A stretch of 64,000 bases of DNA from Phenylobacterium deserti. Lineage in GTDB: Bacteria > Pseudomonadota > Alphaproteobacteria > Caulobacterales > Caulobacteraceae. The notes under the pieces are model-generated. The model saw only the letters and a list, made by a program, of their open reading frames with translations. It made no database searches and was not told the DNA's origin. The stretch is from assembly GCA_943332615.1 (NCBI GenBank), contig CALQQB010000001.1, positions 124,001 to 188,000 on the forward strand, in the 5' to 3' direction. Of this stretch, positions 1 through 64,000 are shown piece after piece. Positions within the stretch are counted from its first letter, which is position 1; every line of letters begins with the position of its first letter. Made by a program: the position numbers and the translations under genes.

Positions 1-1
1 C

Positions 2-149
2 AACCCGCTGCTGGCCCTGCCGACCGTGGTGGTCGCGCCGCACCAGGCGTGGCTGACGGCGGAGACCCTGGACCGCAGCCTGGCCGTCGCCTTCGAAAAC
101 TGCCGCCGGCTGGCGGCCGGCGAACCCCTGCTCAACCGGATCGTCTGAT
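2..149 (+). CDS. D-isomer-specific 2-hydroxyacid dehydrogenase, C-terminal fragment (truncated by window edge)
   Basis: Open frame from base 2, NPLLALPTVVVAPHQAWLTAETLDRSLAVAFENCRRLAAGEPLLNRIV*, typical C-terminus of the 2-hydroxyacid dehydrogenase family. Confidence 0.75.
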
Positions 150-855
150 GACCCGCCCCACCCTCGTCTTCGCCTCTGGCCAACTGCTGACCGAGGATGT
201 CTGGGCGCCGCAGGTCGTGGCGCTGGCGGACGACTACGACATCTTCGTCGCCGACCATGGCCAGGACGACACCATCGCCGGCATGGCGGTCCGCCTGCTG
301 GACGCCGCCCCGCCACGGTTCCACCTGGTCGCCCACGCCATGGGCGGCTTCACTGCGTTCGAGGTGATGCGCCGTGCGCCGGAGCGAGTGATCAGCCTGG
401 TGCTCATCGCCACCCTCGCCCCCAACGACGGCCCGGCCCAGACCGAGCGGCGGCAGGGCTACATCCGGCTGGTGGAGGCGGGGAACTTCGAGGGCGTGGT
501 CGAGGAGCGTATCCCGATGCTGGTGCACCCCGACCGGCGCGGCGACGCGGCGCTGCTGGGCGCCATCCGGCGCATGGCGTCCGACACTGGTCCCGAACGG
601 TTCCTGGGCCAGCAGCGCGCGATCATAAGCCGCGCCGACAGCCGGCCGGGGCTGGCGGCGATCACGGTCCCGACGCTGCTGATCCGCGGCGACCATGACG
701 GGATCACGACGCCGGCGCACCAGGACGAGATCCTGGCGGGGATCGTGGGGTCGCGGCTGGAGGTCATAGAGGGCTGCGGGCACCTGCCGACGTTGGAGAA
801 GCCGGAGGAGACGAATGCGATCTTCCGCGACTGGCTGGCAAGGGCCTCGATCTAA
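148..855 (+). CDS. alpha/beta hydrolase
   Basis: MTRPTLVFASGQLLTEDVW...HAMGG nucleophile-elbow-like motif, C-terminal GDHDGIT and GCGHLPTLEKPEE; ATG overlaps upstream TGA. Confidence 0.85.
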   Translation: MTRPTLVFASGQLLTEDVWAPQVVALADDYDIFVADHGQDDTIAGMAVRLLDAAPPRFHLVAHAMGGFTAFEVMRRAPERVISLVLIATLAPNDGPAQTERRQGYIRLVEAGNFEGVVEERIPMLVHPDRRGDAALLGAIRRMASDTGPERFLGQQRAIISRADSRPGLAAITVPTLLIRGDHDGITTPAHQDEILAGIVGSRLEVIEGCGHLPTLEKPEETNAIFRDWLARASI

Positions 856-904
856 GCTGCGGCCTATCCCTTGCGAGGCTTCGCTACAGATGGAAGGCGG
901 GTGC

Positions 905-1297
905 TCAATGGAGCGCCAAGCTGACCAAAAGGAGGTAGCCCACGGCTGCCGCCGGCGCCCCGGCAACGAGCGTCTCAGCGGCCGTCCAGAACCAATAGCG
1001 TTGAGGCTGCTCGCTACGCCGAACCGGAATGCCCTTTCGGGTCCAGTAGCCGCGCCGGATCGCGCCTGAGAGGCGCAAGGATCGGTGAAGGACGGTGGGG
1101 AGCAAGGCTAAAGCTATGAGGGTGCTCAGGACTCTGCCGGGGACGACAGTCCGATGGAAACCCAGACCGACGCCGATCGCAATCGTCGCGGCTAGGAGTG
1201 ACGCTGTTGCGACCGGCAAAGAAACGAGCCAAGCGCGGTAGAGGCCAAGTTCTATCCGGTTCGATGAGAAACCCGGGTGGAGCCACAAACGCGACAT
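905..1297 (-). CDS. hypothetical membrane protein
   Basis: Hydrophobic segments in the 905..1348 ORF; start uncertain (MSRLWLHPG likely). Confidence 0.4.
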   Translation of the reverse strand: MSRLWLHPGFSSNRIELGLYRAWLVSLPVATASLLAATIAIGVGLGFHRTVVPGRVLSTLIALALLPTVLHRSLRLSGAIRRGYWTRKGIPVRRSEQPQRYWFWTAAETLVAGAPAAAVGYLLLVSLALH

Positions 1298-1415
1298 CGT
1301 CGCACCAATAGTGTGCGGACCAGTTCCATCGCTTGCCCCACGCACCATCGTCTCAGTCCAGCATGGACAATCGCCGTCAGCAATGGGGTCGATCGCACCA
1401 TGGCGGTCCGAGCGC

Positions 1416-2468
1416 TTATCTGCCTTCCAACTCCCGCCGCACGATCCCCGCCCCGTCCGCCATGGCCTTCAGCTTGCCGAAGGCCACCTCGCGGCTCTGG
1501 TATTTCATGCCGCAGTCCGGGGCGATGATCAGGCGCTCGGCGTCGATGTAGGGCAGGGCCTGGCGGATGCGGGCGGCGACAGTCTCGGCGGTCTCGATGT
1601 TCGGGTCGTTGAGGTCGATCACGCCGTACATGATGTACTTGCTGGGCAGCTCGCGCAGGATGCTCGGGTCGAGGTTCGGCTGGGCGGCCTCGATGGAGAT
1701 GATGTCGACGTCGGAGGCTTCGAGTTCCTCCAGGAAGGCGTAGCCGCCGGGCTTCGACGCGCCCTTGTGGACGTGGGCGTAGCCGAAGCAGATGTGCAGC
1801 GCGGTCAGGCCGCCGACGCCCTTCACCGCGCGATTGATGGCGTCGATGGCGAAGCTGCGGGCCTCGTCCGCCTTGGCCTGCAGGTAGGGCTCGTCCAGCT
1901 GCACGATATCGACGCCGGCGGCGAACAGATCGCGGGCCTCGGCGTTGACGGCGTCGGCGTAGTCCATGGCGAGCGAGCGGGCGTCCGGATAGTAATCGTT
2001 CTGCGCCTGCTGGGTCATGGTGAAGGGGCCGGGGATGGTGATCTTCACCGGCGCGCCGGCGCGGGCCTTCAAGAAGGCGGCGTCCTGCGCCTCGATCGGC
2101 CCGATGCGGCGGATCGGGCCGGCGACGCGGGGGACGGGGTTCAGCGCCCCGGTGCGGTCCATGGCCATCCCGGGCGGATCGGTCTCGATGCCGGCCAGCG
2201 CTGTGGCCAGGCGGTTGGAATAGCTTTCGCGGCGCATCTCGCCGTCGCCGATGATGTCGATGCCGGCCAGCTTCTGGTCACTGATCGCCATCAGGGTGGC
2301 GGCCTCCTGGGCGTCGGCCAGCAGGGCTTCCGGAATCCGCCACAGCTCCCGGGCCCGCACCCGCGGCGGCAGGCGCGACTTCAGACCCTCGCGGTCGATC
2401 AGCCAGTCGGGTTGCGGATAGCTGCCCACGATCGCGGTCGGCAGGAGGGGCAGGCCGAGGAGCGACAT
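1416..2468 (-). CDS. MetE C-terminal-like (cobalamin-independent methionine synthase family) methyltransferase
   Basis: 350 aa; LPTAIVGSYPQPDWLIDREGLKSRLPP, IDIIGDGEMRRESYSNRL, LDEPYLQ, HICFGYAH, PDCGMKYQSR motifs. Confidence 0.85.
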   Translation of the reverse strand: MSLLGLPLLPTAIVGSYPQPDWLIDREGLKSRLPPRVRARELWRIPEALLADAQEAATLMAISDQKLAGIDIIGDGEMRRESYSNRLATALAGIETDPPGMAMDRTGALNPVPRVAGPIRRIGPIEAQDAAFLKARAGAPVKITIPGPFTMTQQAQNDYYPDARSLAMDYADAVNAEARDLFAAGVDIVQLDEPYLQAKADEARSFAIDAINRAVKGVGGLTALHICFGYAHVHKGASKPGGYAFLEELEASDVDIISIEAAQPNLDPSILRELPSKYIMYGVIDLNDPNIETAETVAARIRQALPYIDAERLIIAPDCGMKYQSREVAFGKLKAMADGAGIVRRELEGR

Positions 2469-2486
2469 CGCGGGGGGACTTCCTAA

Positions 2487-2514
2487 TTCGTTAGAATACT
2501 ATCTATTTCGTAGG
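2487..2514. promoter_or_regulatory. putative MarR operator pair (TTCGTTAG / TTCGTAGG, 20 bp apart)
   Basis: Repeated TTCGTWRG in the AT-rich divergent promoter between the MetE-like and MarR genes; related copy (reverse orientation CTTACGAA) at 3136-3143. Confidence 0.4.
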
Positions 2515-2593
2515 AAGCCGGCCACGAGCTGTCAACGCCAGCCATTTTGGGGCCGCGATTGCACGGCGCCGGTTGCGGTGGAATGGTCCGACG

Positions 2594-3073
2594 ATGAGCG
2601 ACGCCGAGTTCTATGCCGATCCGACCCATTCCATCGGCTATCTGACCCGCATCGCCTTCCGGGCGTTCGCGCGCGCGCTGGAGGTGCGGACGGCGCCGCA
2701 TGGCGTCTCGGCCGGCCAGTGGCGGTTCCTGCGCGTGCTGTGGCAGGAGGATGGCCTGACCCAGCGCGAACTCAGCCGCCGTGTCGGCATGCGCGAGCCG
2801 ACGACGGTGATCGCCCTGAACAGCCTCGAGCGCAGCAATTTCGTGGTGCGCCAGAAGAGTGTCGAGGACCGTCGAAAAGTCCACGTCTACCTGACGCCCG
2901 AGGCCAAGGCCCTGCACGCTGTGCTGATGCCCGCGGTGGCCCAGGTGAACGCCGTGGCGCTCGCCGGCCTGACGCCCGATGAGATCGCGATCCTGCGAAA
3001 AGCCCTCACCCAGGTCGGCCGCAACCTCGCCGTCGACGCCGATGACGCCCCCAGCATGGACAGCGCCGCGTAG
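2594..3073 (+). CDS. MarR family transcriptional regulator
   Basis: MSDAEFYADPTHSIGYLTRIAFRAFARALE...LTQRELSRRVGMREPTTVIALNSLERSNFVVRQKSVEDRRKVHVYLTPEAKAL. Confidence 0.9.
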   Translation: MSDAEFYADPTHSIGYLTRIAFRAFARALEVRTAPHGVSAGQWRFLRVLWQEDGLTQRELSRRVGMREPTTVIALNSLERSNFVVRQKSVEDRRKVHVYLTPEAKALHAVLMPAVAQVNAVALAGLTPDEIAILRKALTQVGRNLAVDADDAPSMDSAA

Positions 3074-3200
3074 GCGCCCCCTGGCCGGACTGACGTCGCC
3101 CGTCGGACGAGGCCTGGATCGCTCACAATGATTAGCTTACGAAGCATATTCAAAGCGGTCCGACGACGCGGTCGAGGCCGATCCTAAGGGGAGATGCGGG

Positions 3201-4328
3201 ATGGACGACAGCGACCTGATGGCCCGGGTGGACCGCGAGTTCATCGGCATGGTCTCGCCCACGTCGCCACGTATCCAGGCCGGCGGCCATCCCTGCCAGG
3301 GCCTTTACACCACGCCCAAGGGCCGGGCGCCCAAGACCGCGTTTATCGCTACTCACTACAACGTCGACTTTTCCGAGCACTACATCGCCCCCTACCTGGC
3401 CACCCGTGGCTTCGGATTCCTGGGCTGGAACACGCGCTATCGCGGCGCCGAGGACCAGTTCCTGCTGGAGCACGCGGTGATCGATATCGGGGAGGGCATG
3501 CGCTGGCTACGGGCCCGAGGCGTGGAGACCATCGTCATCCTGGGCAACTCCGGCGGCGGGTCGCTGATGGGCGCCTACCAGGCCGAGGCGATCGCGCCGA
3601 CCCTGGGCGATCTGGTGCGCGGCGCCGGACTGGAGGCGCTGAGCACCCTGCCCAGGGCCGACCTCTATATCTCGCTCAACGCCCACCAGGGCCGGCCCGA
3701 GGTGCTGACCGACTGGATGGACGCCTCGGTGGTCGATGAGTTCGACCCGGTCGCCACCGACGAAAGCCTGAACCCGTTCAACCCGGACAACGGCCCGCCC
3801 TATTCGGAGGATTTCATCGCGCGCTATCGCGCCGCCCAGCGGGCGCGCAACCAGCGCATCACCGACTATGCCAAGACCGAGCTTGCCCGCCTGAACGCGG
3901 CGGGCGTCCCCGACCGTCTGATGCCGCTGTTCCGCTGCTGGGGCGACCTGCGGATGATGGACGGCGCCATCGACCCGTCGGACCGCAAAACCCCCTGGTG
4001 CTACCGCGGCCACCCCGCGACGGCCAACAAGAGCCCTTCGATTGGCCGGGCCAACAACCTGAAGACCTGGCTCTCGATGTGGAGCCTGGAGACCTCGAAA
4101 TGTCAGGGTGGCGAGCAGTTGGCGAAGTTCGACATGCCGTGCCTGGTGGTGCAGGGCCTGGCCGACACCGGCGTGTTCCCCTCAGACGCCCACAAAATCT
4201 TCGGCAATATTGGCACGTCCGACAAGAGGCTGCAGCTGATCAAGGGCGCCCACTACTTCGAGGACAGCCGCGCCGAACGCGACGCCATGGCGGACCTGCT
4301 CGCTGACTGGGTGAATTCGCGGGCCTGA
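3201..4328 (+). CDS. alpha/beta hydrolase family protein
   Basis: 375 aa; LGNSGGGSLMGAYQ nucleophile-elbow motif, VVQGLADTGVFPSDAHKIF, GAHYFED. Confidence 0.75.
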   Translation: MDDSDLMARVDREFIGMVSPTSPRIQAGGHPCQGLYTTPKGRAPKTAFIATHYNVDFSEHYIAPYLATRGFGFLGWNTRYRGAEDQFLLEHAVIDIGEGMRWLRARGVETIVILGNSGGGSLMGAYQAEAIAPTLGDLVRGAGLEALSTLPRADLYISLNAHQGRPEVLTDWMDASVVDEFDPVATDESLNPFNPDNGPPYSEDFIARYRAAQRARNQRITDYAKTELARLNAAGVPDRLMPLFRCWGDLRMMDGAIDPSDRKTPWCYRGHPATANKSPSIGRANNLKTWLSMWSLETSKCQGGEQLAKFDMPCLVVQGLADTGVFPSDAHKIFGNIGTSDKRLQLIKGAHYFEDSRAERDAMADLLADWVNSRA

Positions 4329-4331
4329 CGC

Positions 4332-4808
4332 CTAATCGTCGGTCTTCGCCTCGGTTGGGGCGAAGGTCATGGGCGGGCCCCAGTCCTCGCCCAGCAGGTG
4401 GGCGGCCTTCAGCAGCGCGGCCTTGCCCAGGCGCCGCCCCAGTTCGTCGGCCATGATCACCATCGAGTGCTGGGCATCGACGCGCATGGTCTCGCCGGTC
4501 GCGGTCGGGACCAGCTGCTTGACCCGGCGATTGGTGGGATCGTCGACCAGGGCGACGATGCCCAGTTCGACCATCTGGTTGATGGTCGCGTGAATAGCCT
4601 GGCGGCTCACGCCCATGTTGCGGGCGATGTCGGAAGGCCGTCGTACGCCGAGCACGATGTTGGCCATCACCATCGATTGCGGGCGGGTCACCGTGGGCCA
4701 CCCTCGCGCCTGAAGGTAGTTCTGCAGCCCCTCGTCGAACCAGTAGAAACCCTGCAACAGCGACAGCAACAGATGTTTGATGTCGTCGTCCGCCGTCACG
4801 CGCCGCAC
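4332..4808 (-). CDS. MarR family transcriptional regulator
   Basis: RRPSDIARNMGVSRQAIHATINQMVELGIVALVDDPTNRRVKQLVPTATG wHTH. Confidence 0.85.
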   Translation of the reverse strand: MRRVTADDDIKHLLLSLLQGFYWFDEGLQNYLQARGWPTVTRPQSMVMANIVLGVRRPSDIARNMGVSRQAIHATINQMVELGIVALVDDPTNRRVKQLVPTATGETMRVDAQHSMVIMADELGRRLGKAALLKAAHLLGEDWGPPMTFAPTEAKTDD

Positions 4809-4874
4809 TCAGCCTCCAATGAACCGCGCGGCTTTCGTGGGGCGCTTCCGACCGATTGTCAAAAGAACGCGGGC

Positions 4875-7323
4875 TCACGCCGCGCCCAGCATGCCCTGCC
4901 GCAGCGCGCTCTCCAACGTCGGAACCACGCTCTCGATCGTCTCGAAGAGATCACGCGGGACGATCGGCTTGCGCGCGTGGCCGCTGAAACCGTGGCCGGG
5001 GTACAGGGTCTCCAGGTCGTCGTCGGCTGTGAAGGCGATCGCGGGAACCTGGCAGTTGGGCCCCCCCTGCACGCGGATCTCACGCAGCAGGTCCACACCG
5101 CTCATGTCCGGCATGCGGATATCCAAGATCAAGAGGTCAACGGGCTGGAGGCGTGCGATCCTCAAAGCCTCAGGGCCATTGCCGGCGTCGAAGATCTCCG
5201 CGCCAACGCTCTCGAGGATCGAGCGCATGAGATCGCGGTTTGGAGCGGTGTCATCGACCACCAGAATGCGCAGGCCGGAGAAGTCGGCCGGAACCGGCTC
5301 GCGCACTTCGACGGTGGTGTTCGCCATGGGGGCCGAGATATCGAAGAAGAAAGTGGCGCCCTCGCCAGGCGCGCTGCGGACGCCGATCTGGCCCCCCCAT
5401 GGCTTCGGCAAAGCCCTTGCAGATCGCCAGGCCAAGGCCCGTGCCCCCATGCTGGCGCGTCGAGGATCCATCGACCTGTGAGAAGCGCTTGAAGAGCGTG
5501 GTCTGCTCTCCGGGCGTGAGGCCGGCGCCCGTGTCCTGAACCCCGATATGAAGCCGGGCGCCCGCGCGATTATAGTGAGCCTGCAGCTTGACTGAGCCAG
5601 CATCGGTAAACTTGACCGCATTGCTGATGAGGTTGAGCAGGATCTGTCGCAAGCGGTCGGGATCAAGCGTGAGCGACGCCGGCAGATCCTGCAGTTCCAG
5701 CTCAAGGCCCAGGCCCTTCTCCTCGGCCTGGGGCGTGAACATCAGCAGCGTATCCGTCAGCACCTCCGTTGGTGAGGTCTGACGCGGGCGAATCTCGAAC
5801 TGGCCGGCCTCAAGCTTCGAGAAGTCGAGCACATCGTTGACGATCGAGAGCAGAGCCTTGCCTGCGCCCTCGACGCGCGCCACGCAGGTCGTCGCCTTAG
5901 CGTCCAGATTGGGGTGGGCGGCCAGCATGCTTGTGAAACCAAGGATCGCCGTGAGGGGGGTGCGGATTTCATGGCTCATGTTCGCCATGAAATCCGTCTT
6001 GACCTGCGCCGCCGCCTCAGCTGCATTGCGGGCTGCCAGGAGTTCCGCCTCCAGGTTCCGTTGCGCGCTGACGTCGCGCATCACATTGATGATCTCGATC
6101 GGTGCGCCGGCCGTGTCGCGGATCACCGTCGGGTTTTCCTGCATCCAGATCCAGCTTCCGTCGGCCCGACGCACGCGCGCTTGCAGGGTGTGACCGGCGG
6201 GGTCGGGCTGGCCGGCGAACCTCGCCGCACGCAACGCCGCCAGATTCGGCACATCGTCGGGATGGATCAGCGAGACCCCCGTCGTGCCAATGAGTTCGCC
6301 CGGATCGTAGCCCAGGACCCGCCGGCAGCTCGGCGAGATCCAGGTGATGCCCTCTTCCGGCGAACTTCGGAAAATCACGTCCGAAGTATTCTCGGTCAGA
6401 AACCTCAGCTGCGCCTCGTTGCGGCGGATTTGTTCATCGGCGAGTTTGAGGTCGGTGATGTCGAGAACGAAGCCGAAGACGGTTTCTATGGCGCCGTCAG
6501 GGTCGAAGCGGCATGAGCCCCTTGTCGAAACTTGCCGGAGTTCTCCATCGGGTCGGGTAATTCGGGCCTGAATTTCGAACGGCTCGCCTGTCGTCAACGC
6601 GCGTCCGACCAAGGCCTTCAGGGCGGCTCGATCCTCAGGCTGGTATGTGTCGAGGGTGGCTTGGAGACCGGGCGACGGGGAGTCGGGATCCAAGCCGAAG
6701 ATCTTGTAGAGTTGAGGCGACCAGGTGGTCGTTCGGGTCGCGGCATCCAGCGACCAACGTCCCAGGCCCGCTATCGTCTCGGCTTGCGCGAGCAGTTCCT
6801 TCTTACGGTCACGTTCGCGCTCCAGCGCCGCGAACGCCGAGATATCACGCCGCATCTCCAGCGCGGCGGTCACCGACCCCGCCATGGCCTCCAGCAGCGC
6901 GCGATCCTGCGCGTTGAAATCCGATCGCGGATGGCTGTCGATGATGCAAAGCGTTCCGAGGCGCTCACCGGTGGACAGGGTCAGCGGCGCACCTGCGTAG
7001 AATCGGATGTGCGGCGCGCCGGTCACTAAGGGATTGTCGCGGAACCGTGCGTCCTGCGTCGCATCCGGAATGACCATCGCGCCGCCGGACCGGATCGCGT
7101 AGTCACAGAAGGCGACGTCTCGCCCCGTTTCGCGGGTGTCCAGGCCTATGCAGGCCTTGAACCATTGGCGATCCGTATCGACGAGCGAGATCAAAGCGAT
7201 GGGAGCGTTGAACGCTCGCGCCGCCACGTTCGTCAGATGATCGAAAATGGCTTCCGGCGCCGTGTCCAGGATCCGCAGCGCGGTGAGGGCTTTGAGGCGT
7301 TGGAGTTCAACGGGGGGGTGCAT
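4875..7323 (-). pseudogene. GAF/PAS/PAS hybrid sensor histidine kinase with C-terminal receiver domain, split by a +1 frameshift
   Basis: Frame A (5251..7323): GAF, PAS repeats, MSHEIRTPLTAILGF H-box, HATPase to EAMGG. Frame B (from ~5400 down to 4875): QIGVRSAPGEGATFFF then receiver domain (LVVDDTAPN, LLILDIRMPDMSG). Junction is a run of 7 C on the plus strand at 5392-5398. Confidence 0.75.
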
Positions 7324-7736
7324 CGCGCCTCGGGGGTCTGCCTTGCGCCTGGATCGCGGAGAGTCTGATAGGAGCTTGTGGGGCCGCGCTTTCAGAAGCG
7401 TTAAATATGGGTCCTACAAATTTGGATAGTGCGCCGGTCAAGTTGAAAGCTGCTTGGCAGATCATGAGGGCCGGCTTCCATTGGTTGCGGCCTTCAGCGG
7501 ACCCGCGCCCTCCGCTGCCCGTTCGCGGCCGAACGGCAGAAGCCGCTCGCGGTCCAACTCCACCATGTTCCGGTTGCCCAGCCGGCGCTTCAACGTCGCT
7601 AGGGTGTCGTCCTTTGAACGCCCTGGTGCTTTGCCTGAGAGCCGCAATTCATATCCAGGTGCTGGCGACGTGCACGCTCAGGCAATGCCACGACCCCCGC
7701 CGCGGGGCATCCTGGTCGTGCAGGTGTCGCGCCAAT

Positions 7737-8159
7737 CTAGGGCTTCGGCGGGGAGAAGCCGTCGGGTAGGAAGCCGCGCAACAGAGCCTCTACGGCGACC
7801 GTCACCGGGCCGGTCAACTGGCGCTTGCCCGCCTCCAGCTCCAGGATCCGACTGCCGCCGTGCTTGTCGGAGAAACGGAGCGCGCGGGCCAAGTCCTCTG
7901 GGCTCCAGCCCATCGCCTCGCGCGCCTGCCGCAGGTGGTCCCCGGTTTCGATCAAGTGTTGCTCCCCGGATACGCCGCCCGCATGACGGGCGGGGCGGGT
8001 TTTTGATCCAATCGACGTTTCGGTGCAACTCAAGTGAGTGCGGCACTTTCGCGAGTTCCCGAGTGTAGCGGAGAGGGGACAGCCTTGTGTGGGGAATTCT
8101 TTGTCAAGGGCCCCGAAGAGCTTCAACCGGCGGCAACCCGATCCTTGATCAGACCGCAA
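7737..8159 (-). CDS. helix-turn-helix (XRE-like) domain protein, start uncertain
   Basis: C-terminal part ETGDHLRQAREAMGWSPEDLARALRFSDKHGGSRILELEAGKRQLTGPVTVAVEALL looks like an XRE HTH; N-terminus may be over-extended. Confidence 0.55.
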   Translation of the reverse strand: MRSDQGSGCRRLKLFGALDKEFPTQGCPLSATLGNSRKCRTHLSCTETSIGSKTRPARHAGGVSGEQHLIETGDHLRQAREAMGWSPEDLARALRFSDKHGGSRILELEAGKRQLTGPVTVAVEALLRGFLPDGFSPPKP

Positions 8160-9672
8160 GCAGACCTACCGCCCGCCGCATTTCACCCACCAGTTCGTGG
8201 GAGTTAATGGGTTTGCGAACGACGGGGCGGTCGCGATAGCGAATATCGTCGAGCTGAGCATAGCCAGTGCAGAAGACGAACGGCACACCCTCTGATTCCA
8301 GTCTTTCAGCGAGTGGATACACGACACTGCCGTCGAGATTCACGTCGAGCACCGCCACATCGACCGGGTCTGAGACGTCTAGAAGCTGGATTGCTTCCGC
8401 CACGCTTCCTGCCGGGCCGATGACGTCCCAGCCGAGATCAATCAGAATGCTACAGAGTTCGAGCGCGAGCAGCGATTCGTCTTCCACGACGAGTACCCGC
8501 CCGATGGTCTTTTCGCCGATCGGGACGACCTTGGAGTCCGACGGGAGCGAGTGGCCCGGATTGGCCTGAGGCCGATAGACGCTTGCCGGCAGCACCGCGG
8601 AGAACTGCATTCCAACCGGCAACCAGTCGATCGCCAGCGTCCCGCTCAGTTGGCGTGTCGTCACCTCGCTGATCAGGGTTGACCCGAAGCCCCTCGCCTG
8701 CGGCGGGCTTACGGGCGGGCCGCCGCTTTCGCGCCACCGCAAGCTGATCGCCTCGCTGGGCAATATCTCGAACTCGATGTCGACGCGCCCGTTCTCCTGC
8801 GAAAGGGCGCCGTACTTCACCGCGTTGGTAGCCAACTCATGGAATAGTAAGCTGAGCGGCTGAACGGCGTTGGGTTCGAGCCTGATCGTCGGGCCGACCA
8901 TATGAATTTGGCCAGGCCGCTGAAAGGGGGAGATCTCCTCAGCGATGATCTGTGCGAGATTCGCCCCTTCCCATCGGTTGTCAGCCAGCAGCGAATGGGC
9001 GCGCGCCAACGCAGACACTCGCCCGCGCACCGCCGCGATGAACTCGTCCTTGGTCGAAGCCCGCGTCAGCGACACAACCGCCTGCACGACCGCGAGCACA
9101 TTCTTGGCACGGTGATCGACCTCACGGGCCAGGAGAAGCCGGGCTTCACCGGCCGCCACCAGGTTTTCATTTGCCAACTCAAGATCTCTCGCGCGCCTTT
9201 CGACGCGAATTTCCAGCTCGGCGTTCATTTTGGACAGTTCAGCGTTTGCGTCGTCAATCTTGCGTTGTGCCTCCATCTGCTCGGTCACATCCCGGGTGAT
9301 CTCGGCGAAACCCAGCAAGGACCCGTCTTCGGTGCGAATGGTCTCCACGACCACATCCGCCCAGAATGGACTTCCGTCCTTTCGTACCCGCCAGCCCCGC
9401 GTTTCGAACCGACCCTCGTGGGAGGCCATGTCAAGGGTGCGTTGAGGCGCCCCCGATGCTTGATCCTCAGGGGTGTAAAACCTCGAGAAGTGTTGCCCAA
9501 TAATCTCCTTGCCTTGGTAACCCTTGAATCGTTCGGCCCCTGGGTTCCAGCTAGCAACGATGCCATCGGGATTGATCATGTAAATCGCGTATTCGGTGAC
9601 TGACTCCACGAGAAGTCTATATTGGTGATCATCAAGAGACGGATGCTGCGTATCTTTAGGCGCGGAGGCCAT
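8149..9672 (-). CDS. PAS domain HWE/HisKA_2-type sensor histidine kinase with C-terminal receiver domain
   Basis: PAS (YAIYMINPDGIVASWNPGAERFKGY), REVDHRAKNVLAVVQAVVSLTRA H-box, C-terminal VLVVEDESLLALELCSILIDLGW receiver. Confidence 0.88.
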   Translation of the reverse strand: MASAPKDTQHPSLDDHQYRLLVESVTEYAIYMINPDGIVASWNPGAERFKGYQGKEIIGQHFSRFYTPEDQASGAPQRTLDMASHEGRFETRGWRVRKDGSPFWADVVVETIRTEDGSLLGFAEITRDVTEQMEAQRKIDDANAELSKMNAELEIRVERRARDLELANENLVAAGEARLLLAREVDHRAKNVLAVVQAVVSLTRASTKDEFIAAVRGRVSALARAHSLLADNRWEGANLAQIIAEEISPFQRPGQIHMVGPTIRLEPNAVQPLSLLFHELATNAVKYGALSQENGRVDIEFEILPSEAISLRWRESGGPPVSPPQARGFGSTLISEVTTRQLSGTLAIDWLPVGMQFSAVLPASVYRPQANPGHSLPSDSKVVPIGEKTIGRVLVVEDESLLALELCSILIDLGWDVIGPAGSVAEAIQLLDVSDPVDVAVLDVNLDGSVVYPLAERLESEGVPFVFCTGYAQLDDIRYRDRPVVRKPINSHELVGEMRRAVGLLAV

Positions 9673-10333
9673 TTTCTTTGTCCCGCCCAACCGGTTGGGT
9701 CGTGTCGCAGGAAAATCGAAAGTGCGCCGGACGGGCACCTCAGTGATTGCTTACTGTGCGCTCTTTTCGTCCTGAACTATCACGAAATATAAAGACGTTC
9801 GGCCACGGCAAACCGCCTGCGGCCCCGGGCTCGACGTCGCGAACGGCGGCACAGTCAAGAGCGAAACGTCAGAAACTGATCCGACGGGAACTCACGTGCA
9901 GGTGCGAGGGATCAGCCCGCAACTTTAATTCCGTAGGTCCCTTGAGACCTGGATCATGAAGCCGCCATTCGCTTCGAGTGCGACGCTCCGAGCCGCCGGG
10001 CACATTCTTCCCTCGGCGCTAAGGCCACGGCGTTCCGCGTGTCACCGCCACCTTGGATGGTGATCGGCGAGGCGCGCACGTGCGGTTGTCGCTCACCTGC
10101 GCGCGCCAGGATCCGAAATCCGGCCTCGCGAACGTCGCCATTTACGTGCGCGCTGCCTTGTCGAAAGGCCGCGAAAAACGTCGTGCGATAGCGTAGAAGC
10201 CGCAAGCGGCGTCGTGACCGAACTCGTTGAGACTGCTCGAAAAGTGCATCAATTGCAATCGCATAGGCTGTCCGTCGCGCCCATGATGGACTGGACAAAT
10301 AGTTTAATAAAAACAGTATTTTACTGATACTCG

Positions 10334-10354
10334 TGTGCACATTTTGCACACGGA
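10334..10354. promoter_or_regulatory. 8-bp inverted repeat CGTGTGCA-N5-TGCACACG
   Basis: Perfect inverted repeat in an AT-rich patch of the 9.96-10.57 kb non-coding interval. Confidence 0.45.
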
Positions 10355-10475
10355 TGTTCGCGTTCTCTACCGTTTTCGTTTCGTCGATTGGGTAGGCCGG
10401 AGCCCGCGAACTCGCGCATCGCACGCACCCAGAGCCCAAACGCGCGCGGAGATGCGCTTTAGCCCGATCCTGCGC

Positions 10476-10508
10476 AGGTCGCGGGTTCGAGTCCCGCCAA
10501 CTCCACCT
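10476..10508 (+). other. orphan tmRNA/tRNA 3'-end-like fragment (candidate integration site remnant)
   Basis: GCGGG-TTCGAGT-CCCGC T-arm followed by CAACTCC-ACCT; no matching 5' half, D-arm or anticodon arm found nearby. Confidence 0.45.
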
Positions 10509-10573
10509 GGATGGTTCTGAGTTCGAAGCCACTCCGCCCACCGGGAGATCGCGCAGCGCGGGGCTTCGAGTGC

Positions 10574-11446
10574 CTATGATGCCGGGCGCACGCGCGCGAG
10601 CAAGCGTCGGGCTTGCTTCAGGTGCGGGGCGTCCAGCATCCGGCCGTTGAAGCTGAGGACACCGCTGCCCGGGGATCCCTCGAACAGAGTCACGATTTGG
10701 CGCGCCTCGTCGAGCTCGGCAAGCGTTGGCGTGAAGGCAGCGTTGATCACCGGGATCTGCGCAGGATGGATGGCCATCATGCCCGTGAAGCCGTCGCGGC
10801 GACCGCTCGCGGCGTAGGTTGCGAGGCCGTCCAGGTCACGAAACGCGGGGTACACGGTCTCGATGGCCGGGACATCAGCGGCGGCCGCGGCAGCGATAAC
10901 GAGGGCGCGGGCCATGTCGTAGAGCGGCGTAAACACCCCAGATTCCGTGCGGTAGGTCGTCGCGCCCACTGCGCTGGACAGGTCCTCCGCGCCCCACGTG
11001 AGGGCCGCAAGGCGAGGTCCAGCGGTGCTGTAGCTGTGCAGATTGAACACTGAAAGTGGGGTTTCGGTCGCGATTGGAAGGATAGGGATAGGGCTGTCTA
11101 CTGTGCCCGCCTCGTGGGCGCGAAGGAGGTCGCCGAGCCGCCGAACCTCGTCCGCAGAGTCCGGCTTGGGGAGTACGATCCCGTCGGGCCGGTGGGGCGC
11201 TACCACAGATAGGTCGAGGGCAGCGTCGGGCGTGGCGAGCGGATTGATCCGGACCCAGAGTTGGGGTGCCCGGGAGTTGAGCCGCCGTCTCAGGAGGTTC
11301 CGCACGGCGTGCCTAGCGTCGCCCTTGGCCTCGGCTCCGACTGAGTCCTCAAGATCCAGGATCAGAGCGTCTGCGCCAGATCCCAGCGCCTTCTCCATTT
11401 TCGACGGGCTGTCGCCGGGGACGAAGAGCCAGGACCGCGGGATCAT
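10574..11446 (-). CDS. HpcH/HpaI aldolase / CitE-family beta-hydroxyacyl-CoA lyase
   Basis: [41 protein letters not shown]...[12 protein letters not shown]...[22 protein letters not shown] overlap with upstream MaoC gene. Confidence 0.9.
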
Positions 11447-11895
11447 GCAGCGCGCTTCTGGAGGAGAGCCGTCCGCCGGCAGCTGCAAACTATCTCGTCA
11501 CGCTGGTTCACCGCCCGGTGCTCGAACACCACGATGCCGGCGTCAGGTCGGGAACGGCTTTCGCGCGTCTCTACGACCGTGGTTTCGCTGCGAAGCGTGT
11601 CGCCGATGAACACCGGCTTTGGCATGACGACAGCGTCGTAGCCGAGGTTGGCGACCAGGGTGCCCAGTGTGGTGTCTCCGACAGAGAGGCCCACCATTAG
11701 GCTGAAGGTGAAAAGGCCATTGACGACAACGCGCCCGAACTCCGTCCCGGCCGCGTACGCTGCGTCGAGATGCAGCGGCTGCGGGTTGTGGGTCAATGTC
11801 GTCAGCAACAGGTTGTCCGTCTCGGTGACGGTCCGCCGAATGTCATGCAAGAACCGGTCGCCCACCTTCAGGTCGTCAAAATACCGTCCGGCCAT
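11443..11895 (-). CDS. MaoC-like dehydratase/hydratase
   Basis: [71 protein letters not shown]. Confidence 0.9.
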
Positions 11896-11900
11896 GGAGG

Positions 11901-13778
11901 TCAGTCCTTAGTGATGCGGACGAGGGTCGCACCCTCTGCTACTTGAGCGCCGAGTTCGGTGGCGAGCACCTCCACCACGCCATCGAACGGCGCATTGAGC
12001 GCGTGCTCCATCTTCATGGCTTCGAGCGTCAGCAGCGGCTGGCCCTTCACTACCGTGTCGCCGGCCTTCACCGAGACGATGGTGACCCTGCCTGGCATCG
12101 GCGCCAGGATCGCGCCGTCTCCCCCGCCGCCGCCAGCGTCGGCTGCGGGCGGGTGATCGCGGAGCAGGAAGGCCTCGCCACCCTCGAACACCACCACCTC
12201 GTCGTCGGCGACGATGCGGACCATGCGCGACGGGTCGTCGGCCAGTTCCACCTCGACGGCGGTGTCGCCCAGGAACAGGTGAGCCGTGGTGGTGGCCGGC
12301 GCGTTCAGGCGGAAGCCCTTGAGGCCGATCCAGGGCGAGGCCTCGTCGTCGCCGCCCTCGCCCCCCTCGCGGAACGCCCATCCGGCCGTGGCCAGCGCCT
12401 CGGCCGAGGGCTCCGCCGGGGCGGTCAGCGCCTCCAGGTCGCGGCCGATCAGGCCGGTGTCGACGGCGCCGGCGATGAAGTCGGGCGTCTCCAGGCAGCG
12501 CACCAGGAAGCCGGCGTTGGTGCGGACCGGCCAGACTTCCACTTCCGCGCAGGCCTCGGCCAGGTCGGCGATCGCCTGCTCGCGGTTGGGCGCATGCGCG
12601 ATCAGCTTGGCGATCATGGGGTCGTAGAACGGGCTTATGGCGTCGCCCACCTCGACGCCCGCGTCGGTGCGGACGTTCTCCGGCAGCGAGAAGTGCTCCA
12701 ACCGGCCGATTGAGGGCAGGAAGCCGGTGGCCGGGTTCTCGGCGTAGAGGCGCGCCTCCACCGCGTGGCCGGTGAGGGTGATCTGGTCCTGGCTCAGCGG
12801 CAGCGGCTCGCCGGCGGCGACGCGGAACTGCCATTCGACCAGGTCGAGGCCGGTGACCATCTCGGTGACGGGATGCTCCACCTGCAGGCGGGTGTTCATC
12901 TCCATGAACCAGATGCGATCGCCCTTCAGGCCCTGGCTGGCGTCGGCGATGAACTCGACCGTGCCGGCGCCGACATAGCCCACGGCCTTGGCGGCCTGGA
13001 CGGCGGCGGCGGTGACGGCGGCGCGGGCTTCGTCCGACATGCCCGGGGCGGGCGCCTCCTCGATCACCTTCTGGTGGCGGCGCTGCAGGGAGCAGTCGCG
13101 TTCGAACAGGTGGACGACGGCGCCGTGGCTGTCGCCGAACACCTGCACCTCGATGTGGCGCGGGCGGGTGACGTAGGTTTCCAGGAGGACGCGGTCGTCG
13201 CCGAAGCTGGCCTTGGCCTCGCGCTGGCAGGAGGCCAGCGCGGCGTCGAAGTCGGCGGCCTTCTCGACCAGCCGCATGCCCTTGCCGCCGCCGCCCGCCA
13301 CCGCCTTGATGAGCACCGGATAGCCGATCTTGCCGGCCTCCCTGGCCAGGGTCTTGGCCGACTGGTCCTCACCCAGATAGCCCGGCGTCACCGGCACGCC
13401 GGCCTTGGCCATCAGGCTCTTGGCGGCGTCCTTCAGGCCCATGGCGCGGATGGCGCTGGGCGGCGGACCGATCCAGATGAGCCCGGCCTTGGCCACCGCC
13501 TCGGCGAAGTCGGCGTTCTCGGAGAGGAAGCCGTAGCCCGGATGGATCGCCTCCGCGCCGGCGGCCTGGGCGGCGGCGATAATGCGCTCGCCGACGAGGT
13601 AGCTCTCGCGCGCGGCGGCCGGCCCGATTAGCACCGCCTTGTCGGCGTCACGGACGTGGGCGGCATTGGCGTCGGCCTCGGAGAACACCGCGACCGTCTC
13701 GATGCCGAGGCGGCGTGCGGTGGTGAACACCCGACGTGCGATCTCGCCGCGATTGGCGACCAGGACGGATTTGAACAT
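11901..13778 (-). CDS. mccA: methylcrotonyl-CoA (acyl-CoA) carboxylase biotin-containing alpha subunit
   Basis: [43 protein letters not shown]; biotinyl motif [19 protein letters not shown]. Confidence 0.9.
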
Positions 13779-13780
13779 GC

Positions 13781-15373
13781 TCACATCCTGAACACGCCGA
13801 AGCGTGTCTCCGGGATCGGGGCGTTCAGCGAGGCGGAGATGGAGAGGCCCAGGACGTCGCGGGTCTGGGCCGGGTCGATGATGCCGTCGTCCCAGAGGCG
13901 CGCGGTGGCGAAGTAGGGGTTGCCTTCGTCCTCGTAGCGCTGGCGGACCGGGGCCTTGAAGGCTTCCTCCTCGTCCTTGCTCCACTTGTCGGCGTCGCGG
14001 TGGACGGTGGCGAGCACGGATGCCGCCTGCTCGCCGCCCATCACGCTGATGCGGCTGTTGGGCCAGGTCCAAAGGAAGCGCGGGGAATAGGCGCGGCCGC
14101 ACATGCCGTAGTTGCCGGCCCCGAACGAGCCGCCGATCAGGACAGTGAACTTCGGGACCTCGGCGGAGGCGACCGCCGTCACCAGCTTCGCCCCGTCCTT
14201 GGCGATGCCGCCGGCCTCGTAGCGGCCGCCGACCATGAAGCCGGAAATGTTCTGCAGGAAGATGAGCGGGATCTTCCGCTTGCAGGCCAACTCGATGAAG
14301 TGGGCGCCCTTGAGCGCGCTCTCGGAGAACAGCACGCCGTTGTTGGCCAGGATGGCGACGGGATAGCCCCAGATGCGCGCGAAGCCGCAGACGAGCGTCG
14401 TGCCGTAGAGCGCCTTGAACTCGTCGAAGCGGGAGCCGTCGACCACCCGGGCGATCACCTCGCGCACGTCGTAGGGCGCGCGGACGTCGGTGGGGACGAC
14501 GCCGTAGAGTTCCTCCGGGTCGAAGGCCGGCGGTTCCGGTTCGGCAAGCGTCATCTCGTGGGTCTTGGTGGTGTTCAGGTTGGCCACGATGCGGCGCACG
14601 ATGGTCAGCGCATGCTCGTCGTCCTCGGCCACGTGGTCGACCACGCCGGAGCGGCGGCCGTGGGTGTCGGCGCCGCCCAGTTCCTCGGCGGTGATCACCT
14701 CGCCGGTGGCGGCCTTTACCAAGGGTGGTCCGCCTAAGAAGATCGTGCCTTGCCCCCTGACGATGATGGTCTCGTCGCTCATCGCGGGCACATAGGCGCC
14801 GCCGGCGGTGCAGGAGCCCATGACGCAGGCGATCTGGGCGATGCCCTCGGCGCTCATCCGGGCCTGGTTGTAGAAGATGCGCCCGAAGTGCTCGCGGTCG
14901 GGGAACACCTCGGCCTGGTGCGGCAGGTTCGCGCCGCCCGAGTCCACCAGGTAGACGCAGGGCAGGCGGTTCTGCAGGGCGATCTCCTGGGCCCGCAGGT
15001 GCTTCTTCACGGTCAGGGGGAAGTAGGCGCCGCCCTTCACCGTGGCGTCGTTGGCGATGATCAGCACCTCGCGGCCGGAGACGCGGCCGATGCCGGTGAT
15101 GACGCCGGCGGCCGGGGCCTCATCGTCGTAGAGGCCGTGGGCGGTCAGCGCGCCGACTTCCAGGAACGGCGCGCCGGGATCCAGCAGGCGCATTACCCGA
15201 TCGCGCGGCAGGAGCTTGCCGCGACTGACATGCCGCTCGCGCGAGCCCTGCGGCCCGCCGAGCGCGGCCTTGCCGGCGGTGGCGCGCAACGCCTCGACCA
15301 GGGCTCGGTTGACCTCCGCGTTGGCGGCGAAGGCGGCCGAACCGGTGTCGGCCGTGGAAGTCAGCTTTCTCAT
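13781..15373 (-). CDS. mccB: methylcrotonyl-CoA carboxylase carboxyltransferase (beta) subunit
   Basis: 530 aa; [65 protein letters not shown]; paired with mccA. Confidence 0.9.
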
Positions 15374-15377
15374 GGGT

Positions 15378-17033
15378 CTAGGCTGTCTCGTCCGCGACTA
15401 GGCCCAGCTCGGTGATCATCGCGTCACGCATCACGAACTTCTGCACCTTGCCTGTGACCGTCGTCGGGAAGGCGTCCACGAACTTGATGTGCCGGGGACC
15501 CTTGTAGTGGGCGATCTGGCCCTTGCAGAACGCTTTGATCGCTTCAGCGTCGAGGTTCTCGCCCGACTGCAGCACGATCCAGGCGCAGAGTTCCTCGCCA
15601 AACTTAGGGTCGGGTATGCCGATCACCTGCACGTCCTGAATGGCGGGATGGCGGTAGAGGAACTCCTCGATCTCGCGCGGATAGATGTTCTCGCCGCCGC
15701 GGATCACCATGTCCTTGATGCGGCCGACGACATTGCCGTAGCCCGCCTCGTCGATGACGCCGAGGTCGCCGGTATGCATCCAGCCGGTGCTGTCCAGCGC
15801 CTCGGCGGTGCGTTCCGGATCGTCCCAGTAGCCCAGCATCACCGAATAGCCGCGGGTGCAGAACTCGCCGGGCACGCCGCGCGGCGTGATGCGGCCGTCA
15901 GCATCGATCACCTTCACCTCCAGATGTGGGTGCACCTGGCCGACCGTGGAGACGCGTCGCTCGAGGGTGTCGGTCGTGCTGGTCTGCCAGCTGACCGGCG
16001 AGGTCTCGGTCATGCCGTAGACATTGGTCACCTGCGGCATGTGCATCTTGTCGATCACCTGCTTCATCACCTCGATCGGACAGGGCGAGCCGCCCATGGC
16101 GCCGGTGCGCAGCGACTTGAGCTTGAACCGCTTGAAGTCCGGGTGGCCCAGCATGGCGATGAACATGGTCGGCACGCCGAACAGGGCGACGCAGCCCTCG
16201 GCGTCGACGGCCTCCATCGCACTGACCGGCTCGAAGGCCTCGCTCGGATAGACGATGGTCGCGGCATGCGTCAGGCAGCCCAGGTTGCCGATGACCATGC
16301 CGAAGCAGTGATAGAGCGGCACCGGGATGCAGACCCTGTCGCCGGCCTTTAGCGCCATAGCCTCGCCGGTGAAGAAGCCGTTGTTGAGGATGTTGTGGTG
16401 GCTGAGCGTCGCGCCCTTCGGGAAGCCGGTGGTGCCACTGGTGAACTGGATGTTGATCGGGTCGTCGAACTGCAGAGTCGGGCCGATCTCGGCCAGGCGG
16501 GCGCGGTCGGCGCGCTTGGCGGTGTTTTCGATGTGCGGGAAGGACTGGCAGCCGCGATGCGGATCGTCGCCGATGGTGATCACCGCCTCGACGGTCGGCA
16601 GTTTCCCGGTCTCGCGCAGCTGGCGGACCATGGTCAGGTACTCGCTGGTCTTGTGGCGCACGGCGATGACCAGGGCGCGGCAGCCGACCTTGTTGATCGC
16701 GTACTCGGCCTCGCTCAGGCGATAGGCGGGATTGATGTTGACCAGGATCAGCCCCGCCTTGGCGGTGGCGAACTGGGTGATCGCCCACTCGGCGCAGTTG
16801 GGCGCCCAGATCCCGACCCGGTCGCCTGGCTCCAGGCCCAGCGCCAGCAGGCCGGAAGCGAAGGCGTCAACACGCTCTCTCAGCTGAGCATAGGTCCACC
16901 GAATTCCCTGATGCCGCGAGATCATCGCCAACGTGTCCGGATAGGCGGCGCAGGTCGCATCGAACTGCGCCCCGATCGTCATTCCGATCAGTGGCTGCGC
17001 GCTCGCACCGTTCACATAGCTAAGGTTGGTCAT
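15378..17033 (-). CDS. AMP-binding acyl-CoA synthetase (FadD35-like context)
   Basis: [79 protein letters not shown]. Confidence 0.9.
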
Positions 17034-17058
17034 CGAGTGTCTTCCCGGGAGCTACGCA

Positions 17059-17715
17059 TCAGGCGGTGATCCTTTGCAGCGCCACTGAGAAAGCCGCTTC
17101 GGTCTTGGCCCGCACCTCGTCCAGGGTCACGCCGTCCGCCAGTTCCAGCAGCGTCAGCGGGCTCTTGCCGCGGCTGACGTCGAAGACGCCCAGGTCGGTG
17201 ACGACCAGGTCGACCACGCCGGCGCCGGTCAGCGGCAGGGTGCAGGTCCTCAGCAGCTTGGGCGCGCCGGTCTTTTCGGTGTGCTCCATGACCACGACCA
17301 CGCGCTTGACGCCGGCCACCAGGTCCATGGCGCCGCCCATGCCCTTGACCATTTTCCCCGGCACCATCCAGTTCGCCAGGTCGCCGTTCTCGGCCACCTG
17401 CATGGCCCCCAGGACGGAGAGGTCGATGTGGCCGCCGCGGATCATCGCGAAGGAGTCCGCGGACGAGAAGAACGAGCTGGTGGGCAGAGCGGTGATGGTC
17501 TGCTTGCCGGCGTTGATCAGGTCGGCGTCGACCTCGTTCTCGGTCGGGAACGGGCCCATGCCCAGCATGCCGTTCTCGCTCTGCAGCGTAACGGTCGCGC
17601 CGGGCGGGATGTAGTTGGCCACCAGGGTCGGGATGCCGATGCCCAGGTTCACATAGAAGCCGTCGCGCAGCTCGCGGGCGGCGCGGGCGGCGATCTGGTC
17701 GCGGGTCCAGGCCAT
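17059..17715 (-). CDS. scoB: 3-oxoacid CoA-transferase subunit B
   Basis: [39 protein letters not shown]...[14 protein letters not shown]. Confidence 0.92.
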
Positions 17716-18425
17716 CAGGCTGCTCCTTCCAGCTTGCGCGTGGTGCGCTGCTCGATGCGCTTTTCGTGCACGCCCTCGACGATGCGGTCGACGAAGATGC
17801 CGGGCGTGTGGATGTGGTCGGGGTTCAGGGTGCCGGTGTCGACGATGCGCTCCACCTCGGCGACGCAGGTCTTGCCGGCCGTGGCCATCATCGGATTGAA
17901 GTTCCGCGCGGTCATCCGGTAGACGAGGTTGCCGGCGGCGTCGCCCTGCCAGGCCTTGACGATGGAGAGGTCGGCGGTGAGGCCGCGCTCCATCACATAG
18001 AGCTCCCCGTCGAAGTCGCGGACCTCCTTGCCCTCGGCCACCAGGGTGCCGACCCCGGTCTTGGTGAAGAAGGCCGGGATCCCGGCGCCGCCGGCGCGGA
18101 TGCGTTCGGCCAGGGTGCCCTGCGGGTTGAACTCCAGCTCCAGTTTGCCGGAGAGATAGAGTTCGGCGAACAGCTTGTTCTCGCCCACGTAGGACGAGAT
18201 CATCTTGCGGATCTGACCGCCGGCCAGCAGGACGCCGAGGCCGAAATCGTCGACGCCGCAGTTGTTGGAGATGACCGTCAGCTCCTTGACCCCCGAGTCG
18301 CGGATCGCCGCGATCAGGTTTTCCGGGATGCCGCAGAGGCCGAAGCCGCCGGCCATGATGGTCATGCCGTCGAACAGCCGCCCTTGCAGCGCCTCGACCG
18401 CGTTCTTCGAAACCTTGTCGGTCAT
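17715..18425 (-). CDS. scoA: 3-oxoacid CoA-transferase subunit A
   Basis: [49 protein letters not shown]. Confidence 0.92.
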
Positions 18426-19450
18426 GCGCTCTCGCTCGCGGGTTCGCGCTTGGTCGGATCGCCGGTAACAACAGCCGCACTGCTCATCGGCCGCATCTGG
18501 AGGTCGGCCAACAAGGCGTCGTCGGCGTTTCGGCCCGGGTTGTTGGTGGTGAGCAGGCGGGCGCCCACGAAGATGGAGTTGGCGCCGGCGAGGAAGCAGA
18601 GCGCCTGATGTTCCGCGCTCATATGCTCGCGGCCGGCGGCGATCCGGACCATGGCCTTGGGGCAGACCAGGCGGGCGACGGCGATCATGCGGACGAACTC
18701 GATGGGGTTCACCGGCGTGGACCCACCCAGCGGCGTGCCCGCTATCGGCATCAGGTCGTTGATCGGCAGACTCTCTGGATGCGCCGGGAGCGTCGCCAAC
18801 TGGTGAAGCAGCCCGGCCCGGTCGCGGCGGGTCTCGCCCATGCCGACGATGCCGCCGCAGCAGGTGCTCATTCCGGCGTCGCGCACGGCCTCCAGGGTGT
18901 CCAGGCGGTCCTGATAGGTCCGGGTGGTGACGACCTTGTCGTAGTAGGCTGGGCCGGTGTCGAGGTTGTGGTTGTAGTAGTCGAGGCCGGCCGCCTTGAG
19001 AGACTTGGCCTGGTCCCGCGTCAGCATGCCCAGCGTGGCGCAGGTCTCCAGGCCGAGGGCCTTCACGCCCAAGATCATGGCAGCGACCTTGGGCATGTCG
19101 CGGTCCTTCACGTCACGCCAGGCCGCGCCCATGCAGAAGCGCTGGGCTCCGCCGGCCTTGGCGTCCTTGGCCGCCGCGATCACGGTGTCGGCGTCCAGCA
19201 GCTTGGAGGCGGTGGTGGCGGTCTTGAAGTGCTGAGACTGGCTGCAATAGCCGCAGTTCTCGGGGCAGCCGCCGGTCTTCACCGACAGCAGCTGCGAGAG
19301 CTGCAGCTCGGTGGGGTCGAACCAGGCCCGGTGAACCTGCGCTGCGCGGAACACCAGCTCGGTCAACGGCAGCTCGAACAGGGCCTCCACCTCCTCCAGG
19401 GTCCAGTCGTGGCGCGGCTGGGCGGCTTGCTTCCGTGAGGTTCGCGACAT
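18422..19450 (-). CDS. bioB: biotin synthase
   Basis: [21 protein letters not shown] radical-SAM CxxxCxxC motif; [30 protein letters not shown]. Confidence 0.95.
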
Positions 19451-20631
19451 CACCCGCCCACCAGCTCGCGCCCGATCAGGAACCGACGGATCTCATTGGT
19501 GCCGGCGCCGATGTCATAGAGCTTGGCGTCACGCAGCAGGCGCTCGACTGGGTACTCCTTAGTGTAGCCGGCGCCGCCCAGCGCCTGGATCGCCTCCAGC
19601 GACACCTTCACCGCGTTTTCCGATGCCATCAGGATCGCGCCGGCCGCGTCGAACCGCGTGGTCATGCCCGCGTCGCAGGCCTTGGCCACGGCGTAGACAT
19701 AGGCCCGCGCCGAATTCAGCGCGACGTACATGTCGGCGACCTTGCCCTGCATCAGCTGGAACGAGCCGATCGCCTGGCCGAATTGCTTGCGCTCGCGAAC
19801 GTAGGGCAGGACCACGTCCAGGCAGGCCTGCATGATCCCCAGCGGCCCGGCGGCCAGCACGGCGCGCTCGTAGTCCAGGCCGCTCATCAAGACGCCGACG
19901 CCGCCGTTCTCGGGCCCCACGATGTTCTCGGCCGGCACCTCGCAGTCCTCGAACACCAGTTCGCCGGTGTCGGAGCCGCGCATGCCCATCTTGTCGAGCT
20001 TCTGCGAGACGTGGAAACCGGCGAAGCCCTTCTCGACGATGAAGGCGGTGATGCCGCGCGAGGCGGCTTCCGGGCTGGTCTTGGCGTAGACGACCAGGGT
20101 GTCGGCGTGCGGGGCGTTGGTGATCCAGAACTTCGTGCCGTTGAGCACGTAGCGGTCGCCCTTCTTCTCGGCCTTCAGGCGCATGGAGACCACGTCGGAG
20201 CCGCTGCCGGCCTCACTCATGGCCAGAGCGCCCACGTGCTCGCCGCTGATCAGCCGGGGCAGGTAGCGGCGCGTCTGTTCGTCGGAGTCCCAGCGGCGCA
20301 GCTGGTTGATGCAGAGGTTGGAGTGGGCGCCGTAGCTGAGGCCGATGGACGCCGAGGCGCGGCTGACCTCCTCCATGGCCACCACGTGCTCCAGGTAACC
20401 CAGGCCCAGGCCGCCGAATTCCTCGTCGACGGTGATGCCGTGCAGGCCCAGCTCGCCCATCTGCGGCCACAGGTGGCGCGGGAATTCATTGGTGGCGTCG
20501 ATCTCGGCCGCGAGCGGCGCGATCCGGTCAGCCGCAAAGCGCACGGTCGTAGCGCGGATCATATCCGCTGAATCGCCCAGCATATGATTGAACTCTGACA
20601 CCTTCACGCTCCGCGCATCCGGCGAACTCAA
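19450..20631 (-). CDS. ivd: isovaleryl-CoA dehydrogenase
   Basis: Acyl-CoA dehydrogenase motifs [64 protein letters not shown]; first gene of the leucine operon. Confidence 0.9.
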
Positions 20632-20723
20632 GGACGTGTTCTGGCCGGAACCTCGCGGGTCCTATTCGCAGTTGGCGGTACTCGCGTCAGTGTCGCTTAC
20701 GGTCATGTGGCTGAGCGGAATGG

Positions 20724-20735
20724 TCACCGCGGTGA
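20724..20735. promoter_or_regulatory. perfect 12-bp palindrome TCACCGCGGTGA in the ivd/mmsA divergent intergenic region
   Basis: Read directly; between divergent ivd (-) and mmsA (+). Confidence 0.35.
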
Positions 20736-20865
20736 TGTGAAGGGGTTCCGCGCCGCGTGAGGGACGCGCCGATCGCCACCGCCATGTAGACCGTAGCAAA
20801 AACTCGCATCAGATCGCCCGAGAACGCCATTTCGACACGAGCCGTCCCACCCTAAGGCATGGGCC

Positions 20866-22362
20866 ATGCGAGAGATCACCCACTTCATCGACGGCGCTTC
20901 TGTGGCCGGAACCTCGGGCCGCTACAGCGACGTGTTCAACCCCAACACCGGGGAAGTCCAAGCCAGGGTCGCCCTGGCCTCGACCGCCGAGGTCGACAAG
21001 GCCGTGCAGTCGTCGCTGCGCGCGCAGCAGACCTGGGCGCTGGTGAACCCGCAGCGGCGGGCCCGGGTGATGTTCGAATTCAAGCGGCTGATCGAGCGCG
21101 ACATGGACGCCCTGGCCGAGCTGCTGTCGAGCGAGCACGGCAAGGTCATCGCCGACAGCAAGGGCGACGTCCAAAGAGGGCTCGAAGTCATCGAGTTCGC
21201 CTGCGGCATCCCGCACCTGCTGAAGGGCGAGTACACCGAGGGCGCCGGGCCCGGCATCGACGTCTATTCCATGCGCCAGCCGCTGGGCGTGGCGGCGGGG
21301 ATCACGCCGTTCAACTTCCCCGGCATGATCCCGATGTGGATGTTCGGGGTGGCCATCGCCACGGGCAACACCTTCGTCCTGAAGCCGTCGGAGAAGGACC
21401 CGACGCTGCCGGTGAAGCTGGCCGAGCTGATGATGGAGGCCGGGGCGCCCAAGGGCGTGCTGAACGTCATCCACGGCGACAAGACCGCCGTCGACGCCAT
21501 CCTCGACCACCCGGACATCAAGGCCGTAAGCTTCGTCGGCAGCTCCGACATCGCGCAGTATGTCTACTCACGGGGTACGGCGCACGGGAAGCGCGTGCAG
21601 GCCATGGGCGGGGCCAAGAACCACGGGGTGATCCTGCCCGACGCCGACCTTGAGCAGGCGGTGAAGGACATCATGGGCGCGGCCTACGGCTCGGCCGGCG
21701 AACGCTGCATGGCGCTGCCGGTCGTGGTGCCGGTCGGCAAGAAGACCGCCGACGAGGTGCGTGAGCGAGTCCTAAGCGAACTGGACAGCCTGAAGGTCGG
21801 CCTCTCCACCGACGCGGAGGCTCAGTACGGCCCGGTGGTGTCGGCCGCCCACAAGCAGAAGATCAGCGACTACATCCAGCTGGGCGTCGACGAGGGCGCC
21901 GAGCTGGTGGTCGACGGCCGCGGCTTCAAGCTGCAAGGCTACGAGAACGGCTTCTTCCTGGGCCCCAGCCTGTTCGACCAGGTGAAGCCCAACATGAAGA
22001 CCTACCAGGAGGAGATCTTCGGGCCGGTGCTGCAGATCCTGCGCACGGAAAGCTTCGAGGAGGCCCTGGCCCTGCCGTCGGCCCATCAATACGGAAACGG
22101 CGTCGCCATCTTCACCCGCAACGGCCGCGCCGCGCGCGAGTTCGCCGCGCGAGTGAATGTGGGCATGGTCGGGATCAACGTCCCGATCCCGGTGCCGGTG
22201 GCCTACCATTCCTTCGGCGGCTGGAAGCGCTCAGCCTTCGGCGACGCCAACCAACACGGCATGGAGGGCGTGCGCTTCTACACCAAGGTGAAGACCATCA
22301 CTGCCCGGTGGCCCGAGGGGTCCGTCGAGGATAGCGCCTTCGTCATCCCGACGATGCGATAG
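20866..22362 (+). CDS. mmsA: methylmalonate-semialdehyde dehydrogenase (CoA-acylating)
   Basis: REITHFIDGASVAGTSGRYSDVFNPNTGEVQARV; GSAGERCMALPVVVPVG; FGPVLQILRTESFEEAL. Confidence 0.93.
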   Translation: MREITHFIDGASVAGTSGRYSDVFNPNTGEVQARVALASTAEVDKAVQSSLRAQQTWALVNPQRRARVMFEFKRLIERDMDALAELLSSEHGKVIADSKGDVQRGLEVIEFACGIPHLLKGEYTEGAGPGIDVYSMRQPLGVAAGITPFNFPGMIPMWMFGVAIATGNTFVLKPSEKDPTLPVKLAELMMEAGAPKGVLNVIHGDKTAVDAILDHPDIKAVSFVGSSDIAQYVYSRGTAHGKRVQAMGGAKNHGVILPDADLEQAVKDIMGAAYGSAGERCMALPVVVPVGKKTADEVRERVLSELDSLKVGLSTDAEAQYGPVVSAAHKQKISDYIQLGVDEGAELVVDGRGFKLQGYENGFFLGPSLFDQVKPNMKTYQEEIFGPVLQILRTESFEEALALPSAHQYGNGVAIFTRNGRAAREFAARVNVGMVGINVPIPVPVAYHSFGGWKRSAFGDANQHGMEGVRFYTKVKTITARWPEGSVEDSAFVIPTMR

Positions 22363-22452
22363 AGCTCCCGGTGTGTTCGACCGTCATCCGCAACCCACCG
22401 CACCGCCTCCGGGCGGACCCTTTGCGCGACCTATCCGATCGGGTGGCGACCA

Positions 22453-22832
22453 TGAGGGGGTCCGACGGCCCGAAGCCGGACGGTTGGGAAGATGTCGGCT
22501 TTGAAGCGACCGTCGGACAGATCTGCGAGCTCTTTGGCGTTACGCCGCGGGCGATCAGGTTCTATGACGAGCACGGCCTCGTTCGGGCGCGCCGAGATAC
22601 ACTGAATCGAAGGCGCTTTGGCCTGGGCGCCAGGCGCCGGCTTGAGATCGTCATCCTGCTGCGCCGGGCCGGCGTCGGCATAAATGATATTCGCAGCGTC
22701 CTCGGTTGCGCTGAGCAGCGCGGTTCTTTCGGGCGCATCGCATCCTTGCTTCGGACGCGGCTCGAGGCGTTGGACCGTGAACGCGCGTCGGTGCTGCTGG
22801 CGCTCGCGAAGCTTGAACAAGCTGCAGCCTGA
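22453..22832 (+). CDS. MerR family transcriptional regulator
   Basis: ATVGQICELFGVTPRAIRFYDEHGLVRARRDTLNRRRFGLGARRRLEIVILLRRAGVGINDI; start approximate. Confidence 0.85.
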
Positions 22833-22834
22833 CC

Positions 22835-23971
22835 ATGGACTTCAACCTCACCGAGGACCAGCGGGCGATCGAGGACGCCGCGCGCGCCTTCGCCGCCGCC
22901 GAACTGGCGCCGCACTCCGCGCGCTGGGACGAGGAGAAGATGTTCTCGCGCGCGGTGCTGCAGCAGGCCGCGGAACTGGGCTTCGCCGGGTTGTATGTCC
23001 GGGAGGACGTGGGCGGTTCGGCTCTCAGCCGCCTGGACGCCTCGCTGGTGTTCGAGCAGCTCTCCTACGGCGACGTGGCCAGTGCGGCCTTCATCTCTAT
23101 CCACAACATGGCCAGCTGGATGGTCGACCGGTTCGGCTCTGACGAGCTGCGTCATCGGTTCCTGCCGAAGCTCACCACCATGGAGCAGATCGCCTCCTAC
23201 TGCCTGACGGAGCCCGGCTCCGGCTCGGATGCGGCCGCGATGAAGACGTCTGCGGTGAAGGATGGTGACCAGTACGTCCTCAACGGCTCCAAGGCCTTCA
23301 TTTCCGGCGCCGGGTTCTCGGATGTCTACGTCGTCATGGCGCGGACCGGCGGGGTGGGCGCTCGCGGCGTCTCGACCTTCGTCGTGGAGAACGGGACGCC
23401 TGGCCTGTCGTTCGGCGCCCAGGAACGCAAGATGGGCTGGAATGCCCAGCCGACCGCTACGGTGAACTTCGACGACTGTCGGGTGCCCGAGGCCAACCGG
23501 GTTGGCGGCGAAGACGAGGGGTTCAAGATCGCCATGGCGGGCCTGGACGGCGGGCGGATCAACATCGCCTCCTGCTCGCTGGGGGGCGCCGGTTTCGCGC
23601 TCGACACCGCCAAGACCTACCTGGAGACGCGCAAGCAGTTCGGCCAGGCGCTCAAGGAATTCCAGGGCCTGCAGTGGCGCTTCGCCGACATGGCCACCGA
23701 CCTGGACGCCGCCCGCCTGATGGTCCGCCGCGCCGCCCATGCTCTGGACAACAAGAACCCCAAAGCCACCCAGTACTGCGCCATGGCCAAGCGCTTCGCC
23801 ACCGACGCCGGCTTCGAGGTGGCCAACCAGGCGCTGCAGCTGCACGGCGGCTACGGCTACCTGCGCGACTATCCGCTGGAGCGCATCGTGCGCGACCTGC
23901 GCGTCCACCAGATCCTGGAAGGCACCAACGAGATCATGCGCGTGATCACCGCGCGGGAGCTGTTCCGCTGA
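22835..23971 (+). CDS. acyl-CoA dehydrogenase (isobutyryl-CoA dehydrogenase by context)
   Basis: MDFNLTEDQRAIEDAARAFAAAELAPHSARWDEEKMF; YCLTEPGSGSDAAAMKTSA; ILEGTNEIMRVITARELFR; located in valine cluster. Confidence 0.9.
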   Translation: MDFNLTEDQRAIEDAARAFAAAELAPHSARWDEEKMFSRAVLQQAAELGFAGLYVREDVGGSALSRLDASLVFEQLSYGDVASAAFISIHNMASWMVDRFGSDELRHRFLPKLTTMEQIASYCLTEPGSGSDAAAMKTSAVKDGDQYVLNGSKAFISGAGFSDVYVVMARTGGVGARGVSTFVVENGTPGLSFGAQERKMGWNAQPTATVNFDDCRVPEANRVGGEDEGFKIAMAGLDGGRINIASCSLGGAGFALDTAKTYLETRKQFGQALKEFQGLQWRFADMATDLDAARLMVRRAAHALDNKNPKATQYCAMAKRFATDAGFEVANQALQLHGGYGYLRDYPLERIVRDLRVHQILEGTNEIMRVITARELFR

Positions 23972-25194
23972 TGAGTGAAGCTGACGAAGTCCTCTGCCGG
24001 GTCGAGGGCAGGGTCGGGCGGATCACGCTCAACCGCCCCCAGGCCATCCATGCGCTGACCACCAACATGTGCCGGCTGATGACCGACGCGCTGGCCGCCT
24101 GGCGAGACGATCCTGGCGTCGAGTTGGTGATGTTCGACCACTCCGGCGAGCGCGGCTTCTGCGCCGGCGGCGACATCCGCATGCTGGCCGATAGCGGCGC
24201 CGGGGACGGCCGGCTGGCGCGGGAGTTCTTCTTCACCGAGTACCGGCTGAACGACCTCATCTTCAACTACGCCAAGCCACGCATCGCCTTCATGGACGGC
24301 ATCACCATGGGCGGCGGCGTGGGCCTCGCGCGGCCCTGCCGGTTCCGGGTGGCGACCGAGCGGACCACCTTCGCCATGCCGGAGAGCGGGATCGGCCTGT
24401 TCCCGGACGTCGGCGGCGGCTGGTATCTTTCGCGCATGCCGGATCACATCGGCCTGTGGCTGGCGCTGACTGGGGCGCGGATCAAGGCGGCCGACTGCGA
24501 ACTGCTGCAGATCGCCACCGACTTCGTGGAGAGCGCGAAAGTTCCCGAGCTCAAGGCCGCGATCCTGGCCGCGCCGGACCGCACCGAGGCGCTGCTCACC
24601 GAGTTCGAAGGCGACGCCGGCCGCCCGACGATCGCCGCTCATCAGGACGAGATCGCCCGCCTGTTTGCCGGCGACACCCTGGAGGCCATCGTTGCAGCCC
24701 TCAAGGCGACCGACACGGATTGGGCGAACGACCAGCTGACGATCCTGGCGACCAAATCACCCACCACCATGAAGGTCAGCCTGCGGCAGCTGCAGCGCGG
24801 GGCCCGCTGCGCCACCTTCGCCGAGAACATGGCGATGGAGTACCGCATCGGCGCGCGTATCGTGCAGAGCCACGACTTCATCGAGGGCGTCCGCGCGGTC
24901 ATCGTCGAGAAGGACAATGCCCCGAAGTGGTCTCCGGCCACGGTCGAAGCGGTCACCGACGCCCAGCTCGATACCATTTTTTCGACCCTCCCTTCCGATC
25001 AGGAGTGGTCGCCGGGTGCGGCGGCGGATCCCGAGGACAAGCTGCACCGCATCGACCCTGGCGTCGTGAAGAAGGAAGTGACGGCCGCCGGCTTCAAGTT
25101 CGAAGGCGAGAGCAACGTGCTGGCCAACCCGGACGACGACCACACGAAGACGGTGTTCGACCCCGTCCACTTGACCTCGGGACTGAACACCTAG
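23971..25194 (+). CDS. 3-hydroxyisobutyryl-CoA hydrolase (crotonase family) with an aberrant C-terminal extension
   Basis: MSEADEVLCRVEGRVGRITLNRPQAIHALTTNMCRLM; GERGFCAGGDIRMLADSG; GVRAVIVEKDNAPKWSPATVEAV...DQEWSP then unrelated tail (see findings). Confidence 0.9.
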   Translation: MSEADEVLCRVEGRVGRITLNRPQAIHALTTNMCRLMTDALAAWRDDPGVELVMFDHSGERGFCAGGDIRMLADSGAGDGRLAREFFFTEYRLNDLIFNYAKPRIAFMDGITMGGGVGLARPCRFRVATERTTFAMPESGIGLFPDVGGGWYLSRMPDHIGLWLALTGARIKAADCELLQIATDFVESAKVPELKAAILAAPDRTEALLTEFEGDAGRPTIAAHQDEIARLFAGDTLEAIVAALKATDTDWANDQLTILATKSPTTMKVSLRQLQRGARCATFAENMAMEYRIGARIVQSHDFIEGVRAVIVEKDNAPKWSPATVEAVTDAQLDTIFSTLPSDQEWSPGAAADPEDKLHRIDPGVVKKEVTAAGFKFEGESNVLANPDDDHTKTVFDPVHLTSGLNT

Positions 25195-25195
25195 G
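25167..25195. mobile_element. fossil IS481-family terminus (solo end) plus CTAG target site
   Basis: ccacttgacctcgggactgaaca|cctagg aligns 18/23 with the terminus of the IS at 44018-44040 (ccatctcacgtcggggctgaaca|tctagc); encodes HLTSGLNT* vs HLTSGLNI*. Confidence 0.55.
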
Positions 25196-25248
25196 TCATC
25201 TACAAGTTCCGCAAGCCCAAATGGGGCGGCGCAGATTCCGAGGATTCC

Positions 25249-26136
25249 ATGACCCGCATTGCGTTCATCGGCCTGGGCAATATGGGCGGCGGGATGGCCG
25301 CCAACCAGGCGAAGGCGGGACGCGAGGTCGTGGCCTTCGACCTCTCGCTGGCGGCGCTCGATAGAGCCGCCGCCGTCGGCTGTTCGCCCGCGGCTTCCGT
25401 GGCCGAAGCGGTAAAGGGGGCCGATGCGGTCATCACGATGCTGCCGGCCGGCCCACACGTGCGGCAGGTCTATGCCGAGCACATCCTGCCCCATGCGCCC
25501 AATACGGCGCTGCTGATCGACTCCTCGACCATCGACGTGGAGAGCGCCCGCGCCGTGGCCGTCCAGGCTACGGCGGCGGGCTTCCGCTTCGCGGACGCCC
25601 CGGTCTCCGGCGGTACGGCGGCGGCAGACGCCGGGATTCTGGCCTTTATGGTCGGCTGCGACGAGGCGGACTTTGCGGCGATCGAGGACGTCATTGCGCC
25701 GATGTCACGGGCGACGATGCGCGCCGGCGACCATGGAGCCGGGCAGGCGGCCAAGATCTGCAACAATATGGTGCTCGGCATCTCGATGATCGGGGTGTGC
25801 GAAGCCTTTGCACTCGCCGAGAAGCTGGGCCTGGAGGGCGAGCGGTTCTTCGAGATCGCGTCCAAGTCCTCCGGCCAGTGCTGGAGCTTGACCAGCTATT
25901 GCCCGTTCCCGGGCCCGGTGCCGACCGCGCCGTCCAACCGCGGCTACGAAGGCGGCTTCGCCACGGCGATGATGCTGAAGGACCTGAAACTGGCGCAGGA
26001 GGCCGCCGCCAAGGCCGGCGCATCGACCCCGCTGGGCGCCACGGCTGAAGGGCTCTACGCGCTGTTCGACCGCCTCGGCGGTGGGGGCAAGGACTTCTCG
26101 GCGATTCTGGAATTGCTGCGGGGCAACGCGCCGTAA
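25249..26136 (+). CDS. mmsB: 3-hydroxyisobutyrate dehydrogenase
   Basis: MTRIAFIGLGNMGGGMAANQAKAGREVVAFDLS; FADAPVSGGTAAADAGILAFMVGC. Confidence 0.93.
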   Translation: MTRIAFIGLGNMGGGMAANQAKAGREVVAFDLSLAALDRAAAVGCSPAASVAEAVKGADAVITMLPAGPHVRQVYAEHILPHAPNTALLIDSSTIDVESARAVAVQATAAGFRFADAPVSGGTAAADAGILAFMVGCDEADFAAIEDVIAPMSRATMRAGDHGAGQAAKICNNMVLGISMIGVCEAFALAEKLGLEGERFFEIASKSSGQCWSLTSYCPFPGPVPTAPSNRGYEGGFATAMMLKDLKLAQEAAAKAGASTPLGATAEGLYALFDRLGGGGKDFSAILELLRGNAP

Positions 26137-26189
26137 GCCATGCGGCCTTCGACAATAGGGCCGCTTCTCGAGGTTTCAGGGAAACCGAC

Positions 26190-27416
26190 ATGACCTCCGA
26201 CTCCGTCGTCATTGCCGCCTACGCCCGCACGCCCATGGGCGGCTTCCAGGGCGTCCTGTCCGGCGCGAAGGCCACCGATCTCGGCGCCGCTGCGGTGAAG
26301 GCTGCCGTCGAGCGCTCGGGCGCCGATCCCGCGGCGGTCGAGCAGATCATCATGGGCTGCGTGCTGCCCGCGGGCCTGGGCCAGGCGCCGGCTCGCCAGG
26401 CGGCCCTCGGCGCCGGCCTGCCGACTTCCGTCGAGGCGGTCACCGTCAACAAGATGTGCGGCTCGGGCATGCAGGCCGCGATCCTGGCGCACGACGCCCT
26501 GGCCGCGGGCTCCGCCGACATCATCATCGCCGGCGGCATGGAGAGCATGACCAACGCGCCGTACCTGATGACCAAGCACCGTGGCGGCGCCCGCATCGGC
26601 CACGACACCCTGTTCGACCACATGTACCTGGACGGCCTGGAGGACGCCTACGAGCCCGGCCGCCTGATGGGCTCCTTCGCCGAAGAGAGCGCCAAGCACT
26701 ACCAGTTCACCCGCGAAGCGATGGACGACTACGCCATAGCTTCTCTGTCAAAGGCCAAGGCCGCCATCGAGAGCGGTGCCTTCAAGCGCGAGATCACTGC
26801 GGTCACGATCACCGACCGCAAGGGTTCCACCTCGGTCGACACCGACGAACAGCCCCTGAAGGCCGACCCGTCGAAGATCCCGACGCTGCGCCCCGCCTTC
26901 GCCAAGGATGGCGCCATCACCGCCGCCAACGCCTCGTCGATCTCCGACGGCGCCGCCGCCCTGGTGATGACCCGCGAGAGCGTGGCCCGGAAGCTGGGCA
27001 TGACCATCGTCGCTCGCGTCGCCAGCCACGCCGCCCACGCCCACGAGCCCGGCCTCTTCACCACCGCCCCCGTGCCCGCTATCCAGAAGGCCCTGAAGCG
27101 CGCCGGCTGGTCCGTGGCCGACGTCGACCTCTTCGAGGTCAACGAGGCCTTCGCCGTCGTCGCCATGATCGCCGAGCGCGACCTCGGCCTCGACCGCGCC
27201 AAGCTGAACATCCACGGCGGCGCCTGCGCCCTCGGCCACCCCATCGGCGCCAGCGGCGCGCGCATCCTGGCGACCCTGCTCAGCGCCCTCGAAACCACCG
27301 GCGGCAAACGCGGCGTCGCCAGCCTCTGCATCGGCGGCGGCGAAGCCACGGCGATGGCGGTGGAGTTAGCCCAGAGCGTCGTCGCACCGGCCCTTGGACC
27401 GTCGCGAGGGGCTTGA
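26190..27416 (+). CDS. acetyl-CoA C-acetyltransferase (thiolase)
   Basis: VIAAYARTPMGGFQGVLSG; TVNKMCGSGMQAAILAHDALAAG; NIHGGACALGHPIGASGARI; VASLCIGGGEATAMAVE. Confidence 0.93.
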   Translation: MTSDSVVIAAYARTPMGGFQGVLSGAKATDLGAAAVKAAVERSGADPAAVEQIIMGCVLPAGLGQAPARQAALGAGLPTSVEAVTVNKMCGSGMQAAILAHDALAAGSADIIIAGGMESMTNAPYLMTKHRGGARIGHDTLFDHMYLDGLEDAYEPGRLMGSFAEESAKHYQFTREAMDDYAIASLSKAKAAIESGAFKREITAVTITDRKGSTSVDTDEQPLKADPSKIPTLRPAFAKDGAITAANASSISDGAAALVMTRESVARKLGMTIVARVASHAAHAHEPGLFTTAPVPAIQKALKRAGWSVADVDLFEVNEAFAVVAMIAERDLGLDRAKLNIHGGACALGHPIGASGARILATLLSALETTGGKRGVASLCIGGGEATAMAVELAQSVVAPALGPSRGA

Positions 27417-27466
27417 GGCTCGCCGCCTGGCGACGACGAAGAGCGTGTGCGGGCGTCTTGCGTGCG

Positions 27467-27487
27467 CCCGGGCCATGGTTGCCCGGG
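27467..27487. terminator. possible hairpin terminator between convergent genes (CCCGGGC-N7-GCCCGGG)
   Basis: 7-bp perfect inverted repeat in the convergent gap; no clear T-run. Confidence 0.3.
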
Positions 27488-28960
27488 TCAGGACAACACG
27501 CCATGGCGCGCCTTGTCCCGTGGCTTGTGGCCGCTGACTTCCGCCCCCGCATCTGATCTGAGCCGGAGGCAAAGTGCGGTCCCTACCAAGGCCAGAAGCG
27601 CGAGGAAGGCGAAGGCGAGGCGGAAGTCGATCTGTGCGAGCGTGCCGCCGCCGCGCGCATTCCGGGAAGCGTTCAGCACCAAGGCGGAGAGGCTGATCCC
27701 AAGGGCAAGGGCGAGTTGCTGCATCATGCTGGATAGCGTGGCGGCTGAGGCTCGCTTCTCGGCGGTGATATCCGCGAAGGCCAAGGTGCTCATGGCGGTG
27801 CCCTGCATCGAGCGCATGCCGCCGGCGCCGAAGAGGACGAGGGCAACGACCAGCGGCGCGGTTGTCCTGTCGAGGAAGCCGCAGGCGAGGACGGTCAGGG
27901 CGATCGCGAGCCCTGTCGCCAACATCACCCGTCGAAAGCCGAACCGGCGCAGTACAGCCGTCGTGACCACCTTGGTGGCAAGGTTGCCGAGGAAGTAGAC
28001 GAGGAGCCACCAGCCCGCCTGCAGGGGATTGTAGCCCCAGACCGACTGCAGCATGAGCGGCAGCAGGAAGGGTGTCGCCGCCATCCCGATCATGAACAGG
28101 TTGCCGGCGTCCATGGACGTCACCGCAAACGTGGGGGTCCGGATCGGAGCCAGGTCCAGCAGCGGATGGTCGTGGCGCCGGAACCAGACGACGGCGCCTG
28201 CGCCGGTGAGGGCGCCCAAGAGAAGCAGACCGATCGGCTCGGGGCTGAAACCGTCGGACGCAAGGCGGGTCAGGCCATAGATCAGCAGGAAGAGGCTCGC
28301 CCCGGAGATCGCGGCGCCGAAGAGGTCGAGGGGCCTGCGGATCGGTTCGCGGAAATTCGGAATGACAGCCAAGACCAGGCCGACCCCGACGAGGCCGAGC
28401 GGAAGGTTCAGTAGGAAATTCCAGCGCCAGCCGAAATAGGTGGTGATCGCACCCCCGATGACCGGACCGACGACGGGTGCGAAGAGCGCGGGCCAGACGA
28501 TGATCGCGGTCATCCGCAGCAACTCGTGCGGCTTGGCGGCCCGCAGGATCACGAGCCTTCCGACAGGGGTCATCAGCGCCCCGCCAACCCCCTGGACGAC
28601 TCGCGCCCCGATGAACTGGGGAAGGGTCATGGCTACGCCGCAGCCGACGGACGCGAGGGTGAAAATCAGGACGGCGCTCGCGAAGACCGTCCGTGCGCCG
28701 AACCGATCGGCCATCCAGCCGCTGAGCGGAGTGAAGATCGCCAGCGCCAGGATATAGGCGGTGATGCCTGCGTTCATATCGACGGCCTGAACACGCAGTG
28801 TCGCCGCCATCTGGGGCAGCGAGGTGTTCATAATCGCGCCGTCGAGGCCCTGCATGAAGAACGCGGCGGCGACGACGAGGCCGATCACCACCGGTGCATG
28901 GCGGTTCGGCTCGCCAGGCGCGGCGTCGGACCCCGGGTCGCTCCCGGCGTTCGTACTCAC
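27488..28960 (-). CDS. MFS transporter, DHA2/EmrB-QacA-like drug:H+ antiporter
   Basis: VVAAAFFMQGLDGAIMNTSLPQMAATL...MADRFGARTVFASAVLIFTLASVGCG...GARVVQGVGGALMTPVGRLV; GTG start (VSTNAGSD) proposed. Confidence 0.88.
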   Translation of the reverse strand: MSTNAGSDPGSDAAPGEPNRHAPVVIGLVVAAAFFMQGLDGAIMNTSLPQMAATLRVQAVDMNAGITAYILALAIFTPLSGWMADRFGARTVFASAVLIFTLASVGCGVAMTLPQFIGARVVQGVGGALMTPVGRLVILRAAKPHELLRMTAIIVWPALFAPVVGPVIGGAITTYFGWRWNFLLNLPLGLVGVGLVLAVIPNFREPIRRPLDLFGAAISGASLFLLIYGLTRLASDGFSPEPIGLLLLGALTGAGAVVWFRRHDHPLLDLAPIRTPTFAVTSMDAGNLFMIGMAATPFLLPLMLQSVWGYNPLQAGWWLLVYFLGNLATKVVTTAVLRRFGFRRVMLATGLAIALTVLACGFLDRTTAPLVVALVLFGAGGMRSMQGTAMSTLAFADITAEKRASAATLSSMMQQLALALGISLSALVLNASRNARGGGTLAQIDFRLAFAFLALLALVGTALCLRLRSDAGAEVSGHKPRDKARHGVLS

Positions 28961-29000
28961 GTGATGCGACCGCAGGCGGGTCCGCGCGCCAGCGCGTTGC

Positions 29001-29342
29001 TCATGTGGCGACGCGCGGTCGCGAGAGCGCAATGAAGAGCAGCGCCCCTAGGACGAGCATCGCTTCCAGCCCGCCCGCGGCCACACTTGCATAGGCGAAG
29101 GGCTCGGCGACGAACAACAGCACGCCGGTGACTGAACCCGCGACTGCCAGCACAAGCAGGCCAGTCGGAGCGGGCCGCGCGACGCGCGGTGCGTACAGCA
29201 GAGCGACCACGAGGAGCGCCGCGAGCGCCCAGCAGATGGCTGTATTGGTTCGCTCCAGGACCTTCAGACTCCAGCTCGCGCCCCGCAGACTCACGGCGAT
29301 CGCGCTGTTCTGAAGGCTGATCAGCAGTGACGCGAGGCCCAT
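29001..29342 (-). CDS. small multi-pass membrane protein of unknown function
   Basis: 113 aa with about 3-4 hydrophobic segments; start 24 bp from the GAATTC motif. Confidence 0.55.
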   Translation of the reverse strand: MGLASLLISLQNSAIAVSLRGASWSLKVLERTNTAICWALAALLVVALLYAPRVARPAPTGLLVLAVAGSVTGVLLFVAEPFAYASVAAGGLEAMLVLGALLFIALSRPRVAT

Positions 29343-29365
29343 GGTGATTGCTCTTATAAGAATAA

Positions 29366-29378
29366 GAATTCGAATTCG
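29366..29378. promoter_or_regulatory. operator-like GAATTCGAATTCG motif (copy 1)
   Basis: Read directly between divergent 29001..29342(-) and 29437..29928(+); motif end 59 bp from the + start codon. Confidence 0.55.
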
Positions 29379-29436
29379 TGTTGTCGCATATCCGATGTGG
29401 TCCTATCAATGGACGAAAGAGGATCGGAGGAACCAG

Positions 29437-29928
29437 ATGCGTCGTTTCGGAACCCTTGCCGCGGTCGCACTGCTCGCGTCCTGCTCGCCCAAACCCAAGC
29501 CGCCCGAGCCGGCCCCCTTCAACACCGCCATTCCCATCAACGAGGTCATGGCTCATGTCATGGACCCCGCCGCGGACGCGTTCTGGGGCGGCATGGGGAC
29601 CTCCTACACGGTGGCGGGCGAGCGGGACCTTTCGCCGACGACAGAGGCCGAATGGAAGCGCGTCGAGGATGGCGCGGCGACCGTTGTGCTGGCGACCAAC
29701 TCGCTGATGGTCCCCGGCTATCAGCGGGCTCCGATCGCCGACTGGAATCGGCACGCAAAGGGGGTCGCCGACGTCGCGCTTCGCGCAAAGGCGGCGGTCG
29801 AGAAGAAGGACATGGTCGCCATGATGGAGATCGGCGACGAACTCGATCGTGCCTGTGAGGCATGCCACAAGCAGTTCTCCCCGGCGATCGCCAAGCCGTA
29901 TGTCGCGCCTGCGGGGCCGACGAAGTAA
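29437..29928 (+). CDS. cytochrome c'-like lipoprotein with CxxCH haem-binding motif
   Basis: MRRFGTLAAVALLASCSPKPK lipobox; CEACHKQFSPAI near the C-terminus. Confidence 0.65.
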   Translation: MRRFGTLAAVALLASCSPKPKPPEPAPFNTAIPINEVMAHVMDPAADAFWGGMGTSYTVAGERDLSPTTEAEWKRVEDGAATVVLATNSLMVPGYQRAPIADWNRHAKGVADVALRAKAAVEKKDMVAMMEIGDELDRACEACHKQFSPAIAKPYVAPAGPTK

Positions 29929-29964
29929 GCCCCGCCCGGGACGGGCGCCGACCCAGTGTCCGCC

Positions 29965-30465
29965 TCAGCCGACGCCCAACACGGGCAGATAGCGGCCGAG
30001 CACGATCACGCTCGCCCAGAGCGCCAGCGACATGGCAGCGACGACCCGCGTCCGTCCCGGAGGCTTTGCGCCTTCCGGTAGGGCCAGGAGCTCGCGGCGT
30101 TCGGCCAGCTCGAACCAGGCCACGTTGAGGCCTGCCAGCATCACGGCGCCCATCTTGACCCAGAACAGTGGGTTGCCCGCGTAGTTGGCGGGGTTGGATG
30201 TGAAGAAGCCGATGCCACTCAACAGGTTGATCACGAAGCCCGCGATCGCCAGGCGCGTGAACACCAGGACCGGCCTGATGGGCCCGCGCAGGAACCCCAC
30301 GAGCCGAAGGTCGACGAGGACCATCGCGCCGATTAGCAGGCAGAGGCCGATGAAGTGAATGGTTTCGAGCGTCGGGAACAGATAGGCGCTGTTGCGGATG
30401 GCCTCGCCGAGCGCGGTATCGTGGATCGCCTGGAGGATGGCGGGATCGATCGTGGGAACGTCCAT
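29965..30465 (-). CDS. DUF6644-like membrane protein
   Basis: LGEAIRNSAYLFPTLETIHFIGLCLLIGAMVLVDLRLVGFLR; multiple TM segments. Confidence 0.6.
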   Translation of the reverse strand: MDVPTIDPAILQAIHDTALGEAIRNSAYLFPTLETIHFIGLCLLIGAMVLVDLRLVGFLRGPIRPVLVFTRLAIAGFVINLLSGIGFFTSNPANYAGNPLFWVKMGAVMLAGLNVAWFELAERRELLALPEGAKPPGRTRVVAAMSLALWASVIVLGRYLPVLGVG

Positions 30466-30479
30466 GCTGCGGACCCCTG

Positions 30480-30971
30480 TCAGACGTATTTGATCGTGTA
30501 GGCGATGATCCGCCCCGAGATGATCGCCGCGGTCCAGAGCAGGAGCATGACGGCGGTGATGCTCTTCGCCCGCGTGGAGGCTGGGCCGCCGGTGCCGAGG
30601 CCGCCTGGCGCCGCCGCCAGCGTCCTCGTCAGCGCCCAGAGCGTCAGGCCACCGAGCGCGATGAAGGTGAGCTTGAGCAGAAAGGGCGGGTTCTCGATGA
30701 GGTGGCGGCCGTTCGCGGCGAACAGAAAGAGACCTGTCAGCAGGTTCAGGCCAAACCCTGCCCAGGCCAGCCGGTAGAGCTGCTCGAAGACATCATAGGG
30801 CAGTGACTTGGAGAGCCCGAGGACACGGGCGCCGAGCATGAACACGATGCCGACCACCACGCCCATCCCGATCGCGTGTCCCGACAGGAGGCCATAGTAG
30901 ACGAGTTGGTTTTCGCTAACCCAGCTTCCCAATGGGGAGCGGCCCAGCCATTCCAGGAACTCCATCCGCAC
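30480..30971 (-). CDS. DUF6644-like membrane protein, tandem paralogue
   Basis: MEFLEWLGRSPLGSWVSENQLVYYGLLSGHAIGMGVVVGIVFMLGARVLGLS; same layout as its neighbour. Confidence 0.55.
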   Translation of the reverse strand: MRMEFLEWLGRSPLGSWVSENQLVYYGLLSGHAIGMGVVVGIVFMLGARVLGLSKSLPYDVFEQLYRLAWAGFGLNLLTGLFLFAANGRHLIENPPFLLKLTFIALGGLTLWALTRTLAAAPGGLGTGGPASTRAKSITAVMLLLWTAAIISGRIIAYTIKYV

Positions 30972-31303
30972 GTCTCCCCATCAGCAATGGTGATCTCACG
31001 CTACGGGAGGGCCGACGTGCGGACTATGACCGGGGCCGATCAATCGGCTGCCGGATTTCGACAGTCAGGCCAGCCGGCTTTGCCTCTGGCGAATTGCGCC
31101 AACCGATTGAACCCCTTTGCCATCGTGGAGAGCGCGCGCGCTCGATAGCGTAGGTGCCTACGGGGGAGGCTTTTCGCGACGGGAGGCCGATCCGCCGGGA
31201 CCACAAACCCGGGAGTGGTGAGCGCCAGTCCTGCCAGCGCCGCGTTCAGTGCGGCTGGGCATGGTTCGCGCCCATCGTCCTGCCGCGAGAGGCTAGCCGG
31301 AAG

Positions 31304-32206
31304 ATGCGCTTCGTTCTTACCTTCATTTTCGGCGCCTGCCTTTGCCTCGCCGGGGCGAATCCGGCGCTCGCGCAGTTTCCAGACAACATCACCGCCAAGA
31401 TGCAGGCGGGCCCCAAGTTCCCATGCCCGCCTGGTGGCTACTATCCGCCGATGTACGGCATCGTCGGCCGCAATGCCGGGGACGGACCCGCCCCGACCGA
31501 GGCTGTCAGCCCTTGCACGCCCCCTGAGGTCGTCGCCGCAGCGACATCGCTCGGCATGGCGCGCTCGCACTTCAATTCCCCGCTCGGCGTGAAGGCGGTC
31601 ATGACCATCATGTTCACTGCGCAGGGGACCTTTGCGACCGACGGCAAGACCGCGCGCCCGATCGAGAAGCTCGACTTCCACGTCCACTACGGACTGCCGG
31701 GAGCTCGGCTGATGGTGAAGGTCGGCGAGAAACTGGACATCACCGCCCTCAACGACGACGCCGCCTGGAAAGAGATCTCGGAGGGCGGCGCGGCGACGCC
31801 GGCCATGAACCGTGGCCGCGAGATGCTCGCGCTCACCAAGCTGACCCCGGCCGGCGCGCTTTGGTCGGTTATCGAGGCCGAAGGCCACACCCAGGTCAGC
31901 CACGTCGGCGGCAAGACCGTGCTGCGCGGCGCGAGCCCCTACGATGGCATGGACGTGACGGTGACCCTGGACGCCAACGATCGGCCGGAAAGTGTCAAGG
32001 TCGTCGACGGGAAGACCACCTATGGTGCGACGTTCGGCGACTACACGGACGGCTTCGAGTCCCTCTTCCTGTTTGTCTTCCCCAAGCATCTTGCGTGGAC
32101 GAAGAACGGCCGGCCGTTCGCCGACCTGACGGTGACCGCCTACAAGACCAATCCCTACGTGGTCTTCCCGGTGCCCGAGAACGTGAAGCATGCGAGCGCC
32201 AAGTGA
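31304..32206 (+). CDS. exported protein of unknown function
   Basis: MRFVLTFIFGACLCLAGANPALAQFPDN signal peptide. Confidence 0.65.
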   Translation: MRFVLTFIFGACLCLAGANPALAQFPDNITAKMQAGPKFPCPPGGYYPPMYGIVGRNAGDGPAPTEAVSPCTPPEVVAAATSLGMARSHFNSPLGVKAVMTIMFTAQGTFATDGKTARPIEKLDFHVHYGLPGARLMVKVGEKLDITALNDDAAWKEISEGGAATPAMNRGREMLALTKLTPAGALWSVIEAEGHTQVSHVGGKTVLRGASPYDGMDVTVTLDANDRPESVKVVDGKTTYGATFGDYTDGFESLFLFVFPKHLAWTKNGRPFADLTVTAYKTNPYVVFPVPENVKHASAK

Positions 32207-32242
32207 TCGGCTCGCCCAAGACCATCGTGCAAGGAGCGTGAC

Positions 32243-33121
32243 GTGAACACAGCATGGCGCCTCGCCTCAGCGGCGGCGGTTCTGATAGTGGCGGGAGCCG
32301 CCCCGGCGGAGCTCACGGCCCAACCTGCGGGTCAGACGCAGGTCGTGGACCCCTCGACCTACCATCCGACCAAAAAGCGGATCTCGCCCTTTGCAGCCTA
32401 TGCGGCGGCCCAGCAGACCAATCCGTTGGGCAAGCTGCCGACGCCACGCACGGCGGATGGAAAGCCCGATCTGACCGGCTTCTGGGGCAGCATTCCATCA
32501 CTGGCTGGGCCGGGTGGCATCCGCATCGATGGCTCCTTCGAACCCGACCAGGCAGCGTTGCAGCGCGCGTCCGGCTGGGAGAAGCCCCTCTACAAGCCGG
32601 AATTCTGGGACAAGGTCCGCAGCCTGGACTTCAGCAAGGTCGATGTGGACACCGTGTTCAACTGCTTCCCGCCGGGTGTCCCGCGTACCAATGTGCCGTC
32701 GCAGATCATCCAGACGCCCACGCAGACCGTGCTCATCTATGGCGGCCTGCGGACCCGGGTTGTGCCGACGGATGGCCGAAAGCTGACCCCGGAAGACGAG
32801 GACATGTCGACCTTCGATGGCATTTCGGTGGGCCGCTGGGAGGGCGACACCTTGGTCGTGGAGTCCGTCGGATTCACCGACGTCTCCTGGCTGCAGTGGC
32901 AGGGCTACTTCCACACCAACCAGATGAAGGTGACCGAGCGGTTCCGCCGGCAAGGGAACCTCCTGTTCTACGATTTCACCGTCAACGATCCCGACGTCCT
33001 GATGGAACCGTGGACCCAGGGCACGCTGGTGCAGCGGTTGCTGCCGGCCAACGGGCGGGTGGGAGAGTACGACCCTTGCGTGGTTCTTGAGCCATCCGGC
33101 GACCCCTACATGCGCGGGTAG
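32243..33121 (+). CDS. exported protein of the RTxDGKPDLTGFW family (function unknown)
   Basis: Signal-like N-terminus; TPRTADGKPDLTGFWGSIPS, QIIQTPTQTVLIYGGLRTRVVPTDGRK, SVGRWEGDTLVVESVGFTD, VTERFRRQG. Confidence 0.7.
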   Translation: MNTAWRLASAAAVLIVAGAAPAELTAQPAGQTQVVDPSTYHPTKKRISPFAAYAAAQQTNPLGKLPTPRTADGKPDLTGFWGSIPSLAGPGGIRIDGSFEPDQAALQRASGWEKPLYKPEFWDKVRSLDFSKVDVDTVFNCFPPGVPRTNVPSQIIQTPTQTVLIYGGLRTRVVPTDGRKLTPEDEDMSTFDGISVGRWEGDTLVVESVGFTDVSWLQWQGYFHTNQMKVTERFRRQGNLLFYDFTVNDPDVLMEPWTQGTLVQRLLPANGRVGEYDPCVVLEPSGDPYMRG

Positions 33122-33139
33122 TGCCGGCGGTTGCGACTA

Positions 33140-33158
33140 GAATTCGAATTCGAATTCG
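33140..33158. promoter_or_regulatory. operator-like (GAATTC)3G motif (copy 2)
   Basis: GAATTCGAATTCGAATTCG, 50 bp upstream of the 33208 start codon. Confidence 0.55.
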
Positions 33159-33207
33159 CATATTGTGAAATCTGCCGGCCGGACGGCAACGCAAGAAGGA
33201 TGAAGTC

Positions 33208-33597
33208 ATGAGGAAAATCCTGGGCGCACTGGTGGCTGCGGCCGCCATTACCAGCACCGTCGCCGTGATCCCCGCGTTCGCGCATCACAACGCCAATGCT
33301 CAATGGTTCACCGACAGGGATGTGCCGGTGACGGGCGTGCTGAAGGAGCTGCGGGACATCAGTCCCCACGCTCATTGGCTTGTGGAGGTGAAGAACGCAC
33401 AGGGCGGCCTAGACGTCTGGGACCTGGAAGCCATCAGCGCCAACGCCCTGCGTCGCCAGGGCATCATGGTCAAGCAACTGATCAAGCCGGGGCAGAGCTA
33501 TACCTTCTACACCGCGCCCTCGCGCGACGGGTCCAAGACGGCCTTCATCAAAGGTATCCTGCTGAACGGCAAACGCGTCGATTTCGTCCGGCTGTAG
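33208..33597 (+). CDS. DUF6152-like exported protein
   Basis: MRKILGALVAAAAITSTVAVIPAFAHHNANAQWFTDRDVPVTGVLKELRDISPHAHWLVEV. Confidence 0.7.
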   Translation: MRKILGALVAAAAITSTVAVIPAFAHHNANAQWFTDRDVPVTGVLKELRDISPHAHWLVEVKNAQGGLDVWDLEAISANALRRQGIMVKQLIKPGQSYTFYTAPSRDGSKTAFIKGILLNGKRVDFVRL

Positions 33598-33626
33598 TTC
33601 GGAACGCGTACTCATCAGACCACAAG

Positions 33627-33659
33627 CGCCACCCCAGGTCGGCCTGGGGTGGCGTTTTT
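33627..33659 (+). terminator. Rho-independent terminator
   Basis: CGCCACCCCAGG-TCGG-CCTGGGGTGGCG 12-bp perfect stem followed by TTTTT. Confidence 0.9.
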
Positions 33660-33684
33660 GCGTTGTGGGCTGCGAAGCCTGACC

Positions 33685-35880
33685 TCAACGGGTCGGTAGC
33701 GGCCGATAGAGCCCCGGTTCGGGATAGGAGAGCCAGGTGCCGGCCGGTCGAACCTGCCCCACGGGCCGTTGCCTGTAGTCACAGACGCCGTCCGGGAAGA
33801 TCTCCTGAAGACGGGCGAGTTGGTAGCCGCTCAGCGGTTTGGCGTAGCTGTCGGCGCGAACAGGACGCAGAGCGCACTTCAAATGCAGGCGAGCCAGCGG
33901 CTCGCCGGCGGCCATGCGGGGATCGGCGTGTGACGGGAACTCGGCCATGCAGGACTTTCCATCCGACGATGAGAGATCGTGGCGGCGCCCGGCTGTATCG
34001 AAGCAGGCATCCTGGAGCGTGCGCGGCCGGTTCGCTACGACCTTCCGGGCGCGCGGCGCCGCCGTGCCATCTGCCGCGATGGCCCTGAGCCAGGCGTCCA
34101 TCGCGGCGATCGCTTCGCGGGTGGCGACGCGCATCGGCGAGTCGGATCCGGCCATGTCTTCGCGGAGAGAGCCCCGGGTCGCGGTGGTCCAGCTCACGAA
34201 GTTTCTGGACTGGCCATTGGCTCCCTCCCAGCGGGCGCGGGCGACCTCCGTGGTCTGAGCGGTGTGCACGTCGGGCGGCAGGGTCTTGTCGAGATAGGAG
34301 CGCAGGTCGAGGATCGGAACGGCATCCATCCCGATGCCCTGGTTCACACGACCCGTCGCGTAGGCGGTATGCAGCGCCTGGGGATCCGCGCGCATCCGCT
34401 GGGGTACGATCTGGGCATCAGCGTTGAAGCCGCCGATCCGACGGTTCAGGTCGGCAAACTGATCAAAAGTGATCAGACCGTGGTTGAAGGCGGCGAGCCC
34501 ATATTGGACCCCGACATTGTCGAGCGGTGATCGGGACGAGCCGTCGGGGCGCCGACCCCAGATGTTCACTGCATTGTCGAAGTAGCCGCAGCGCACGCCG
34601 TCCGGGCTGGTCTTCGGGTCGTAGAGGCGCCGCGTCTGTGGCGCGCCGAGGGAGCCCGCCACGCCGCCGCCTTCCTGAGCTGTGACAAAGGCGGTTGCGT
34701 CACAGCCGGAGCCAAGCGGCGAGACCCAACGGGGCAAGTAGTTGAACCACGCCTTCGCGCAGTGGTCGTAGCTCGGAAAGCCGACCACCGCGCTCTTCTG
34801 CGCGTCTGTCCAGCCCGCCGCGGCGCTGAGATAGTTGTGCAGGAGGGGACAGTCAGCGCCGCTGGCCAGGGTGGTCAGCGTATCCGGGAAGCTGCGCTCG
34901 GGGATGATCCCGTCGAGGATGCCAGGGTAGTTGGCGACAATCAGGTTCTGCTGCATGGAGCCGCCGGAACCGCCCCAACCGATGGTGAAGCGCGGTGGGC
35001 CGAACGTCTCGATGAACCGCTCCTTGACCATCATGGCCGTCTCGGCCGCGGTCACGTCGTTACAGTTCTGCCCAAGGGTATTAAGTGTCGCTGTGGCGAT
35101 TGCGTAGCCCAGTTCCAACGGGTCGTTGCCGAACTCGGGATGGTTGACGACGCCGACGGTCGCGCGCCCCTGCCTGTAGGCCGCCCCGCATCCCCCGCCG
35201 AATGCGTAGACCAGTCGGCCATTCCAACCCTTCGGGGGGCTGAGCGGAGAGACCGCTTCCTCGGGCCGGGCCAGGACGGCCACCTGATAGATCGCCCGGT
35301 TGACCACCCCAGTCTCCAGCCGGACGACGTAGTCAACGGTCGCGCCGTCCTTGGTTGTCGCCTTCGCGACGTCGGCCGCCGAGGGTCCGTCGGCGCGGTA
35401 AGGTTTCAGCTGCCCGTCGGTGACGGACTTATAGAGGTACTGAACCTTAGTCGGCGCCCAGCAATCCAGCTCGCGCGCTGGCCCAAGCGTCCCGCCATCG
35501 GGGAGCTTGAAGGCGTGGGTCTCGCACACGAAGGGGCTCTGGTGCGGGCCGGAGAAGACCGGCCCCCCGCCCGGGTAGTTGATCAGCGTTAGCTTCGCGG
35601 AGGCCCCGCGGTTCACAACCTCAATCACGTTGCGCCCTTCTCGTAGCCCCGTGACCAGTCCCAGCCGGCCCGCGCGATCGGTCGTCGGCTGAAACGCCGC
35701 CCTGGCCGGCCGGCCGTTGACCATCACTCGGCCAACGGCGGGAACCTCCACGAACGCGTCTCCCCCGGTGACGGCCCAGGGGGGGGACGAGAGGACGCGA
35801 ATGGCCGGTTTCGCACTCGCGTGCGCAGCCGCGGCCAGCAGCAAGGCGCCGACGGCGGCGATCAGGACGAAGGTTTTCAT
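33685..35880 (-). CDS. DUF6351-like exported hydrolase/esterase-like protein
   Basis: MKTFVLIAAVGALLLAAAAHASA signal; GGPVFSGPHQSPFVCETHAFKLPDGGTLGPARELDCWAPTKVQYLY; TIGWGGSGGSMQQNLIVANYPGILDGIIPERSFPD. Confidence 0.7.
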   Translation of the reverse strand: MKTFVLIAAVGALLLAAAAHASAKPAIRVLSSPPWAVTGGDAFVEVPAVGRVMVNGRPARAAFQPTTDRAGRLGLVTGLREGRNVIEVVNRGASAKLTLINYPGGGPVFSGPHQSPFVCETHAFKLPDGGTLGPARELDCWAPTKVQYLYKSVTDGQLKPYRADGPSAADVAKATTKDGATVDYVVRLETGVVNRAIYQVAVLARPEEAVSPLSPPKGWNGRLVYAFGGGCGAAYRQGRATVGVVNHPEFGNDPLELGYAIATATLNTLGQNCNDVTAAETAMMVKERFIETFGPPRFTIGWGGSGGSMQQNLIVANYPGILDGIIPERSFPDTLTTLASGADCPLLHNYLSAAAGWTDAQKSAVVGFPSYDHCAKAWFNYLPRWVSPLGSGCDATAFVTAQEGGGVAGSLGAPQTRRLYDPKTSPDGVRCGYFDNAVNIWGRRPDGSSRSPLDNVGVQYGLAAFNHGLITFDQFADLNRRIGGFNADAQIVPQRMRADPQALHTAYATGRVNQGIGMDAVPILDLRSYLDKTLPPDVHTAQTTEVARARWEGANGQSRNFVSWTTATRGSLREDMAGSDSPMRVATREAIAAMDAWLRAIAADGTAAPRARKVVANRPRTLQDACFDTAGRRHDLSSSDGKSCMAEFPSHADPRMAAGEPLARLHLKCALRPVRADSYAKPLSGYQLARLQEIFPDGVCDYRQRPVGQVRPAGTWLSYPEPGLYRPLPTR

Positions 35881-36086
35881 CGAGCCGATGTTCCAGCACA
35901 CGCCCATCGACGCGTGGACGCGTCTGGGCTTCGCCCAGGATCATTCGGCGCGCGGGGAGTTCCGCCTATGGCGGAAACGATCAATCGACCGCCGCGATGC
36001 GCCAACTTTGCCAGCACCAATTGCGACTCCGGCCCCGCGGTGTTTTACCTCCATGGACTGTTCGACCGTGAGAAGGTGATGGCCCA

Positions 36087-36755
36087 GTGAGCGTAGTCAG
36101 GAAAAAGTCGCGCCGCGACCTCGTCGCCCGTGACTATGACACGTCGGCGCTTTCCAATGCCCCGCAACAGAGACGCAGCCAGCAACTATCTCTGCGAATC
36201 CTGGAGGCGGCCGAGCGTGTCCTGCTCCGCGACGGCCTCCAAGCCTTCACGATCGTCGGCGTGGCGGCGGAAGCGGGTGTTTCCGTAGGCGGCATCTACG
36301 GCCGCTTCAAGCATCGGGAGGAACTGCTCTCCGCGATCCACACCGAAACCCTGATGAAGATTCAACATCACCTCGAGGCGGTGGCAGATCGGAAATTCGA
36401 AACGCTGCGGGAAGGCGCGGAAGTCTTCGCGATCGAGGTAGTCAACCTGTTCGAAGAAGTCGGCAGCCTCTTGCCGATGGCCCGTCGGCCGGACAGCAAG
36501 GCAGAAGCTTCGACAGTATACAGCGTAGAGAGGGCCATCCGAGCCGCCTTCGCGAGGGTGGTGGATCCTTTCAAAAGTCAGATCAAACACGTCGATCTCG
36601 ATATCGGGCCCCGCCTGGTCGTACACCTTCTGCTGGCTAGCACGGTCAGGGAGGCGGCGACCGATCCAGGCGCCACGGACCGCAAGATGGGTTGGGATAT
36701 CCTGCGCCGCGAGCTGCCACGAGTCGCCGGGGCCATCATGACCGGCGTCTATTGA
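36087..36755 (+). CDS. TetR family transcriptional regulator
   Basis: SLRILEAAERVLLRDGLQAFTIVGVAAEAGVSVGGIYGRFKHREELLSAIH. Confidence 0.9.
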   Translation: MSVVRKKSRRDLVARDYDTSALSNAPQQRRSQQLSLRILEAAERVLLRDGLQAFTIVGVAAEAGVSVGGIYGRFKHREELLSAIHTETLMKIQHHLEAVADRKFETLREGAEVFAIEVVNLFEEVGSLLPMARRPDSKAEASTVYSVERAIRAAFARVVDPFKSQIKHVDLDIGPRLVVHLLLASTVREAATDPGATDRKMGWDILRRELPRVAGAIMTGVY

Positions 36756-36772
36756 CCATAGCGGACAACCGG

Positions 36773-37315
36773 ATGTGGGGACGAGACCCTCCCCAGGGGT
36801 ATGGGTGGACTTCGATCGCCCTTCACTGGGCGAGTGCGGTGGCTATCACGGTGCTCCTGTTCGTGGGGGTATCGATCGGAGGTGAGTCCGCGGCGCGAGC
36901 GATCCAGCTGCATACCTCTGTCGCGGTGACGCTTTATTTCGTGCTCTGGGGCCGCATCGCGTGGCGAATTGTGTGCGGTCACCCGACCGCCGCCCACCCG
37001 ACACATCGCGTCGTCCACGGAATCGGCGTGGTCGTCCACTTCGCGATCCTGAGCTGCCTGGCGGTTATGCTGGTCACCGGTCCGTTCATGGCCGCAGCAG
37101 GACGAATCCCGGTGAGCGTGTTCGGCCTGTTCGAAGTTCCCCCCGTGATCGCGCCCAACCCGCTGGCGTTTCGGCTTCTGCGCCAGATCCACGCCGTTAC
37201 GGCCGCGCTCATCAGCGGCCTGGTTACGGTGCATGTGCTCGGGGTGGTCAAGCACATGGTGTTCGATCGCGACGGCGTCTTCGACCGGATCATGATCGCC
37301 GCCGGGCGGCCGTAG
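36773..37315 (+). CDS. cytochrome b561 family protein
   Basis: GWTSIALHWASAVAITVLLFVG; HTSVAVTLYFVLWGRIAWRIV; HPTHRVVHGIGVVVHFAILSCLAVMLVTG; QIHAVTAALISGLVTVHVLGVVKH. Confidence 0.8.
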   Translation: MWGRDPPQGYGWTSIALHWASAVAITVLLFVGVSIGGESAARAIQLHTSVAVTLYFVLWGRIAWRIVCGHPTAAHPTHRVVHGIGVVVHFAILSCLAVMLVTGPFMAAAGRIPVSVFGLFEVPPVIAPNPLAFRLLRQIHAVTAALISGLVTVHVLGVVKHMVFDRDGVFDRIMIAAGRP

Positions 37316-37330
37316 CCCCGCGGCGGAGCT

Positions 37331-38437
37331 TCAGATCACAGCGCGCATCGGCCGGCGGAAGGCGTTCGGTGTCGCGCCCGTCCACTTCCTGAAGGCTCGG
37401 TAGAAGGTGCTCGGATCGCCGAAGCCCAGCTCCTCGGCGATGTCAGCGTTGGATTTTTCGTTACGGCGCAGCTGTTGGATGGCCCGCTCTCGCCGAACTT
37501 CGTCCTTAATGCGCTGATAGGATGTCCCTTCGGTCTCCAGCCGCCGGCGAAGCGTTGAGGCCGTAGTGTACAGGCGCGACGCGAGGTCCTCGAAGCCGGG
37601 CCATTCCTCGGGGGACGTGCGGCGTAGCTCGCTCCAGACCCGCGCCGAGACGCTGTCGCGGCTCTTGTACTGAGCCATGAGGGATTGGGGCGAGTCCCGC
37701 CGAAAGGTCTCCATCTGCGACTCGTTACGCATCGGTCGCATCGCGAGGAATGCTGCACTGAAGCGGATGCGCGTTTCGGGCTGGTCGAACTTGAGGTTCT
37801 CGCCCAAAAGGCGCTGATAGTTGTGCGCGCCCGCCGGACGGGCGGAGCGGAAATCGATGCTGAGCAGCGGGATGCGCCGGTCGATCAGCCAGTGCGAAAC
37901 CCCCAGAAACACCACGAAGAAGATGGAATATGCAAAGGCCGAGCGGGGAGGGCCGTTCTCCCGCAGGACGATCTCGGCGATGTCGCCATCGCGAACGAGT
38001 TCTGCCTCGAAGTCGGACAGCAACACCCGATAGAAGCGCAGCAGGCGCATCATCGCGCGCTCAAGCGTCGGAGACGTCAAGACGGTGTGGCACATCAGAA
38101 TAAAGCTGCCGCGCGGTAAGCCCCGCACATCCTGGCCGAAGAATTCGTCGTTGGTTGCGTCAGCGTAGGTGCGCCAGAATCGGCCGAACTGGTCCGCCGT
38201 GACCTCAGCATCTTCCACATCCAGCAGGGAGGGCGCTATTCCCGCCGTCTCAAGCAGTGTGTCGTGGTCGAAGCTGGCGGCCCAGGGGCTTGCCATCGCC
38301 TCGCGCAGAAAGAATACAGGCACCGAATCGCCGGACTCGCCAGCCACGTCCGAGCGCGGCTCCTGCCGCACACCCGTCCTCAGCATGTGGCCCAGCCGAT
38401 GATGGACCGCGTGCTCGGCGCGCATAGAGACTGCCAT
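37331..38437 (-). CDS. AraC family transcriptional regulator (arabinose-binding-domain type N-terminus)
   Basis: C-terminal LYTTASTLRRRLETEGTSYQRIKDEVRRERAIQQLRRNEKSNADIAEELGFGDPSTFYRAFRKWTGATPNAFR. Confidence 0.9.
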   Translation of the reverse strand: MAVSMRAEHAVHHRLGHMLRTGVRQEPRSDVAGESGDSVPVFFLREAMASPWAASFDHDTLLETAGIAPSLLDVEDAEVTADQFGRFWRTYADATNDEFFGQDVRGLPRGSFILMCHTVLTSPTLERAMMRLLRFYRVLLSDFEAELVRDGDIAEIVLRENGPPRSAFAYSIFFVVFLGVSHWLIDRRIPLLSIDFRSARPAGAHNYQRLLGENLKFDQPETRIRFSAAFLAMRPMRNESQMETFRRDSPQSLMAQYKSRDSVSARVWSELRRTSPEEWPGFEDLASRLYTTASTLRRRLETEGTSYQRIKDEVRRERAIQQLRRNEKSNADIAEELGFGDPSTFYRAFRKWTGATPNAFRRPMRAVI

Positions 38438-38495
38438 CGTGTCTCCTTCCCCTTGGCACCTGCGTCGTTGCGCAGATGACAGTTTAGAAATACAC

Positions 38496-38508
38496 GAATT
38501 CGAATTCG
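38496..38508. promoter_or_regulatory. operator-like GAATTCGAATTCG motif (copy 3)
   Basis: Within the 16-bp perfect palindrome ACGAATTCGAATTCGT, 59 bp upstream of the AraC start, between divergent AraC (-) and TonB receptor (+). Confidence 0.6.
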
Positions 38509-38733
38509 TATTCCAGAAATTTATGTCAGTGCTGTCCGCACGAGACGGGTCGGCTGCCAGGCGATGCCTCGGCAGGCGATCTCTGTCGTATTCGATCAAT
38601 GCTTTGGCGGGCGGCGCCATAGCAGGCGTGAAGGCCTCGCTTGTAGGTTCTGGGGACCCGCGAGGCCGCGCCGCAAACTCGGGTGGCCGAGCGCCGGGGC
38701 GGCGTGGCTGCCGACATTCACCGAGGATATCGC

Positions 38734-40896
38734 ATGGCCAGGCTTGGCGTTTTGGTAAGCGCATCGCTTGCATTGGCTTGCGCAGGCGCAGCGCAAGCCC
38801 AGACGACAGGTGCAGCTCGTTCCGCCCCACCCGTGGAGGTCAGGCAGAGCTACGATCAAGCCTATTTCGCCCTGTATCGGGTGCAAAACGCGGAAGACAT
38901 GCTGCGGCGCGTCCCAGGCGTGGCGGCCATTGTCGACGCGGCCAGCCCCACCACTCAGACTCGCGGCTTCGGTTCGGGGGGCGACCAGATACTGCTGGGC
39001 GGCAAACGTATGGCCGCCAAGGGGCAAATACTGCAGACGCTGCGGCGCATTCCGGCGGCAAACGTTGAGCGGATCGAACTGATCCGGGGGACTTCAGCGG
39101 ACATCGACGTTCAGAGCGAGGGCCTTGTCGTCAACATCGTACTGAAGTCCGGGGCGCGAGCCGGCGGTGCCGGATCGTACGAGGTCAACTATCGCTTCGA
39201 CGACCGGGGCTTCAATACTGTCGATGGTTTGCTGTCCTATTCCAACAGCCTTGGGGGGCTGTCGTATGTGCTCGGTGTCGAGACGAACCACTGGTCGATT
39301 CCCGGCACGACGCCGACCGGGGGGTTTGGCGACTACTCCCGCCGCTTCCGGGACGAGATCTACTACTATCCAAGCGGCGCGCCGCAGGAACTCCGGCCGC
39401 AGCACTGGAGCCGCCGGCACAAGAAGAAGATTTTCACCGCCAACCTTGTCTACGACTTCGCATCCGGCGACCAACTCCGGTTCAACGCCCTCTTCCAGCC
39501 CCTGCCGATCCGCGAGATCGACCGTACGGACTACACGACGCTCTCGGCAGCGGGAGCCGTCACGGGGGCCGGCCTGGAATACCACCAGCGCAACCTCCAC
39601 AATGAGCAGCTGGCGCTTGGGTCCGAACTCCAGAAGCGCCTCGGTCCGGGGTCCCTGACGGTCCTGGGTCTCTTCACGAGGGCCACAACGGAGACGAGCG
39701 ACTTCAGGACCCGAACGCCACGGGGAGGTCTGCTCACGGAGGTCAGCCGCAGCGGTCTCGACCAGCGCACGGTTGAAGGCATCTTCAGGTCATCGTACGC
39801 CGCGCCGATCGCCCGGGGGCAGCAACTGACCGTCGGGGGCGAGATCGCCCAGAATACCCTGACCCAGGACTTGGGCTTCTTCTTCGACCGCGATCGGGAC
39901 GGACGCCTGGAGCCCATCGCGATCCCGACATCACACGCGCGAGTGAGGGAAGTGCGCGGCGAGGCGTTCGCCGTGCATGACTGGCAGATCACGCCGCAGC
40001 TGAGCCTGGAGAGCACGCTGAGCGTCGAGGCCTCGACGATCACCACCAACTACCCGGCGATCCCCAAGCACTCATACCGCTTCCTGAAGCCGCGCCTTGA
40101 CCTGCGCTACACACCGACTCCCCGCGACCGCTGGCGTGTGAAGGCCGAGCGCACGGTCAGCCAGCTCGATTTCAACAACTTCGTGCCGACCTACAATGTC
40201 GCCATCGACCGGATCGACTTCGGCAACCCGGAGATCCAGCCGCAGAAGACCTGGGTTTACGAGGTTGGGTTCGAACATCGCCTCGCCGGCGACGGCGGGA
40301 CCTTGGAGGGGCGGGTCTTCTATCAGGACATCAGGGACCTGATCGACCGCGGGCCTTTGGGCCCTTCTGTTGCCGGGCTCCCCCAGTCAGCGCCGATCAA
40401 CATCGACCATGCCCGGCTTTACGGCGTGGAACTGAAAGCCAGCGTGCGCCTCACGGCCCTCGGACTCCCGAACGCCCAGGTCAACACGCGCTTGCTGCGG
40501 CAGTTCTCCCGGGTGGAGGACCCATTCACCCAACTCTACCGCAAGCTCAAGGACCCCTGGAATCGGGAGTTCAGTTTCGGATTCCGCCACGATCTGACGG
40601 CGCTTGGCGCATCTTACGGCGTGAACTACCTCGATACCGGCGGACCCCAGGTGACCAGCGACATTCGGAATTTGGACGACTACAGGCGCGGGCCTCGGGT
40701 GGACGCCTTCTTCGAGAAGGCCCTTCCGAACCGATTCAGCGTCCGGCTGGAGGCCTACAACCTCACCCGATCTCATGAATATCTGCGCCGTGCGCTCTAC
40801 CGCGTTTCGCAGGCGGACGGGGCTCTCGTTCGCTCTCAAGCGTATGAGGAAGTGCGGGACCGGCGGTTCGCCATTCGCCTCCGGGGAAAGTTCTGA
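38734..40896 (+). CDS. TonB-dependent receptor
   Basis: MARLGVLVSASLALACAGAAQAQ signal; plug-like AEDMLRRVPGVAAIVDAASPTTQTRGFGSGGDQILLGGKRMAAKG; IELIRGTSADIDVQSEGLVVNIVLKSG. Confidence 0.88.
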   Translation: MARLGVLVSASLALACAGAAQAQTTGAARSAPPVEVRQSYDQAYFALYRVQNAEDMLRRVPGVAAIVDAASPTTQTRGFGSGGDQILLGGKRMAAKGQILQTLRRIPAANVERIELIRGTSADIDVQSEGLVVNIVLKSGARAGGAGSYEVNYRFDDRGFNTVDGLLSYSNSLGGLSYVLGVETNHWSIPGTTPTGGFGDYSRRFRDEIYYYPSGAPQELRPQHWSRRHKKKIFTANLVYDFASGDQLRFNALFQPLPIREIDRTDYTTLSAAGAVTGAGLEYHQRNLHNEQLALGSELQKRLGPGSLTVLGLFTRATTETSDFRTRTPRGGLLTEVSRSGLDQRTVEGIFRSSYAAPIARGQQLTVGGEIAQNTLTQDLGFFFDRDRDGRLEPIAIPTSHARVREVRGEAFAVHDWQITPQLSLESTLSVEASTITTNYPAIPKHSYRFLKPRLDLRYTPTPRDRWRVKAERTVSQLDFNNFVPTYNVAIDRIDFGNPEIQPQKTWVYEVGFEHRLAGDGGTLEGRVFYQDIRDLIDRGPLGPSVAGLPQSAPINIDHARLYGVELKASVRLTALGLPNAQVNTRLLRQFSRVEDPFTQLYRKLKDPWNREFSFGFRHDLTALGASYGVNYLDTGGPQVTSDIRNLDDYRRGPRVDAFFEKALPNRFSVRLEAYNLTRSHEYLRRALYRVSQADGALVRSQAYEEVRDRRFAIRLRGKF

Positions 40897-41111
40897 CCTG
40901 GAAACCGGGCGACTTGCGAAAGCGCCATCGAATCTGAGGGAAACGGCAATACTCGTGCCCGCGGAAGCGGTGTTAGGTGCGTCTGCCTAGGCGGTTCTTC
41001 GCTGGGGCAGACGACTCGTCAAACGTCGGCGACCCCGAGGTTTTCCCCAAACTTCGCGGCCGCTTTCCTGCGCCAGGGTCAGGCTTCCTCCATCCCTGTC
41101 CTCCGGCTGCT

Positions 41112-41148
41112 GCCGCCCGGAAGCCGCGAGCCTCCGGGCGGCGTCTTT
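41112..41148 (+). terminator. hairpin terminator/attenuator-like element
   Basis: GCCGCCCGGA-N11-TCCGGGCGGC then GTCTTT, between the TonB receptor and the AMP-ligase gene. Confidence 0.6.
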
Positions 41149-41181
41149 GCGCTCACGCTCACTGTCTGCAAGGAAGTCCCC

Positions 41182-42807
41182 ATGATTCCCGGCCTCATGC
41201 AGGATGTACCGCTCCAAATCTCATCGATCCTGACCTATGCGGCGTCCGCGCATCCCCGGCGTGCGATCGTGTCGCGCCAAATCGGTGAACCTATGTGGAG
41301 GTACGACTACGCGGGGCTCGCCCGGCGCGCGGCTCAGGCCGCCCACACGCTGGTCCGACTGGGCGTCAGTACCGGCGACCGGGTGACGACGCTTGCGTGG
41401 AACACCCATCGCCACTTGGAGCTCTTCTACGCCGCACCCGGTTTCGGCGCGGTGCTCCATACCGCAAACCCGCGACTGTCGGACGAGCAGCTCGCCTACA
41501 CCATCAACCACGCCGGCAGCGAGGTCCTGCTCTTCGACCGCAACCTCCTGGACCAGGTCGAGCGGATCGCGCCGGATCTCAAGTACGTGAAGACCTACGT
41601 CATGCTTTCGGGCCGCGAGGCCCATGACTCCGGGGCCATCGGAGCGCTCTGTTACGAGGATATGATCGCTCAGGAGCAGGCGGCGTTTGACTGGCCGCGC
41701 TTCGACGAGAACGCGGCCGCCTTCCTTTGCTATACCTCCGGCACGACGGGAGACCCAAAGGGTGTCCTCTACAGCCACCGCGCCGTGGTGCTGCACGCCA
41801 TGGGCGCCGGCCTCGCGTCCGCGTTCGGGTTCACGGCGTTCGACGTGGTGATGCCCTGTTCGTCGCTCTACCACGCGACGGCCTGGGGCCTCCCGTTCGT
41901 GGCGCCCATCTGCGGCTCCAGCCTTGTGCTGCCGGGCGACAAGATGGACGGGGCAAGCCTGCATGAGCTCATCGACGGGGAAGGCGTCACCTTTACCGGC
42001 GGAGTGCCGACGATCTGGACGATGTACCTGACCTACCTCGAACAGACCGGGCAGCGTCCGACTCTATTGAAGCGCGTGATGATCGGGGGCTCGGCTGTCC
42101 CCAGGGCGATGGCCGAGACCTTCAAGACCCGTTACGGCGTGGCGACCCTGCAGATCTGGGGGATGACCGAGACATGTCCTCTCGGCGTCATCGCCTCCCC
42201 GACCCCCGCACTGGCGGAACTTGGCCCGGAGGCCATGCAGGAGATCATCTGGACACGGCAAGGCCGCCTGCAATTCGGCATCGAGCTGAAGATAGTAGCG
42301 GAAGACGGGACCGAATGCCCGTGGGATGGCTCCACGCCAGGCGCGCTCAAGGTGCGCGGTCCCTGGGTTGTCGGCCGCTATTTCCGGCATGCAGACGACG
42401 CCAACGATCTGGACGGATGGTTCGACACCGGCGACATCGCCACGATCGACCAGAACGGCTTCATGCGGATCACCGACCGCACCAAGGATGTGATCAAGTC
42501 GGGCGGCGAATGGATCAGTTCCATCGATCTGGAAAACGTCGCCGTCGCCTGTCCAGGCGTGCGCGTCGCGGCGGTGTTCGGCGTGCCGCACCCGAGATGG
42601 GATGAGCGCCCGCTCCTCGTCATCGAGGCCCATGAGGGTCAGCAGGTGAGCAAGGAAGAGGTGATGGCGTACCTCGCCGCGAGGGTCGTGAAATGGTGGT
42701 TGCCCGAGGATATCCTGTTCGGAACCGTTCCACTGACATCGACCGGAAAGATCGACAAAAAATGCCTGCGCGAGAATCATAAGACGCACTTCACCCGGCC
42801 GGACTGA
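41182..42807 (+). CDS. AMP-binding fatty/aryl acyl-CoA synthetase
   Basis: [82 protein letters not shown]. Confidence 0.92.
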
Positions 42808-42809
42808 AT

Positions 42810-44051
42810 ATGCTGGCGCGGTCCACGACAGATGCCGCGTTGAACCGCGATGCGGCGTTTCAACGCCAGGTGGACGCCGTTCGGCTAGGCCACGGACTGG
42901 GGCGTTCCCTGGGGCTCGGGCGCTTGTTCGACTATCTGATCGACGTCACGCGCGCCGGCGTTGTCGTAGCAGAGTCGGACGTGGCTCACGGGGTGTTCGG
43001 AAGAGGCGACGTCGCGCCTTGGGACGCTTCGGTGCGGGTCGCCGTCCACCGCCTCCGACGCAAGCTCGAGGCTTTCTACAACGGGCCAGGACGCAACGAG
43101 CCGGACCGCTTGACGGTTCCGGTCGGCGCCTACCGGCTCGTGCTTGTCTCCCAGCAGCCGGGCGTCATCACGCGGCCGCCACTGCGCCCGCCGCGAGTCT
43201 CCACCCTCATCATCCTTGGCCTTCTCGCGGCCTGCCTAGTGCTCGGCTTCCGGGACTGGACGGCACGCGCAGAAGCGCGCGTCTTTTTGCGCGTTGAGCA
43301 GACCCCTTTGTGGCGCGGTCTGGGTTCGGCAAGGCCCGTTATCCTCGTGATCGGCGACGACTATGTCTTCGGCGAGACCGATGGTTCGCCGATGCCGCAG
43401 CGGATGGTCCGTGACTTCGCCATCAATTCCGCGGCGGACCTCGACGAATTCCTGATGAGCCACCCTGAGCTGGAGGGTCGCTACATCGACATGAACACCT
43501 CATATGCGCAGGTCGGCCCGACCCTGGCGCTCCGTCAAATTCTACCTTTGATCCAACACGCGGCGGGCGAACCTCGGAACCTGCGCATAATGGTCAGCTC
43601 GGACCTCCGGCCGGAAATGCTCAAGGGCAACGACGTGGTCTACGTCGGTTACCTGTCCGGACTGCGCATCCTGCAGGAACAGGTGTTCGAGGCGGCTCGC
43701 TTTGGGGTGGGCGAGAACTTTGATCAGCTGCTGGATCGGCGCAGCGGGAAGACCTACGCTTCAGATGCCTCCCTCGCGCCGCCCGATCTGCCCAACCATG
43801 ACCTGGGATATCTCGCGAGCTTGCGGCGCGCCACGGGGGAGAAGCTTGTGGTGATCGCTGGCGCCCGGGATCCGGGTGTCCTGGAGATGGTCAAGATCGC
43901 CACCGACGACCTCTCGGTCGGGTCGCTCGCAGGCGCAGGCGGACGCGTTGAGGCGGCCTACGAGGTCGAGGGCATGGGGCGGACGAATTTCACGTCACGC
44001 CGCTTGAATGAGCTAGATGTTCAGCCCCGACGTGAGATGGTCTGGCGATAG
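42810..44051 (+). CDS. winged-helix DNA-binding / single-TM regulator with periplasmic domain; 3' end overrun by IS
   Basis: GRLFDYLIDVTRAGVVVAESDVAHGVFGRGDVAPWDASVRVAVHRLRRKLEAFYNGPG (OmpR-like wHTH), one TM (VSTLIILGLLAACLVLGF), C-terminal soluble domain; last codons lie inside the IS terminus. Confidence 0.65.
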   Translation: MLARSTTDAALNRDAAFQRQVDAVRLGHGLGRSLGLGRLFDYLIDVTRAGVVVAESDVAHGVFGRGDVAPWDASVRVAVHRLRRKLEAFYNGPGRNEPDRLTVPVGAYRLVLVSQQPGVITRPPLRPPRVSTLIILGLLAACLVLGFRDWTARAEARVFLRVEQTPLWRGLGSARPVILVIGDDYVFGETDGSPMPQRMVRDFAINSAADLDEFLMSHPELEGRYIDMNTSYAQVGPTLALRQILPLIQHAAGEPRNLRIMVSSDLRPEMLKGNDVVYVGYLSGLRILQEQVFEAARFGVGENFDQLLDRRSGKTYASDASLAPPDLPNHDLGYLASLRRATGEKLVVIAGARDPGVLEMVKIATDDLSVGSLAGAGGRVEAAYEVEGMGRTNFTSRRLNELDVQPRREMVWR

Positions 44052-44976
44052 CCTGAAGCGGTGCGGCTCTTTCGTCCATGCTTTGCAGATGGCCTCGAAG
44101 GGCGTGAGGCCGGCGAGGGCCTTCAGGCGTTTGGCGAAGTTGTAGGCGCCGACGGAGGGGGCCAGGTGCGCCCGTACCTGCTCGTGACTATCGTAATGGT
44201 AGCTGCGGACCGTAGCGTCCTTGAGCGTGCGGTTCATGCACTCGACCTGGCCGTTGGTCCACTGGTGAGCCGGTGATCGATGTCGGCCCTAGCGCAAGCC
44301 AGCTCAAGGGCATGGGCCCAAACGATCTCGCAGGCGTCCAGCGCGAACCGGATGTCCTTGGCGGCCGAGCAGCTGTTGCCGGGGGTCGTGAAGTGGGTGC
44401 CGTGTCAGTGAGCACGGTGTGGGTCTTGTACGGGACCGCCTCGATCAGCCGCCGCAGGAGGTGGGCGGCGGTCCTGCGGCTAACGCGCTCGTGCAGCTCG
44501 ACGAAGACGAACTTGCTCGTCCGGTCGATGGCCACGAGCATGTAGAGCTTGCCCTCCTCGGCCCGGACCTCGGCGATGTCGATGTGGAAGTAGCCGATCG
44601 GGTACTTCGTGAAGACCTTCTTGCCGGACTTATCGGTCTCGATGGCTGGCAGGCGAGAGATGTCGTGCCGCTGGAACAACCGGTGGAGCGACGAGCGGGT
44701 CAGGTGCGGGATCGTCGCCTGCAGGGCGTACAGGCAGTCGTCCAGCGGCAGCAGCGTGTGACGGCGGAAGGCCACCGCCATCGCTTTGTCTGCCGGTGTC
44801 AGCACGGTCGAGCGCGGGGCCTTTGGTCCCATCGGCGCGTCCTGCACCGTATCGCGACCGCGCCACTTCCTCACCGCCTTGCGGTTCAGTCCGTGCTGCT
44901 GTGCGAGCTCTTGGATCGGCGCTTTTGATCGCTGTATCGCCGCTCGGACGGCGTGCCCTCGGCGCAGGAGCGCCAC
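44013..44976 (-). pseudogene. IS481-family transposase pseudogene
   Basis: N-part VDIAEVRAEEGKLYMLVAIDRTSKFVFVELHERVSRRTAAHLLRRLIEAVPYKTHTVLTD (first residues read HIDIAEVRAEEG), then frameshift; C-part MNRTLKDATVRSYHYDSHEQVRAHLAPSVGAYNFAKRLKALAGLTPFEAICKAWTKEPHRFRLSPDHLTSGLNI in another frame. Confidence 0.85.
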
Positions 44977-45053
44977 CGTATGGCTGATTTGCTCAGAAAG
45001 GTGGCCGAAATCATCACTGACGCCTCAGCGTCCTCCAGTCAGGCTCCCTGCAA
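44018..45053 (-). mobile_element. IS481-family insertion sequence, degraded
   Basis: Left terminus TGTTCAGCCCCGACGTGAGATGG next to gCTAGa; right terminus near ...CCTCCAGTCAGGCTCCCTGCAAC; about 1036 bp; transposase in two frames. Confidence 0.8.
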
Positions 45054-45074
45054 CCTAAGCTTGGAGCCCGCGCC

Positions 45075-45581
45075 ATGAAACACGCCTGCCTTGCGTCAAG
45101 TCTCGTCGTCCTGGCTGCCGTTGCAGGTTCCGGTCATGCCCAGCCGGCGGCGCCGCAAGCCCCGCCACCCGTGCCGCCGCCGTATGGGATGCCAATCGAC
45201 GGCGACCAAGCGCAGCAGGCGATTGGCGCAGCGGAGGTCGAAGCTCGCCAGAACCACTGGACACTCTCGTTCGCCGTGGTCGACGCCTATGGCAACCTGG
45301 TCATGTTCAAGCGCATGTCCGGGGCTCCGCCGTTCACGGGGGAGGTCGCGACCAAGAAGGCCAAGACCGCCGCCATGTTCCGGGCGCCGTCGAAGACGCT
45401 GGCCGAGGCGGCGGCGCGAGGAGGACCGCCGGTCTCGCTGATCATACCTGATGCCATCCCGGTGGAGGGGGGCGTCCCGATCATCCTAGACGGCAAGATC
45501 ATCGGCGCCATCGGCGCCAGCGGCGCCCAGAGCTCACAGGACGCCCAAGCCGCCGCCAAGGGCGCGGCCGCGGTGCGCTGA
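45075..45581 (+). CDS. GlcG/HbpS (DUF336) family haem-binding-like exported protein
   Basis: Signal peptide; AQQAIGAAEVEARQNHWTLSFAVVDAYGNLVMFKRMSGAPPFTGEVATKKAKTAA...GGVPIILDGKIIGAIGASGAQSSQDAQAA. Confidence 0.88.
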   Translation: MKHACLASSLVVLAAVAGSGHAQPAAPQAPPPVPPPYGMPIDGDQAQQAIGAAEVEARQNHWTLSFAVVDAYGNLVMFKRMSGAPPFTGEVATKKAKTAAMFRAPSKTLAEAAARGGPPVSLIIPDAIPVEGGVPIILDGKIIGAIGASGAQSSQDAQAAAKGAAAVR

Positions 45582-45807
45582 GCGGGGTCCGACGAACGCA
45601 CCGCATCGACCGGGGTGGGGGGCGTTCGTTCGGGTCATGCGCTGGCAGGTCTGCTTGCGCTTGCGCCGGGGCAGAAGACCCAGCGCATTGATCCTCAGGG
45701 CCATTTGCGAAAACCCACAAGTCTTTGGGGGTTTCCGCCATAGGCGCGCCCGGGTCCCCGCGACCATAACTGTCGCAAATATCAACAATGAGATAGGGGG
45801 ACCCCAG

Positions 45808-48762
45808 GTGTCGAACCGCTCGAAGGCCTTGGCCAATACATTCAAGCTGCTTGGCAGCGCGTCGTTGCTCGCCCTGCTGTCGGTTCAGGCTGCAGCCGCC
45901 CAGGCCCCTGCGGGCGCGGCCGCAGGCGCCGCTGAAGCCCCCAACGCGTTGGAAGAGGTGATCGTTACCGGGACGCGTCTCGGGAACACCAGCTTCACGA
46001 CGCCGACCCCCGTCACGACACTGGGCTCCGAGCAGATCGCGACCCGCGGCCAGGCCACGGCAGTGGAAGCCCTCAACGAAATCCCCAGCTTCCGCAACGC
46101 CACCGGGCCGACCCGCGGCACGGGGGGCACCTTCGCCGGCGGGCAGGGCCTGCCGGACCTCCGGGGTCTCAACCCCAACCGGACGCTGGCCCTGGTGGAC
46201 GGCCGCCGGCACGTCCCCAACAACATCACCCAGAACACCAACGGCACGTGGGACACCAACGTCCTGCCTGCGGCGTTGATCGATCGTATCGATGTCGTCA
46301 CCGGCGGCGCTTCGGCCGCCTATGGATCCGATGCGGTTGCGGGCGTCGTGAACTTCATTCTGAATGATCGGCTCGAGGGTTTCCGAGCCCGCGCCCAGGT
46401 CGGCATCTCGCAGGAGAATGACGCGGAGACCGAGGTGCTCAACCTTGCGTGGGGCGCCAAGTTCGCCGGCGGCCGAGGACACGTCATCGCGGGCTTTGAC
46501 TATTCGAACGGCGAACGCTCGGGAACGATCTACAGCCGCTCCTGGGGCCAGGACGAGACCGGCCTCGTCGGCCTGCCAGCGACGCGCGCCGCCGGGTTGC
46601 CAGCCTTCCTGAAGGCGGATCATGTCCACTACGCTATTCCCCTCAGTTCCCTGATCACCTCTTGCCAGCGGCCAGGGCCGACCGGCGCGCTCGTCACCGT
46701 GTCGCCCTGCCCGATTGCGGGACAGACCTTCGGCGACAACGGCCAGCCCCGACCATTCCTGGCTGGCGATCCCCGTGGGGCGGTTCTGATGGTGGGCGGC
46801 GAAGGTCCCGTTCAGCCTCGCAACCAGTTGCTCGCGACCGGGTCCAACCGGCAAGCCGGCCTCATCCGGGTCACCTATGACTTCTCCGACAAGGTCGCCG
46901 GTTGGGGCGAGTTCTCCGGTGGCCGGTTCCACAACACCAACGCGACCGTCGACTACGTGAACGCTGGATCGATCGTCATCCAGCGCAACAATCCGTTCCT
47001 TCCGGCCGCGCTTGGTGCGCAGATGGACGCTGCGGGCATCACGCAATTCAACCTGTCGCGCACCAACTACCTGCAACAGGGTGGGCTCAAGTCCAGCAAT
47101 GTGAACGAGTTCTGGCAAGGCGCCGCCGGCGTGCGAGCCGAGCTGTTCGACGACTGGAAGTTCGACGCCTATGTCAGCCACGGTCGGTCGAAATTCTACT
47201 ATCGTCCGCAGGGTCTGACCGCGCTGCCGGAGTACTTCGCGGCGCTCTACACCGTGCCGGGCGGAAATGGCGCACCGGTGTGCGGGCCGGTTGCGACCAA
47301 TCCGATGTACCTGGCCCTGGGCGCTGCGCAACGTGCGGCGTTCACCCGACTGCTGACCACTGGATGCGTCCCGTTCAACCCGTTCGGCGCGCGCTCGGAA
47401 TCGCAGGCCGCCATCGACTATGTCGCGCCCAATCTGGAAAGCCTCACGAAGTACGACCAGACGGTGGCTGCCTTCAATGTCGCTGGTTCCCCTTTCAAGA
47501 CTTGGGCCGGTGACGTCTCCGTGGCGTTCGGGGCGGAATGGCGCCGCGACAAGGTGGAAACCACGCTCGACGCGCTCAACGGCGCCCGGTCCCAGGCCAG
47601 CGCGTTCTTCGCGGCCAATCCTCAGCCGGGGTCAGGCAAGGAGAACGTGAAGGAGGGCTACTTCGAAGCCGGGGTGCCGATCGCGAAGGATCTCCCGTTT
47701 GCCAAGTCCGTCGATCTGAACGGCGCCGTCCGCGTGACCGACTACTCCGTGAGCGGAAGCGTCACGACCTGGAAGCTCGGCGGCACTTGGGACCTTACCG
47801 ACGACATCAGGCTCCGTGTCACCCGGTCGAAAGACATCCGCGCCCCAGGCCTGAACGAGCTGTTCTATCGCGGCAATGACGGCTTCTCCGTCGCCGCCAA
47901 CCCGGTGACCGGTCGCAGCAATCAGATCAACAGCGCCGCCCTGAATAACCCGAACCTGAAGCCCGAGAAGGCGGACACGCTCACCGTGGGTGTCGTTCTG
48001 CAGCCTCACCAGGACTGGGCCCGCGGCTTCAAGGCCTCGATCGACTTCTATTCGATCGATCTGAAGGGCGTCATCGGGACGCTTCCCGTCGCCACGATCG
48101 TCAACGGCTTCTATCTTCAGGGCCGCGCGGACTACGCTCAATTCATCACCTTCGATCCGAGCCAACCGGCCGGCTTCAGCCGGGTCGATCCCACCTTCCT
48201 GAACCTGAACTCCCTCAAGACCTCGGGTCTCGACGTGAACGCGACCTACAGCGTGCCCGATGAGTTCACGCCGGGGGAGGGCGCTGTGACCCTCAACTTC
48301 AGCGGCACCCGCCTCTACAAGTACAAGACCTTCGGCGCGGACGGCAGTCTGGTGGCCAGGAACGACTACATCCAGTCGAAGTATCGCTGGACGACGAACG
48401 TGAACTACAGGCTTGGCGGATTTTCGACGACCCTGACCGCGCGCTACTTCTCATCATTCCATGGCAGCTTCACGCAAATCGGACCCGACGAGCCCGCCTA
48501 CAATCCGGCGCTGCCGACCTCTTCCAGCGACAACCTTTGGCCGGCCATGGTGTACTATAGCCTCCAGGCCGAATACGCGGTGAAGGATGACGGCGACGGC
48601 CGGAAGGTCGTGGTCTACGGGATCGTCGACAACCTCCTGAACAAGAACCCGCCCGCGGGTTCGTTCGTGATCCTCGAGGGTCTGGGATCTCCCGCGACCA
48701 ACTTCGACCCCTACGACAACGTTGGCCGCTACTTCAAACTTGGCGTGCGGATCACCTACTAG
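45808..48762 (+). CDS. TonB-dependent receptor
   Basis: GTG start; NALEEVIVTGTRLGNTSFTTPTPVTTLGSEQIATRG; DRIDVVTGGASAAYGSDAVAGVVNFILND; C-terminal beta-barrel ending YDNVGRYFKLGVRITY. Confidence 0.93.
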   Translation: MSNRSKALANTFKLLGSASLLALLSVQAAAAQAPAGAAAGAAEAPNALEEVIVTGTRLGNTSFTTPTPVTTLGSEQIATRGQATAVEALNEIPSFRNATGPTRGTGGTFAGGQGLPDLRGLNPNRTLALVDGRRHVPNNITQNTNGTWDTNVLPAALIDRIDVVTGGASAAYGSDAVAGVVNFILNDRLEGFRARAQVGISQENDAETEVLNLAWGAKFAGGRGHVIAGFDYSNGERSGTIYSRSWGQDETGLVGLPATRAAGLPAFLKADHVHYAIPLSSLITSCQRPGPTGALVTVSPCPIAGQTFGDNGQPRPFLAGDPRGAVLMVGGEGPVQPRNQLLATGSNRQAGLIRVTYDFSDKVAGWGEFSGGRFHNTNATVDYVNAGSIVIQRNNPFLPAALGAQMDAAGITQFNLSRTNYLQQGGLKSSNVNEFWQGAAGVRAELFDDWKFDAYVSHGRSKFYYRPQGLTALPEYFAALYTVPGGNGAPVCGPVATNPMYLALGAAQRAAFTRLLTTGCVPFNPFGARSESQAAIDYVAPNLESLTKYDQTVAAFNVAGSPFKTWAGDVSVAFGAEWRRDKVETTLDALNGARSQASAFFAANPQPGSGKENVKEGYFEAGVPIAKDLPFAKSVDLNGAVRVTDYSVSGSVTTWKLGGTWDLTDDIRLRVTRSKDIRAPGLNELFYRGNDGFSVAANPVTGRSNQINSAALNNPNLKPEKADTLTVGVVLQPHQDWARGFKASIDFYSIDLKGVIGTLPVATIVNGFYLQGRADYAQFITFDPSQPAGFSRVDPTFLNLNSLKTSGLDVNATYSVPDEFTPGEGAVTLNFSGTRLYKYKTFGADGSLVARNDYIQSKYRWTTNVNYRLGGFSTTLTARYFSSFHGSFTQIGPDEPAYNPALPTSSSDNLWPAMVYYSLQAEYAVKDDGDGRKVVVYGIVDNLLNKNPPAGSFVILEGLGSPATNFDPYDNVGRYFKLGVRITY

Positions 48763-48767
48763 GCGCG

Positions 48768-48798
48768 ATCCGGGGCGACATGACCTGTCGCCCCGGAT
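48768..48798. terminator. strong hairpin ATCCGGGGCGACA-N5-TGTCGCCCCGGAT (terminator or mRNA-stabilising element)
   Basis: 13-bp perfect stem six bases after the TonB receptor stop; no T-run. Confidence 0.6.
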
Positions 48799-48859
48799 TG
48801 CCAAGCGCCGTGATGCGCAACGCTACGGCCGCGAGCCAGCCTGCCGCGTGAGAGGCCCC

Positions 48860-50236
48860 ATGACCACCCAGACACACGATCAACTGGACGCGCTCGCTCG
48901 ACGACAGGCCGAGAAGACGATTCGAAAGGTGGCCGGTATCTCGCTGATCGGCACCAGCATCGAATGGTACGACTTCTTCCTGTATGGCGCGGCGGCGGCT
49001 ACCGTCTTCCCCAAAGTCTTCTTCGCTGGGGATCTCCCGCCGCTCGTCGCCTTGATGGCCGCGTTCGCCACCTTCGCTGTCGGCTTCGTCGCGCGGCCCG
49101 TCGGCGGCGTCATCTTTGGCCATTTCGGCGACAAGCTCGGGCGGAAGGGCACCCTGGTCACGGCCCTCGTCATGATGGGCGTGGCGACGACGCTGATCGG
49201 CGTACTTCCCGGCCACGCGGTGGTCGGCGCCTGGGCGCCGTTGCTGCTCATCGTGCTCCGGTTCGTCCAGGGGCTTGCCATCGGCGGGCAGTGGGGCGGC
49301 GCGATGTTGCTGGTGACTGAGAGCGCGCCCGCTGACCGCCGGGGCTTCTACGGCAGCTTCGCTCAGGCCGGAGCGCCGTTCGGGGTGGTCCTGGCGAATC
49401 TCGCCCTGCTCCTCGTGAGCTCGACGCTGTCCGAGGAGGCGTTCCTCGCCTGGGGCTGGCGCGTTCCGTTCCTGCTGAGCGTGATCCTCGTGGCCGTCGC
49501 CCTCTACGTCCAACTCCGCCTTGAGGAGACCGAGACCTTCCGGCGGTTGCAGCAACTCAGTGTAGAACGTGCCGCGCAGGCGCGCGCGGCGGAGGGCGGC
49601 GTGGCGAAGGTCCGCGGCCGCTCGCCCGTGCTGCAGGTGCTTGCGTCGCACCCCAAGCGGATCGCCCTGGCGGCGGGCGCTTTCGTCGCCGTCCAGGTGG
49701 CCTTCTACATCCTGATCGCCTTCGTGATCGCGTATGGGGCCAACGGCCCCGGCGTGAAGGTTTCCCGCGACACCATGCTCGTCGCCGTCCTGATCGGCGC
49801 ATTGGTGATGGCGCCGGCCGTGTTCATCAGCGGCGCGATTTCCGACCGATACGGCCGCCGGCGGATCTTCATGGCGGGCGCGGCGCTCCTTGGCGTCTGG
49901 GCCTTCGCCCTATTCCCCCTCCTAGACACTGGGTCTCTGCCGCTGATCGCGCTGGGTATCGGTGTCGCCCAAATCTTCGTGGCCATGATGTATGGCCCGC
50001 AGGCGGCCTTCTTCGCCGAGCTCTTCAGCACTGAGGTCCGCTACTCGGGCGCCTCGCTCGGCTACCAGCTCGGCGCGATCCTGGGTGGCGCGGTGGCTCC
50101 CCTCGCGGCCACCGCGCTCCTAGGCCAGTTCGGCAACGGCCTGGCGATCTCGGCCTACATCGCGGCCGCGTGCGCCATCTCGCTGGTCTCCGTGGCGATG
50201 CTTGGCGAGACCTACAAGACCGACTTGCACAGCTGA
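48860..50236 (+). CDS. MFS transporter, metabolite:H+ symporter (MHS) family
   Basis: KVAGISLIGTSIEWYDFFLYGAAAATVFPKVFF; GHFGDKLGRKGTLVTALVMMG; RFVQGLAIGGQWGGAMLLVTE. Confidence 0.92.
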   Translation: MTTQTHDQLDALARRQAEKTIRKVAGISLIGTSIEWYDFFLYGAAAATVFPKVFFAGDLPPLVALMAAFATFAVGFVARPVGGVIFGHFGDKLGRKGTLVTALVMMGVATTLIGVLPGHAVVGAWAPLLLIVLRFVQGLAIGGQWGGAMLLVTESAPADRRGFYGSFAQAGAPFGVVLANLALLLVSSTLSEEAFLAWGWRVPFLLSVILVAVALYVQLRLEETETFRRLQQLSVERAAQARAAEGGVAKVRGRSPVLQVLASHPKRIALAAGAFVAVQVAFYILIAFVIAYGANGPGVKVSRDTMLVAVLIGALVMAPAVFISGAISDRYGRRRIFMAGAALLGVWAFALFPLLDTGSLPLIALGIGVAQIFVAMMYGPQAAFFAELFSTEVRYSGASLGYQLGAILGGAVAPLAATALLGQFGNGLAISAYIAAACAISLVSVAMLGETYKTDLHS

Positions 50237-50427
50237 GAGGGAGGCCGAGAGCGACGCCATGGTGTGCCCCGCGGACGGCGACAATGACCGGGAACGCGGA
50301 CGCCGTTCGTCCCTGCGCGCAGCGCTGGAGGACGCCCTGGCCGGTTTGAATCGGCCGCAGGCAGTTTGGCCCCGCCGCCTATGACTGTCGGCGGCGAGCT
50401 CAGCGCGAAGATTTCGAGGAGGGTCTG

Positions 50428-51132
50428 ATGTTTTCACTTCAGGGGGATCGTGTCCTGGTCGTCGGCGGGACGTCCGGTATCGGCCTGGGTGCCGCCCAGG
50501 CGATGAAGGCGGCCGGGGCGGCAGTGACCGTCGCGTCCCGTTCGGCTGAAAAGGTCGCCGCCGCCGCGGCCTCGGCGGGGGTGGAAGGTGTCGTGTTGGA
50601 CGCGGGAAATGATGGCGCGGTCGAAGCGTTCTTCGCGTCCCGGGCTCCGTGGAACCACGTCGTGGTGTCCGTCACGGCCGCGCACAAGGGCCGGATCCGG
50701 GAGATGGCGATGGACGACGCGATGGCGTCGATGAACCAGAAGTTCTGGAGCGCCTTCCGCATCGCGCGCTCCGGGAAGTTCGCGCCTGATGGATCGCTGA
50801 TCTTCGTCTCGGGTCAAGTTGGCAAGCGACCGCGGATCGACGCCATTCTCCAGGGCGCCATCAACGCGGGCCTCGAAGGTCTCGCGCGGGGTCTCGCCCT
50901 GGATCTCTCGCCCCTGCGCGTCAACGTGGTCTCGCCCGGTCCGGTCGACACGCCGCAGCTGGCCACTCTGTCAGCAGCGCAGCGCGAAGCCCTGGAATCC
51001 GCGATAGAGCGCCTACCTGTCCGGCGTATCGGCGCGCCGGCCGATATCGGTGAGGCGATCGTCTTCCTCGCCTGCAATCGGTTCATGACAGGAGCAACCT
51101 TGCGGGTCGACGGCGGCTCCACGGTTGCTTGA
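50428..51132 (+). CDS. SDR family oxidoreductase
   Basis: DRVLVVGGTSGIGLGAAQAMKAAGAAVTVASRS; NVVSPGPVDTPQL; FMTGATLRVDGGSTVA. Confidence 0.9.
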   Translation: MFSLQGDRVLVVGGTSGIGLGAAQAMKAAGAAVTVASRSAEKVAAAAASAGVEGVVLDAGNDGAVEAFFASRAPWNHVVVSVTAAHKGRIREMAMDDAMASMNQKFWSAFRIARSGKFAPDGSLIFVSGQVGKRPRIDAILQGAINAGLEGLARGLALDLSPLRVNVVSPGPVDTPQLATLSAAQREALESAIERLPVRRIGAPADIGEAIVFLACNRFMTGATLRVDGGSTVA

Positions 51133-51160
51133 ACCAGCGGGGAGGGGAGGACCCTCCGCG

Positions 51161-52155
51161 CTAGATGATCGAAACCTGCCTGCGAACCGCCGCGTCCAGT
51201 CCGGCGATGAGTGCATAGACCGCGTCGATCGTCGGGATCCTGAGGTCCCGTTCCCGCGCAGATTGCTGCACCTGTCCGACGAGCGCTTCCACCTCCATAG
51301 GCCGCCCCGCTTCCGCATCCTGGAGCATCGAAGGTTTGATCGTGCTGCGCGCGCCCGGCCCGCCATCCGAACCCAGAACGTCGGCGATGCGGAATGGCGG
51401 AAGGGGCCATCCGATGGCGCCCATAGCGGCAGTCACCTCGTCCGACAGGCTTTGGGCGAGCGCGCCAGATCCGGCGCCGCGGCAAGGTCCCCGGCGTTGA
51501 GCCGCGTCAAGGCGCACAGGGGGTTGAACGCCGCGTTGCGCAGCAGCTTGATGCCGATTTCTCGGCGCAGGCCCGTCGAGATCTCGGCGCCGAGGCCCGC
51601 CGTCTGCAGGAGCTCCACCGCAGTCGTGAGCCGCGGTGTCAGAGTGTCGTCCGGTTCACCGAGCACCCAGCGGTTGTTGGCGTGGTGGACCACCTTGCCC
51701 GGCGCGACGACCTCGTTGGCAGAATGGACGACGCAGCCCAGGGCGCGGTCCGCGCCCAAGCGATCTCGCAGGCGGCCTTCCGGATCGACGCGCATGACCT
51801 GGCAGGTCGGCGGGTCGAGCCCGTGGTTCCACCACCAGGGAATGCCGTTGCTGACGAATACAGCAAAGCCATGCGGTCTGAGCAGACCGCGCAGATCGTC
51901 GGCCACAGCCGGCAGCGATGGCGCTTTCAGGGTGACGAAGACTGTCCTAGGGCGGCAAGTCCGCAGCCACCTGGGAACGGCCGCGAAGGAGACATCCAGG
52001 TCGCCCTGCGGATCGCTGAGCTGAAGGCCTCCGGCGCGAAGGGCTTCGAACTGATGGCCCCGGGCGACAACCGAAATCCGGTGCCGTCCTGACCTGGCGA
52101 GCCGGGCCGTGAGGTAGCCGCCGACCGCCCCGGCCCCGAATACACAGACGTCCAT
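51161..52155 (-). pseudogene. ketopantoate reductase family (PanE/ApbA-like) oxidoreductase, frameshifted
   Basis: N-part MDVCVFGAGAVGGYLTARLARSGRHRISVVARGHQFEALRAGGLQLS...NPLCALTRLNAGDLAAAPDL; C-part SLSDEVTAAMGAIGWPLPPFRIADV...SMLQDAEAGRPMEVEALVG in a different frame; junction about 51461-51472. Confidence 0.75.
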
Positions 52156-52179
52156 GCGTTTCTTCCGGCCTCGCTGCCT

Positions 52180-53166
52180 TCACACCACCCGAACCAGCTT
52201 CTTCAGGTTCGGAAACCGCTGTGGCGTCGGGCTGTCCGGATAGCGCTGGCGCCAACCAAGGGACCCGAGTTCCGCCAGGAAGAGGTCGCCCTGCGAGTTC
52301 AGCGCGATACCGTGCGGCGCCGTCAGCTGCCCGGGTTCGACGCCGACCGTCCCGTCCCCGAGGCGCCCGACCAGGACGCCGCGGTGGTCCAAGATGCTGA
52401 TCCGCGGGCCGAGGTTCGGGTAGTCACGATTCACGGCGAGGCCTGGGCCGAGCTCGCCGATGAAGCTGAAGGGCCTGCTCTTTGACTGGGTGCAGAGGGC
52501 GCAGGGGCGGTGAAGGCCTTTCCACTCGGTCTCGAACACCCCGTCTTCGCTGAAGACCTGGACGCGATGATTCTCGCGGTCCGCCACATAGAGCCATCCG
52601 TCGAGGTCCGTGCTGATGTTGTGAACAAGGTTGAACTCGCCCGGTCCGGAACCGAAGTCGCCCCACGAATGGAGCAAACGGCCCTCCGGAGAGAACCTAT
52701 GGATACGGGCGTTGCCGTACCCATCCGTGACGAAGATGTCGCCGTTGCGGGCGAGCGCCGTGTGCGTGCACTCGTTGAAGGGCGCGCCGGAGAGTCGGGT
52801 CGCCGGCTGCCCAGGCGTCCCGATCTCGAGCAGCAACTTCCCGTCCGGACTGAACTTGCGGACGGTGCTGTCACCCCGGTCGGTGCAGTAGACGCAGCCG
52901 TCTGGACTGAAGGTGATGCCGTGGGGATTGGCGAAAAGGTCCTCGCCCCATGATCGGAGGAAGCCGCCGTCACGGTCGAACACCATCACCGGATGGCCGG
53001 TGCCACGCGTGAACACATAGACGTTGTCATTGTCGTCGACTGTGACGTCGGCGACGTCGCCGATCCCCCAGCCGTCGGGCAGCTTCGCCCAGTCGTGATC
53101 GACGCGGTACCGCCACGGGCCGGAGCCCAAGAGGCCGGTTGCCGCCGCTTCCGCCTGATCTGGCAT
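52180..53166 (-). CDS. NHL-repeat beta-propeller protein (cytosolic by lack of signal peptide)
   Basis: Repeated NVYVFTRGTGHPVMVFDRDGGFLRSWGE, NPHGITFSPDGCVYCTDRGDSTVRKFSPDGKLL, WLYVADRENHRVQVFSEDG. Confidence 0.85.
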   Translation of the reverse strand: MPDQAEAAATGLLGSGPWRYRVDHDWAKLPDGWGIGDVADVTVDDNDNVYVFTRGTGHPVMVFDRDGGFLRSWGEDLFANPHGITFSPDGCVYCTDRGDSTVRKFSPDGKLLLEIGTPGQPATRLSGAPFNECTHTALARNGDIFVTDGYGNARIHRFSPEGRLLHSWGDFGSGPGEFNLVHNISTDLDGWLYVADRENHRVQVFSEDGVFETEWKGLHRPCALCTQSKSRPFSFIGELGPGLAVNRDYPNLGPRISILDHRGVLVGRLGDGTVGVEPGQLTAPHGIALNSQGDLFLAELGSLGWRQRYPDSPTPQRFPNLKKLVRVV

Positions 53167-53176
53167 GCCGACGCTC

Positions 53177-53947
53177 CTAACTGCGGTAGGACGGATCTAT
53201 CCGGTCGAGCCGCCGAAGCCAGGCCGGCCAGTCGGCGCCGCCGCGGCCCCGATCGTGCTGGTCCAGCTGCTTCGCCACCTGGCGACAGACGTCTGGCGGA
53301 ATCTCCACAACGTCCTGGCCGGTCGCTTCAACGGCGAGCTGGATCTGGCAGGCCTGGACGAAGCGCAGGGTCATCGCGAACGTCTGCTCAACGCCGGCGC
53401 CGGTGATCACCGCGCCGTGGTTGCGCATCATCAGCACGCGGTTGGCGCCGAGGTCATCGACCAGTCTCTGCTGATCTTCTACGCCCTCGGCGAGCCCTTC
53501 ATAGTCCTGGTAAGCGACCTTCTCGAAGAAGAAGATCGAGTTCTGGTGGACCATTCGCAATCCCGTGGGATGCGCCGCGACCGCCATGATCGGAATGGTG
53601 TGGAGGTGGATCGCGCAGTGTACGTCCTGGCGCGCGCGCAGGATGGGCGCATGGGTCGTGAAGCCGACCTTGTTGACGCCAGCCCGCTCATCGAGATCGT
53701 CGCGAGCGTCCACCTTGACCAGGTTCGATGCGGTGACTTCCTCGTAGGTCAGGGCGTGGGCCTTGATGAGGAAGTGGTCAGGTTCTCCTGGAACGCGGAC
53801 GGAGATGTGATTGTAGATTCCGTCGCCCCAGCCCAGGTGCTCGACCAGCCGGTAGAAGCCGGCGAGTTCCACACGGGCCTTGGCTTCTGCCCCTGACATC
53901 ACCTTGCTGGCGAAGGCGGGTGGAATGGGCTGTTCAACCAGGTTCAT
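53177..53947 (-). CDS. class II aldolase/adducin family protein
   Basis: VELAGFYRLVEHLGWGDGIYNHISVRVPGEPDHFLIKAHALTYEEVTASNLVKVD; CAIHLHTIPIMAVAAHPTGL; MMRNHGAVITGAGVEQTFAM. Confidence 0.92.
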   Translation of the reverse strand: MNLVEQPIPPAFASKVMSGAEAKARVELAGFYRLVEHLGWGDGIYNHISVRVPGEPDHFLIKAHALTYEEVTASNLVKVDARDDLDERAGVNKVGFTTHAPILRARQDVHCAIHLHTIPIMAVAAHPTGLRMVHQNSIFFFEKVAYQDYEGLAEGVEDQQRLVDDLGANRVLMMRNHGAVITGAGVEQTFAMTLRFVQACQIQLAVEATGQDVVEIPPDVCRQVAKQLDQHDRGRGGADWPAWLRRLDRIDPSYRS

Positions 53948-53959
53948 AGCTTTGTCGCA

Positions 53960-55570
53960 TCAGCTCACGCTCTCCGTCACGCCGGCCGCCCCCGCGCGCG
54001 GGTCCAAGGCGATGTGTTCTCCGGCGCTCTGAGCCCGCTCAAGCATGGAGCCCTCGAGCCGCGCGGCGCTGCGGCTGACCCACCACAGACAGATCAGGGC
54101 GATCGGCGCGGCCAGAAGTGCGCTGAACACACCCAGACGAAGGTCGCCCGTCACTGTCGCGACCTTGCCCGTGCCGTAGGGACCGAGACAGAGGCCGATC
54201 ATGGTGTTCCCCATGATGTAGGTCGCGCTGAGCGTGCCGTACATTCGCGGGAGGACGAGTTCTTGCAGCGCCGCGATCGCGGAACCGAGATACATGCTGG
54301 AGGCCGCGTAGACACCGGCGCTCAGGATCGCGAAGGTCGTGAAATCGGGCGCCAGATATTGCGCGACCAGAAGGGGCGGCGTCATCAGCGGGGCGATCAT
54401 GCAGGTGTAGATTCGACCGCGAGGGTTGCTGCGACGCCAGCCGTCTGAGATCCATCCCCCGAGCAGGACGCCTAGTCCGGACGCAGCCGCGGCCGGAATC
54501 CCGATTGCGAGCCCCACTGCGGGCGCAGTGAGATGGAAGGTTCGGATCGCGTAGGGCGCAGCCCAGAACCCGACGGAATAAGTGATGAGGGCCAGCGATC
54601 CGAACCCGATCAGAGCCATGACCACTGCCGGGTTGGCCCAGATGAGGCGGAACGTCGGCGCATCCCGCAGTCGCAGCACCTGGACCCAGGACGCGACGGC
54701 GTAGGCAGCGACGCCAACGATGAGCCATTGCGCAATGTCGCCGGTCCAGAGGATCAGGAGCGTTGTGACGGCCGCAAGCCCCGCCATGATGAGGACATTG
54801 CGCAGCAGTTCACCGCGATAGCGCGAGACGCTCCACAAGGTGAGAGGAGGGATCAGGGCGAACAGTTCGTCAAAGAAGCTCCGCCACGCGCCGTCGTAGG
54901 AGGCCACCAGGGGCTCGCCGTGGATGCCCAGCCGCTGAGGTTCCCGCAGCGACCAGACCCAGACGGCCACGAGTAGGCCCGGCAATCCCACGCCGATGAA
55001 TGCCGCCTGCCAGCCGGCCAGACCCAAGGGGCCATTGTCTCCGAAGGCTCGGTCCCAGCGCTGTGAAATCGCGCCCCCGAGGGGAAGGCTGAGGCCCATC
55101 CCAAGATAGACGCCCGTAGAAAAGATGGCGTTTGCGCGGGCCCGGACGGCCTGGGGGAAAAGGTCGGCCTGCATAGAGATGGCCGCCGGCGAGACGCTGG
55201 CTTCGCCAACTCCGACACCGAGGCGTGCGACCGCCAGGAGCGCATAGGACGTGGCGAAGCCGGAAAGCGCGGTCATCGCAGACCAGAGCGCCAGGCCGAT
55301 CGCCATCAGCCGCCCCCGCCGCCACCGGTCCGCGAGACGCCCCAGCGGAATGCCGAAGAGCGTGTAGAAGGCGGCAAACGCGGTGCCATAGAGGAAACCG
55401 AGCTGGGCGTCGGTAAGCTGCAGGTCCTTGCGGATTTGCTCCGCCAGGATCGACAGAATCTGCCGGTCGACGAAGCTCAGCATGTGAACGACCGTCATCA
55501 TGCCGAGCGCGTACCAGGCGTAGCGGGTCACGGGGCGGTCCTTGCCAGGTGGCTGCGCCGCGACACTCAT
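53960..55570 (-). CDS. MFS transporter (Spinster-like)
   Basis: MLSFVDRQILSILAEQIRKDLQLTDAQLGFLYGTAFAAFYTLFGIPLGRLADRWRRGRLMAIGLALWSAMTALSGFA. Confidence 0.92.
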   Translation of the reverse strand: MSVAAQPPGKDRPVTRYAWYALGMMTVVHMLSFVDRQILSILAEQIRKDLQLTDAQLGFLYGTAFAAFYTLFGIPLGRLADRWRRGRLMAIGLALWSAMTALSGFATSYALLAVARLGVGVGEASVSPAAISMQADLFPQAVRARANAIFSTGVYLGMGLSLPLGGAISQRWDRAFGDNGPLGLAGWQAAFIGVGLPGLLVAVWVWSLREPQRLGIHGEPLVASYDGAWRSFFDELFALIPPLTLWSVSRYRGELLRNVLIMAGLAAVTTLLILWTGDIAQWLIVGVAAYAVASWVQVLRLRDAPTFRLIWANPAVVMALIGFGSLALITYSVGFWAAPYAIRTFHLTAPAVGLAIGIPAAAASGLGVLLGGWISDGWRRSNPRGRIYTCMIAPLMTPPLLVAQYLAPDFTTFAILSAGVYAASSMYLGSAIAALQELVLPRMYGTLSATYIMGNTMIGLCLGPYGTGKVATVTGDLRLGVFSALLAAPIALICLWWVSRSAARLEGSMLERAQSAGEHIALDPRAGAAGVTESVS

Positions 55571-55940
55571 GGCCTCTCCTGACGGTCTTCCTCGGTGGCG
55601 AACGATGGCGGTCTTGGCGCGCCGAGCAACGCCCTTTGATGGAGCGGCCTAGACAGACCATCGCAGGCGATAGCTGCGGCGCCAGTGTCTCTTCCGATCA
55701 ACATCCTGAGCGGAATCGTCACCTCGCCTCGCGCGCAGCGCCGTTCGCGCAGCGCGGGAGGGCTGATGAGCTGAAAATCGTCTATTTCGTCGCGGCGATG
55801 GTTGTCGGCCTCACCCCGTGCTCGACCGTCGCCGCTCACCTTGCGGAGCCGAAGAGATGAAGTCGCGCGTGACATGCGAGTGTTGGGCTGTGGGCGAAAG
55901 CGATGACCGGTATTCGCCACAGGCCCTTTGCGGCCACCGC

Positions 55941-57191
55941 TCAGGTCTCCATTCGTTCGAAGATGCCGATATGCGCGATGGCCTCCTCGACGCCCCAGAG
56001 CCCGCCGCCGTTTTCCTGCAGCGCGATGCGGGCACCCTCGACCTGGCGCGGCCCACACTCTCCGCGAAGCTGACTCACCAATTCAAAGATCTGTCCGAGG
56101 CCGGTCGCCCCAATCGGGTGACCCTTGGATTCCAGGCCGCCCGACGGATTGATCGGTAGGCGGCCCCCAAGGGTCGTCTCACCGCGCTCGCTGGCAGGAC
56201 CGCAGTCTCCAGGCGAGCACAGGCCGAGGTTCTCCATCTGGATCAGCTCGCCCACCGCTGTCGCGTCATGCACCTCGGCGACGTCAACCGCCTCGGGTCC
56301 GATCCCGGCTTCCTCGTACGCGCGAAGGGCCGCCAGGCGCGTCACGTGGAGGTCGAGCGCCTCACTGCTCCGGGACGAGGCCGAACGCATCACGCTCGCC
56401 CGGACGCGCACGGCCCGCTCGCGGGCCAACCCCAGCCGCGCCAGGCCCTCGCTGTTGCAGAGCACGGCTGCAGCCGCGCCGTCGGAGATCGGCGCGCACA
56501 TCGGAAGGGTGAACGGGTAGGTAATCGGGGCGCTTGCCAGGACCTCGTCGATGGTCATCGCCGTTCGATACTGCGCGCGAGAATTGTGGACGGCGTGCGT
56601 ATGATTCTTGGCCGACACGGCGGCGATCTGTCGCTGGGTCACGCCGTGGCGGCGCATCAGTTGGCGGCCGAGCCCCGCGTAGACGTCCATAAACAGGCTA
56701 TAGGGTCGTTCGGAGGTGGAGCCGGGAGGCGCCTCCACGCCGTCGCCAAGCGCCACCAGCCGGCGGAGGTTCTCATCGACGGTCTCCAGGTCCCAACCGG
56801 AGTCGAAAACCGAGAACATCTTGGCCTTGTCGGGCGTGAACATCTTTTCCACCCCCACGGCGAGGGCGACGCATGCCATGCCTGCGCGAAGCTGCGAGAC
56901 CGCCTGGTGGAAGGCGGTCGAGGCGGTTGCGCAGGCGTTCTCCACGTTGTGGATGGGCGTCCCGTCGAACCCGAGCGGCAAGAGCGCGATCTGGCCTCTA
57001 ATGAATAGCTGCCCCTGCATGAAGCCCTGCACGCTGTTGCCGAAGAACGCCACATCGACCGCATCCGCACGGCAGCTGGCGTCCGCCAGGGCCTCGCCCA
57101 CGGCCGAGGCGGTGAGTTGCTTCACCGACTGGTCGAGATGGCGGCCGAAGGGTGTCATGCCCACGCCGACAATGAAGACGTCATCCATCAC
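55941..57191 (-). CDS. thiolase family protein / acetyl-CoA acetyltransferase
   Basis: VFIVGVGMTPFGRHLDQSVKQL; IHNVENACATASTAFHQAVSQLRAGM; NPSGGLESKGHPIGATGLGQIFELV. Confidence 0.92.
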   Translation of the reverse strand: MMDDVFIVGVGMTPFGRHLDQSVKQLTASAVGEALADASCRADAVDVAFFGNSVQGFMQGQLFIRGQIALLPLGFDGTPIHNVENACATASTAFHQAVSQLRAGMACVALAVGVEKMFTPDKAKMFSVFDSGWDLETVDENLRRLVALGDGVEAPPGSTSERPYSLFMDVYAGLGRQLMRRHGVTQRQIAAVSAKNHTHAVHNSRAQYRTAMTIDEVLASAPITYPFTLPMCAPISDGAAAAVLCNSEGLARLGLARERAVRVRASVMRSASSRSSEALDLHVTRLAALRAYEEAGIGPEAVDVAEVHDATAVGELIQMENLGLCSPGDCGPASERGETTLGGRLPINPSGGLESKGHPIGATGLGQIFELVSQLRGECGPRQVEGARIALQENGGGLWGVEEAIAHIGIFERMET

Positions 57192-57215
57192 GGGCTCCGA
57201 GTCAGAGGGGGCGGA

Positions 57216-58007
57216 TCAGCTGGAGACCGCATAGCCGCCGTTCACAGGGTAGGTCTGGGCCGTGATCCACGCGCTGGCGTTGCTGGCCAGGAAGAGGATC
57301 AGATTGGCGGCGTCCGACGGTTCGCCCAACCGGCCCAGGGGGTATTGGCGGGTAATCCGCTTTACGACCTCCTCATCCTGCAGCAGGGCCGCCACGCCGG
57401 GCGTGCGGACCGAACTCAGGGCCACGGCGTTGACGCGGATGCGATGGCGGCCGAGCTCCTTGGCCAGCGCCCGTGAGAAGCCAGAGGCGGCGGCCTTGGC
57501 GCCGGAGTAGACCGCTAGGCGCGGCTCGCCGACGCGGCCTGCGTCGGAGATGACGTTGACGATGCTGCCGCCAGCTTGGCGCTGCAGGATCAGGGGCACG
57601 GCGATCCGGCAGACGTTCAGCACCCCATAGAGATTGACGTTCAACCAGTTCGCCCAATCGGCCGGACCCGTCTCCCAGAACACCGGCAGCTTGCTGAGGT
57701 CGTCCTGCGGCCCGGCGTTGCCGGCGTTGTTAACCACGATGTCGAGGCCTCCGGCGTGGGTCACGGCGTCCGTCAGCCAGCGCTCGACGTCCTCGAAGCG
57801 GGTGACGTCTCCCGGTGCCGCCACGGCCTTGCCGCCGAGCGCCTCGATCTCCGCGCAGACCGCTCGTGCGCGGTCGTCGAAGTAGTCGTTGACGATAACG
57901 CAGTCACAGCCGTGCGCCGCGAGGTCCAGGGCGACCTGCCGCCCGACCCCCTGACCCGCGCCAGTGACCAGGGCCACGCGTCCGTTTAGGCAGAGGATGT
58001 CTTCCAA
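57216..58007 (-). CDS. SDR family oxidoreductase
   Basis: GRVALVTGAGQGVGRQVALDLAAHG; DIVVNNAGNAG; YSGAKAAASGFSRALAKELG; WITAQTYPVNGGYAVSS. Confidence 0.92.
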   Translation of the reverse strand: MEDILCLNGRVALVTGAGQGVGRQVALDLAAHGCDCVIVNDYFDDRARAVCAEIEALGGKAVAAPGDVTRFEDVERWLTDAVTHAGGLDIVVNNAGNAGPQDDLSKLPVFWETGPADWANWLNVNLYGVLNVCRIAVPLILQRQAGGSIVNVISDAGRVGEPRLAVYSGAKAAASGFSRALAKELGRHRIRVNAVALSSVRTPGVAALLQDEEVVKRITRQYPLGRLGEPSDAANLILFLASNASAWITAQTYPVNGGYAVSS

Positions 58008-58053
58008 CTCAGTTCACTCGTTTGGGGTTGATGGTTCGCGGCCGTGAGCGCGC

Positions 58054-58833
58054 TCATCGGCCTGTGAAGACCGGCGTCTGCTTTTCGGCGAAGGCGCGCA
58101 TTCCGATCTGAAAATCCTCGGACCGCAGATGCTCGCGCAGCATGTCCTGTTCGTGGAGCAGCGCATCGTCGAGCGGCTTGTCGGCGGTCGTGCGCGCCAC
58201 CGCCTTCATGCGCCGCAGCACGCCGGGGCTCTTGGCGGCCATGTGACGAGCCAGCTCGAGGGCCGCGTCGGCCACCTTGTCGGCAGGGTGAATCTCGCTG
58301 ATCAGTCCCAGGTCGTAGAGCCGGCTCGCCGGCAGGGACTTGCCCGTGAGCAGAAGATAGAGCGCGGTCTGCGCCGGCAGCCGTCGCGGCAGCACGGCCG
58401 AGCCCCCCGCGCCCGGGAAGGCGGCGAAGTTCGCGTGGGCGTCGCCGATGCGGGCGGTGTCGGCTGCGATGATCACGTCCGCACACAGGGCGAGCTCCAG
58501 GCCGCCTGCGAGCGTGAGGCCGTTCAGCGCCGCGATCACCGGCATGGCAAGGCCACGCACCCGCGCCATCAGGTCGCTGGCGCGCGCCAGGAAGTCGCGT
58601 TCACCAGCGGGGGGCGACAAGAGGGCGTCCTTGAGGTCCGCGCCCGCGCAGAACGCCTGGCCGGCGCCCGTGATCAGGACCACGCGGACGTCTTCGCGCG
58701 CGGCCATGGCGTCGAGGGCGGCCTCGAACGCCGCGACCATCGGCATGTTGAGGGCGTTCATCGCGGCCGGACGGTTGAGTGTGAGGCGGGCGATTGGGCC
58801 CACTTGCTCGCAGATCAGGACGTCGTCTTCCAT
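58054..58833 (-). CDS. enoyl-CoA hydratase/isomerase family protein
   Basis: MEDDVLICEQVGPIARLTLNRPAAMNALNMPMVAAFE; GAGQAFCAGADLKDALLS; AALNGLTLAGGLELALCADVIIAA. Confidence 0.92.
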   Translation of the reverse strand: MEDDVLICEQVGPIARLTLNRPAAMNALNMPMVAAFEAALDAMAAREDVRVVLITGAGQAFCAGADLKDALLSPPAGERDFLARASDLMARVRGLAMPVIAALNGLTLAGGLELALCADVIIAADTARIGDAHANFAAFPGAGGSAVLPRRLPAQTALYLLLTGKSLPASRLYDLGLISEIHPADKVADAALELARHMAAKSPGVLRRMKAVARTTADKPLDDALLHEQDMLREHLRSEDFQIGMRAFAEKQTPVFTGR

Positions 58834-59043
58834 TCCACACTTCCAAGGGCGTGCGCGCTGGCGGCCGGGGCCGCCCGCGAAACGCCGATCGCGACGCCGT
58901 GCCCCGCGGTGGACCCTAGCGACGGGGTGTTCGCGTCGCACATGATCTGTGTGGGGATGCGCCATCAGGAAACCTCATGCCGTGGCGCTCGGGCGGCGCT
59001 AGTGTCACGGTCCGACAACAAAATCGCGGGTGGGGGACACGGC

Positions 59044-59982
59044 TTGACGTTTCGCGGATCTCTGCAGGACATCCGCCTGTTCGTGGCGGCTTATGAGGAA
59101 CGTTCCTTCACCGCCGCTGCGGCTCGCCAGAACACGACGCAGTCGGGCGTGTCGCATCACATGCGCCAGCTCGAGACCCTGCTCGGCGTCCAGCTCTTTG
59201 TCCGCGACAAGCTCGGCGTGACGGCCACGCCGGCCGCTGACGAGTTCTATGTCCGGTCGGTCGAGATCCTGCGCCGCACCGATGACGCGGCGAACCGCGT
59301 CGCACAGTACGCCAAGGGCTACCAGGGACGGTTCACGGTCGGGATCATCCCGGCCGTGACGCGACGCCTCTCCGCGCCGACGCTGCTGAGGTTCGCCGAA
59401 GCCCACCCGCACGTGCGGGTGCGGCTCGTCGAGAGCGTCAGCCGCCTGCCCCAGATGATCCTGTCGGAGGACATAGACTTCGCAATCGGGGCTCTGACCG
59501 CGGGCGTCGCCGGAGTGCGCGAGCGCGTCCTGATGACGGGGCCAGAGTGCATCATCTCCCGCGCGCCGACCGGAGGCGACGCCTCGATCGTGGCGCCCCT
59601 CCCGAAGGGAAACGTCAACCTGATCTGGCCGACGCTCACGGACGAGCGGCACGCTGCGATCAAGGCGTCGCTCGAAGCCAATGGGGTCCTGCTGGAGTCA
59701 GAGCTCGAGGTGCGTTCGGCCTTCGCGGCCCTCGACCTGGTCAGCCGCAGCGACTGGCGGATGGCGGTGCCCTGCCTGAGTATCGACCCCATTGCCGACA
59801 AGGGCGCCTTCACGGTGTCTCCCCTGCGCCAGCCGGCGGTCAGCTTCCCCCTCGTCCTGCTCGAGCCCGCCACGCGGGCGCTCGCGCCGGAGGCCGAAGC
59901 GTTCGTCGAGGTCCTGACCCAGGTGGCGCGCGAAGCGAACGACGGATGGATGGAGCTGTTCGAAGCCGCCGATGTGCTGTGA
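59044..59982 (+). CDS. LysR family transcriptional regulator
   Basis: TTG start; SLQDIRLFVAAYEERSFTAAAARQNTTQSGVSHHMRQLETLLGVQLFVRDKLGVTATPAADEF. Confidence 0.9.
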   Translation: MTFRGSLQDIRLFVAAYEERSFTAAAARQNTTQSGVSHHMRQLETLLGVQLFVRDKLGVTATPAADEFYVRSVEILRRTDDAANRVAQYAKGYQGRFTVGIIPAVTRRLSAPTLLRFAEAHPHVRVRLVESVSRLPQMILSEDIDFAIGALTAGVAGVRERVLMTGPECIISRAPTGGDASIVAPLPKGNVNLIWPTLTDERHAAIKASLEANGVLLESELEVRSAFAALDLVSRSDWRMAVPCLSIDPIADKGAFTVSPLRQPAVSFPLVLLEPATRALAPEAEAFVEVLTQVAREANDGWMELFEAADVL

Positions 59983-60076
59983 GGCGCCCACCCCCTGAGC
60001 GGTCTCGGTGGACGGCGCCGCGAGCCCGCCGCTGGCCAGTCATCCAGCCGACGGGCCTAAGCGATAGGTTGGTCGC

Positions 60077-61192
60077 CTATTTGGCGGTGACGCGGCTCAC
60101 CCGCGTGTTCACGTTCTCCACCACGTAGACCGTGTCACGGTCCTTTGTGCAGGCGACGTTATGCAGGGCTGCGAAGGCGCCGGGCCGCCGCCCTTCCTCG
60201 CCGAACCAGCCCAGAACCTTTCCGTCGAGGGTCATCTTCACGAAGAGGTCCGCGTCGGTGGACCAGAGGACCGGATCAGGTCCCTTCGTGATGCAGATCG
60301 ACACAGGCCAGAACGACAAATAGCGGCCGTCCTTGTCCTTCCGGTATCCGATGGCCTTGGGCATGAAGCCCTTCGGGCGTCGCGAGTCGACCTTGAACTC
60401 GCGAAGGTACTTTCCGTCGTTGTCAAAGACCTGGATGCGGTTGTTGCTGCGGTCGGCGACGTAGACGTTGTCGTTCGCGTCCACGGCGATCGCGTGCGGT
60501 GTCTGGAACTGCCCGGGGCCGGAACCCCTGGAACCCCACCGGGTGATGAACTCGCCGTACGTATTGAACTTGTGGACGTAGGCGTTGTCGTAGCCGTCGG
60601 AGACGAACAGGTTGCCCTTGGAGTCGAAGGCGATGTCGGTCGGCTCGGCGAAGCTGCCGACCTCGTCGCGCGCCAGGCCCAGCCGCCGACGCTCCCCGAC
60701 AGCGCGTTGGGGCAGCCAGGCGTCCACGCTTTCCGGGCGCCGGCCGAGGGTCAGGAGCAGGCGTCCTGAGGGCGACCACTTCGAGACCAGGTGAGTGCCC
60801 GCGTCGACAATCCAGATGTTGTCCGCGGAATCCACGCGGACGGAATGGGCCCATCCCATTACGTAGTTGTTCGGGCCGCCGATCTCTCGCACGTAGTTCC
60901 CGTTGGCGTCGAACTCATACAGCTGAGCCGATCTCCGGTCGGCGATGTCCCCCGCCTCGCCGGTACGGGTGTAGAGGTAGATGTGGCCCTTGCTGTTGAC
61001 GGCCACGCCGGCGGGTTCGCCGATGTAGACGTTCTTCGGCATCTTCGCGTCGGTGATGACGGCGGTGGAGGTGAACGCGATCTTAGGAAGGGTGTCCAGG
61101 GTCGGGCCGCTGCTTCGGGAAACCGCCTCTTGCGATGACGCGCCGGCAGCGAGTGCTGACAGTACAAAGGCGGCCACAATGGTCCGTCGCAT
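60077..61192 (-). CDS. NHL-repeat beta-propeller protein, exported
   Basis: MRRTIVAAFVLSALAAGASSQEA signal; NLFVSDGYDNAYVHKFNTYGEFITRWGSRGSGPGQFQTPHAIAVDANDNVYVADRSNNRIQVFDNDGKYL. Confidence 0.87.
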   Translation of the reverse strand: MRRTIVAAFVLSALAAGASSQEAVSRSSGPTLDTLPKIAFTSTAVITDAKMPKNVYIGEPAGVAVNSKGHIYLYTRTGEAGDIADRRSAQLYEFDANGNYVREIGGPNNYVMGWAHSVRVDSADNIWIVDAGTHLVSKWSPSGRLLLTLGRRPESVDAWLPQRAVGERRRLGLARDEVGSFAEPTDIAFDSKGNLFVSDGYDNAYVHKFNTYGEFITRWGSRGSGPGQFQTPHAIAVDANDNVYVADRSNNRIQVFDNDGKYLREFKVDSRRPKGFMPKAIGYRKDKDGRYLSFWPVSICITKGPDPVLWSTDADLFVKMTLDGKVLGWFGEEGRRPGAFAALHNVACTKDRDTVYVVENVNTRVSRVTAK

Positions 61193-61246
61193 TGTCGTTC
61201 TCTCCCGGTGTTCTTGTGATGGATGGCGCGTCGTCTGCCGGCGACG

Positions 61247-63436
61247 CTAGAAGGCGTAGTTCATCCCAACGCCATACGTTCTCGGATCGCTGAGCCCGCC
61301 GGCGGCGATCGTGCCGCTGACCCGGGCGATGAACGCGCCGTGCCGGTCGCCGGTCAGGTTGCGGCCGAAGACGTAAAGCTCCGGCCCGCTGTCCAGCTTC
61401 ACCGCGACACGCGCGTCGACCTTCTCGAACCGGCCGGTGCTGAGCGCCGGCTCGTTCACCGTCGAGTAGAAGCTGTTCGATTCCCACGAGTAGCTGGCGG
61501 ACAGTGAGAGGGTGGCGTCCCCGGTCACTACGGTCTGGTAGCTCAGGCTCGCGCCGCCCGACCATCTGGGCGCCTGATTGAGGCGGTTCCCGGACCGGTC
61601 CGCACGGCCCGCACCGCAGGTGGGGTCGCGCCCCTGAGGAAGCGACGCCAGGAAGGGCTGGCAGAAGTCGGTGTAAGTCGCCGAGAGATAGGTGAGGTGG
61701 CCGTCGAGCAGCAGACCGCGAACGGGCCTGACTGTGAGCGAGCCTTCCACGCCCTTGACGACGGCCGCCGCCGCGTTCTGAACGACCGTGACCCCGTTCA
61801 CGTTGTTCCGGATCTGGATGTTCGAGTAGTCGTAGTAGAACGCCGCCGTATTCAGGGTGATCGTTCGGTTGGCGAAGTCGGCCTTCTCGCCGATCTCATA
61901 GGCCTTCAGGTCCTCGGCCTCGAACTCGTTGGGCGCAGCCGCCGCGCCGGGCGCGAAGTTGAATCCCGGCGCCTGGTAGCCTTTGCCGGCTTTGGCGTAG
62001 AGCAGGAGGCTCGCCGAGGGCTTGAAGTTGATCCCGATGCTGGGGGTTACCGTCTCGTCCTTGATCTTGCCGCGCGTCTTCAGCCCCGTGCGGCCGCGCG
62101 TATAGTCGACCAGCCAACCGCGTCGCTCGTTGTTGTAGCGCGCGCCGCCCACCAGGGTCAGGTTGGGGGTCACGTCATATTCGAGCTGCGTAAAGACGCC
62201 GTAGGCGTTCAGCGTGGTGGCGTCGAACGGGTTGTTGAACACCACCGGCGCGGAGGGGGCGCCCGAGAAGGCGGCGTAGGTTGCCTCGTCGCGATAGTAG
62301 CTGACGCCGGACGTCGCGCGGAACGACCCGCTACGGAAGACAGCTCGAAACTCCTGATAGATCGACTGGCTGGCGAAGTTTGTCGCCTGGAAGATCAACG
62401 GCGCGGCCGAGGCGTCGACATCGATGGCGTAGTAGCTCTTGAGCTCGCGGTAGCTGGAGATCGACGTCAGATCGAGCGCGGTGCTGACATGGTAGTCAGC
62501 GATCGTTGAGACGCCTGACGACTTGATGTTCAGTTTGATGCGACCGGCGGCGTCGAGCGACACGACATCCGGGTCCCCGAACCCGATATACGCGCCCGTC
62601 GCGGAGAGCACAGCTTTCGTGGCGGTGGCGCCGCCGATGATATGCGAGATGTCACCCGTCAGGACGACGTCGAGGGCGTCATCCTGCGATTTGAACCGCA
62701 GCTTGCCGCGCAGGCCCCCTTGTTTGCGGCCCGGGAAACGCCTGCTGTCGACCGTGTTTAGCGCGTAGCCATCATGCTGTTCGAACGCGCCGGAAAGGCC
62801 CGCGGAGAACCCGCCGCCCAGCGGGCCGCTGACGGACCCAGCCGCGCGAACGGCGTCGAAGTTTGCGTAGGAGACGTCGAGATTGCCCCGGGTCACGTCG
62901 CCCGGCGAACGCGTGATGATGTTGACTGCGCCCGCCGTCGCGTTGCGGCCGTAGAGGATGCCCTGCGGCCCTCGCAGCACCTCGATGCGCTCGATGTCAT
63001 TGAGCATCCAGAAGCCGGCGTCGGTGCGAGGCAGGTAGACGCCATCGAGGTAGAAAGCGGTCGCCTGACCGCTGCCGATGGGCACCGGCTGTCCGCTCAC
63101 GCCGCGGATTGCGATCAAGGTCGCGGTGGACGTCCCGCCCGTGTTGCTAACCGTCAGCGAGGGAATGGCGCCCGAGAGGCCGGAAATATCCTGTGTCCCG
63201 TGCTGCGCCAGGGCTTCCGGGCTGATCGCGGAGATCGAGATCGGCACGTCCTGTAGCCGCTCGGCCCGCCGTTGGGCGGTCACCACGACCTCCTCGACGG
63301 ATGGGGCGGACACCTTCGGCTCCTCCGCAGACGGCTGCGCGACCGCGCGCGGCGCCGCCGCCGCAAGTCCGACAAAGGCAGCTCCCCCGCACAGCCAAGT
63401 CAAGGATGCGCGCTTGGCGAAACCATCCATGTTCAC
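61247..63436 (-). CDS. TonB-dependent receptor
   Basis: SVEEVVVTAQRRAERLQDVPISISAISPEALAQHGTQDI; DIERIEVLRGPQGILYGRNATAGAVNIITRSPG; C-terminal DPRTYGVGMNYAF. Confidence 0.94.
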   Translation of the reverse strand: MNMDGFAKRASLTWLCGGAAFVGLAAAAPRAVAQPSAEEPKVSAPSVEEVVVTAQRRAERLQDVPISISAISPEALAQHGTQDISGLSGAIPSLTVSNTGGTSTATLIAIRGVSGQPVPIGSGQATAFYLDGVYLPRTDAGFWMLNDIERIEVLRGPQGILYGRNATAGAVNIITRSPGDVTRGNLDVSYANFDAVRAAGSVSGPLGGGFSAGLSGAFEQHDGYALNTVDSRRFPGRKQGGLRGKLRFKSQDDALDVVLTGDISHIIGGATATKAVLSATGAYIGFGDPDVVSLDAAGRIKLNIKSSGVSTIADYHVSTALDLTSISSYRELKSYYAIDVDASAAPLIFQATNFASQSIYQEFRAVFRSGSFRATSGVSYYRDEATYAAFSGAPSAPVVFNNPFDATTLNAYGVFTQLEYDVTPNLTLVGGARYNNERRGWLVDYTRGRTGLKTRGKIKDETVTPSIGINFKPSASLLLYAKAGKGYQAPGFNFAPGAAAAPNEFEAEDLKAYEIGEKADFANRTITLNTAAFYYDYSNIQIRNNVNGVTVVQNAAAAVVKGVEGSLTVRPVRGLLLDGHLTYLSATYTDFCQPFLASLPQGRDPTCGAGRADRSGNRLNQAPRWSGGASLSYQTVVTGDATLSLSASYSWESNSFYSTVNEPALSTGRFEKVDARVAVKLDSGPELYVFGRNLTGDRHGAFIARVSGTIAAGGLSDPRTYGVGMNYAF

Positions 63437-63815
63437 CCCCCCCTGGTTCGGCTTTCGTGCCGTTGGCGGGGAACTTCCTGGACGCCTCTCAGCCTGACAA
63501 ATGACCTGAATCGCTGTGCCAGATCAGAAAATCGCATGGCTGAACGCTGGGGGTCGCCGAGGGCGCGGCGCGATCATGAAGGCCGCGACGGCGGCCGCTG
63601 TCGATCCTATAGGTCGTGGTCTTGACGGCCCGGTGACCGCTCTCGTCCCTGCGCCGGGGCATCCTCGCCATACAGTTCTCCGATGGAGGACGCTCAAACT
63701 GATCATGAGCCTGGCGGGGGCGCGCGCTGTACCTTTCGATCGGCCGAGTGGAGTGAGGCGGGGATCTACCGCGCGCTCACCATCTCGCTGCCGGCCGCCG
63801 ACCGTTGAGGAGTCT

Positions 63816-64000
63816 GTGTTGGGCCACGTCTTCCGAACCGAAACGCAGCAGCTCGCGGTCGATGCGCTTCGCCGCTACCTGCAGGCCGAGGTCGAGTCGC
63901 TCTACAATCGGGACTACCGAGACCGGCTTGTGCCCAAGGACGTGCTGGGGCCCATCATGCGGCGGCTGTCGGAATTCGGTCTGGTCTGCGGTCTCGTCGG
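63816..64000 (+). CDS. acyl-CoA dehydrogenase, N-terminal fragment (cut by window edge)
   Basis: VLGHVFRTETQQLAVDALRRYLQAEVESLYNRDYRDRLVPKDVLGPIMRRLSEFGLVCGLV. Confidence 0.6.
   Translation, partial: MLGHVFRTETQQLAVDALRRYLQAEVESLYNRDYRDRLVPKDVLGPIMRRLSEFGLVCGLV

Follow-up and report, generated by a model that had tools for sequence, protein, structure and literature searches.

A window of 64,000 nucleotides from the genome of Phenylobacterium deserti (i.e. the whole stretch of DNA analysed here) carries a GAATTC-rich motif at three promoters, which raises two questions: is this motif the operator of a small regulon, and if so, which regulator binds it? The initial annotation described a (GAATTC)n element, with GAATTCGAATTCG at 29366-29378 and 38496-38508 and (GAATTC)3G at 33140-33158, and we verified all of these coordinates, together with those of a 16-bp palindrome, ACGAATTCGAATTCGT, at 38494-38509. 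The copies are intergenic, as described, and the start codons of a lipoprotein gene (29437), a DUF6152 gene (33208), and araC (38437) are about 50-58 bp away.

We find that the 12-mer GAATTCGAATTC has 4 matches in the window, representing 3 places, and that it appears in 0 of 100 dinucleotide shuffles of the window; the initial observation is confirmed and proves stronger than described. A search of the organism's own genome (4.67 Mb, 118 contigs) locates GAATTCGAATTC only at the three promoters, so the statement that there was no other copy holds genome-wide, and the motif is neither abundant nor present in coding sequence. The three places span 9.2 kb and are all intergenic, a clustering that is far from chance. 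Among 101 genomes of the genus, 15 contain GAATTCGAATTC, including this one, and the other 14 have one copy each. The abundance of EcoRI sites was considered as a source of the motif and rejected, as single GAATTC sites are only mildly enriched (19 observed vs. 12 expected) and GAATTCGAATTC is unique to the cluster.

The (GAATTC)n repeat is not the conserved unit. Comparison with relatives reveals instead a 20-bp inverted repeat, ATNCGAAT-N4-ATTCGNAT, and the 4-bp spacer TCGA is what makes the copies in the window look like repeated EcoRI sites. When the sites are combined, traces of outer arms, CTRGAAT, appear around this core. The three sites in the window are:

29362-29381, no strand: putative operator S1, ATAAGAAT-TCGA-ATTCGTGT, upstream of the lipoprotein gene
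33142-33161, no strand: putative operator S2, ATTCGAAT-TCGA-ATTCGCAT, upstream of the DUF6152 gene; matches the consensus exactly
38492-38511, no strand: putative operator S3, ACACGAAT-TCGA-ATTCGTAT, between araC and a TonB-dependent receptor gene

For S1, an alternative register overlaps at 29356-29375. The lipoprotein, DUF6152, and araC genes each start 46-57 bp from their site; for S3, the distance is 54 bp to araC and 222 bp to the start of the TonB receptor gene. The genes next to these sites, other than araC, are:

29001-29342, minus strand: 113-aa hydrophobic open reading frame without a Pfam family, divergent from the lipoprotein gene; doubtful target
29437-29928, plus strand: lipoprotein gene with a CxxCH motif (cytochrome c-like, judged from sequence); predicted target of S1
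33208-33597, plus strand: DUF6152 protein gene (PF19649, 8.3e-15); predicted target of S2
38734-40896, plus strand: TonB-dependent receptor gene (PF00593, PF07715), divergent from araC; possible target of S3

Only one of the 101 genomes of the genus, G098, has close orthologs of the two regulators encoded in this cluster (AraC 92% and TetR 87% identical). The exact GAATTCGAATTC is absent from this relative, yet one-mismatch copies are found at all three of its orthologous promoters. In alignments of the intergenic regions (araC/TonB receptor, DUF6152, and lipoprotein gene), the blocks containing the sites are conserved and their surroundings less so. For example, S2 precedes DUF6152 in both genomes, the relative having ATACGAATCCGAATTCGTAT at the orthologous place. 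The lipoprotein ortholog (77% identical) also has its own site, although the gene has been relocated within the cluster, where it is flanked by the acyl-CoA dehydrogenase and aldehyde dehydrogenase orthologs. Since the site moved with the lipoprotein gene in this rearrangement, S1 is coupled to that gene and not to the 113-aa open reading frame, for which a comparison with 20 kb of the G098 cluster revealed no match. As such, the proposal that copies 1 and 3 lie in divergent promoters stands for copy 3 (araC/TonB receptor), while copy 1 is divergent here with the lipoprotein gene as the only side seen to be conserved.

Several other features were observed in and around the cluster. A block of about 32 bp, TTCGATCAATGCTTTGGCGGGCGGCGCCATAGC, at 38590-38623 upstream of the TonB receptor gene is near-identical in G098 amid a diverged region. 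The adjoining genes at 15378-27416 encode an acyl-CoA dehydrogenase, an aldehyde dehydrogenase, a MerR regulator, enoyl-CoA hydratase-like and 3-hydroxyisobutyrate dehydrogenase-like proteins, and a thiolase; they resemble a branched-chain acyl-CoA degradation locus, and it is among these genes that the G098 lipoprotein gene sits. Just past the cluster, at 44188-44976, is a transposase-like gene with an integrase core (rve) domain.

Conservation extends beyond the genus. In another genus of the family, three genomes encode an AraC protein 45-47% identical to that of the window, each with an adjoining TetR homolog, and we refer to this pair as the module. The two loci with a readable region upstream of araC both have a site, ATACGAATAAGAATTCGGAT (L037/L033) and ATGCGAATTCTTATTCGCAT (L036/L031); the contig of the third (L038) stops at araC, leaving no upstream region to read. 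Overall, the araC promoter bears the site in 4 of 4 readable module loci, 50-57 bp from the araC start. A weight matrix built from the three window sites alone, and thus a non-circular check on the sites of relatives, gives best scores upstream of araC of 31.4 (L034), 24.4 (L036), and 25.2 (L037), each at or near the top for its whole locus. By contrast, 22 regions upstream of AraC homologs outside the module have a best score below 10. Of 385 genomes sampled across the class, only the organism's own yielded a TetR that passed the ortholog threshold (E <= 1e-30).

Genome-wide uniqueness and the orthologous promoters of three other genomes strongly support the initial proposal of a small, cluster-specific operator regulon. 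We conclude that the sequence and distribution of ATNCGAAT-N4-ATTCGNAT very probably mark it out as the operator of a small local regulon. The shared switch at the three promoters is real, conserved, and cluster-specific, yet a fairly ordinary kind of local control circuit. No description of ATNCGAAT-N4-ATTCGNAT was found in the literature searched, and a text search for GAATTCGAATTCG together with operator or repressor returned nothing relevant.

Which protein, then, binds the sites? Two regulators are encoded between S2 and S3:

36087-36755, plus strand: TetR-family regulator (PF00440, 9.1e-11); proposed binder of S1-S3
37331-38437, minus strand: AraC-family regulator with a PF12625 N-terminal domain (2.9e-42) and PF12833 (2.8e-19); probable target and rival binder

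The initial annotation preferred AraC and named TetR as the alternative. Our analysis favours the latter, and we consider it likely that TetR binds S1-S3 and represses the araC, DUF6152, and lipoprotein promoters. TetR homologs adjoin AraC in 5 of 5 module genomes. Exact 20-mers occur in 4 of the 5 module genomes, and beyond these a motif scan of 390 genomes of the family finds them only in G375 and G020, where they adjoin TetR genes and no relative of the module AraC was found. Specifically, the palindrome of G375 lies 9 bp upstream of the TetR start codon, that of G020 lies within the promoter of a PF00144 hydrolase-TetR operon, and a third genome, G031, has a one-mismatch site arranged as in G020. 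The TetRs of these three genomes have DNA-binding domains that rank among the closest to that of the window TetR in the matches listed from the 390 genomes, the G375 domain being the best outside the module. A palindrome beside TetR genes that lack an AraC partner favours TetR over AraC.

Co-location of a palindrome with such a TetR gene within 1.5 kb is expected 0.006 times and seen three times, an estimate based on about 185 TetR matches with a similar HTH (an approximate figure), about 1.5 Gb, and 17 palindromes outside the module. Because G375 helped build the HTH profile, the comparison without it is two vs. 0.006, and G020 and G031 may represent one inherited arrangement. The association of exact 20-mers with the module (Fisher test) is partly circular, as the consensus was drawn from module sites, and we do not rely on it. 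Two further arguments favour TetR: the symmetry and geometry of the dyad, with two 5-bp arms and a 4-bp spacer as in PsrA operators, and the presence of the site before araC in every readable module locus, which makes araC probably a target and not the binder. The sites, their specificity and conservation, and their co-occurrence with TetR genes can all be read directly from the genomes compared.

The palindromes in the PF00144 hydrolase-TetR operons are at 7094-7166 of locus L162 (G020) and 7402-7421 of locus L163, with a second, weaker palindrome about 50 bp downstream in L162. In another genus, four loci (L190, L191, L192, and L197) encode TetRs with a similar recognition helix near GAATTC-centred palindromes, e.g. 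TGAATCTGAATTCATCTTCA, which are possibly a related operator class. No matching site was seen at the closest paralogs of the window TetR in its own genome or at the relatives of these paralogs within the genus. An AlphaFold model of the window TetR, built on a 4-sequence alignment, is poor, with most of the DNA-binding part at pLDDT <50.

Several observations count against TetR. The tetR promoter itself has no match to the 20-bp dyad, in the window or in module relatives, and in all readable module loci the site is borne by araC and not by tetR. A different palindrome, GTTCCGCCTATGGCGGAAAC, lies at 35959-35978 between DUF6351 and tetR; it is identical in G098, within an intergenic region that is 87% identical, and is possibly the operator of TetR itself or of another regulator. 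If TetR used this palindrome instead, the 20-mer would be left to AraC. The recognition helices of the G020 and G031 TetRs differ from that of the window TetR. Finally, a scan of the region found no sigma-70 consensus promoter, and hence no transcription-blocking position for the sites, which counts against repression by TetR.

Alternatively, AraC may bind the sites, regulating its own gene and activating or repressing the other two promoters. The constant position of the site before araC, the palindrome in the site-free tetR promoter, and a reported AraC-family protein that binds a roughly palindromic 20-mer (MSMEG_0307; PMC4266540) all speak for this reading. On the other side, AraC homologs without a TetR neighbour have no upstream site, even though the second HTH is nearly family-wide, the palindrome adjoins TetR genes in genomes that lack this AraC, and the AraC-family regulators VqsM, CdpR, and GliR are reported to bind asymmetric motifs (PMC4176358, PMC8151288). 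Homologs of about 30-44% identity occur in Burkholderia, Rhizobium, Noviherbaspirillum, and others (one genome per species, 84,980 species), and among the 80 AraC loci examined, the site is present only in Caulobacterales loci with a TetR neighbour. The AraC recognition helices, compared between site-bearing and site-free loci, do not clearly separate the two hypotheses. It is the site-free tetR promoter with its own palindrome and the MSMEG_0307 precedent that keep TetR as a likely, and not a near-certain, binder, and that leave AraC as an unlikely one.

A regulator encoded elsewhere in the genome, whose sites only happen to lie beside the local tetR and araC, is less probable still. In its favour, three more exact cores, CGAATN4ATTCG, are intergenic in the same genome, but these fit the outer arms less well, and the exact 20-mer tracks the TetR-AraC module across the family. 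The extra cores, the only others in this genome, are L173 (G000 C1:211919), L172 (G000 C2:137218), and L171 (G000 C33:21262), upstream of BD-FAE esterase, flavin monooxygenase, and TonB receptor genes; two of them share the 15-mer ACGAATGTAAATTCG and are perhaps the operator of another regulator. The (GAATTC)2-3 units do resemble a short tandem repeat, but a functionless simple repeat, born of chance or mutation, is the least credible explanation and is contradicted by conservation, since the genome has no other copies and relatives break the hexamer repeat (GAATTCTAATTC, GAATCCGAATTC, GAATAAGAATTC) while keeping the dyad.

Returning to TetR as the binder, we infer a mechanism in which a TetR dimer, or a pair of dimers, probably binds ATNCGAAT-N4-ATTCGNAT at the araC, DUF6152, and cytochrome c-like lipoprotein promoters, and perhaps also influences the divergent TonB receptor gene from S3. 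Repression would last until a ligand derived from the substrate releases TetR, and the AraC then made would be a second-tier regulator of other promoters in the cluster, perhaps through TCAATSNNNNGSCG-like boxes. The sequence TCAATSNNNNGSCGS occurs four times in the window, at 31040-31054 (+), 31096-31110 (-), 35981-35995 (+), and 38596-38610 (+), always intergenic and within the cluster; 0.6 copies are expected, and four were reached by 1 of 100 shuffles. Two of the four TCAATSNNNNGSCG-like boxes recur at orthologous places in G098. This candidate AraC box was chosen after looking and is only a lead. The full picture, i.e. a conserved two-tier cascade from TetR to AraC in the Caulobacter family, with an apparently undescribed operator and with AraC acting through the asymmetric TCAATSNNNNGSCG-like box, so that the TonB receptor, lipoprotein, and DUF6152/DUF6644/DUF6351 genes would all be controlled, is one that we put forward tentatively and regard as somewhat doubtful.

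For a cluster in which most members are of unknown function (DUF6152, DUF6644, and DUF6351), these findings offer an operator that can be tested and a regulator that likely represses through it; DUF6152 has no mention in the literature searched. The ligand of the repressor would point to the substrate of the cluster. The findings also tie a single operator class to TetRs that resemble one another in their DNA-binding domains across several genera of the family, which helps assign operators to orphan TetRs.

The closest known systems come from both regulator families. The P. aeruginosa AraC-family regulators VqsM, CdpR, and GliR are reported to recognise asymmetric motifs of 11-15 bp, e.g. GGATSNNNTYGGCCA (PMC4176358, PMC8151288), in contrast to the dyad found here. 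The AraC of the window is related to them, with CdpR as its best solved match (5chh) and GliR matching it over residues 55-362, below its cut-off. MSMEG_0307, the AraC-family regulator of the nat operon, binds the roughly palindromic 20-mer ACCTCGACAGCAGTTCAGGT upstream of its own cluster (PMC4266540), showing that such binding is possible for this family, although ACCTCGACAGCAGTTCAGGT is unrelated in sequence and only partly symmetric.

Among TetR-family systems, P. aeruginosa PA3973 has several targets, and its promoter contains a palindromic operator, TGAATCC GGATTCA (PMC9736018). The palindromic form, the GAAT arms, and the several targets resemble our sites, while the spacing and sequence differ, and PA3973 is autoregulated, with no linked AraC in that account. 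The PsrA-type operators of P. aeruginosa PsrA and S. maltophilia Smlt2053 follow G/CAAAC(N2-4)GTTTG/C (PMC10304680). Their arms differ from the CGAAT found here, where the dyad reaches at least 20 bp through its outer arms, and PsrA-type regulators repress their own gene, whereas the tetR promoter here lacks the site. Otherwise the likeness to the PsrA type is one of design: an inverted repeat of 5-bp arms separated by at most 4 bp, a TetR-family repressor (as proposed here), and a small regulon of local targets.
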